DNA of 36,226 nt from the NCBI RefSeq assembly GCF_030453185.1, contig NZ_JAKDKW010000018.1:1-36226 (forward strand), in the 5' to 3' direction. Of the stretch, positions 1-36,226 are shown in pieces. Made by a program: the position numbers and the translations under genes. Position 1 is the first letter of the stretch; each line of letters starts with the position of its first letter. Under the pieces are notes generated by a model. The model did not search any database, was not told where the DNA came from, and saw nothing but the letters and a program-made list of their open reading frames with translations. The stretch comes from Yaniella sp. (GTDB taxonomy: Bacteria; Actinomycetota; Actinomycetes; Actinomycetales; Micrococcaceae).

Positions 1-1220
1 TTGACCTTGTGGATGGCATACATCGGTAAGAGGTACAGCACCATAGCGATAATCGGCCCGGAGAGCGACTCGATGAGCGACAGCACTGATGGATTGAGGA
101 TCGCGGCAATCCAGGCGGTCAAAACGACGAATCCGATGACGCCGTAGCGGATGTACTTCTGATTGAGGCTTCCGTCCTTGGTGCCGAACGTGTTGTTGAT
201 GATGCCAACACCACCTTCAATACCTCCTAGCCAGTGTCCGAAGAATGACGAGGCGATGGCAACAATGGAGATCGCAGGTCCAAGAATTTGCAAGAACGGC
301 TGATCAAGTTGATTGGCGAGGTACGACACGACCGGTAGGTTCGCCGCACGGGCTTCTTGCATACCTTCTGGACCAAGCGCCAATGCGGCTGACCAAACAA
401 ACCCCATAGTGAAGATGGTGAGGATGACGGCGGTCCATTTAATGATCTGGGCTGCTTTCATCCCGGCTCGGAGCTTATACCTATCTTTCAGCGAGACCGT
501 GAGCTGGCTGGTTGCCGCTGCGAAGCTAAAGGAGAAGACCAGGACGGGAATGACTAGCCAGACCGAGGACACGAAGTCACCGAACGCAGGCATCTCACCG
601 AATGAGTCCAGCTGCCAGTACGGAATGAGCCAAATGATCAAGAAAGCCAAGGCGGCAATCAGGGGGTATACGATCCAGCCGGTGACAATCGATACCAGCT
701 TTGGTCCGGCGATCATCACGGCTGACATCGCTAACACCAATATCAGCGATAACAGCCAACGCGGCCAGGGTTCCATACCCAGCTGGTTAACCATCAAAGA
801 GTCGACCGTATTCGTGATCGATACCGCGTAGATCAGGATGATTGGATAGATCGAGAGGAAATAGACGACCGTGATGAAGATGCCTGCGCCGCGTCCAAAG
901 TACTGGCGAGAAACTTCCGTGATGTCCGACGTAGGTTCACGAACCGCCACCACCATTCTCGATAACCCTCGGTGCGCAAAGTAGGTCATCGGACCGATCA
1001 AGATCGTGGCAACAATCAGCGGGTAGACCCCACCTTCACCGGCGTTGATGGGCAGGAAAAGAATCCCAGCGCCCACCGCGGTGCCGAACAGGCTAATCAG
1101 CCAGCTGGTATCGAAGCGACTCCACTTGGGTTTTTCTTCCTTGCCCCGGCGCATTTCAAATTCCGCTGGGGTAACGGCAGTACCGCCTTCCGTGGGGAAT
1201 TCCTCTCGGGACCAGCTCAT
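1..1220 (-). CDS. HAAAP-family amino-acid permease (SdaC/TdcC-like), 3' end cut by window edge
   Basis: Secondary transporter of the hydroxy/aromatic amino acid permease family, probably importing serine or threonine with H+ or Na+; it acts in the cytoplasmic membrane. The reading frame opens at an ATG ending at 1220 and stays open to base 1, giving about 406 residues. Family members are about 430, so only the last 20-30 residues are missing. After a ~38-residue hydrophilic N-terminus, the first membrane segment carries GTAVGAGILFLPINAG, the motif typical of SdaC/TdcC. About ten further hydrophobic segments follow. The start is supported by an AGAGGAG ribosome site about 9 nt upstream. It lies downstream of the ThDP enzyme gene on the same strand, but a strong hairpin at 1354-1385 separates them. 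Substrate specificity is not visible. Confidence 0.85.
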   Translation of the reverse strand, partial: MSWSREEFPTEGGTAVTPAEFEMRRGKEEKPKWSRFDTSWLISLFGTAVGAGILFLPINAGEGGVYPLIVATILIGPMTYFAHRGLSRMVVAVREPTSDITEVSRQYFGRGAGIFITVVYFLSIYPIILIYAVSITNTVDSLMVNQLGMEPWPRWLLSLILVLAMSAVMIAGPKLVSIVTGWIVYPLIAALAFLIIWLIPYWQLDSFGEMPAFGDFVSSVWLVIPVLVFSFSFAAATSQLTVSLKDRYKLRAGMKAAQIIKWTAVILTIFTMGFVWSAALALGPEGMQEARAANLPVVSYLANQLDQPFLQILGPAISIVAIASSFFGHWLGGIEGGVGIINNTFGTKDGSLNQKYIRYGVIGFVVLTAWIAAILNPSVLSLIESLSGPIIAMVLYLLPMYAIHKV

Positions 1221-1353
1221 ACAGTGATCGCTCCTCTGCTCGGCGGACACTGCACCGAATCACACATTAGAAGATGGCACCGGCCTGAACACAGACCGCC
1301 AACTTAGCCTAGGTCAGATTGTGACAGGGCACATAATTAGAGGTGAAAGTACA

Positions 1354-1385
1354 GCGGGAGCCAACGAATCTTCGTTGGCTCCCGC
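1354..1385 (-). terminator. Terminator hairpin after the ThDP enzyme gene
   Basis: A perfect 15-bp inverted repeat (GCGGGAGCCAACGAA, two-base centre, then its complement) lies 38 nt past the stop of the minus-strand gene ending at 1423. The minus-strand side that follows has only a short interrupted T stretch, so termination strength is uncertain. Confidence 0.7.
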
Positions 1386-1422
1386 GTTACTTTCGATGCT
1401 TTGAGCGTCATCGAAGATGAGA

Positions 1423-3078
1423 TTAGTAGGCTTGTTTGCGCTGTTCCGTTACCAAATGGATCAGGGCAAACGAACCCTGGTTGATGGCGTCATAGCAAGC
1501 TTGGATTGCATCCGGCAGCTGTGAATTCTCGGTCACCTTGATTCCGAAACCGCCGAAGGCTTTGGCCATGTCGGCAAAGTTCGGGTTCTTCAGCTGGGTT
1601 CCGGAAACTCGGCCCGGGTAGTCACGTTCCTGGTGGGTACGGATGGTGCCGTATTCCTGGTTGTCCATGACGATGATGAACGGGGTGGCACCATATTGTT
1701 TGGCGGTGGCAATTTCTTGTCCGTTCATCAGGAACTCGCCGTCACCTGCAATCGACACCACGCACTTTTCTGGGAAGTTCAGTGATGCTGATACCGCAGA
1801 GGGGATGGAGTACCCCATGGAACCGTTGCGTGCCGAAATGAGTGAGCCGTAGTGGTGGGTCGGGAAGTATCGGTGTGCCCAGTTGGTGTGTTCACCGGCG
1901 CCGAAGGTGACCATCGCATCGTATGGCAGCGTTGGCACCAGATGGGCCATCATCGCATCCATGGTGGCCGGACCATCATGGATGTTTTCAGTTGGCAGGG
2001 CAGCAAAGTCTTCCTGTTGTTGGCGCATCTTGGCCGTCCAGGATTCCCATTCGGGTTTATTCGGCAGATCCATGCGCACCAGGTCACGAACAAAGTCAGC
2101 TGGTTTGGCCAAAATTTGATGGGATACTGGACCGGAGCGACCACGCAGTGCAGGATCGATTGTGACCAGGAAGTTTTTCTTATCCCAGTTCTGGCGAATC
2201 GTGAAACCATCGGTGATCATGTCCCCGGGTACGGTTCCAACGAAGACCAGGAGGTCGGTTTCCTCGAGGAGGTCGTAGGTTGGTTTCGGTCGCCCATAAC
2301 CCATTGGTCCAACATATGATGGCGAATCAAACGGGATAGTACCCTGGGTACGCCATTCAACGGCACCGGCGATCTTGTGGTCTTCTAACCATTTGACCAG
2401 CTGTTCTGAGGCTTCGCTAGTCCAGTCGTTACCACCGGTAATGAACAGTGGCTTTTCCGACTCCAACAGGGCATCGTGCAGCTGTTTCCAGTCGTCGACG
2501 GTCATACCGCCACCGGCAACTGGAATTTGAGGATGTACTCGCGCATCGATGGGCTGGGTGATGATGTCTTCGGGAAGACCAACCACTACGGGGCCGGGGC
2601 GTCCGGAACTTGCAGCAAACATTGCTTCAGCAACAATTTCGGAGGCGCGTTCTGGGTGGTCGAGGACCATAACGCGTTTTGTTCCGGTGCCGAACCAGGC
2701 GTGTGGATCAAATTCCTGGAAGGCTTCTTTTTCGCGGTGTTCGAATGGGATGAGGCCGACGAACAGCACCATTGCTGTTGAGTCTTGCCATGCGGTGTGC
2801 AGTGCCACGTGGGCGTTTGCTGCACCTGGACCGCGGGTCACCATGGCGACACCGGGAGTTTGGTTGAGTTTGCCGTCTGCTTCGGCCATGTAGGTAGCTC
2901 CGCCTTCGTGGCGGCAGATGACGTTTTTGATCGGGGAATCAGCGAGTCCATCGAGGACATCCAAATACGATTCACCCGGGATCGAGTACACGCGTTCAAC
3001 TCCGTGCGCTACCAGAGAGTCAACGATGACGTGTCCAGCAGATTTCTTCTGACCGTTACTATTGAGTGGATAACCCAT
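1423..3078 (-). CDS. Thiamine-diphosphate enzyme, acetolactate-synthase-like
   Basis: ThDP-dependent enzyme of 551 residues with the three-domain plan of the acetolactate synthase / benzoylformate decarboxylase superfamily. The N-terminal Pyr domain carries the cofactor-activating glutamate in RHEGGA (about E58) and an REAFQE stretch like that of AHAS catalytic subunits. The C-terminal PP domain has the ThDP/Mg motif beginning GDG at about 445 and ending DN at about 473. It would act on a 2-oxo acid, decarboxylating it or ligating two substrates. No regulatory (IlvN) subunit gene is adjacent and no ilvC follows, so a catabolic role or 2-oxoacid decarboxylase role is as likely as branched-chain amino acid synthesis. 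Start ATG at 3078 has AAGGAG 9 nt upstream. It diverges from the SDR at 3266. Family is secure; reaction is not. Confidence 0.85.
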   Translation of the reverse strand: MGYPLNSNGQKKSAGHVIVDSLVAHGVERVYSIPGESYLDVLDGLADSPIKNVICRHEGGATYMAEADGKLNQTPGVAMVTRGPGAANAHVALHTAWQDSTAMVLFVGLIPFEHREKEAFQEFDPHAWFGTGTKRVMVLDHPERASEIVAEAMFAASSGRPGPVVVGLPEDIITQPIDARVHPQIPVAGGGMTVDDWKQLHDALLESEKPLFITGGNDWTSEASEQLVKWLEDHKIAGAVEWRTQGTIPFDSPSYVGPMGYGRPKPTYDLLEETDLLVFVGTVPGDMITDGFTIRQNWDKKNFLVTIDPALRGRSGPVSHQILAKPADFVRDLVRMDLPNKPEWESWTAKMRQQQEDFAALPTENIHDGPATMDAMMAHLVPTLPYDAMVTFGAGEHTNWAHRYFPTHHYGSLISARNGSMGYSIPSAVSASLNFPEKCVVSIAGDGEFLMNGQEIATAKQYGATPFIIVMDNQEYGTIRTHQERDYPGRVSGTQLKNPNFADMAKAFGGFGIKVTENSQLPDAIQACYDAINQGSFALIHLVTEQRKQAY

Positions 3079-3126
3079 GAAATAGTGCTCCTTGACTGAA
3101 ATACCTTGCGTTCAGCCCAGTCGCCA

Positions 3127-3156
3127 TTGACATATGGGCAAGCGCTAACCTTTATA
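3127..3156 (+). promoter_or_regulatory. Possible sigma-70-type promoter for the SDR gene
   Basis: A consensus TTGACA at 3127-3132 is followed after 18 nt by TTTATA at 3151-3156. This would place transcription start about 100 nt upstream of the ATG at 3266. Sequence match only. Confidence 0.3.
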
Positions 3157-3236
3157 AAGTACCAGCCCTGGTTGGAATATCTGAACTATAACCCGACGTT
3201 TCAGTAGACGAGACCGCAAATATTCCCGTCCGCAGC

Positions 3237-3250
3237 ATGCAGTGCTGCAT
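3237..3250. promoter_or_regulatory. Perfect 14-bp palindrome before the SDR ribosome site
   Basis: ATGCAG-TG-CTGCAT is a perfect inverted repeat immediately 5' of the AGGAG at 3252-3256. It is also part of a longer imperfect repeat (GCAGCA...TGCTGC, 3232-3248). It could be a repressor operator or an mRNA stem modulating access to the ribosome site. Confidence 0.4.
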
Positions 3251-3265
3251 TAGGAGAAATACAGC

Positions 3266-3934
3266 ATGTCCAATGTCATCATCGTCGGAGGCCACGGTAA
3301 AGTCGCGCAATTAGCTACTCCACTGTTGGTTGAAGCTGGTCACAAGGTCACATCAATTATCCGCAGCGCGGACCAGGAAGACACCATCAAACAGCTGGGC
3401 GCCACACCGTTGCTACTGGATGTCGAAACCTCAAACCAAGATGATCTGGCCAAAGCATTTGCCGGCCAGGACGCCGTCGTTTGGGCAGCTGGTGCCGGTG
3501 GCGGCAACCCCGAGCGCACCTATGCTGTCGACCGTGATGCAGCAATCGCGTCGATGGACGCAGCACAAGGTGCCAACGCTTTGCGCTACATCATGATTTC
3601 CTACCTTGGCTCTTCGTTAGACCACGGGGTCGATGAAGACAACTCATTCTTCCCCTATGCACAATCCAAGGCACTGGCCGATGAGCATCTAATGGATTCC
3701 GATCTGCACTGGACCATTCTTGGCCCCGGTATGCTGACGTTGGAAGATCCATCGAATACGATTCGCCGCGTTGGCCGTATGTCCAATGACAGCCTCGATG
3801 ACAACGATTCCAAGGACACGTCGCGTGCGAATGTGGCCAATGCAATCGCTGCTGCCCTGAGCTCAGATAAGACAGTCAATAACATTGTGGAATTCGTTGA
3901 CGGTCAGACCCCAATCGAAGACATCTTCCGCTAA
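3266..3934 (+). CDS. NAD(P)-binding atypical SDR oxidoreductase (SDR_a5/YwnB-like)
   Basis: A 222-residue Rossmann protein of the NAD(P)H-binding family often annotated as NAD-dependent epimerase or NmrA-like. The N-terminus has the dinucleotide motif GGHGKVA (residues 8-14), and a VVWAAGAGGG stretch sits near residue 70 where SDRs carry the second cofactor contact. A tyrosine/lysine pair in FPYAQSKALADEHL (around residue 132) matches the YxxxK of this subgroup. AGGAG lies 9 nt before the ATG. Substrate is unknown; relatives are stress-related oxidoreductases or redox sensors. It is 148 nt upstream of the aldehyde dehydrogenase on the same strand with no terminator between, so the two may share a transcript. 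Confidence 0.85.
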   Translation: MSNVIIVGGHGKVAQLATPLLVEAGHKVTSIIRSADQEDTIKQLGATPLLLDVETSNQDDLAKAFAGQDAVVWAAGAGGGNPERTYAVDRDAAIASMDAAQGANALRYIMISYLGSSLDHGVDEDNSFFPYAQSKALADEHLMDSDLHWTILGPGMLTLEDPSNTIRRVGRMSNDSLDDNDSKDTSRANVANAIAAALSSDKTVNNIVEFVDGQTPIEDIFR

Positions 3935-4081
3935 AACACTCCGTTCCAGACGATCAGTAGTGGCTTGCCGCATCAATGACGTGAGACACTGGGAGGACCT
4001 TCCCGCGGAGATTTGATGCACTAGCGTGCCGCAAAGTTTCCGCACGAACACACAGAATTTCCTATCTGCAAAGGAGGCCAC

Positions 4082-5539
4082 ATGGCGCTCTTAGATTCCG
4101 CTGTATGGTCCGAAAAGATTTTCCTCAACGGCTGGCGAGCTGGTTCTGCTGAACCAACCGATATTCTGGAACCTGCCACCGGCAATGTTCTAGAACGTGC
4201 TGGCCTGGCAAGCGCCGACGATATTCATGAGGCCGCGCAAAAAGCTGCCGAAGCACAGAAAGCTTGGGCCGCCACCAAACCAGCCAAACGGGCCGCTGTT
4301 ATGCGTCGAGCCGGACAACTGTTTGAAGAACATGCCGCCGAACTCACTAACTGGATTCAGCGCGAAACCGGGGCTATCCCGGCCAAAGCTGGCTTGGAAA
4401 TCAACGTTGCTGCTAATGAATGTTATGACGCGTCAGCACTGCCCCACCACTCGATGGGTGATGTGCTAACTTCCGATGAGGATCACTGGTCCTTTGCACG
4501 TCGCCTGCCGGTAGGTGTTGTCGGTGTGATCTCACCGTTCAACTTCCCACTGATCCTTTCTATCCGTTCCGTCGTCCCAGCACTGGCGCTGGGCAATGCG
4601 GTCGTGCTGAAACCAGATCCACGCACCCCAGTCTCCGGCGGTGTCATGATCGCTCGTGCCCTGGAAGAAGCCGGTCTACCCGAGGGTGTCTTCCAGATGG
4701 TGCCCGGTGGAGCCGAAGCTGGCGCCGCCCTGACTGAAGCACCCGAAATTGAGGTCGTTTCCTTCACCGGCTCCACTGCCGCTGGGCGCAAGGTTGGTGA
4801 GGCCGCCGGTCGCAATCTCAAACGAGTACATCTGGAACTGGGTGGTAACAATGCCACCGTCGTATTGCCCGGGGCCGATGTCGCCAAGGCCGCTTCTGCT
4901 GGCGCGTTCGGCTCATTCCTGCACCAGGGCCAGGTCTGTATGACCACCGGTCGTCACCTGGTGCACGAATCTATCGCCGAAGAATATGTGGCCGCCCTGC
5001 AGCAAAAAGCTGAGCAGCTCCCACTAGGCGACCCCACCGATGAGAACATCGCGATTGGCCCGGTAATCGATGAAGGTCAGCGCGATAATATCGATCGCAT
5101 CGTTCGTGAGTCCAAGGATGGTGGCGCCAGGGTCGTTGCGGGCGGCACCTATGACAAGCTGTTCTACTCTCCAACCGTCATTACCGACCTGACCAATGAG
5201 AGCCCAGCGTGGAGCCAAGAGATTTTCGGCCCGGTCGCGCCGGTCCGGACGTTTTCGACCATTGAGGAAGCAGCCGATATTATCAACGCTTCCGAATACG
5301 GTCTATCGGTTGGACTGCTCGGCAATGTCGGAGAGGCCATGAAGCTGGCGGACATGGTGCGCTCTGGCAAGGTGCATATCAATGAGCAGACTGTTTCCGA
5401 TGAGTCCAACGCTCCGTTTGGTGGGTTCGGTAATTCGGGCAACGGTTCTCGCATCGGTGGCTACACCACGAACATCGAGGCGTTCACCGAAGTACAATGG
5501 CTGACTATGCGACCAGAAATCGCACCCTACCCGTTCTAA
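4082..5539 (+). CDS. Aldehyde dehydrogenase, benzaldehyde dehydrogenase (XylC)-like
   Basis: NAD(P)-dependent aldehyde dehydrogenase, 485 residues, full length for the family. It oxidises an aldehyde to the acid in the cytoplasm. Visible motifs are SPFNFP (about 151-156), FTGST (228-232), the general-base glutamate in LELGGN (E252) and the catalytic cysteine in GQVCMTTGR (C286). The features closest to benzaldehyde/vanillin dehydrogenases are AANECYDASA near residue 110, the GQVCMT context and the GGFGNSGNGSRIGG C-terminal stretch. A near-perfect AAAGGAGG precedes the ATG. In this aromatic-catabolic neighbourhood a hydroxy- or methoxybenzaldehyde (vanillin, syringaldehyde, benzaldehyde) is a reasonable substrate, but that is inference. 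Confidence 0.88.
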   Translation: MALLDSAVWSEKIFLNGWRAGSAEPTDILEPATGNVLERAGLASADDIHEAAQKAAEAQKAWAATKPAKRAAVMRRAGQLFEEHAAELTNWIQRETGAIPAKAGLEINVAANECYDASALPHHSMGDVLTSDEDHWSFARRLPVGVVGVISPFNFPLILSIRSVVPALALGNAVVLKPDPRTPVSGGVMIARALEEAGLPEGVFQMVPGGAEAGAALTEAPEIEVVSFTGSTAAGRKVGEAAGRNLKRVHLELGGNNATVVLPGADVAKAASAGAFGSFLHQGQVCMTTGRHLVHESIAEEYVAALQQKAEQLPLGDPTDENIAIGPVIDEGQRDNIDRIVRESKDGGARVVAGGTYDKLFYSPTVITDLTNESPAWSQEIFGPVAPVRTFSTIEEAADIINASEYGLSVGLLGNVGEAMKLADMVRSGKVHINEQTVSDESNAPFGGFGNSGNGSRIGGYTTNIEAFTEVQWLTMRPEIAPYPF

Positions 5540-5562
5540 ACACCCCTTCGCTAGCTAACAGT

Positions 5563-5596
5563 AGACCCCTTGAACCTTGACGGTTTCAAGGGGTCT
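5563..5596 (+). terminator. Terminator hairpin after the aldehyde dehydrogenase
   Basis: A perfect 12-bp stem (AGACCCCTTGAA and its complement) with a 10-nt loop starts 24 nt after the ALDH stop. No clear U tract follows. It shows that the open frame upstream of the BDH start at 5760 is not coding. Confidence 0.65.
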
Positions 5597-5717
5597 GCCA
5601 CGCTCAACCCGGATTCCAGAGCCAAGCGTGTGCATGACCGGTGGTATTTATCATCATCTGTCGTTCAACGTTATTCAGCTGTTTCGTTTCCATCCCGCAG
5701 ATGAGACGATAAGAGTT

Positions 5718-5732
5718 GCTAGGGAATCTAGC
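5718..5732. promoter_or_regulatory. Inverted repeat upstream of the BDH-like gene
   Basis: GCTAG-GGAAT-CTAGC is a 5-bp inverted repeat located 28 nt before the ATG at 5760. It is a possible operator; there is no independent support. Confidence 0.25.
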
Positions 5733-5759
5733 GTCGTCTATCAACGAAGGATGATACCT

Positions 5760-6839
5760 ATGACAATGCGAGCTGCACGTTTCTACGATCAACAAGATAT
5801 CCGCATAGAAGATATTGACCGCCCAATCCCCGGCCCCGACGACGTTCTGATCGACATTGCATGGTGCGGTATCTGCGGTACAGATATTCATGAATACCAA
5901 GATGGACCAATTTTTATCCCTCCAAAGGGTAGTCCCCATCCGGTCACGGGCGAGGAAGCCCCAATTACCCTCGGTCACGAATTTTCTGGAACTATCTCCG
6001 AAGTAGGCGACAACGTCACCAGTCTCAAAGCAGGCCAGAACGTTGTTGTGGAACCATATGTGATTCACAAAGAGTACTGGGGCAAAGACAACTACCACCT
6101 GACACCCGATCAGAACTTTATTGGTCTGGCCGGTGGAGGTGGCGGTCTAGCCGAACAGATTGCTGTGGACCAGCACTGGGTGCACCCGATCCCAGACAGC
6201 CTGCCGTTGGACGAAGCCGCACTTATTGAACCACTAGCGGTGGCCTATCACGCGGTCGAACGTTCCGAGGCCAAAGCCGGCGACGTCGCTCTGATCGGCG
6301 GTGCTGGCCCAATTGGACTCCTGACTGCTGCAGTTGCCAAAGCACAAGGGCTGACCACTATCATGTCCGAACTGTCGAAAAAGCGTATCGAAACCGCCCA
6401 GGAAACCGGCGTCGCCGACCACGTTGTAAATCCCAAAGAGGTCGACGTGGTGGAAGAAGTCTTAAAGCTCACCGATGGCAAAGGCGCTGACGTCGGCTTC
6501 GAAGCGACCTCGGTTGATGTTGTCCTGAATACGCTTTTCGCGGCGGTGAAAAAGGCAGGCGTGATCGTCAACGAATCGATCTGGGGACACAAACCAGCGG
6601 CAAATCTTGCGGACCTGGTCACGAAGGAACAAGACCTGCGAGGCACCATCGGGTACTACAACAGTCATGCGCCAAGCATTGAACTGGCAAGCTCAGGAAA
6701 AGTAGATCTGAAACCGTTCATCACACACAAGATTGCCCTGGACGAACTCGTAAATACTGGCTTCGACACGCTGATTCATCACAATGACACAGCGGTGAAG
6801 ATCCTCGTGTCCCCGACCGGCAAGGGCCTCAACAGCTAA
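5760..6839 (+). CDS. Zinc-type medium-chain dehydrogenase, 2,3-butanediol dehydrogenase-like
   Basis: MDR-family NAD(P)-dependent alcohol dehydrogenase of 359 residues. It resembles (R,R)-2,3-butanediol dehydrogenases through the stretches CGICGTDIHEYQDGPIFIP, ITLGHEFSG and IGLAGGGGG. Catalytic-zinc residues Cys (CGICGTD) and His-Glu (GHEF) are present, and the Rossmann motif GGAGPIG is near residue 180. Unusually, the segment that in BdhA homologues contains the four structural-zinc cysteines reads EPYVIHKEYWGKDNYHL and has none. The ATG at 5760 is preferred because CGAAGG lies 9 nt upstream; longer upstream frames run through the terminator at 5563-5596. It may act on acetoin/butanediol or another vicinal diol or secondary alcohol. 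Confidence 0.82.
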   Translation: MTMRAARFYDQQDIRIEDIDRPIPGPDDVLIDIAWCGICGTDIHEYQDGPIFIPPKGSPHPVTGEEAPITLGHEFSGTISEVGDNVTSLKAGQNVVVEPYVIHKEYWGKDNYHLTPDQNFIGLAGGGGGLAEQIAVDQHWVHPIPDSLPLDEAALIEPLAVAYHAVERSEAKAGDVALIGGAGPIGLLTAAVAKAQGLTTIMSELSKKRIETAQETGVADHVVNPKEVDVVEEVLKLTDGKGADVGFEATSVDVVLNTLFAAVKKAGVIVNESIWGHKPAANLADLVTKEQDLRGTIGYYNSHAPSIELASSGKVDLKPFITHKIALDELVNTGFDTLIHHNDTAVKILVSPTGKGLNS

Positions 6840-6863
6840 GGTGCCACAAATAGAAGGATGAAC

Positions 6864-6908
6864 CGGTATATCGTGGCTGTGGCACTGTGCTACGGCGGCG
6901 ATATACCG
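6864..6908. terminator. Hairpin between convergent genes
   Basis: CGGTATATCG at 6864-6873 pairs perfectly with CGATATACCG at 6899-6908 around a 25-nt loop. It lies between the convergent stops of the BDH-like and serine-hydrolase genes, so it could serve both strands. There is no U tract and the loop is long. Confidence 0.4.
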
Positions 6909-6945
6909 AACCCCACCTTGCGTGCTTGCTGTCCGCGTCTAACGC

Positions 6946-8607
6946 CTAGTCTTTCAGGTAGGCAGCAAGACCCAGACTGCCAAACTTCGCTGACACATCC
7001 TGTGTGCCAATTGGAGCGTGTGCCGCTATACCAATCGGACCATGCGGGCAATCAACAATCAGCACCGACGTTCGTCCTTGATACTCGTGGTAGTCTCGCA
7101 CTCGGCCCCAGCCGGAAACAGTCCAATGCTTCACCGTGTGTGGCCCATAGCCAGGCAGCGCATTGGCGAGACCATCTGGTTCGAAGACCGCAGCCATCCA
7201 CTGCTTCACGCGCCCGTCGTCGGCGAACACCTGGCGTAGCACGGTCAGCAATTCCGCTGCGGTGGTGGTGCCGGTAAATCCTTCGCCACTTGAGCGTTCT
7301 TCGACACCGGTGATGGTGGTGTTGTTGAGATGGGCTATATACCGGCGACCGTGTTCAACCAAGTCGATACCCAGAGCCGTGAAATGCTCGAGTAGCGCCA
7401 TGGTTGCAGCACCGTCACCACTACCGATCATCAGGTGCATGGCGTCGTCGACGGTGACGCGGAGGGAACCATGCAGGTGGCGCAGCGAACCCGTATAGGC
7501 GTGCGAACGGTGGTGGTCTGTGATGTCTATGCTGTGATCAAACAGTCCCGGATTCGTGTGTTCAAGCTCTGCCAAAGTGCAGGCAAAGAAGAGTTTCCCC
7601 ACACCGGAAAAAGTAAACACCATATCGTCAAGGACGGCGCGACCACCTTCAACTGCGTAGAGCAGTTCACCAAATTCTTGGCCCCAGTAGTCAGGCTCGA
7701 CCAATTGGCGCTTCAGGACTTCAACGCGATGGGTATCCAGGTAAAACGCCTCGATCGCGTTACCAAACTCCACGAACATTTCTTGTGCTCGCACCCGCCC
7801 CGGGACCCCGTCTTCGAATTCGACGGGAATGGACTCAGCGAAGACCGCAACGGAAGCAACCGGCTGGCCATCCCGATCCAGCAGCAAGCCAACTTGCGAC
7901 AATCCTCGGATACCGCGGCCGTTCTTTTCTGCAAAGTGTCCCCAGCCCAGGGAGGCCCCCAACATGGGCGTCATTAAGTTACTCAACAATGCGATGGCTG
8001 TGGCGCAAAGTTGCGTATCCAAACCGAGTTCAACAGCTTGTTGGGCATCCTGGCTGCCCTGCGCCAACCGTTCTAATATCAGGGCCTGGTCGTGTGCGGA
8101 GGTAACGGTCATCGAATCAATCGAATGCGACCAATCCAGTTCGGCTGAGCGAGGGAAAATTTCACGGTGCAGTGAATCTTGCATCCCGATTCGTGGGCAG
8201 TAGTCGTTGACCCACTGCAGGGCGTCGCCGGTGGCTTCACCGATAGCATGGAACACAATTTGGGTACAGATGTTGTCTGAGGTGATCATCATCTGTGCTA
8301 GATGGTCGCGTAAACTCAGCTCGATCCCACCCGATAAGTGGCGCATGATGCCGGCTTGAACACCATCTTTGAGCGGATCATCAATCACATGCGGGTCATC
8401 CAGCGAAAGCCTGCCGGCCTGGACTAATGCGAGACAGGCTAGTAGAACGCTGACCTTCCGGGTGCTAAATGCTGCAAGCACCTCACGTTCCGATTCACCG
8501 ACGGCCTGCCCCGTGGCGATGTCCCGTACTTGCCAATGCACCGCAAACGGGTATTCCTCGGTGATTTCGTGAAGACTGTTCCCTAAGGCATTTAACGTAT
8601 CTGACAT
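6946..8607 (-). CDS. Tandem-duplicated class-A beta-lactamase-fold serine hydrolase
   Basis: A 553-residue cytoplasmic-looking protein (no signal peptide) built of two penicillin-binding/beta-lactamase-like domains. Domain 1 has the nucleophile motif FSTRK (SxxK, around residue 50), SDN in ITSDN (around 110) and KNG in EKNGRG (around 230) in the usual order. Domain 2 repeats the plan: GSLRHLHG then MIGSGDGAAT aligns with GIMRHLSG then MITSDNICT of domain 1. However, its SxxK position reads FSGVGK and the KTG position reads SGWGR, so it should be inactive. Substrate is unknown; such stand-alone hydrolases may be esterases, amidases or beta-lactamases. An in-frame GTG at 8616 is an alternative start; neither start has a well-spaced ribosome site. 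It is convergent with the BDH-like gene. Confidence 0.75.
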   Translation of the reverse strand: MSDTLNALGNSLHEITEEYPFAVHWQVRDIATGQAVGESEREVLAAFSTRKVSVLLACLALVQAGRLSLDDPHVIDDPLKDGVQAGIMRHLSGGIELSLRDHLAQMMITSDNICTQIVFHAIGEATGDALQWVNDYCPRIGMQDSLHREIFPRSAELDWSHSIDSMTVTSAHDQALILERLAQGSQDAQQAVELGLDTQLCATAIALLSNLMTPMLGASLGWGHFAEKNGRGIRGLSQVGLLLDRDGQPVASVAVFAESIPVEFEDGVPGRVRAQEMFVEFGNAIEAFYLDTHRVEVLKRQLVEPDYWGQEFGELLYAVEGGRAVLDDMVFTFSGVGKLFFACTLAELEHTNPGLFDHSIDITDHHRSHAYTGSLRHLHGSLRVTVDDAMHLMIGSGDGAATMALLEHFTALGIDLVEHGRRYIAHLNNTTITGVEERSSGEGFTGTTTAAELLTVLRQVFADDGRVKQWMAAVFEPDGLANALPGYGPHTVKHWTVSGWGRVRDYHEYQGRTSVLIVDCPHGPIGIAAHAPIGTQDVSAKFGSLGLAAYLKD

Positions 8608-8834
8608 GTACTCCACGCAAAGATTATTTGGTGCAACGTAGCCGGGCTGAGTCTAGACATTTCGAAGCAGCGGACTTGTATGTTTGATTTTTCACATATT
8701 ACCCCAGGTCTCTGAACGCGCACCCAAAATGGTCTGAAAAACCCTTTTGAAGAACTGTATAACAGCCGGCCTAGTTTCGCTACTGGGCGGTAGGTCCTGA
8801 GCGCGTCCGTGTGTCAGATACTGCGTGCACGAAA

Positions 8835-8878
8835 AAGCCCCGCCGGGTCAACGAGATCTCGTTGACCCAGCGGGGCTT
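8835..8878 (-). terminator. Rho-independent terminator of the orphan substrate-binding protein
   Basis: A 22-bp stem with a single mismatch (8835-8856 pairing with 8857-8878) is followed on the minus strand by a T run (TTTTT). It lies 30 nt past the stop at 8908 and is the clearest intrinsic terminator here. The rest of 8617-8834 shows nothing I can name. Confidence 0.9.
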
Positions 8879-8907
8879 CCAGGGGTGGGTGGCTATCTAG
8901 CCGGTGG

Positions 8908-9879
8908 TTACTCCTCGAGGAAGAGGTCTTGGGCTGTTGGGGCGTCGCCGATGAAGTCATAGCGATCAGCGAGTTCGACCATGTCCATGAGCTGTTCAGT
9001 ATTCAGCTCGCCGTCGAGGCGCTCCATGGTGAGTGCTTCAGCATCTTCTTGTGAGATCTCGAGGAAGTCGACCAGCAGTTCGCGGGAACCTTCTTGGTCT
9101 TCTTCAGCGGCAGCCAGAGCTTCTGTCATGGCTTCACCGAAATCGGCGGCCATCTCAGGATCGTCAGCGGCCAATTCACCGGAGGTGAAGGTAACCATGG
9201 TTGCCATGCCTGGATCATTTTCCTGGAAGGAATAACCAATGAGTTCATTTTCCTCATCGGCGAGGAGACCGGAGAGGAACGGTTCTGGAATCCACACTGC
9301 ATCCGTGTTGCCACGCTCAAGCTGTGCTGGCATATCTGGGAAGGCAATTTCGGAGAATTCGAGAGCCTGTGGATCAGCGCCGTCTTGTTCGGCCAGGTTC
9401 ATCACAGTCAAGTCCCCAAGGGTATTGAGAGCATTCACCGCAGTGGTCTTGCCTTCAAGGTCTGCCCAGGTGTCAATGTCCGAGTCTGCTCGAGTGACCA
9501 CGCCGGCCACATCCTCGCCATCTTCAAGAGAGTTGGAGTATCCAGCCACGATTTTCATGTCGAGGCCCTGGTCAACCGCGGTAACAACCGACAGCGGGTT
9601 ACCAACACCAAAGTCCATCTGTCCGGCCGACACAGCAGGCAGCATCGCGGCACCGGCCGTGGAGACCTCATAGTTCACGTCGAAGCCGTGTTCTTCAAAG
9701 ATGCCGTTCTCGATGCCGTAAGCAACGCCCACGCTGGGGGCGATGGACAACACGCCGATGGTTACTTCCCGGAGTTCTTCGCCGTCGCCGGAAGCCTCTT
9801 CGCCGCCGCCACCGCATGCGGTCAGCAAAAGGGCGGCTGTAGCGGCAGTTGCGATGCCTGTCATCAGTTTGTTCTTCAT
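8908..9879 (-). CDS. Orphan ABC-importer substrate-binding lipoprotein (NitT/TauT, NMT1-like)
   Basis: A 323-residue exported solute-binding protein. The N-terminus MKNKL plus hydrophobic core ends in the lipobox LLTAC (Cys 22), followed by a Gly/Glu-rich linker, as in Gram-positive lipoproteins. The mature part shows NMT1/SsuA-like signatures (GIENGIFEEHGFDV, then PAVSAGQMDFGVGN, then AFPDMPAQLERGNTDAVWIPEPF). It is paralogous to the binding protein at 23971-24966, sharing the ENGIFEEHG, AGAAMLPAV and AFPDM landmarks. No permease or ATPase gene is adjacent and it has its own terminator, so it probably docks on a shared transporter, perhaps the one at 25150-27889. AGGAG precedes the ATG. Ligand unknown; an aromatic acid is suggested only by context. 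Confidence 0.85.
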   Translation of the reverse strand: MKNKLMTGIATAATAALLLTACGGGGEEASGDGEELREVTIGVLSIAPSVGVAYGIENGIFEEHGFDVNYEVSTAGAAMLPAVSAGQMDFGVGNPLSVVTAVDQGLDMKIVAGYSNSLEDGEDVAGVVTRADSDIDTWADLEGKTTAVNALNTLGDLTVMNLAEQDGADPQALEFSEIAFPDMPAQLERGNTDAVWIPEPFLSGLLADEENELIGYSFQENDPGMATMVTFTSGELAADDPEMAADFGEAMTEALAAAEEDQEGSRELLVDFLEISQEDAEALTMERLDGELNTEQLMDMVELADRYDFIGDAPTAQDLFLEE

Positions 9880-10078
9880 TGGTTCTCCTGGTATGAGTGC
9901 TTCCGGACGGACAACATGTACGACTAGAAACGGTATGAGGTGAGAGAGAGGATCGATAGCTGAGTTTGATCTATATATTCATCAATTGAGATCTACAATA
10001 GACCACTTCCCGTGGCATTGGAAGGGTTTATTCAACAAAATTGTTAGGTTCGTCACACGCGAATTTTTGTAAACAAAA

Positions 10079-10117
10079 GGGGCCTGTGGAAGCATCTTTT
10101 TGCTCTCCACAGGCCCC
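10079..10117 (-). terminator. Terminator of the Cou-like operon
   Basis: GGGGCCTGTGGA (10079-10090) pairs perfectly with 10106-10117, and a short inner AGCA/TGCT extends the stem. On the minus strand a TTTTG stretch follows. It lies 22 nt past the MaoC stop. Confidence 0.85.
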
Positions 10118-10138
10118 ATGCGGTAGGCCTAGAGCCCG

Positions 10139-10609
10139 TTATGCGTAGAAGCGGGACAAGAAGGTCGCTACGACTGCTGGACGCTCCTCGCCCTCGATCT
10201 CGATGGTCGAGTTGGTGACCAGGTGCAGGCCATTGCCCTTGACCTCTTTTACCTCAGCGACTTCAGCGTGCATACGGATGCGCGAGCCGACTTTCACCGG
10301 GTTTGTAAAGCGAACTTTGTCGAGGCCGTAGTTCACCTTGGTGGAGACTCCGGTGACGTCGAACAGCTCAGACCAGAACGGGATGATCAACGAGAGGGTC
10401 AAAAAACCGTGTGCGATCGGGGCGCCAAATGGTCCTTCTTTCGCACGCTCAACGTCAGTGTGGATCCACTGGTGATCGCTAGTCGCATCAGCGAAGGTGT
10501 TAATCATGTCCTGCGTGACGGTCATCCACTCGGTGGAACCCAGGTCTGTGCCTGCAAGGTCAGCAACTTTGTCGAATTCGACGACGGTACGTGCAGTAGT
10601 TTCAGTCAT
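10139..10609 (-). CDS. MaoC-type enoyl-CoA hydratase (CouM-like candidate)
   Basis: A 156-residue hotdog-fold (R)-specific enoyl-CoA hydratase. The hydratase signature is clear: the catalytic Asp/His pair in ATSDHQWIHTD (D45, H50) followed by GAPIAHGFLTLSL. It would add water across the alpha,beta double bond of an aryl-acrylyl-CoA. It is the last gene of the operon SDR-amidohydrolase-ACAD-MaoC. The ATG at 10609 is chosen over an in-frame TTG three codons earlier; AAGGA lies upstream. In the Rhodococcus Cou pathway for p-hydroxycinnamates, as I recall it, a hydratase (CouM) works with an SDR (CouN) and an amidohydrolase (CouO). Gene order and families here suggest the same role, but the exact substrate is inferred. 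Confidence 0.88.
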   Translation of the reverse strand: MTETTARTVVEFDKVADLAGTDLGSTEWMTVTQDMINTFADATSDHQWIHTDVERAKEGPFGAPIAHGFLTLSLIIPFWSELFDVTGVSTKVNYGLDKVRFTNPVKVGSRIRMHAEVAEVKEVKGNGLHLVTNSTIEIEGEERPAVVATFLSRFYA

Positions 10610-10645
10610 TGGGATCAAATTCCTTATCTGTCTTCAGTCAATGGT

Positions 10646-11824
10646 TTAGGCGAACGCGCTTTGGCCGGTAATTGCACGGCCTACAATGAGTGCGTTGATT
10701 TCGTGGGTGCCTTCGTAGGAATACACTGCTTCGGCGTCAGCATGGAAGCGAGCAACATCCGTGTCTAGGGTGATGCCGTTGCCACCACATACTTCACGAG
10801 CCAGTGCGACTGTTTCGCGAAGTTTTGAAGCGGTAAACATTTTGGCCAGTGCCGAATTCTCATCTTTGTAGACACCGGCATCTTGCTGTTCGGTGAGCTG
10901 CATGGCCAGGGCGACCGAGGCGGTGACGTTGCCCAGCATGGTGGCCAGTTTTTCTTGAATCAACTGGAATCCGGCGATCGGTTTGCCGAACTGTTCACGA
11001 TTCGTGGTGTAACGAACGGCGGCCTCATAGGCACCGGCCATCGCTCCGGCGGCGATCCAGGAAACATCGGAACGCAACAGGCGGAGGCATTTGGCGACAT
11101 CGCGGAACGAGTTGATGTTCAGCAATCGAGCATCGCCGGGCACCTGCACATTGTCGTAGTAGATGTCAGCGTTCTGCATGATGCGCAGCGAAGCCTTGCG
11201 CTCGATCTTCTCCAAGGAAACGCCCTCGGCTTCGCGAGGCACGAGGAACGCCTTGACCTGGTTATCGGCGGTATCGCGAGCGAAGGTGCACAGCACATCA
11301 GCTTGGAACGCGCCACCAATCCAGCGTTTGGCGCCATTGATGGTCCACGTTCCATCGTCGTTTTGTGAAGCCGTGGTTTGGAGTCCACCGGCAACATCTG
11401 AGCCGTGCTCCGGCTCGGTCAGTGCGAAAACGCCGAGCAGTTCGTAGTTCACGATTTTTGGATCGAGTTCTGCGACCTGTTCTGCACTACCGCCTTGTTT
11501 CACGACGGTGCGAAACAAGCCGGCTTGCGCGTTGAAGAAGGTCGCGACGTTAGTGTCGCAACGAGCCAGCTCAAAGGTTCGCATGGATTCGAAAACACCG
11601 CGAACAGATTCGCCGGCTTCCTTGAGTGCCGCAGGATTCATCAAACGCAGGGATTGCAGCGGTTCAATAATTTCTTCTGGCAGGCGATCTTCGTGCCACG
11701 CATCGTTGAGGTACGGGTATACCTTCTCGGTGAGTGTGGTGCGCAGTTCGTCCAGCACGGTTTTCTCAGCCGCGGTCAAGCGTTCCGAAAAACCGTAGAC
11801 GTCCCAGGACGGTGCTTGGCTCAC
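10646..11824 (-). CDS. Acyl-CoA dehydrogenase (glutaryl-CoA dehydrogenase-like)
   Basis: FAD-dependent acyl-CoA dehydrogenase of 392 residues. It carries the flavin/substrate-binding stretch ALTEPEHGSDV (about 133-143), the NGAKRWIGGA motif, and the catalytic base glutamate in YEGTHEIN (about E371), a context shared with glutaryl-CoA dehydrogenases. It would desaturate a saturated acyl-CoA, here perhaps a dihydrocinnamoyl-type aryl-propionyl-CoA, feeding the MaoC hydratase. It starts with GTG at 11824, overlapping the amidohydrolase stop in GTGA, so translation is probably coupled. I do not recall an acyl-CoA dehydrogenase as part of the published Cou set, so its presence could extend the pathway to saturated side chains. 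Whether it decarboxylates (true GCDH) cannot be told from sequence. Confidence 0.9.
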   Translation of the reverse strand: MSQAPSWDVYGFSERLTAAEKTVLDELRTTLTEKVYPYLNDAWHEDRLPEEIIEPLQSLRLMNPAALKEAGESVRGVFESMRTFELARCDTNVATFFNAQAGLFRTVVKQGGSAEQVAELDPKIVNYELLGVFALTEPEHGSDVAGGLQTTASQNDDGTWTINGAKRWIGGAFQADVLCTFARDTADNQVKAFLVPREAEGVSLEKIERKASLRIMQNADIYYDNVQVPGDARLLNINSFRDVAKCLRLLRSDVSWIAAGAMAGAYEAAVRYTTNREQFGKPIAGFQLIQEKLATMLGNVTASVALAMQLTEQQDAGVYKDENSALAKMFTASKLRETVALAREVCGGNGITLDTDVARFHADAEAVYSYEGTHEINALIVGRAITGQSAFA

Positions 11825-12735
11825 GCTGATGCACCACCTTGATCCAGGCTGAGAAGCTTCACAGCGTTGTCCTTGAGGATCAGTGGACGAACTTCGTCTT
11901 TGATCGGCAAGTCTTCAAACGCGGCCAGCCATTTTGGTGGTGGAATCAGCGGGAAATCGGTTCCAAAGAGCACTTTGTGCTTCAGCACGTTGTTTGACTG
12001 ACGCACCAGGGACTCAGGGAAGTACTTGGGCGACCAGCCAGATAAGTCGATGTAGACGTTCGACTTGTGGGTGGCAATCGAGTTGGCCTCGTCCTGCCAC
12101 GGCACCGAAGGGTGGGCCATGATAATCTGCAGGTTTGGAAAATCTGCGGCAACTTCATCCAACAACAGTGGGTTGGAGTAGCCGAGTTTGATACCTGCAC
12201 CGCCAGGGAGTCCGGCACCCATTCCGTTTTGTCCGGTATGGGAGAGCATCGGGAGACCAATTTCCTCCAGAGCTTCCCACAGTGGGTAAAACTCACGATC
12301 CGATGGGTCGAAACCCTGCACAGACGGGTGGAACTTGAATCCGCGAACGCCCAGCTCATCAGCCTGACGTTTCGCTTCCTCGATGGCTGCCGCACCAGTT
12401 CGTGGATCTACCGAGCCGAATGGGATCAGTACGTCGTTATTGCGTGCTGCCCCCGCGACAAGGTCGTCGATCGAGTTTGGCATGTGACCGTCAAACTGAG
12501 TGCGTGCATCCAGCGTAAAGACGACCGCTGCCATGCCGAGATCACGGTAAATATCGGCAATTTTGTCGATAGATGGCGTGCGATCTTCGGACTTGAAGTA
12601 TTTGGCTGACGCCTCGTAGAACAGTTCCGGCATGGGCTTGTGGCCCTGCTCGTCAAGTTCAATATGAACGTGAACGTCTACCGCGGAGATCGCGGAGACA
12701 TCAATGTTGGATACGTACTTTGCCACAGATACCAC
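11821..12735 (-). CDS. Amidohydrolase-2 family metal hydrolase (CouO-like candidate)
   Basis: A 304-residue TIM-barrel amidohydrolase of the ACMSD-like subgroup. Metal ligands are visible as DVHVH (H22, H24), LSHTGQNG, MAHPS and GTDFP. Position between an SDR and an acyl-CoA dehydrogenase in one operon suggests it acts on a beta-keto aryl-acyl-CoA. In Rhodococcus, as I recall, CouO is an amidohydrolase performing hydrolytic retro-Claisen cleavage to release a benzoate and acetyl-CoA. It begins with GTG directly after the SDR stop (TAG-GTG), with AAAGG 5 nt upstream. A second GTG at 12726 with AGGTGG before it is an alternative. Function is by analogy; a decarboxylase or lactonase role is not excluded. 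Confidence 0.85.
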   Translation of the reverse strand: MVSVAKYVSNIDVSAISAVDVHVHIELDEQGHKPMPELFYEASAKYFKSEDRTPSIDKIADIYRDLGMAAVVFTLDARTQFDGHMPNSIDDLVAGAARNNDVLIPFGSVDPRTGAAAIEEAKRQADELGVRGFKFHPSVQGFDPSDREFYPLWEALEEIGLPMLSHTGQNGMGAGLPGGAGIKLGYSNPLLLDEVAADFPNLQIIMAHPSVPWQDEANSIATHKSNVYIDLSGWSPKYFPESLVRQSNNVLKHKVLFGTDFPLIPPPKWLAAFEDLPIKDEVRPLILKDNAVKLLSLDQGGASA

Positions 12736-13659
12736 CTAGGCCTTTGGCTGCAGGTCTGCCGGCAGTTCTGGCATTTTTTCGCCGACTTCTTGCAGGTTGT
12801 CTTCAACGATCGAGCGACCGTTGGCCTTGAGTGCTTCGTAGTTCCAACCGCCTTCAAGGTATTCGGTAACAACTGGTTCTGGGTGGCCCCAAACCTGCAG
12901 ACGATCGCCACCGACACCAATGGCCTGACCGGTGATGTTTGCTGCGTCGTCAGACGACAGGAAGGCAACCAAGCCGGCAACGTCGGCGGCGGTACCGAAG
13001 CCAAGATCCTTGCGGAAGAAATCTGGCATGGCTTCACCGGCTTTGTCAGCTTCGATCGCAGCTGAGAAGTACGGCACGGTTTCGGTCATGGCTGTTGCTG
13101 CCACTGGGATAATTGCGTTGACAGTTACACCGGCGCGCTTCATTTCGAGTGCCCAGGTGCGCACCATACCGACGATGCCTGCCTTGGCTGCGGCGTAGTT
13201 TGTCTGACCGAAGTTGCCACGCTGACCGGTTGGAGAACCGATGGTCACGATGCGACCTTTGATCTCATTGTTCTTGAAGTAGTCGAATGCTGCGCGAACG
13301 CAGGTGAAGGTTCCGCGCAGGTGCACGTTGATAACCTGATCGAAATCGTCATCTGACATTTTCAGCAAGCTACGGTCGCGCAGAATCCCGGCATTGTTCA
13401 CCAAAATATCCAGTGTGCCAAAGTTTTCAACTGCGGCGTTCACCAGTTTTTCTGCCGTCTCGGTCGAACCGACGGCTGCAGTGACTCCAACGGCTGTGCC
13501 GCCCGCACTGGCGATGGACTCTACGGCCTGACTGGTGACCTCTTCGTTGACGTCGTTAATGACGACCTTGGCACCCTGGCGGGCGAGTTCTTGCGCGTAG
13601 GCTAGACCTAGACCAGCGCCGGATCCTGTAACGATTGCTACTTTGCCGTTCAGTGACAT
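12736..13659 (-). CDS. SDR-family 3-hydroxyacyl-CoA dehydrogenase (CouN-like candidate)
   Basis: A classical short-chain dehydrogenase of 307 residues, longer than FabG (about 245) and close to the dehydrogenase domain of type-4 17-beta-HSD/MFE-2. Motifs are TGSGAGLG (11-18), NNAG (about 88-91), a catalytic serine in TIGSPTG, and NYAAAK (YxxxK). It would oxidise a 3-hydroxy aryl-acyl-CoA to the 3-keto form. It is the first gene of the operon, with AGAGGT before the ATG at 13659, and is divergent from the MarR gene across a 129-bp region rich in palindromes. The C-terminal ~45 residues after the Rossmann fold are an extension also common in beta-oxidation SDRs. Confidence 0.88.
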   Translation of the reverse strand: MSLNGKVAIVTGSGAGLGLAYAQELARQGAKVVINDVNEEVTSQAVESIASAGGTAVGVTAAVGSTETAEKLVNAAVENFGTLDILVNNAGILRDRSLLKMSDDDFDQVINVHLRGTFTCVRAAFDYFKNNEIKGRIVTIGSPTGQRGNFGQTNYAAAKAGIVGMVRTWALEMKRAGVTVNAIIPVAATAMTETVPYFSAAIEADKAGEAMPDFFRKDLGFGTAADVAGLVAFLSSDDAANITGQAIGVGGDRLQVWGHPEPVVTEYLEGGWNYEALKANGRSIVEDNLQEVGEKMPELPADLQPKA

Positions 13660-13710
13660 TTTTGACCTCTGTTCTTTGTTGCTACATTCAACTGTTCGTT
13701 GGATATAGAA

Positions 13711-13772
13711 ATAATTGTGAATAACACTTATTGTCTATAACAACCGATAATTTTGTGGATGTCAATAATTGA
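13711..13772. promoter_or_regulatory. Divergent SDR/MarR promoter region with palindromic operators
   Basis: AT-rich intergenic DNA with at least two dyads. At 13711-13731 a 21-bp imperfect palindrome runs from ATAATTGTGA to AACACTTAT. At 13762-13772 TCAATAATTGA is a perfect odd-centred palindrome containing CAATAATTG; a one-mismatch copy, AAATAATTG, is at 13709-13717. MarR proteins usually bind such dyads in the divergent promoter between their own gene and their targets. Confidence 0.55.
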
Positions 13773-13788
13773 TGGAAAGATGTTTCAT

Positions 13789-14253
13789 ATGAACGCTGAA
13801 CTGCTGACCTCTAATGAACTCGACCCCTCGCCACTGCGCGACACCGAGCTGGTCCAAGAGATCCAATTCCTAACTGCCCGACTGGCAGCCAAGGGCAACA
13901 ACCACGCCAATAAACTTCTCGAGGAGCTCGATCTCAACGTCCGACAGTTCTCTGTCCTCGCACTCGCTGCCTCAGACCTCAAACCGACCCAACGCGAAAT
14001 GTCCGCCTTCGTGGCACTTGACCCGTCACAGATCGTCGCCCTGGTGGACACACTCGAAGATCGTGATCTGGTCAAACGCGAGACTGATCGCCGGGATCGG
14101 CGCTCCAAGAACATCGTCGCCACCGACGCTGGGGAAAAGCTCTACCGTAAGGCTCGAGCCATTACGATTACCGCTGAAGACCATGTTCTGACGAATTTGA
14201 CTGAGACCGAACGCGATCAGCTTCGTGAGTTGTTGACCAAAGCCACGCTCTAG
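13789..14253 (+). CDS. MarR-family transcriptional regulator (CouR-like candidate)
   Basis: A 154-residue winged-helix regulator. The helix-turn-helix and wing are visible in LDLNVRQFSVLALAA, then TQREMSAFVALDPSQIVALVDTLEDRDLV, then KRETDRRDRRSKNIVATDAG, the last containing the conserved DxRxxR wing motif. It would act as a ligand-responsive repressor; MarR members next to aryl-CoA ligases commonly respond to the aryl-CoA thioester. It sits divergently from the SDR-amidohydrolase-ACAD-MaoC operon and convergently with the acyl-CoA ligase, as expected for a local regulator. ATG at 13789 is chosen because GGAAAG lies 9 nt upstream; earlier in-frame starts overlap the operator-like palindrome at 13762. 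Confidence 0.88.
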   Translation: MNAELLTSNELDPSPLRDTELVQEIQFLTARLAAKGNNHANKLLEELDLNVRQFSVLALAASDLKPTQREMSAFVALDPSQIVALVDTLEDRDLVKRETDRRDRRSKNIVATDAGEKLYRKARAITITAEDHVLTNLTETERDQLRELLTKATL

Positions 14254-14277
14254 GAAACTTCAACGCCATGCAGGCAT

Positions 14278-14309
14278 CGGGACACAGCAGACGCTGTGTC
14301 CCGATTTTT
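14278..14309 (+). terminator. Rho-independent terminator of the MarR gene
   Basis: An 11-bp perfect stem (CGGGACACAGC, loop AGAC) is followed by ATTTTTTG on the plus strand, 24 nt after the MarR stop. Confidence 0.9.
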
Positions 14310-14315
14310 TGTTTG

Positions 14316-15875
14316 CTAGTTTCCGTACAGCTCGCGCAGTTGCGGCTTGCGAACCTTGCCAGATGCCGTCCGGGGCAACTCATCAACAAAGACCACAGAT
14401 TTCGGAATCTTATAGCGAGCTAGCTTGCCATCAAGATAGGACAGCACGTCGCTCTCGGTCAGATCGTGGCCTTCTCGGACCACGACTGCTGCGCGAGGGA
14501 CCTCTCCCCACTTCTCGTCAGATACCCCGAACACGGCAACGAAAGCGATCGCTTCCATCTGCGCCAGTTCTTGCTCAATCTGGGCCGGGTAGATGTTCTC
14601 ACCACCGGAGATAATCATGTCTTTCATCCGGTCGGAGATGAACAAGAAGCCGTCATCATCCATATAGCCCATGTCGCCACTGCGGAACCAGGTGCCGCCG
14701 TCATCGGTGATAAAGGACGACTCATTAGCTTCCGGCCGTTTCCAGTAACCGGAGATTACGTTGGGTCCCTGAATTTGGACTTCTCCAACTTCGTGGGGTG
14801 GTAGTTCTTTGCCATCGAGATCGGCAACACGAACGTGCGTATGCATTTGCGGCAGGCCTGCCGAGCCCATCTTTTCGCGTGAGTAGCGTCCAGGCAGTGA
14901 GGTAGCGCCGGGCGATGTTTCCGTCATGCCATATCCCATAGTGAAGCTGAGGCCGCGATCCTCATATGCCTCCAGGATGTGCAACGGCACAGCGGAACCA
15001 CCGCAGGTGAGGCTGTTGAGCGAGGAAATGTCGGTCTTTTCCCAGGCTGGGTCCTCTGCCAGGAGTTGATACGTAGTGGGCACCCCTGAGATGAAGGTCG
15101 CCTTGTGCTGCTCAATGAGATCCAGCGCTCGGCCAGGATGGAAGCGGGGCTCAAGGATGAGATGCCCACCCTTGAGAAAGGTCGGCAATACGCCCATACC
15201 AAGTGCCGCGACGTGAAACATTGGCGAGATCATCAGCGAGACCTCGTCGCTGCTGATATTCATGTCAGAAACCACATTGACGGCATTCCAAGTCAGGTTG
15301 CCGTGGGTCAACATCGCACCCTTTGGGTTACCGGTAGTCCCCGAGGTGTAAAGAATAATGGCAAGATCATCGAGCCCCACATTGAGGTTCGGACGCTCCG
15401 CACTGGCATCAGCCAACACGTCGGAATAATTCTCGAACGGCATGGCTAAGCGGCCCTCTTCGGCTGGAACGCGCGCACCGTCGTCGACGAAGATCACGCG
15501 CTCCACGTCGGTGTCTTCCACACCCGCGACAGCCAGCGGCTCCATGGTCGTCGACGCGATGAGCATCTGTGCTCCGGCATCTTCCAGGTGGAACGCCACC
15601 TCCGGCCCCGCCAGACGAGTGTTGAGCGGCACGAATACCGCGCCGATGCTCCCGAGCGCGAATAGCGTCTCCAAGAACTCCACGGAGTTCTCGCCAAGGT
15701 ACGCAACGCGGTCCCCCGACTTGATCCCGCGTTCAGTCAACGCATTCGCCAACCGATTGATCCGCTGACCGAACTGCTCATAGGTCAGCTCCAAGTCGCC
15801 CGCGGTGACCGCCATGCGACCTGCGGATTTTACCCTGCGCCGATGAATCCAATCGCCTATACCGTGATTCGTCAT
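14316..15875 (-). CDS. Acyl/aryl-CoA ligase, AMP-forming (FadD/CouL-like)
   Basis: ANL-superfamily CoA ligase of 519 residues, full length. It activates a carboxylic acid to the CoA thioester through an acyl-adenylate. Motifs in order are the P-loop YTSGTTGNPKGAML (about 172-185), GYGMTETSPG, the hinge stretch RSGDMGYMDDDGFLFISDRMKD, GGENIYPAQIEQ, and the catalytic lysine in RTASGKVRKPQ near the C-terminus. With the adjacent MarR gene and the side-chain beta-oxidation operon, the likely substrate is a hydroxycinnamate or arylpropionate, the CouL role. A medium-chain fatty acid cannot be excluded. AAGGAG precedes the ATG. It lies 128 nt downstream of the dioxygenase gene but has its own upstream region containing CAATNATTG repeats, so it may be separately transcribed. 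Confidence 0.9.
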   Translation of the reverse strand: MTNHGIGDWIHRRRVKSAGRMAVTAGDLELTYEQFGQRINRLANALTERGIKSGDRVAYLGENSVEFLETLFALGSIGAVFVPLNTRLAGPEVAFHLEDAGAQMLIASTTMEPLAVAGVEDTDVERVIFVDDGARVPAEEGRLAMPFENYSDVLADASAERPNLNVGLDDLAIILYTSGTTGNPKGAMLTHGNLTWNAVNVVSDMNISSDEVSLMISPMFHVAALGMGVLPTFLKGGHLILEPRFHPGRALDLIEQHKATFISGVPTTYQLLAEDPAWEKTDISSLNSLTCGGSAVPLHILEAYEDRGLSFTMGYGMTETSPGATSLPGRYSREKMGSAGLPQMHTHVRVADLDGKELPPHEVGEVQIQGPNVISGYWKRPEANESSFITDDGGTWFRSGDMGYMDDDGFLFISDRMKDMIISGGENIYPAQIEQELAQMEAIAFVAVFGVSDEKWGEVPRAAVVVREGHDLTESDVLSYLDGKLARYKIPKSVVFVDELPRTASGKVRKPQLRELYGN

Positions 15876-15907
15876 CCCACTCCTTGCCTAAAATCTCTTG
15901 TGAGCAC

Positions 15908-15957
15908 AATCATACTAATTACATTTTGCATGAAATGATTGTTGTTCGCAATGATTG
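15908..15957. promoter_or_regulatory. CAATNATTG repeat cluster upstream of the ligase
   Basis: A perfect CAATGATTG (15949-15957, within the palindrome GCAATGATTGC) and a one-mismatch AAATGATTG (15933-15941) are spaced 16 nt apart. A weaker CAATCATAC lies at 15908. The same core occurs at the MarR/SDR promoter (13763-13771), suggesting the ligase belongs to the MarR regulon. Confidence 0.5.
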
Positions 15958-16003
15958 CATTACTTATGCAACCAGTGTTACTGCATCTCAGGCACGGAGA
16001 AAA

Positions 16004-17005
16004 TTATGAATGACGAATACCCGCTAAGGCATCGCGGTCGATCTGCTCCTGGTTCTCCACATACGGGGTGCCGTGGGTATGGAACGTTGGCACTGTTTTC
16101 ATTCCCCAGGCCTGACCCTTGGCGCGTTCTGCCTCGGACCAGTTGACAACTGGCTGGTCAGGATTCAGAATCAACCGTGCCCCGGCGTTGGCGAACTCGA
16201 TGCGGTTACCGCCCGGCTCCCACACGTAGAGGAAGAAGGTCTGGTTAATCGCGTGCTTATAGGGGCCGTATTCGATGTAGACGCCCTCTTCGAGAAAGTA
16301 GTCTGCAGCTTTGAGAATGTCTTCGCGAGTGTCCGTGGCGAATGCCAGGTGGTGGAAGCGGCCACGCTCCCCGGTCCAGTCATCGGAGTACACGACGTCG
16401 TAGGATTTCTGTGCGAATCGGAACCATCGGGCCGCGTAGCCGCCTTCATCGAGTTCGACCTGCTCGGTCTCCCGCGACTTCATGACGTTGTCCCAGAAAT
16501 CGCCCGCGGCATTTACATCTGCGGCCAGGTAGTTAATATGGTCGAGACGTCGGGCATTGACCCCGCGACCGGGAAAACGTGAGGCCTGGTTTTTTAGGGC
16601 CGGCCGGTCTTGGTCGTCGGCAACATACAGCGTGGTGTCATAGTAGATGCCGAATTCGTGGCCGTCCGGGTCTTCGAATTCGTAGTAGGCGCCGATGCCG
16701 ACTTCTGGGTCACGCCAGCCTTTGCCCAGGCCGGTGGCTTCGATGGCCGCGACCCGGCGTTCGAGCGCTTCGGGGCTGGTAGCACGCAGCATGGTGCGGC
16801 CAACACCGTTGGTTTCGGACGCGGTGAGCTTGATCGAATAGGTTTCATATTCGTCCCAGCAGCGCAGGTACGCTGAGTTGCCGATGCGCTCAACTTCGCG
16901 CATGGCCAGCATTTCGTTGAAGAACCGCAGACTCTGGTCAAAGGTTGGGGTCAGGATTTCCACGGCGCTGATATGCGCCAGGTCGAAGTTTTCCAGTTCA
17001 GCCAT
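16004..17005 (-). CDS. Type I (VOC) extradiol ring-cleavage dioxygenase, XylE-like
   Basis: A 333-residue, two-domain vicinal-oxygen-chelate dioxygenase. Compared with XylE (catechol 2,3-dioxygenase) from memory, the iron ligands are conserved: His in RRLDHINY (H156), first His of GRFHHLAF (H218) and Glu in PGGNRIEF (E270). The second-sphere His and Tyr also match (GPYKH H251, FFLY Y260). The active-site His of XylE (H199 in KAHDVAF) is replaced by Tyr (KSYDVVY, Y202). It is the last gene of the GalD-GalB-GalC-like operon, 9 nt after the aldolase, so its substrate is expected to give oxalomesaconate, for example gallate. The known enzymes for that step are LigB-type, not VOC. ATG at 17005 has AAGGA 6 nt upstream and is preferred over the ATG at 17011. 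Confidence 0.88.
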   Translation of the reverse strand: MAELENFDLAHISAVEILTPTFDQSLRFFNEMLAMREVERIGNSAYLRCWDEYETYSIKLTASETNGVGRTMLRATSPEALERRVAAIEATGLGKGWRDPEVGIGAYYEFEDPDGHEFGIYYDTTLYVADDQDRPALKNQASRFPGRGVNARRLDHINYLAADVNAAGDFWDNVMKSRETEQVELDEGGYAARWFRFAQKSYDVVYSDDWTGERGRFHHLAFATDTREDILKAADYFLEEGVYIEYGPYKHAINQTFFLYVWEPGGNRIEFANAGARLILNPDQPVVNWSEAERAKGQAWGMKTVPTFHTHGTPYVENQEQIDRDALAGIRHS

Positions 17006-17014
17006 GATCATTCC

Positions 17015-17698
17015 TTATTCGTTGTATTTCAGGCCGGTGGCCTCAAGTTTTTCTCGCATACCGTACACATCCAGCCCCAGTTCACCGGCAGCAAGGCGTG
17101 CACGAACCGTCGCTTCTTTGGCCTCTCGCGCTCGCGATGCTTCGACCACCTCCGCCACTCGGTCCGCCGGCACGACGACGACGCCGTCAGCATCTCCCAC
17201 AACCACATCACCGGGGTTGACCAGGGCGTTGGCCACGGTGACGGGAATGTTGACCGACCCTAAGGTTTCTTTGACCGTGCCACGAGCGTGGATTGCCGCA
17301 GCAAAGACCGGAAAGTCCATCTCTTGCAGGTCTGCAATATCTCGCACACCTCCATCGATCACTAGACCAACACCACCACGAGCCCGAAAGGAAGTGGCCA
17401 ATAAGTCACCGAAAAAACCGGCATCGGATGTTGTGGTGCAGGCCGCGACCACGACGTCACCATCCTGTAATTGTTCTGCGGCCACGTGCATCATCCAGTT
17501 ATCACCGGGCTGCAGCAGCACGGTCACGGCCGGGCCGCAAAGTTTGGCGCCGTCATAGATGGGGCGCATATAGGGGCGCATCAGGCCCACGCGACCCATG
17601 GCTTCGTGGATGATGGCGGTGCCGTAGTCGCTCAGCGCTGCGACGTCGTCGGGGTTGGGACGCTGGATAGTCGTGTTGACTACACCGAGTTCATACAT
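17015..17698 (-). CDS. galC: 4-carboxy-4-hydroxy-2-oxoadipate aldolase (GalC/LigK-like, RraA fold)
   Basis: A 227-residue class II metal-dependent aldolase of the RraA-like fold. It cleaves CHA to pyruvate and oxaloacetate (the HMG/CHA aldolase activity) and may also decarboxylate oxaloacetate. The family signature is visible: GPAVTV (55-60), GDLLATSFRARG (about 97-108) and the metal/substrate stretch GLVIDGGVRD with R119 and D120. Length and motifs fit CHA aldolases better than the RNase E inhibitor RraA, and the neighbours GalB- and GalD-like genes support this. It starts at ATG 17698 with AAAGGGA upstream, 16 nt after the hydratase stop. Confidence 0.88.
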   Translation of the reverse strand: MYELGVVNTTIQRPNPDDVAALSDYGTAIIHEAMGRVGLMRPYMRPIYDGAKLCGPAVTVLLQPGDNWMMHVAAEQLQDGDVVVAACTTTSDAGFFGDLLATSFRARGGVGLVIDGGVRDIADLQEMDFPVFAAAIHARGTVKETLGSVNIPVTVANALVNPGDVVVGDADGVVVVPADRVAEVVEASRAREAKEATVRARLAAGELGLDVYGMREKLEATGLKYNE

Positions 17699-17714
17699 GG
17701 TGTTCCCTTTCTGT

Positions 17715-18737
17715 CTAGCGACCCTGGGCTGTCAGACGATCATCCAGGCGCGGGTGGATTCTGCGTGCGGTGGCTTCGAAAATGTTGTGACGATCGGTGT
17801 CTGTGAGTTCAGCGTTTTGGATGTATCGCACTGTGTCATCAAAGAAGTGTCCGGTGTTGGGGTCCTCGGTGCGCACGGCACCAATCATCTCGGAGGCAAA
17901 CATGATGTTTTTATGCGGGATCACCTCGAGCAGCGTGTCGATGCCGGGCTGGTGGTAAACGCAGGTATCGAAATAGACGTTCTTCAGCAGGTGGTCTTCC
18001 AGGTCCGGCTTGTCCAACATCATCGCCAGCCCGCGGAATCGGCCCCAGTGATACGGTGCCGCTCCCCCGCCGTGCGGGATGATCATCTTGAGTTCCGGGA
18101 ACGTGGAAAACAGGTCGCCTTCCAGTAGTTGCATGACGGCGGTGGTGTCAGCGTTCAAGTAGTGTGCGCCGGTGGTATGAAATGCCGGGTTGATCGAAGT
18201 CGAGACGTGCACCATCACGGGCAGTTGGTGTTCAATCAGTTTTTCGTAGACGGGGAACCAGTACTTCTCGGTCAGCGGCGGCGAAGTCCAGTGACCGCCA
18301 GAAGGGTCCGGGTTCAGGTTCACGGCAACAATATCGTGCTCGGTTACGCAGCGTTCGAGTTCTTCGATGACGGTGGCCGACTCAACTCCAGGTGATTGCG
18401 GCAGCATCGCAGAGGGGACGAAGCGTTCTGGATAGAGTTCGGATACCCGACCGATAAGGTCATTGCAGTGCCGCGACCAGGCGGACGAGGTTTCGAAATT
18501 TCCGGCGTGGTGCGCCATAAATGAGGCCCGCGGTGAGAAGACCTGGACATCGATGCCACGTTCATTCATCAGGCGCAGCTGATTGGGTTCGATCGACTCG
18601 CGAATTTGGTCATCGCTGATCATTGGGCCATCAACCGGTGGCGGGGCGCCGCCGTCCAACGCTGCAAGCTGCTGCTCTCGCCAAGCACCCAGCGGCTCCG
18701 GCGCCGTCGTATAGTGCCCGTGAATATCAATGATCAA
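17715..18737 (-). CDS. ligJ: 4-oxalomesaconate hydratase, amidohydrolase family (LigJ-like)
   Basis: A 340-residue amidohydrolase-superfamily hydratase that adds water to oxalomesaconate to form 4-carboxy-4-hydroxy-2-oxoadipate. The N-terminus MIIDIHGHYTTAPEPL closely follows that of Sphingobium LigJ as I remember it, with metal ligands H6 and H8. Later ligands lie in VMVHVST and IIPHGGGAAPYHWGR. A glutamate in FASEMIG corresponds to the catalytic Glu region of LigJ. The start is TTG with AAAGGA six nt upstream; no ATG fits the family N-terminus. Flanking genes supply the tautomerase before it and the aldolase after it. GalB of Pseudomonas does the same reaction with an unrelated fold, so ligJ is the better symbol. 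Confidence 0.88.
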   Translation of the reverse strand: MIIDIHGHYTTAPEPLGAWREQQLAALDGGAPPPVDGPMISDDQIRESIEPNQLRLMNERGIDVQVFSPRASFMAHHAGNFETSSAWSRHCNDLIGRVSELYPERFVPSAMLPQSPGVESATVIEELERCVTEHDIVAVNLNPDPSGGHWTSPPLTEKYWFPVYEKLIEHQLPVMVHVSTSINPAFHTTGAHYLNADTTAVMQLLEGDLFSTFPELKMIIPHGGGAAPYHWGRFRGLAMMLDKPDLEDHLLKNVYFDTCVYHQPGIDTLLEVIPHKNIMFASEMIGAVRTEDPNTGHFFDDTVRYIQNAELTDTDRHNIFEATARRIHPRLDDRLTAQGR

Positions 18738-18750
18738 TGCGTTTCCTTTG

Positions 18751-19914
18751 CTATACCGAATGGTTCAAACCTGTGGACTCATGCCCGGGATCCCAGATCT
18801 CGCGGGGCACGTAGAGCTCACCGCGTGAGATGAGCCGGGCGGTGCGCGTGTTGCCCGAGGCGACGACCGCGCCGTCGTCATTTAAATCCACCAGGGCTTC
18901 AAACATGCCAGTGGGGTGTTCAATTGCCACCGACTGTTGGCGGCCGCTGCCTGCAGAGCCAACGGTCGCCGCAACGGAGCCTTCCATAACCAACGCGGTG
19001 GCCACGGTGACTGCCGCGAGCACGCCGATCGATTCGTGCACCCTGTGTGGGATGAAGCTGCGCGTACTGATCGCCCCGCCGGAAACCGGCGGTGCAACCA
19101 GCGTCATTTTGGGGTATGACGCCTCGGTCACATCACCGAGGCCCATTACCTCGGCCGCGGCGAGGCGGAGCTGTTCAACACAAGTCTTGAGCTCGCTATT
19201 CTCACTGAGTGCGGCGACCGATTCGTAGCCGGTCACGCCAAGATCCTCGGCCCGGATAATCACCAGTGGCTGACCGTTATCAATCAGCGTCACCGTGTAA
19301 TCAGTGCCATCAGCCGTGACAACATCGGTGATACTGCCAGTGGGGAGCAGGCCCTCGGCAATGGAGCCGGCGGTGTTAAGGAACCGAATATTGACCGGCG
19401 ATGCTGTACCGGGCACGCCTGCGATTTCTGTTTGACCGCTGTACTGAACGAATCGCAGACCGCCCACCCGGGGAGTGTGGATGCTAATGCGCGAAATCAA
19501 ACCGGTGTTTGTGGTTCGCACGACGACGTCGGTGGTATCTTCACGCGGTTCGATCAGCCCGGCTTCGACGGCAAACGGGACGACGGCGGCCAGCATATTG
19601 CCGCAATTCTGGGTGGTCTGCACCGTCGCTGCGTCGGGCTGCAGCTGCACGAAGGTGAAGTCGAGATCGACGTCAGCCACTTCCGATGGTCCCACAATTC
19701 CGGCTTTGGATGTCAGCGGGTGGCCGCCCCCGATGCCATCAATCTGCAGCGGATGTGGGCTTCCCATGACGGATAACAAGACCTGATCCAGTACGTGCCG
19801 CTCCTCGGGGAGATCTGCGGCCAAAAAGAAGGGACCGCGCGAGGTGCCACCCCGCATGAGGACAAACGGGAGTGCCGTCTGATCGCCAGATCTGTGTGCA
19901 CTGCTGGTGGGCAT
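18751..19914 (-). CDS. galD: 4-oxalomesaconate tautomerase (GalD-like, PrpF family)
   Basis: A 387-residue protein of the PrpF/diaminopimelate-epimerase-like fold. It would interconvert keto and enol forms of 4-oxalomesaconate. Visible family features are PFVLMRGGTSRGPFF (about 16-30), GIGGGHPLTSKAGIV, QNCGNMLAAVVPFA and GRQQSVAIEHPTG near the C-terminus. PrpF proteins isomerise aconitates, but with LigJ- and GalC-like genes 13 and ~1050 nt downstream the GalD assignment is better. It is the first gene of the operon, with AAAAGGA before the ATG at 19914, and is divergent from the GntR regulator. Confidence 0.87.
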   Translation of the reverse strand: MPTSSAHRSGDQTALPFVLMRGGTSRGPFFLAADLPEERHVLDQVLLSVMGSPHPLQIDGIGGGHPLTSKAGIVGPSEVADVDLDFTFVQLQPDAATVQTTQNCGNMLAAVVPFAVEAGLIEPREDTTDVVVRTTNTGLISRISIHTPRVGGLRFVQYSGQTEIAGVPGTASPVNIRFLNTAGSIAEGLLPTGSITDVVTADGTDYTVTLIDNGQPLVIIRAEDLGVTGYESVAALSENSELKTCVEQLRLAAAEVMGLGDVTEASYPKMTLVAPPVSGGAISTRSFIPHRVHESIGVLAAVTVATALVMEGSVAATVGSAGSGRQQSVAIEHPTGMFEALVDLNDDGAVVASGNTRTARLISRGELYVPREIWDPGHESTGLNHSV

Positions 19915-19963
19915 GATCGTCCTTTTCTGTGGGTGCGCTCACACCAGACTAGCCATTCACCAG

Positions 19964-19987
19964 ATTGTTTACAATATTGTTCACTAA
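19964..19987. promoter_or_regulatory. Likely GntR operator in the galD/GntR divergent promoter
   Basis: ATTGTTTACAAT at 19964-19975 is an inverted repeat of the TTGT-NN-ACAA type favoured by FCD-class GntR regulators. It is directly followed by a second half-site, ATTGTTCAC (19976-19984), giving a 12-nt-phase direct repeat. It lies 50 nt before the galD ATG and 74-97 nt before the GntR ATG. Confidence 0.5.
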
Positions 19988-20060
19988 AATACTTCCGCGG
20001 CTTCAAGGTGGCTACTATGGAAGCAATACAGCTTTCACATAAGCATTGGAGACTTCCGGT

Positions 20061-20729
20061 ATGGCCAGCACCTCGACAACAACGCAGTCCAACGAGACTC
20101 GACCAGAACTCTCACTGACGGAGCAACTGCGTCAAGACATTGTGACGGGAAATCTCGTGCCACATCAGCGTCTGGTCGAAGCCGATGTGGCCGAAGAGCA
20201 CGGGGCCTCTCGCGGTGAAGTGCGCTTGGCATTGAATGAGCTGATCGCCGAGGGACTGGTTGAGCGCATCCCAAATCGTGGCGCACGGGTTCGGAAGGTA
20301 TCGCTTCAGGAGGCCATAGAAATTACGGAAGTGCGGGCCGCCGTGGAGTCGCTGTGTGCGCGGAAAGCCGCCGAGAAAATTACCGATGCTCACGCGGCCG
20401 AGCTTCGCGATATCGGTCAACAGATGCAGCTGGTCGTCGACCGCGGCGACCGCGAAGCATATTCACAACTCAACCGGACGCTTCACGGTCGCGTGATTGA
20501 GATTGCCGATCAGCCGACCGCCGCCGAGACGATTGCCCGGCTTCGCGGTCAGGCCATTCGATACCATTTCCAATTGGCTACCCGTCCTGATCGGCCGCAA
20601 GTCTCCCTGCCACAACACATGGCAATTATCGAGGCGATTTGCACGCGAAACCCCGATGCTGCCGGTCGCGCCATGCACGAGCATTTAGCTTCAGTGACCG
20701 AAGCGATTGCGGCATCTGCCGGTGCCTAG
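20061..20729 (+). CDS. GntR-family transcriptional regulator (FCD subgroup)
   Basis: A 222-residue regulator. The N-terminal winged helix (about 20-80) shows LRQDIVTGNLVPHQRLVEADVAEEHGASRGEVRLALNELIAEGLV and IPNRGARVRKVS, the FadR/GntR pattern. The C-terminal all-helical FCD domain has acidic and histidine positions for metal/ligand binding (LNRTLHGRVIEIA, HMAIIEAI, AMHEHL). It probably represses the divergent galD-ligJ-galC-dioxygenase operon and responds to a pathway acid such as gallate or oxalomesaconate. ATG at 20061 is chosen because GGAG sits 9 nt upstream. Its stop codon shares the tetranucleotide CTAG with the stop of the convergent PadR gene. Confidence 0.88.
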   Translation: MASTSTTTQSNETRPELSLTEQLRQDIVTGNLVPHQRLVEADVAEEHGASRGEVRLALNELIAEGLVERIPNRGARVRKVSLQEAIEITEVRAAVESLCARKAAEKITDAHAAELRDIGQQMQLVVDRGDREAYSQLNRTLHGRVIEIADQPTAAETIARLRGQAIRYHFQLATRPDRPQVSLPQHMAIIEAICTRNPDAAGRAMHEHLASVTEAIAASAGA

Positions 20730-21319
20730 TGTTCTGTGGGCTCGAAGGTGTCTAGCAGTGCGAGGCCTTGGGTGGCCCAGGTAATTTCTGCCCTGGCTTG
20801 TTGCAGGATACCTTCATAGGCGAAGACCTTAAACTGCGTGATCTTGCTGTGCTCACCTGCCGGATATTGGGCGAGCCTGCTCTGGTGAATAGCCGAGCTG
20901 CCGTCGTGGAGTTCTTCGATTTGGAACTGCACATCGTCGACGACCTGCTGATGGTGTTCGAGGTGATCCTTGAGGCAGCGGCGGGCTTCGTCGTCGCTCG
21001 CGAATTCGAAATAGGCTGACCGGAGCCGAACCTCACTTCGCTCCGGCCGATACGCGACCGGCTTGGCGTACCACTCGCGCAGGTAGGCGATACCGGCATC
21101 GGTAATCGCATACTCGGTTTTCGTAGCGCCCTTTGAACCCCAGGGAACCGGATAGCCGGTCAGTAGCTCTTCTGCTTGCATTTTCTTGAGCTCGGGATAA
21201 ATTTGTGAATCCGGTGCGTGCCATAAGAACCCCACCGACGAGTGGAAGTTTTTGGCAATGTCATAGCCGGTGCTGGGACCGGAGGACAGCAACGTTAGCA
21301 GTGCAGATCGTAAACTCAT
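20726..21319 (-). CDS. PadR-family transcriptional regulator
   Basis: A 197-residue regulator with the PadR winged helix at the N-terminus (LRSALLTLLSSGPSTGYDIAKNF, FLWHAPDSQIYPELKKMQAEELL, TEYAITDAG) and a helical Vir_act_alpha_C-like C-terminal domain. PadR proteins classically repress phenolic-acid genes and are released by hydroxycinnamates or related ligands. It lies 105 nt downstream of the O-demethylase gene on the same strand, so it may be the third gene of metF-ligM-padR or be separately transcribed. No good ribosome site precedes the ATG; the upstream sequence contains a TAGTGTAGTAGA-like element. Target genes are inferred to be metF and ligM. Confidence 0.85.
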   Translation of the reverse strand: MSLRSALLTLLSSGPSTGYDIAKNFHSSVGFLWHAPDSQIYPELKKMQAEELLTGYPVPWGSKGATKTEYAITDAGIAYLREWYAKPVAYRPERSEVRLRSAYFEFASDDEARRCLKDHLEHHQQVVDDVQFQIEELHDGSSAIHQSRLAQYPAGEHSKITQFKVFAYEGILQQARAEITWATQGLALLDTFEPTEH

Positions 21320-21372
21320 GGTGACCGTAGTGTAGTAGACGTTTCATCTCGAGCAGCCGTTATGGAAAGACG

Positions 21373-21410
21373 ACGCGGCCGCCCCAGCGCAATGCCGGGT
21401 GCGACCGCGT
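21373..21410 (-). terminator. Possible terminator after the O-demethylase
   Basis: ACGCGG at 21373-21378 pairs with CCGCGT at 21405-21410, with additional short GC pairing inside. No U tract follows. It lies 15 nt past the demethylase stop. Confidence 0.35.
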
Positions 21411-21424
21411 GATCACAGTGGAGC

Positions 21425-22837
<1,413 letters not shown>

Positions 22838-22883
22838 TCACGTAAATATTGCTGAGTGTTAGTAGAAGGTTGGTAACGCTTGG

Positions 22884-23747
22884 TTAGAATTTTTTGGTGA
22901 AGTCCTGAGCCCATTCGGCGGTTTTTGCCATGCCGCCGAAGGTGTAAAAGTGCACGCCAACGGTGCCGGTGAAGTTTGTTGTTTCAGTTTCGGCTGCCAG
23001 GTCTTGCAAGAATTTATCTGGACCGGCGCTGCCCATCAGGTTGGTAAGTGAGAAACCGTATTTTTTGACGATGCCCGCCGAGGTGCCCACGCCGAAGCGT
23101 TTGGCGTAGTTCAACAGTCGACGAATGCCTGCCGGGCCAGGCGTGCCAATCCGCACGGGGGCGCTAATATTTTTAGCAGCGAGCTCGTCGAGCCACTTCG
23201 CCACTGGTGCAGTGTCGAATCCAAATTGCGTCAGTATCACGGCACTCATATCGTGCTCGGCCAAGTAGTCGACCTTGCCGCTCAGTTCGCGCGAGAGCAC
23301 CTCTTCAGAGATATCCGGGTGGCCCTCCGGGTAGCCAGCGATCGACACGTCTTTGACGCCGAATTCTGGGAATACTCCGGATTGCAGCATCTCCAGCGAT
23401 GAGCCGTATGGGCCGAGTGGCTCTGCCGGGTCACCGCCCACAGCAAATACATGCTGTGCCGCATCAACGTCGGCCAGGGCCTGGAGAAATTCTCTGAGCT
23501 CGTCTTCGCTGTGGATACGGCGAGCCGAGATATGGGGAACGGGGATAAAGCCAAGATCTTTTACTGCTTTTGCAGCGGTGACGCGCATTTGCAGATCTTC
23601 GTTGCCCAGGAACGTGACATTGACCCGCGAGCCCTGCGGGATCAATGGAGCAGCTTCACGCAGAGCCTCCACGTCTTTGCCGGTCATTTCGAGAGAAAAG
23701 TCTTGCATCAACGCGCGGACACCCGCGGTTGTAGCTGATTGGGACAT
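22884..23747 (-). CDS. metF: Methylenetetrahydrofolate reductase
   Basis: A 287-residue FAD-dependent MTHFR of the MetF type (E. coli MetF is 296). Landmarks are FSLEMTGKD with a substrate-binding glutamate region, VNVTFLGNE, PVPHISARR, HVFAVGGDPAEPLGPY, VSIAGYPEGHPDI, ILTQFGFD and the C-terminal PVRIGTPGPAG. Beside a THF-dependent demethylase its role is probably to run in the direction that reoxidises 5-methyl-THF, as in the ligM-metF-ligH locus of Sphingobium. No ligH or formyl-THF ligase is seen here. ATG at 23747 is preferred (GAGG 7 nt upstream) over an in-frame GTG at 23759. It is the first gene of the minus-strand metF-ligM unit, with 58 nt between the two. Confidence 0.9.
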   Translation of the reverse strand: MSQSATTAGVRALMQDFSLEMTGKDVEALREAAPLIPQGSRVNVTFLGNEDLQMRVTAAKAVKDLGFIPVPHISARRIHSEDELREFLQALADVDAAQHVFAVGGDPAEPLGPYGSSLEMLQSGVFPEFGVKDVSIAGYPEGHPDISEEVLSRELSGKVDYLAEHDMSAVILTQFGFDTAPVAKWLDELAAKNISAPVRIGTPGPAGIRRLLNYAKRFGVGTSAGIVKKYGFSLTNLMGSAGPDKFLQDLAAETETTNFTGTVGVHFYTFGGMAKTAEWAQDFTKKF

Positions 23748-23770
23748 GTGAAACCTCACTTTTCGTTAAA

Positions 23771-23822
23771 GTGCGACCGACCTGAATCAATGTCGCACAT
23801 CACATACTATCTATGCGCATAG
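23771..23822. promoter_or_regulatory. metF leader/promoter with two inverted repeats
   Basis: GTGCGAC (23771-23777) and GTCGCAC (23792-23798) form a 7-bp inverted repeat with a 14-nt spacer just upstream of the metF ribosome site. A perfect 12-bp palindrome, CTATGCGCATAG, lies at 23811-23822. Either could be an operator for the PadR protein encoded downstream; the first could instead be an RNA stem. Confidence 0.45.
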
Positions 23823-23894
23823 TGAGTTGCAAGGGATTGATCAAAAACATTATTATTGAAAATTTCACCCACAGAGGGGGCGTCCTTAAAGGCA

Positions 23895-23935
23895 GCCGCC
23901 TGCGGCACCCCCATCACACAGGTGCCACAGGCGGC
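23895..23935 (-). terminator. Terminator of the ABC importer operon
   Basis: A 15-bp stem with one wobble position (23895-23909 with 23921-23935, core GCCGCCTG) lies 36 nt past the substrate-binding-protein stop. A short T stretch (CTTTAA) follows on the minus strand. Confidence 0.8.
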
Positions 23936-23970
23936 TTGAGGGTTCACCCGCGCCCAGCGAGGTCTAGCCC

Positions 23971-24966
23971 CTACGAGTCGTCACGAACCAATTCGTTAAC
24001 ATCGATTGATTCATCAATCAGACCGGTCTCTTCAGACAGTTCGATAATGCGTTCTGTCGATTCCATATTGATGTCTTGAGGGAATTTCGGCATGTTCAAG
24101 TCATCGATAATTTCTGGATCAATTTCCGAATACTCAGGCAAGATAGCCTTTGCCTCCTCGGGGTTATCTTCGGCGTATTGCTGGGATTCCTTCATCGCGG
24201 CGACAAACGCGTCAACAAGTTCAGGGTCCTCCTCGACCATGTCCGTCGAAGCGAAGTATCCGGCAATCATCAGATCTTCAATCGGCTCAGCATAGGGCGA
24301 GTAAATTTCGCGGGCGCCGGCATCTTTTGCAAGCGTCGCGAATGGTTCGACCGCCATGATGGCGTCGACGTTGCCGGATTCTAATTGTCCGCCCATATCC
24401 GGGAAGGCCACCTCGACCAGGTTCATCTTCTCCGGATCGCCGTCAGCCTGACTCAAACCTTCTTTGAGGACGGTGTCGTTGATGTTGTTGAGGGTATTAA
24501 CCGCAACGCTTCGCCCTTCGAGGTCTGCGATAGATTCCGCATCCGAGTCTTCAGGTACGAGCAGAGACGAGAAGTCTTCTCCGGCGTTACCGGTGGTCTG
24601 CGGCCCGGGAGCAACAAGCTGCAGCGGCAACCCCTGGGATTGTCCGATCACCAGCGAGGTGACGTTCGAGAACCCGAAATCAAAATCACCCGACTGCACG
24701 GCCGGGATGATGGCTGCCCCACCCTGAGCCAGTGTTAGATCGAGCTCAAGGCCATGCTCCTCAAAAATGCCTTCTTTTGCGCCCAGGTAGATAGGTGCGA
24801 CGTCGACAATCGGAATAACACCGATCGAGACTTGGGTGAGTTGACCATCTTGGGCCGCGTTGTCACCATCGGCGGGAGCGTCTTCTCCCCCACCACAGGA
24901 TGTGAGTACCAGCAGTCCTGCGGCTGCGGCCGCCGCAATACTGCCTCGAATACCGAGTGTTTTCAT
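23971..24966 (-). CDS. ABC-importer substrate-binding lipoprotein (NitT/TauT, NMT1-like)
   Basis: A 331-residue lipoprotein with signal peptide and lipobox LTSC followed by GGGEDAP. The NMT1/SsuA-like core includes YLGAKEGIFEEHGLEL, GGAAIIPAVQSGDFDFGFSN and AFPDMGGQLESGNVDAIMAVEPF. It captures the solute outside the membrane for the permease pair encoded upstream. ATG at 24966 is chosen because GAGGAG lies 7 nt before it and the signal peptide then has normal length; an in-frame ATG at 24984 is less suitable. It is the last gene of the operon permease-permease-ATPase-SBP, though 184 nt separate it from the ATPase with a strong hairpin in between. Ligand unknown, possibly an aromatic acid. Confidence 0.87.
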   Translation of the reverse strand: MKTLGIRGSIAAAAAAGLLVLTSCGGGEDAPADGDNAAQDGQLTQVSIGVIPIVDVAPIYLGAKEGIFEEHGLELDLTLAQGGAAIIPAVQSGDFDFGFSNVTSLVIGQSQGLPLQLVAPGPQTTGNAGEDFSSLLVPEDSDAESIADLEGRSVAVNTLNNINDTVLKEGLSQADGDPEKMNLVEVAFPDMGGQLESGNVDAIMAVEPFATLAKDAGAREIYSPYAEPIEDLMIAGYFASTDMVEEDPELVDAFVAAMKESQQYAEDNPEEAKAILPEYSEIDPEIIDDLNMPKFPQDINMESTERIIELSEETGLIDESIDVNELVRDDS

Positions 24967-25101
24967 GATGAGCTCCTCTTGCAAGTGCGAGGCTTCACGA
25001 GAGTTTAGTGAAGCAAGTCACAACGGTATGCGGATTGCATGCGATCGTCAATGGTTTTTCGAGTTAACGCTTATGAGCGTATTTTTTTGTGTTAACCCAG
25101 C

Positions 25102-25128
25102 GTGGGGACCTGGTTGCCAGGTCCCCAC
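25102..25128 (-). terminator. Strong hairpin between the ABC ATPase and binding-protein genes
   Basis: A perfect 12-bp stem (GTGGGGACCTGG, loop TTG) lies 22 nt past the ATPase stop. No U tract follows on the minus strand. Being inside the operon, it may be a partial terminator or an mRNA-stabilising stem that lets the binding protein be expressed at a different level. Confidence 0.65.
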
Positions 25129-25149
25129 AACAGTTGAAAAGCCAAGTGT

Positions 25150-26055
25150 TTAGGCTTGGGCTTTGGCCGCGTCTGGGCGGAAGCCTTCTTTGGCCAGCTG
25201 GATTTGTTCGTAGACGTGGTGGCGTAGTTCGCTGAATCGCTGTGAGGAGCGAGTGCCCAGCTGATCGCGCTCGTCGGGGAGGTCAATTTTGATGTCCTGT
25301 TGGATCACGGTTGGCGACGAGGACAGGATGACGACCCGAGAGCCCAGGTAGACGGATTCATCAATATCGTGGGTTACGAACAGGATGGTAACCCCCAGCT
25401 GGCGCCACACGCGACGGACCAGGTCTTCAAGGTCGGCACGGGTTTGGGCGTCCACGGCCGCGAAGGGCTCGTCCATCAGCAACACTTCTGGCTGATAGGC
25501 CACCGCGCGAGCAATCGCAACACGTTGTTGCATACCACCCGACAGTTGCCACGGGTACGACCGCGGTACGTGGTCCAAACCAACGGCTTCCAGGGCTTCA
25601 TCAACCAGTTGGTCGCGTTTGGCTTTGTCCATGCCCTGGACTTTGAGTGGCAGTTCCACATTTTCACGCACGCGCATCCAGGGATACAGCGACCGGCCAT
25701 ATTCCTGGAAGACCACGGCCATGTTCTTGGGCGGGCTGGTCACCAGTTTGCCGGCCAGCTTGACTTCGCCAGCGGTGGGCTCCAGCAGCCCCGAGATGGC
25801 CTTGAGCAGGGTGGTTTTACCCGAACCAGACGGTCCGACCAGACAGGTCAGTTCGCCCTTGGGCAGGTCAAAAGTTAGGTTGCGCACTGCCTCGATGCCG
25901 CCGCCGTCGGTTTGATACACCTTTTTCAGATTTCGTACCGATAGCAAGGCTTCACCGTCGGGCAGGGTCAGGCCAACGGGCAGTTGCCCATCCGGAGTGT
26001 CGGCCATGCTGCCCTGGTTGATCACCGGGTTGTGTTCTGCAGGTTGAGTCGTCAT
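25150..26055 (-). CDS. ABC transporter ATP-binding protein (SsuB/TauB-like)
   Basis: A 301-residue nucleotide-binding subunit energising the importer. All ABC motifs are present: Walker A GPSGSGKTT, Q-loop VVFQEYGRSLYPWM, signature LSGGMQQRVAIARA, Walker B VLLMDEPFAAVD and the H-loop FVTHDIDE. There is a ~40-residue N-terminal extension before the ABC core (VRNLKKVYQT). ATG at 26055 has AAGGA 9 nt upstream; the open frame further upstream overlaps the permease gene and is not coding. The gene follows the second permease by 38 nt. Confidence 0.92.
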   Translation of the reverse strand: MTTQPAEHNPVINQGSMADTPDGQLPVGLTLPDGEALLSVRNLKKVYQTDGGGIEAVRNLTFDLPKGELTCLVGPSGSGKTTLLKAISGLLEPTAGEVKLAGKLVTSPPKNMAVVFQEYGRSLYPWMRVRENVELPLKVQGMDKAKRDQLVDEALEAVGLDHVPRSYPWQLSGGMQQRVAIARAVAYQPEVLLMDEPFAAVDAQTRADLEDLVRRVWRQLGVTILFVTHDIDESVYLGSRVVILSSSPTVIQQDIKIDLPDERDQLGTRSSQRFSELRHHVYEQIQLAKEGFRPDAAKAQA

Positions 26056-26093
26056 AGCAAGATATCCTTCAAAAAATTGTGTGAGCGTTGTTG

Positions 26094-26867
26094 CTAGCCG
26101 GCGTTTTCCATCTCGCGCTGTCCGTGGTACCACTTCAGGACACTGCGCTCGACGATCTGGAAGATACACGACATAATGACACCGATCAGACCCAGCACGA
26201 CAATGCCTGACCACATTTCGGGAATGGCAAAGGAACGCTGGAACTGGATAATGGTGTAGCCCAGACCTGCCGACGAGGCGAACATTTCCGAGATGACCAT
26301 CAGAATCAGTGCAATGGACAATGATTGGCGGATACCAGCCATAATTTGTGGCATCGCCGAGGGCAAGATCAGATACCGAATCCGGGCGAAGCCATCAATG
26401 CGATAGGTATGCGAGGTATCGGACAGCACTTCGTCCATGGAACGCACACCTTCAATGGTGTTCAGCAAGATCGGCCAGACCGCGCCCAGCACGATGACCG
26501 CAATTTTCATGTCATCGCCAATACCAATCAGCAGCATGAACACGGGAATCAACACGGTCGGTGGAATCGCGCGGAAGAACTCCATAGTTGGCTCCATCAG
26601 CTGTCGCAGCCAACGGAATGAGCCCACCAGCAGGCCAACCACAATACCGATTACAATCGATAAGACCAGACCGGCTATCAGCCGGGCCACCGATGGGAAA
26701 ACATCGGACTGCATTCGACCCCAGGTCCAGGTCGTACTAAAGGCGTTGGACATTTGTTCCAGGGTCGGGACAAAGAAGCTGGTGGACTGGGCGGACCACA
26801 GGATCCACGCAGCGATCAGCAGTGCCGGCAGAGCGACAATATGTAAGAAATCTTTGAGGAAACGCAT
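26094..26867 (-). CDS. ABC transporter permease (SsuC/TauC-like)
   Basis: A 257-residue BPD-type inner-membrane permease with about six hydrophobic helices. The EAA-like cytoplasmic loop that contacts the ATPase is visible in RIDGFARIRYLILPSAMPQIMAGI. Its ATG shares one base with the TAA stop of the upstream permease (TAATG), so the two are translationally coupled and probably form a heterodimeric channel. Confidence 0.9.
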   Translation of the reverse strand: MRFLKDFLHIVALPALLIAAWILWSAQSTSFFVPTLEQMSNAFSTTWTWGRMQSDVFPSVARLIAGLVLSIVIGIVVGLLVGSFRWLRQLMEPTMEFFRAIPPTVLIPVFMLLIGIGDDMKIAVIVLGAVWPILLNTIEGVRSMDEVLSDTSHTYRIDGFARIRYLILPSAMPQIMAGIRQSLSIALILMVISEMFASSAGLGYTIIQFQRSFAIPEMWSGIVVLGLIGVIMSCIFQIVERSVLKWYHGQREMENAG

Positions 26868-27889
26868 TATTTGACCTCCGAGCGGACCGAAGTGTGCCAG
26901 GACAACACGCTGCGCTCGACCGCACGGGTGACCATATTGATCAGCACACCCATCATCCCGGTGGCTAAGACCAGTGAATACATTGAGGTATACGCGCCAC
27001 CAGACTGTGCCCGAGCAATTTCAGCGCCCAGACCTGGGGTACCAATAATCAGCTGCGCGGTAATTGCCAGGATCAGCGCCACCGCAGCGGCCAGACGAAC
27101 GCCCGTCATCAAATATGGCAAGGCTGTTGGGAAAATGACATACCGGATACGATTCAGCGGACCAAGACCATAGGATTTGGCGGTGTCCATCGCAACGGCG
27201 TCAACGTCAGCAACCCCGTAGAGCACTTGAATCAATACCTGCCAAAATGAGGCATACACGATCAGCAACAGGGCTGATTCAATACCAACACCAAAGACCA
27301 ACACGGCCAACGGGATCAACGCCACCGATGGTACTGGACGCAGGAACTCAATGGTCGAGTTGGTGAACTTCCGTAAAAAGTTGGACGAGCCAATAATGAA
27401 GCCCAGTATCGCGGCTGCAACAACAGCAATCAGCATGCCAATCGCCCAGGCGCGCAAGGTATCCCAGACCGCAATCCAGAAGACTGAGTCACCAAACTTC
27501 ACGATCAAATCAGCAATAGCAGCCGATGCCGGAGGCATATACCTGGCATCCACAATACCCAGCAGCGGTAGCAGCTCCCAGATACCAAGGAAAAGCAGAA
27601 TACCAACCAGCCCTAACAGCCGGTTCGCCCAAGTTCGGCGCCGCTGTCGAACAGCCTGAGCTTGACCCGTACTCGTTTTTCGCCCGGTCGCACCACGCTG
27701 CGCCGTTGATGCAGTCGGCGCGCCCGGATCCGGACGCGTTGCTTCATCCAAACCAGCTACTCGATAGCCAGCCGGGAACGAATCGCCACCAGCGGTTTCA
27801 AGGCGATGCACATCGCGAGACTGCCGCTCCCGATCCACCGCCTCGTCATCGTGTGGCGCGGGCCCCTTTGAAAGGTCGCGTTCTGTCAT
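26867..27889 (-). CDS. ABC transporter permease with long hydrophilic N-terminal extension
   Basis: A 340-residue BPD-type permease. The membrane part begins only at about residue 88 (RLLGLVGILLFLGIWELL). Its EAA loop reads SYGLGPLNRIRYVIFPTALPYLMTG. The preceding ~87 residues are charged and low in hydrophobicity, rich in Asp/Glu/Arg and Ala/Thr/Gly, and look disordered; they make it longer than typical SsuC-type permeases of about 250-270 residues. The GGAG 7 nt before the ATG at 27889 supports the long start. It is the first gene of the importer operon. Confidence 0.88.
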   Translation of the reverse strand: MTERDLSKGPAPHDDEAVDRERQSRDVHRLETAGGDSFPAGYRVAGLDEATRPDPGAPTASTAQRGATGRKTSTGQAQAVRQRRRTWANRLLGLVGILLFLGIWELLPLLGIVDARYMPPASAAIADLIVKFGDSVFWIAVWDTLRAWAIGMLIAVVAAAILGFIIGSSNFLRKFTNSTIEFLRPVPSVALIPLAVLVFGVGIESALLLIVYASFWQVLIQVLYGVADVDAVAMDTAKSYGLGPLNRIRYVIFPTALPYLMTGVRLAAAVALILAITAQLIIGTPGLGAEIARAQSGGAYTSMYSLVLATGMMGVLINMVTRAVERSVLSWHTSVRSEVK

Positions 27890-27951
27890 GAGTTTTCTCC
27901 ACTAGGTGTGCAAGTTGAGGATGAATTGTGGTGCCACATCCTACACGCATG

Positions 27952-28028
27952 TGAAGTGTGCCACTTCAGGAAAGACTAACCCGCACAGCATGATGATTCA
28001 AGTCCTCAATGATTCCATAAATCATTGA
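27952..28028. promoter_or_regulatory. Promoter region of the ABC importer with two inverted repeats
   Basis: A 9-bp perfect inverted repeat, TCAATGATT (28006-28014) and AATCATTGA (28020-28028), is separated by CCATA. Each arm carries a one-mismatch copy of CAATNATTG, the core found at the MarR/SDR promoter and the ligase promoter. Closer to the gene, TGAAGTG-TGC-CACTTCA (27952-27968) is a second dyad, 63 nt before the ATG. Confidence 0.55.
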
Positions 28029-28068
28029 TTTCGCCCACCCGCTACCACGACCTACAGCCAAAAGCGAC

Positions 28069-28082
28069 GCTCGCTGGCGAGC
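28069..28082 (-). terminator. Weak hairpin after the GNAT gene
   Basis: GCTCGC-TG-GCGAGC forms a 6-bp stem about 87 nt beyond the acetyltransferase stop, with TTTT shortly after on the minus strand. The loop would have to open beyond 2 nt, so this is tentative. Confidence 0.3.
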
Positions 28083-28168
28083 CAGGCGCCACGCCGACGC
28101 AGCCCGTCACCCCGGCAGACGTTCCGCCCGTCGAGGGCAGACGCCGGCGATCAATAAACCTCCAGAGC

Positions 28169-28720
28169 TCACACTCCGTAGGCTGCTGGCAACTGAACCT
28201 CACCGGCTGGCAACGTGGCACTTTCGTCGAGAACCCTCACTTGAAGCGCCTCAGCTTGAGTCGCCCACCCGGCAGTAATGCCAAGCTCGGACGCCGGCTT
28301 GAAGCCAAAGCGCGGGTAGTAATAGGGGTAGCCATAAACCACTACGAAAGCTTCGCCATCTGCTTGCGCCAACTCCAGGGCGGCGTTAATGACCGCGGTA
28401 CCGGCCCCTTCTCCCTGATGCTGGGGCAGTACTCCAGTGGGGGCTAGCATGAGCCCCGGCCCTCCACCGACAGTGCACCGGTGGATGAGCGCGTGCGCAG
28501 CGGGCATAGTCTCGAATTCAGAATCTGGGATCGCTGCGGTCATGCCAAGCACCGAGTAACGTGGAATCCAGCTGACCGCATCTTCTCGCAGCGCGTCCAC
28601 GAGGTCAGCTTCGGCGTCGGTTTCGAAAGCAGCCTCGAGAACTCGCCTGATCGAGGCCTGATCTTCTAGAGACTCAACATGCTCACTTCGTGTTCTCCAT
28701 AAGTGTCCAGCGCGCTGCAT
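28169..28720 (-). CDS. GNAT-family N-acetyltransferase
   Basis: A 183-residue acyltransferase of the GNAT superfamily (YhbS-like). The acetyl-CoA-binding motif A is visible as APTGVLPQHQGEGAGTAVI (the V-x-P-x-x-Q-x-x-G-x-G pattern, with GEG in place of the usual GxG/A), and motif B as VVYGYPYYYPRFGFKPASE. It transfers an acetyl group from acetyl-CoA to an unknown amine, perhaps a small molecule or a protein terminus. ATG at 28720 has AGGGAG 7 nt upstream. It appears monocistronic and unrelated to the aromatic genes. In the upstream gap to the MFS gene I see only the dyad at 28893-28910. Confidence 0.85.
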   Translation of the reverse strand: MQRAGHLWRTRSEHVESLEDQASIRRVLEAAFETDAEADLVDALREDAVSWIPRYSVLGMTAAIPDSEFETMPAAHALIHRCTVGGGPGLMLAPTGVLPQHQGEGAGTAVINAALELAQADGEAFVVVYGYPYYYPRFGFKPASELGITAGWATQAEALQVRVLDESATLPAGEVQLPAAYGV

Positions 28721-28892
28721 TAGCTACTCCCTTGCGGTATAGGTGGATCCCACTGCATTGCAGCCGCACCGTCACGTCACTGACTCGAATGACGGAGGTT
28801 CGCCGACAACAGGGGACTATCGAATAAAAATGCTTGGGCAACACCTTCACTCGACTTGTGATTGCCCTCACAGTATGCCACAATATCATTCC

Positions 28893-28910
28893 ATACCGAT
28901 CGTTCAGTAT
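28893..28910. promoter_or_regulatory. TetR-type dyad upstream of the MFS transporter
   Basis: ATACCGATCGTTCAGTAT is an 18-bp imperfect palindrome with ATAC/GTAT ends and a GATCGTTC core. It lies about 95 nt before the MFS ATG. It shares CGTTCAG with the element upstream of paaZ (31369-31384), although the half-site spacing differs. Confidence 0.4.
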
Positions 28911-29004
28911 CTTATTCCAGGAACTACCCTCCACCCTGGTTGAATACTGCACTGGAGAGCATCGCGCGGTATGCAGTCCACCTCACTGACATTCTGGAGA
29001 AACC

Positions 29005-30375
29005 ATGACCACGACCTCCCACAACGGAAGAACGCGCGCTGAGGAGCGTCGCGTCCTCGCCGGCACCCTGGTAGGCACCACCATCGAGTGGTACGACTTC
29101 TTTATTTACGCCCAAGCGGCAGCTTTCGTCCTGGCACCGCTGTTCTTCGAACCTTTGGCAGCCGACAACGCAGGCTTGGCGCAGATTCTCTCTTGGGCCT
29201 CAATCGGCATTTCCTTCCTCTTCCGCCCATTGGGCGCCGTCGTTGCGGGACACCTGGGGGATAAGTACGGCCGCAAGCTCGTCCTTGTTGTGACACTGAT
29301 CGGCATGGGCGGCGCAACGACCGCCATCGGCCTATTACCAACCTATGCAGCTATCGGTGTCGGTGCTCCAATCTTGCTGATCCTCATGCGCGTCCTGCAG
29401 GGTTTCTCTGCGGGTGGCGAATGGGGCGGCGCCGCACTGATGGCAGTTGAACACGCACCCACCAATAAACGCTCCTTCTTTGGCTCCTACCCCCAAATTG
29501 GCGTCCCACTTGGCATGCTGCTAGCTACTGGCTTCATGTTTATCCTGACCTCCTCGATGTCCAGCGAGCAGTTCATGGACTGGGGCTGGCGCATTCCGTT
29601 CATCTCCTCGGTGGTCTTGATCCTCGTTGGTTACCTCATCCGCCGCGCGGTCTCCGAATCGCCGGTCTTCACCGAGATGCAAGAACGTCGCCGCGACTCC
29701 TCTGCTCCACTGGGAGAGCTGCTGCGCAAGCACAAGCGCCCAGTACTGCTCGCCGCACTCATCTTCGCCGGCAACAACGCCGCCGGTTACCTGGTCATTG
29801 CGTTCTTCGCTTCCTACGGCGCCAATGTGCTGGACATGCCGCGGTCTGCGACACTGATCGCCTCCCTGGTAGGCGGTGTCGGGTGGTTTGCCTTCACCCT
29901 GTTTGGCGGCTGGATCGGCGATAAGATCGGCAAGCGGAAGACGTTCATCATCGGTTACCTGTGGATCATCGCCTGGGCTATCCCCATGTGGTTCTTGATT
30001 GACACCGCGTCACTTCCACTCTTTACGGTGGCAATCTTCGTGCTGACCATTGGTCTTGGCCCGTCCTACGGCCCACAGTCTGCCCTCTACGCCGAGATGT
30101 TCCCGGCCTCGGTCCGCTACTCTGGCGTCTCGATCGGTTACGCATTCGGCTCGATTATCGGTGGCGCATTTGCCCCGATGATTTCCCAATTTATCCTCAA
30201 CGCCACCGGACAATCGTGGATGATCGGCCTCTACATCGCCGGCATTTCCACGGTGTCTCTGATCGGTGTCCTCCTAGTACCCAAGTCCGTTGAAGGCCGC
30301 GACCTCAACGACACCGACACCGGGGATATCACGGCACCAGACGAAGATCCCAGAACAATTCAGGCTACGGTTTAA
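29005..30375 (+). CDS. MFS transporter, MHS (metabolite:H+ symporter) family
   Basis: A 456-residue, 12-helix major-facilitator protein of the metabolite:H+ symporter family (ShiA/ProP/KgtP type). The family hallmark EWYDFFIYAQAA is in helix 1, the loop 2-3 motif GHLGDKYGRKLVL is present, and there is an RVLQGFSAGGEWGGAALMAVE helix. The second-half loop reads GGWIGDKIGKRKTF. It would import an organic acid with protons. Its neighbours, an enoyl-CoA hydratase and PaaZ, suggest an aromatic acid such as phenylacetate or benzoate, but the substrate cannot be read from sequence. GGAG lies 7 nt before the ATG. Confidence 0.9.
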   Translation: MTTTSHNGRTRAEERRVLAGTLVGTTIEWYDFFIYAQAAAFVLAPLFFEPLAADNAGLAQILSWASIGISFLFRPLGAVVAGHLGDKYGRKLVLVVTLIGMGGATTAIGLLPTYAAIGVGAPILLILMRVLQGFSAGGEWGGAALMAVEHAPTNKRSFFGSYPQIGVPLGMLLATGFMFILTSSMSSEQFMDWGWRIPFISSVVLILVGYLIRRAVSESPVFTEMQERRRDSSAPLGELLRKHKRPVLLAALIFAGNNAAGYLVIAFFASYGANVLDMPRSATLIASLVGGVGWFAFTLFGGWIGDKIGKRKTFIIGYLWIIAWAIPMWFLIDTASLPLFTVAIFVLTIGLGPSYGPQSALYAEMFPASVRYSGVSIGYAFGSIIGGAFAPMISQFILNATGQSWMIGLYIAGISTVSLIGVLLVPKSVEGRDLNDTDTGDITAPDEDPRTIQATV

Positions 30376-30394
30376 CCACCACTGGATTTTTGTC

Positions 30395-30429
30395 GACGCC
30401 GTGCACTGCAAATTCCAGTGCACGGCGTC
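30395..30429 (+). terminator. Strong hairpin between MFS and enoyl-CoA hydratase genes
   Basis: GACGCCGTGCACTG pairs perfectly with 30416-30429 around a 7-nt loop. It begins 19 nt after the MFS stop and ends 45 nt before the next ATG. No U tract follows, so it may attenuate rather than fully terminate. Confidence 0.65.
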
Positions 30430-30474
30430 AACGCATGTCCAATCCCAGCACACACCGATTTTGCAAAGGAACCC

Positions 30475-31290
30475 ATGTCTACTGACTTCGCTTCACTCGC
30501 CAGCCTCACCCAAGGATTCGAAGCCTTGAACATTGGCGTGGACGATACCCAACCGGACCGCGTCGTCGCCGCCATGGATCGCCCCGAAGTACTCAACGCC
30601 ATCGACCAGACCATGGTCGATGAATTCCACACCCTCTGCCAATGGCTCGAGGCCAACCCTCGAACCCTCATTATCACCGGCACCACAACCCCACACCCAA
30701 AAGATCCGAGCCGTACCCGCGGAATCTTTGCTTCGGGCGCCGACATTGCCCAGTTGCGGCAGCGCCGTCGCCAAGACGCCCTGCGGGGCGTGAATTCCCA
30801 GCTGTTCTCCCGGATCAAGGACCTACCGATGCCGGTGATTGCGGCCATTGACGGTTTCGCCCTGGGTGGCGGTGCTGAACTGGCTTGGGCCGCCGACTTC
30901 CGAGTAGCGACCACCAAGGTTCGATTCGGGCAACCCGAAACGGGCCTTGGCATCTCCCCTGCCGCCGGTGCCATGTGGCGCTTGAAGGAATTAGCTGGCG
31001 AATCGGTCGCACTGGAACTGCTACTGACTGGACGCATGCTCAACGCAGAAGAAGCCCTCGAGTTGCGGCTGGTGAATTCAGTGCACGAACCTCAGGAACT
31101 CATGACCGCAGCCCACGAACTAGCCGACCGTATCGCCTCCCAAGATGCGCTGGCAGTACAAGTCACCAAGCGCGTTTTCCAAATGCCACCAGAGGCACAT
31201 CCGTGGGCCGACGAACTCGGCCAGGCCATCCTTTTCGAGTCCGAGGCAAAGTTTGATCGCATGCAGGCTTTCCTGGATCGCCGCAAGTAA
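30475..31290 (+). CDS. Enoyl-CoA hydratase/isomerase (PaaF/PaaG-like)
   Basis: A 271-residue crotonase-family enzyme. The CoA and oxyanion-hole elements are visible: FASGADIAQL, then VIAAIDGFALGGGAELAWAAD. The two acidic positions used for hydration are present (GGAELA Glu and GQPETGLG Glu). It would hydrate or isomerise a CoA-ester double bond. Placement 120 nt before paaZ suggests PaaF/PaaG-type chemistry in phenylacetyl-CoA degradation. ATG at 30475 with AAAGGA directly upstream is chosen; the longer open frame overlaps the hairpin at 30395-30429. Confidence 0.87.
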   Translation: MSTDFASLASLTQGFEALNIGVDDTQPDRVVAAMDRPEVLNAIDQTMVDEFHTLCQWLEANPRTLIITGTTTPHPKDPSRTRGIFASGADIAQLRQRRRQDALRGVNSQLFSRIKDLPMPVIAAIDGFALGGGAELAWAADFRVATTKVRFGQPETGLGISPAAGAMWRLKELAGESVALELLLTGRMLNAEEALELRLVNSVHEPQELMTAAHELADRIASQDALAVQVTKRVFQMPPEAHPWADELGQAILFESEAKFDRMQAFLDRRK

Positions 31291-31351
31291 GAACGCGACA
31301 AAGACGTGACCTGCGCCGCAAAAACGACTGGCTGCCAGATGTAATCTGCGC

Positions 31352-31384
31352 TATACTGACCGCAATAACCGAACGACCGTTCAG
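31352..31384 (+). promoter_or_regulatory. paaZ promoter with PaaR-like palindrome
   Basis: A -10-like TATACT (31352-31357) is followed at 31369-31384 by CCGAACG-AC-CGTTCAG, an almost perfect 16-bp dyad of the CYGAACGnnCGTTCRG form. It resembles the sites I recall for the TetR repressor PaaR of phenylacetate genes. Position just past the expected transcription start fits repression. No TetR gene is in the window. Confidence 0.5.
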
Positions 31385-31410
31385 GCAGTAAAGAAGGAGC
31401 TCGCCCACTC

Positions 31411-33513
31411 ATGACAACGAATGCACCAGAAAAAACCATCTTGCCTTCCTTTGCGAAGGGTGAATGGCAGGCCGCCGATGCTCCGCAAAAAACCGCCGAG
31501 GTCTTCGATGCGAACACCGGCGAATTGATCACCCACGTGTCCTCCGACGGCGTCGATATCTCCGGCATGGTGGACTACGCACGCACCGTGGGGCAGAAGT
31601 CACTCGGTGACCTGACTATCCACGAACGCGCACTCAAGCTCAAAGAGCTGGCCCAGTACCTCAACGGCCGCAAAGAAGAGCTCTACACGATTTCCTACCG
31701 CACCGGCGCCACCAAACGCGACCACGGTGTTGACACCGACGGCGGCATTTCGACCCTGTTTGTGTATTCGTCCAAGGGTCGCCGCGAAATGCCAAACAGC
31801 AACGTGATCTTGGATGGCAAAACCGAGGGTCTGTCCCGCGACGGTTCATTCATCGGTACCCACGTATACACCCGCATCCCGGGCGTGGCCGTGCAGATCA
31901 ACGCCTTCAACTTCCCGATCTGGGGCATGTTGGAGAAATTTGCGCCGTCGTTCATTGCCGGTGTACCAACCATCGTCAAGCCAGCAACCTCAACCGGTTA
32001 TGTCACCGAAGCCGCCGTGCGGATGATGCTCGAATCGGGCATTCTGCCCGAAGGTTCGCTGCAACTGATCTCGGGTTCAACCCAGGATCTATTCGATCAT
32101 CTCGACTACCGCGACCACGTGGCCTTTACCGGCTCGTTGAACACCGCCAACACGCTGCGTGCCCACGAAAGCGTACAGAACGGTGGCGTTCGATTCACCG
32201 CGGAAGCCGACTCGCTCAACGCCGCAATCTTGGGTCCGGACGCTGTTGAAGGCAACGAAGAATTTGATGCCTTCGTCAAGGCCGTGTTCGTTGAAATGAC
32301 TTCAAAGGCCGGTCAGAAATGTACCGCCATTCGCCGTGTCATCGTGCCCGAGGCACTCAAAGAACCGGTCATCACCGCACTGTCCAACCGTCTCAGCGAG
32401 AAGGTCACCGTCGGCGCATCCGATGCCGAAGGTACCACCATGGGTGCGCTAGCTTCCAAGGATCAGCAGCGCGACGTCTCGGATGCAACCCAGCGGCTCA
32501 TCGATGCCGGCGGCAAAGTTCGTCTGGGCGGTCCAGAGAAAATTTCCAGCTACGACGACGCCGGTGCGTTCTTCCCGCCGACCATTCTCGAATTTGATGA
32601 CGCTGATACGGATGCCGTTCACAGTGTCGAAGCGTTCGGCCCGGTTACCTCGGTGATTAGCTACGACGGCACAGCGGGCGAGGCTACTCGTTTGGCTGCC
32701 CGCGGTGCCGGTTCGCTGGTTGCCACGGTGTGTTCGAACGATCCAGCTTTCGTTACCGATGCAACGCTTGGCATTGCGTCCCACCACGGCCGTTTGCACG
32801 TGTTGAACCGCCAGACCGCCAAGACCTCAAACGGTCACGGCTCCCCTATGCCACACCTTGTCCACGGTGGTCCAGGTCGTGCCGGTGGCGGCGAAGAGCT
32901 CGGTGGTGTACGGGCCGTCAAGCACTACATGCAGCGCACCGCACTGCAGGGTTCACCCGACATGATGACGGCGATTACCGGCGTCTGGCACCAGGGTGCA
33001 GCGGCCAATACTGTCACCCGTGCCCAGGTTGACGACGGCTCCGGTGAGCACCCATTCCGGAAGTCGTTGGAGACCCTGCGTATTGGCGATCAGTTCGCTT
33101 CTGAACTACGCACGGTGACACTAAAGGACATCCTGGACTTCGCTGAGGAAACCGGTGACAAGTTCTACGCGCACACGGATGAAGAGGCTGCTATGGCCAA
33201 CCCATTCTTCCCCCGTCGTGTTGCCCACGGCTACCTGCTGGTTGCCTGGGCCGCCGGACTCTTTGTCGATGCGGCACCGGGACCGGTGCTTGCCAACTAC
33301 GGGCTAGAGAACCTCTCGTTCATTACCCCGGTAACCTACGACGATTCGATTCGCGTAACCCTGACTGCCAAGCAGATCACCCCCCGCGTTACCGATGAAT
33401 ACGGTGAGGTGCGCTGGGATGCCATCCTGCACAACCAGGACGATGAGATCGTAGCAACCTACGACGTTCTAACCTTGGTCACTAAGACCTGGCCACAGGA
33501 CACCGAGAGCTAA
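31411..33513 (+). CDS. paaZ: Bifunctional oxepin-CoA hydrolase / 3-oxo-5,6-dehydrosuberyl-CoA semialdehyde dehydrogenase
   Basis: A 700-residue fusion enzyme opening the oxepin-CoA ring of the phenylacetate pathway and oxidising the aldehyde formed. The N-terminal ALDH domain (1-520) has NAFNFP (164-169), FTGS (239-242), the base glutamate in FTAEAD (E265) and the catalytic cysteine in [11 protein letters not shown] (C304). The C-terminal MaoC/hotdog hydrolase domain (about 540-695) has the GDKFYAH pair D583/H588, then [19 protein letters not shown]. Both active sites therefore look intact and the length equals that of E. coli PaaZ (681) within normal variation. Ribosome site AGAAGGAG lies 11 nt upstream. 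The paaABCDE epoxidase, paaK and paaJ genes are not in the window. Confidence 0.93.
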
Positions 33514-33533
33514 CCACACAACTCACTCACAGC

Positions 33534-33573
33534 AGCGGGCTGGGGCGGTTCATCAGAACTGTCCCAGCCCGCT
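33534..33573 (+). terminator. Terminator after paaZ
   Basis: AGCGGGCTGGG (33534-33544) pairs perfectly with 33563-33573, with an inner GTT/AAC extension. The plus-strand tail is ATCGTTTG. It lies 21 nt past the paaZ stop and between convergent genes. Confidence 0.8.
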
Positions 33574-33619
33574 ATCGTTTGTGGAATGCCTCAAGCGCCC
33601 CAAACGCTTCGGGATCGCG

Positions 33620-34762
33620 TCATGACTTCACGAGTTGCCCATCAATCCAAACACGGTTGATGTCGGATGGCGTACCCAGCGCAAAAATCTTCGCCAGCGC
33701 ATCTTCGTCGTCGGCCGCATGATTCAGCCCGACGTCGAGAGGCTGTCGCGCGGTCGGACTGATATACACCGCATCGAAGCGTTTCCCCACCGAGAGGTCA
33801 CCGACCTCATCTTCAAGATCCAGCGCCTGTGCACCGGATGCTGTGGCGAGATAGAGCAGGTGCGCCGAGGTCATCGGCAGCCCACCGTCCGGGTGAAGTT
33901 GCTGCATAAAGTAGGCCTGTACACCCTCTTTAAACATACTGAAACCATTGCCCGCCCCGACATCTGAGCCAAGCGCGACTTGCACCCCGGCATCAATATG
34001 ACGTTGCAGCGGGAAGAAACCGCTGGCCAGCGCCGAGTTCGACGTCGGACAGTGGGCTGCAGCCGCACCGGTTTCAGCCATTCGGGCCAATTCTCGATCG
34101 GTCGGATGGACGTTGTGAGCAAGAATCGTATGGTCGCCCAATAACCCTGCAATATCGTAGGTATCGAGGTAATCCCGAGCGTTGGGATGCACTTCAGCAA
34201 CGGCGGCGATCTCATCGTGGTTTTCATTCAGATGCGACGTGACCATAATGCCAGGATTGTCCCGCACCAGTTGACCCCCTGCAGCCAAAAGTTCTTCACC
34301 TGCGGACAGGGAGAAGCGCGGTGTGACGGCATAACGCAGTCGGCCTTTGCCATGCCACCGATCAATCAGCTGCTGTGACTCAACCATCGATTTGTCGATA
34401 GTGGTCAGCAACGGTTCGGGCAGATTCCGGTCGCTGGTGACGAGCCCGGCTGTCATGCGTATCCCTAGCTGACTGGCGTGGGCAAAAAGAATATCGACGG
34501 CGGAAGCGAAGTGTGAGCCGAAGACCATCGCGGAGGTTGTTCCCGAAGAGATCAAGCCGTGAAGAAATTCCTCGGCTAGGTTGTGTGCGTAAGTGTCCTC
34601 GATGAGTCTGCCTTCTTCTGGCAGCGCGCACACTTCGAGCCATTCGTACATGGTCAAAACGTGCTGCAGGCCGAACGCAAAAGTCTTACCTAATGGCAAA
34701 CGTTCATTTTCAGGGGCATTGGGGTTCGCCGCATATGCGGGCTTAGAGAAAAGAGATTTCAC
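33620..34762 (-). pseudogene. In-frame chimera: NCS2 permease N-terminus fused to guanine deaminase lacking its HxH motif
   Basis: A 380-codon frame of two unrelated parts. Residues 1-39 (PENERLPLGK, then TFAFGLQHVLTMY) are the start of an NCS2/NAT uracil-xanthine permease, whose next residues would form helix 1. From residue 40 (EWLEVCALPEEG, LISSGTTSAMVFG, AVTPRFS, SHLNENHDEI, LAHNVHPTD, HCPTSNSALASGFFPL, GSDVGAGNGFSM) it is guanine deaminase to the C-terminus. GuaD proteins are about 440 residues; here the first ~90-100, including the PGFxDxHxH metal site, are absent. Remaining metal ligands are kept. The junction is near 34645. It starts with GTG with AGGA upstream. Probably inactive as a deaminase; the reading frame itself is intact, so it may be a recent deletion or an assembly artefact. 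Confidence 0.8.
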
Positions 34763-34801
34763 GATTCCTCGTTTCGTCGTGAATAGAAATCATAAGCCGA
34801 T

Positions 34802-34856
34802 GTTTTCACTATATGAAAACTACTTTCCGAAGATAGACACTAAATGTAGCCTACAT
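34802..34856. promoter_or_regulatory. Two dyads upstream of the chimeric purine gene
   Basis: GTTTTCA-CTATA-TGAAAAC (34802-34820) is a 7-bp perfect inverted repeat. ATGTAG-C-CTACAT (34844-34856) is a perfect odd-centred 13-bp palindrome. Both lie 40-95 nt upstream of the GTG, as expected for the promoter of the original permease gene, possibly under a purine-responsive regulator. Confidence 0.4.
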
Positions 34857-34965
34857 CACACTACTGTTGTCAAGCGTCTTCCGGTAGATCTTGGGAAGGC
34901 CACCTTGTTTTTACGAGCGACACGCATCAGCCGGATTCTAGAATCAGGCCATTAGACTACTTTCC

Positions 34966-36039
34966 ATGACAACATTCACGGTGCTCGCAGTTGCGCTTGG
35001 AATACTCGGGGCCGTCTCCGCCGCCGTCGCCATCACCCGTATAGTGCGCGATCCGCGCAGGATTTCGGCGTATGCCTATAGCATCGTGGGCCTTGGCGCT
35101 GCGCTGCTGAGCCTGGGGTTGGTGCTCTACCTCGAAGCCGGCTGGCCGCAGGTACTCGTCATCACGGGGGTGATCGCCGCGGGCGCCCTGCTGCTGGGCA
35201 ACCTGATTGGCTACCCGGCACTCATCGGATTCCTCATCTGGGCTGGGATCGCGACCGTACGCCGCGAGGCCCGCAGTCTACCCAATATGTTGTCGCTGGT
35301 TGCCGGTATCGGGCTGTTATTGCTCCCGACAACGCTGGCACTTTTTGAACCCGCAGCAGTGGCCCGGGATGACCTTGCCTATCACCTGCAATACGGCACC
35401 CACCTGGGATTGCTGCTCTTGGTCACGTATCTCGCGTGCTGCTTCGGAATTTTCATCGTCGCTTCGGTGGCGTATCGCTTTCGCAAACCCCGCACCGGAG
35501 CTGAGGCCATCATTGTGCTGGGCTCCGGCTTAGTCAACGGCAAGGTCCCACCGCTGTTGGCCAGCCGGCTACTACGGGGCATCAAAGCACAACAGCGCGA
35601 CGCCGGCCGTCCCGTTATCATCACGTCTGGCGGCCAGGGTGACGACGAGCCACGCCCTGAGGGCGCAGCGATGCGCGACTATCTGATCGAACAGGGTGTG
35701 GATCCTGAACTGGTGGCGGCAGAAGAGGAGTCAACGAGCACCGAGGAGAACCTCACCTATTCTCAACGCATGCTGCCCGATAGCACCGCACCGGTCACCG
35801 TGGTGACCAGTAGTTATCATGTGTTTCGGGCGGCTTTACTCACCAGGGCGCTGGGTTTGCGAGCGCAAGTCGTCGGTGCCCCGACCGTCTGGTATTACCT
35901 CCCCGGGGCGATTATTCGAGAATTCGCTGCGGTCATGCGCGATCACATTCGTATCCACGTGGTCGCGGTGGCGGCCATCATCGTGTTGACGATGGCGTTT
36001 ACTCACTGGATCGTGCCGGCACTGGTGCTTCCCGCCTAG
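34966..36039 (+). CDS. YdcF/SanA-like DUF218 membrane protein
   Basis: A 357-residue protein. The first ~170 residues contain about five hydrophobic membrane segments. The DUF218 domain follows from about residue 182 (AEAIIVLGSGLVNGKVPPLLASRLLRG, then VIITSGGQGDDEPRPEGAAMRDYL, STSTEENLTYS, and VVTSSYHVFRAALLTRALG), matching YdcF/SanA proteins. A last hydrophobic segment closes the chain. YdcF binds S-adenosylmethionine and SanA influences envelope permeability in enterics; the reaction is unknown. There is no convincing ribosome site before the ATG, so it may be leaderless. It converges with the thioesterase gene, with only 13 nt between stops. Confidence 0.85.
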   Translation: MTTFTVLAVALGILGAVSAAVAITRIVRDPRRISAYAYSIVGLGAALLSLGLVLYLEAGWPQVLVITGVIAAGALLLGNLIGYPALIGFLIWAGIATVRREARSLPNMLSLVAGIGLLLLPTTLALFEPAAVARDDLAYHLQYGTHLGLLLLVTYLACCFGIFIVASVAYRFRKPRTGAEAIIVLGSGLVNGKVPPLLASRLLRGIKAQQRDAGRPVIITSGGQGDDEPRPEGAAMRDYLIEQGVDPELVAAEEESTSTEENLTYSQRMLPDSTAPVTVVTSSYHVFRAALLTRALGLRAQVVGAPTVWYYLPGAIIREFAAVMRDHIRIHVVAVAAIIVLTMAFTHWIVPALVLPA

Positions 36040-36052
36040 ACGCTGGGCACGA

Positions 36053-36226
36053 TTACTGTTGTCCGGCTTTGACCTCAATGAAGAGTGATTCGGCTTCGGC
36101 ACACAGTGTTTCGCCATGCCATAGTTGGCCGGTGATGAACCGCTTGCGCCCTTCGGCTTTCTCGACGGCGACGTGCAGGTCTAAGCGTTCCCCAATCGGA
36201 GTGATGTTGCGATAATGGGTGGTCAA
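36053..36226 (-). CDS. Hotdog-fold thioesterase, C-terminal part only (5' end beyond window)
   Basis: The last 57 codons of a minus-strand gene running past the window edge, ending with TAA at 36053-36055. The fragment reads LTTHYRNITPIGERLDLHVAVEKAEG, then RKRFITGQLWHGETLCAEAESLFIEVK. This is the C-terminal beta-strand pattern of PaaI/4HBT-type acyl-CoA thioesterases (Y/R-x-x-T-P-hG, then the second half ending in AEAxxxFh). The active-site helix lies outside the window, so specificity cannot be judged. Confidence 0.75.
   Translation of the reverse strand: MTTHYRNITPIGERLDLHVAVEKAEGRKRFITGQLWHGETLCAEAESLFIEVKAGQQ

Follow-up and report, generated by a model that had tools for sequence, protein, structure and literature searches.

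A complete gal operon ends in a VOC-type dioxygenase gene

We analysed a contig of 36,226 nucleotides from Yaniella sp., referred to below as the window. It carries an operon in the order galD-ligJ-galC-dioxygenase, with intergenic gaps of 13, 16 and 9 nt; regulator, demethylase, reductase and transporter genes lie upstream of it. The genes are:

16004 to 17005, minus strand (read from 17005 to 16004): VOC extradiol dioxygenase gene, 333 amino acids, proposed gallate 4,5-dioxygenase forming 4-oxalomesaconate (OMA); Tyr202 codon at 16402-16400.
17015 to 17698, minus strand: galC/ligK, 4-carboxy-4-hydroxy-2-oxoadipate (CHA) aldolase (TIGR02798, 368 bits, cut-off 304.5; matches the solved 3noj).
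17715 to 18737, minus strand: ligJ, OMA hydratase of the amidohydrolase type, with a TTG start (PF04909; matches the solved OMA hydratases 2gwg and 6dwv/6dxq/6dxs, E down to 1e-150).
18751 to 19914, minus strand: galD, OMA tautomerase (NF033377, 451.8 bits, cut-off 440; matches the solved OMA Delta-isomerase 6p3h/j/k).
20046 to 20729, plus strand: divergent GntR/FCD regulator, probably of the gal operon (PF07729/PF00392; adjoins the operon in many relatives).
20726 to 21319, minus strand: PadR-family regulator of the demethylase module (PF03551; accompanies LigM-MetF in relatives).
21425 to 22825, minus strand: ligM, tetrahydrofolate-dependent vanillate/3-O-methylgallate O-demethylase, supplying gallate (NF047885, 814.8 bits, cut-off 580; matches the solved LigM 5tl4 and 5x1i).
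22884 to 23759, minus strand: metF-like methylenetetrahydrofolate reductase, recycling the methyl carrier (PF02219 weak, just under cut-off; adjoins LigM in relatives).
23971 to 27889, minus strand: NMT1-type ABC transporter (binding protein, ATPase, two permeases), possibly for aromatic-acid uptake (PF09084 for 23971-24984; open reading frames).

The dioxygenase could start at either of two in-frame ATG codons, 17011 or 17005. An AAGGA ribosome site lies 6 nt 5' of the latter and favours the 333-residue product, on which our residue numbering is based. The initial annotation had placed the gene correctly at 16004-17005; its strand is minus. The galD-ligJ-galC operon that it described is confirmed as well, with GalD and GalC scoring over curated cut-offs and LigJ identified by its matches to solved structures. 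The gal set of OMA tautomerase, OMA hydratase and CHA aldolase is thus complete in the window. Cleavage of gallate between C4 and C5 gives OMA, which GalD, LigJ and GalC convert to pyruvate and oxaloacetate. The claim that such an operon requires an OMA-forming dioxygenase is well supported, and so is the linkage of the VOC enzyme to OMA genes in several phyla described below. On the other side of the operon, positions 8908-15875 hold genes for CoA-ligase, SDR, amidohydrolase, acyl-CoA dehydrogenase and MaoC proteins, together with a MarR regulator and another NMT1-type binding protein; this is a separate cluster for acid/CoA catabolism, conserved in Yaniella and Enteractinococcus.

No LigB-domain (PF02900) protein was found in the genome to which the window belongs (2.6 Mb, 97% complete). 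That genome encodes PcaH with a second intradiol gene adjoining, i.e. PcaGH, for protocatechuate, and two further LigM/DesA-type demethylases. With protocatechuate served by PcaGH and LigB missing, the VOC enzyme is the only candidate for cleaving the gallate made by LigM. A second PrpF/OMA-tautomerase-like protein is encoded elsewhere in the genome (G000:C150:3155-4213; 300 bits, under cut-off).

A tyrosine occupies the second-sphere histidine site of a type I extradiol dioxygenase

A Pfam search returned the glyoxalase/VOC domain PF00903 as the sole domain of the protein, which is a two-domain type I (VOC) extradiol dioxygenase. Its best NCBIfam model is catechol_2_3 (TIGR03211), at 277.1 bits, below the curated cut-off of 320.2. 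Sixteen PDB entries match in sequence, all of them type I extradiol enzymes or related to these, among them 9wgj (51% identity), AphC/3lm4 (33%), HPCD and XylE. With an AlphaFold model of the protein (pLDDT 77, pTM 0.80), Foldseek returned AphC, 3lm4, XylE, LapB and HPCD at TM 0.7-0.84; 9wgj is not among the matches listed (fold library to 8 April 2026). The 2-His-1-carboxylate iron site is present as H156, H219 and E270 and is kept in almost all relatives, one row having Arg at the second His position. Also retained are the second-sphere residues H251 (XylE H246) and Y260 (XylE Y255). PF00903, the solved homologues and the intact iron site all bear out the first description of the product as a XylE-like VOC enzyme with all three iron ligands.

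The motif KSYDVVY of the window protein is the counterpart of KAHDVAF in XylE, and its tyrosine, Tyr202 (codon TAC), stands at the position of XylE H199 and HPCD H200. A HMMER alignment to 1f1x, the solved HPCD-like protein used here, and MAFFT alignments set Tyr202 opposite the His of XylE, of HPCD-like proteins and of 3lm4/AphC. Thus the second-sphere His is missing from the window protein and replaced by Tyr, as the initial annotation had claimed; the alignments extend this to 102 of 102 members of its clade. In HPCD, His200 passes a proton from the catechol on to O2, and without this residue the rate is reported to be vanishingly small (PMC10760822). The second-sphere His is best described as conserved in the studied type I members rather than as strictly defining them.

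Displacement of the His by a local alignment shift was considered and rejected, since the only histidines close to the site, the ligand H219 and the adjoining H218, are found in XylE too. To the question raised at the outset, whether a His is conserved elsewhere in the site, the answer is accordingly divided: none has shifted nearby, but the distant, clade-invariant H309 could reach the pocket. It sits in a C-terminal FHTHGTP motif, modelled with too little confidence (pLDDT <50) to place it, and could be a substitute base for the lost His.

The tyrosine marks a single clade

Tyr is found at this site in 82 of 82 aligned close relatives, window protein included (Yaniella, Enteractinococcus, Kocuria, Rothia, Brevibacterium, Microbacterium, Arthrobacter, Sinomonas and others). 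When homologues from the genome sample and from plasmids are added, Tyr is present in 102/102 sequences within the clade and His in 31/31 outside it, none being ambiguous. The clade includes Actinomycetota, Alphaproteobacteria, Pantoea and Thermus, and the lowest identity in the Tyr set is 48%. In a 51-row maximum-likelihood tree all Tyr rows fall on one side of one branch (support 100/97), i.e. a single state change; the tree is unrooted, and the direction from His to Tyr is suggested by the wide occurrence of His outside the clade. The deepest Tyr row, on a longish branch, is 9wgj. Further positions that are fixed or almost fixed among the clade members, but seldom seen elsewhere, include Y53, N158, K200, K250, A252, T256, E263, R294, Q298, W300 and H309.

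The natural Tyr first noticed in this gene is therefore real, but it is not peculiar to it: it marks a whole clade, 9wgj included. A chance, misread or wrongly sequenced codon is ruled out by the Tyr in 102/102 sequences, and an inactive remnant was rejected given the invariance of all ligands and of the whole set of clade-specific residues.

Tyr-type genes are linked to OMA genes across phyla

In 70 of 80 Micrococcales loci, one or more of the genes for GalC, GalD and an OMA hydratase lie within about 9 kb of the Tyr-type gene, the hydratase being LigJ-type in 19 and GalB/PIG-L-type in 46. Gene order varies, from GalB-GalC-GalD-dioxygenase in Microbacterium and dioxygenase-GalD-LigJ-GalC in some Arthrobacter to the GalD-LigJ-GalC-dioxygenase of the window. 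An ABC binding protein and ATPase lie beside Tyr-type genes in other genera too (loci L080-L082). Across 297 Actinomycetes genomes, Tyr-type genes were found in 15, of which 14 adjoin an OMA tautomerase; the fifteenth (genome G273) adjoins GalC and a LigJ-like amidohydrolase. In the same sample, neither OMA tautomerase nor OMA hydratase genes adjoin any of 20 His-type loci, and several of these carry the DmpG, 4-OT and aldehyde dehydrogenase genes of ordinary meta pathways. The difference in OMA-tautomerase linkage (14/15 against 0/20) gives a Fisher p of 6e-9, a value not corrected for shared ancestry.

Annotation pipelines name Tyr-type genes catechol 2,3-dioxygenase or VOC family protein. 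A standard 2,3-dioxygenase for catechol or alkylcatechols, placed in a gal operon by chance, would agree with those public records, with TIGR03211 as the best curated model and with AphC/3lm4, crystallised with 4-ethylcatechol, as the nearest characterised solved relative. We nevertheless hold it to be very improbable: the score of 277 bits stays below the cut-off of 320, the linkage to OMA genes is kept across phyla despite rearranged gene order, and no DmpG or 4-OT meta-pathway genes are adjacent, unlike at several His-type loci.

A LigM-family gene is in range at 63 of the 80 Micrococcales loci, so that 3-O-methylgallate arises within this same pathway and might itself be cleaved, in a DesZ-like reaction leading through CHMOD/PDC to OMA. 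There is little room for this route, since the adjoining LigM strips the methyl group, the operon has no recognisable CHMOD esterase or PDC hydrolase and gallate alone suffices for homologues linked to tannase, an enzyme that releases gallate. Such neighbours are seen in Agrobacterium, where a tannase (PF07519, 438 bits) follows the gal operon, and in two Arthrobacter, where a tannase-like gene (~41% identity) lies ~5-6 kb from the Tyr-type gene.

Beyond Actinomycetota, the Tyr-type gene occurs with GalB, GalC and GalD in Roseibium, Agrobacterium, Thioclava and Pantoea, and with GalB-like and GalC genes in Thermus oshimai. In the latter, plasmid pTHEOS01 of strain JL-2 (L118, 6956-13355) carries the Tyr-type VOC gene together with GalB-like, LigK and 4-hydroxybenzoate 3-monooxygenase genes, and its Tyr-type enzyme is possibly a VOC-type protocatechuate 4,5-dioxygenase. 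The same activity could be proposed for the window, with the OMA enzymes serving a protocatechuate meta pathway and LigM making protocatechuate from vanillate. LigM does also demethylate vanillate, the nearby 4-hydroxybenzoate 3-monooxygenase of Thermus suggests protocatechuate for some members, and LigB enzymes overlap in substrate, PcaA for example taking both protocatechuate and gallate (PMC8431788). That pathway needs CHMS dehydrogenase and PDC hydrolase, however, neither of which was recognised in the operon; PcaGH is present in the own genome, and tannase neighbours indicate gallate. Protocatechuate thus seems an improbable substrate here, if a less remote one than catechol or 3-O-methylgallate.

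At ten of the 80 Micrococcales loci no gal genes are linked; among these ten genomes, six have no OMA tautomerase match at all and six have a ~300-bit LigB elsewhere. Some clade members may therefore serve other pathways or act in trans.

Two further proteins recur in these operons. A DUF1932/6-phosphogluconate-dehydrogenase-like NAD(P) protein appears in OMA operons with VOC-Tyr and LigB alike (L118:10855-11622, L115:396-1283, L116:549-1424, L117:5166-6041; also L188 and L189). A DUF6282 protein is encoded alongside the Tyr-type gene in the operons of Thermus oshimai (L118:8588-9508) and of actinomycete G273 (L172 near 11500), in both of which a search for an adjoining OMA tautomerase found none; it is possibly an unrecognised pathway enzyme.

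VOC and LigB genes alternate beside the OMA tautomerase

A strong OMA tautomerase occurs in 22 of the sampled genomes, and in 14 of them a Tyr-type VOC gene is adjacent, i.e. VOC-Tyr DISPLACEMENT of LigB. A LigB gene lies within ~4 kb of the tautomerase in four (G023, G266, G095, G133), and both families adjoin it in none. The operon of G095 (L190), GntR-LigB-GalD-GalC-GalB-ABC transporter, has the same layout with the other dioxygenase. No LigB protein was found in 29 of 47 Tyr-type genomes. This alternation is the pattern expected of non-orthologous displacement. It agrees with the initial proposal of a VOC dioxygenase where a LigB-type enzyme would be expected, the protein having PF00903 only and its genome lacking LigB.

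In four genomes (G231, G179, G229, G114; loci L184, L185, L186, L187) the OMA tautomerase scores above its curated cut-off and adjoins neither a VOC-Tyr nor a LigB gene; no ring-cleavage gene was recognised beside it by eye. On a Roseomonas gilardii plasmid both families share one cluster, a LigB protein (L112:5411-6268; 387 bits to the gallate dioxygenase model, cut-off 412) lying two genes from the Tyr-type VOC enzyme.

A proposed route from gallate to OMA

From its operon context, the dioxygenase is probably a type I gallate 4,5-dioxygenase that converts gallate to OMA, a non-orthologous replacement of GalA/DesB. Gallate is expected to be the best substrate because LigM and MetF make gallate, protocatechuate has PcaGH and a tannase adjoins some homologues. 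Of the new substrates first envisaged, gallate is thus the favoured one; the demethylase next door speaks against 3-O-methylgallate as the molecule cleaved.

In the mechanism that we propose, LigM and MetF would supply gallate from 3-O-methylgallate (syringate/lignin), and tannase would do so in other hosts. H156, H219 and E270 would hold Fe(II), which gallate would chelate via its 3- and 4-hydroxyls, with O2 binding beside the substrate and the hydroxyl on C5, the carbon to be cleaved, pointing into the O2/second-sphere pocket. There Tyr202, in place of the His200 base, might hydrogen-bond O2/superoxide or the C5-OH and relay protons, and would thereby be a mark of vicinal-triol selectivity. 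The ring would open between C4 and C5 to 4-oxalomesaconate, which would pass through GalD, LigJ and GalC to pyruvate and oxaloacetate. XylE and HPCD relatives cut next to the ring substituent. OMA needs a cut distal to the carboxylate, unlike that of HPCD, so the binding pose must differ; the clade-specific K200, K250, R294 and Q298 are candidates for holding the carboxylate differently.

The detailed role of Tyr202 as a stand-in for His200 is one that we infer, with clearly less confidence than the substrate. The altered chemistry suggested at first does not follow, the expected product being the same OMA as that of GalA/DesB and the part of the Tyr a matter of interpretation. About evenly balanced, in our judgement, is the fuller proposition of a second, independently evolved gallate dioxygenase family on the catechol 2,3-dioxygenase fold, spread over three phyla, which would dispense with the catalytic His, use Tyr (perhaps with the third hydroxyl of the substrate) as proton donor/acceptor and cut distal to the carboxylate.

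Significance and comparison with known systems

The breakdown of syringyl lignin and of hydrolysable tannins is channelled through gallate. The gallate dioxygenases that we found described are LigB-type only: DesB and GalA (PMC12314914), those of AromaDeg (PMC4250580) and PcaA of Pseudarthrobacter (PMC8431788). No published VOC-type gallate dioxygenase was found in a search largely confined to literature outside subscription journals; a 2019 paper on an actinobacterium that consumes syringate, cited in PMC8671467, falls beyond that range. With gallate dioxygenases known as LigB-type, genome-based predictions miss gallate use where the gene is named catechol 2,3-dioxygenase, as would apply to many Microbacterium, Arthrobacter, Agrobacterium, Pantoea and other carriers of the Tyr-type gene. 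If our assignment is true, the family represents a clean non-orthologous displacement at the ring-opening step and, with Tyr throughout an entire clade, a natural test case for the much-studied role of His200 in extradiol cleavage.

The closest solved relative, PDB 9wgj, shares 51% identity, the Tyr at the same site and a C-terminal RGQAWG..FHTYGTP motif. It was deposited as 'Catechol 1,2-dioxygenase', the '1,2' name being that of an unrelated intradiol activity; a literature search found no publication on it, and its deposition shows that others are at work on the Tyr-type family. The alkylcatechol 2,3-dioxygenase AphC of RHA1 (7q2a, 3lm4) has the same type I fold and iron ligands and a similar C-terminal region, and gives the best Foldseek matches (TM 0.83-0.84), but AphC/3lm4 differs in its 33% identity, its second-sphere His and its crystallisation with 4-ethylcatechol. 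HPCD shares the fold and the iron ligands, and counterparts of its His248 and Tyr257 are kept in the window protein, but it cuts next to the substituent. Its proton shuttle, His200 (PMC10760822), is Tyr in the window protein. GalA of Pseudomonas putida and DesB of Sphingobium catalyse the conversion proposed here, gallate to OMA, with the same downstream enzymes, on a LigB (PF02900) fold unrelated to the window protein. The protocatechuate 4,5-dioxygenase PcaA of Pseudarthrobacter is likewise actinobacterial and was shown by NMR to convert gallate to OMA (PMC8431788), but it is a type II (LigB) enzyme.
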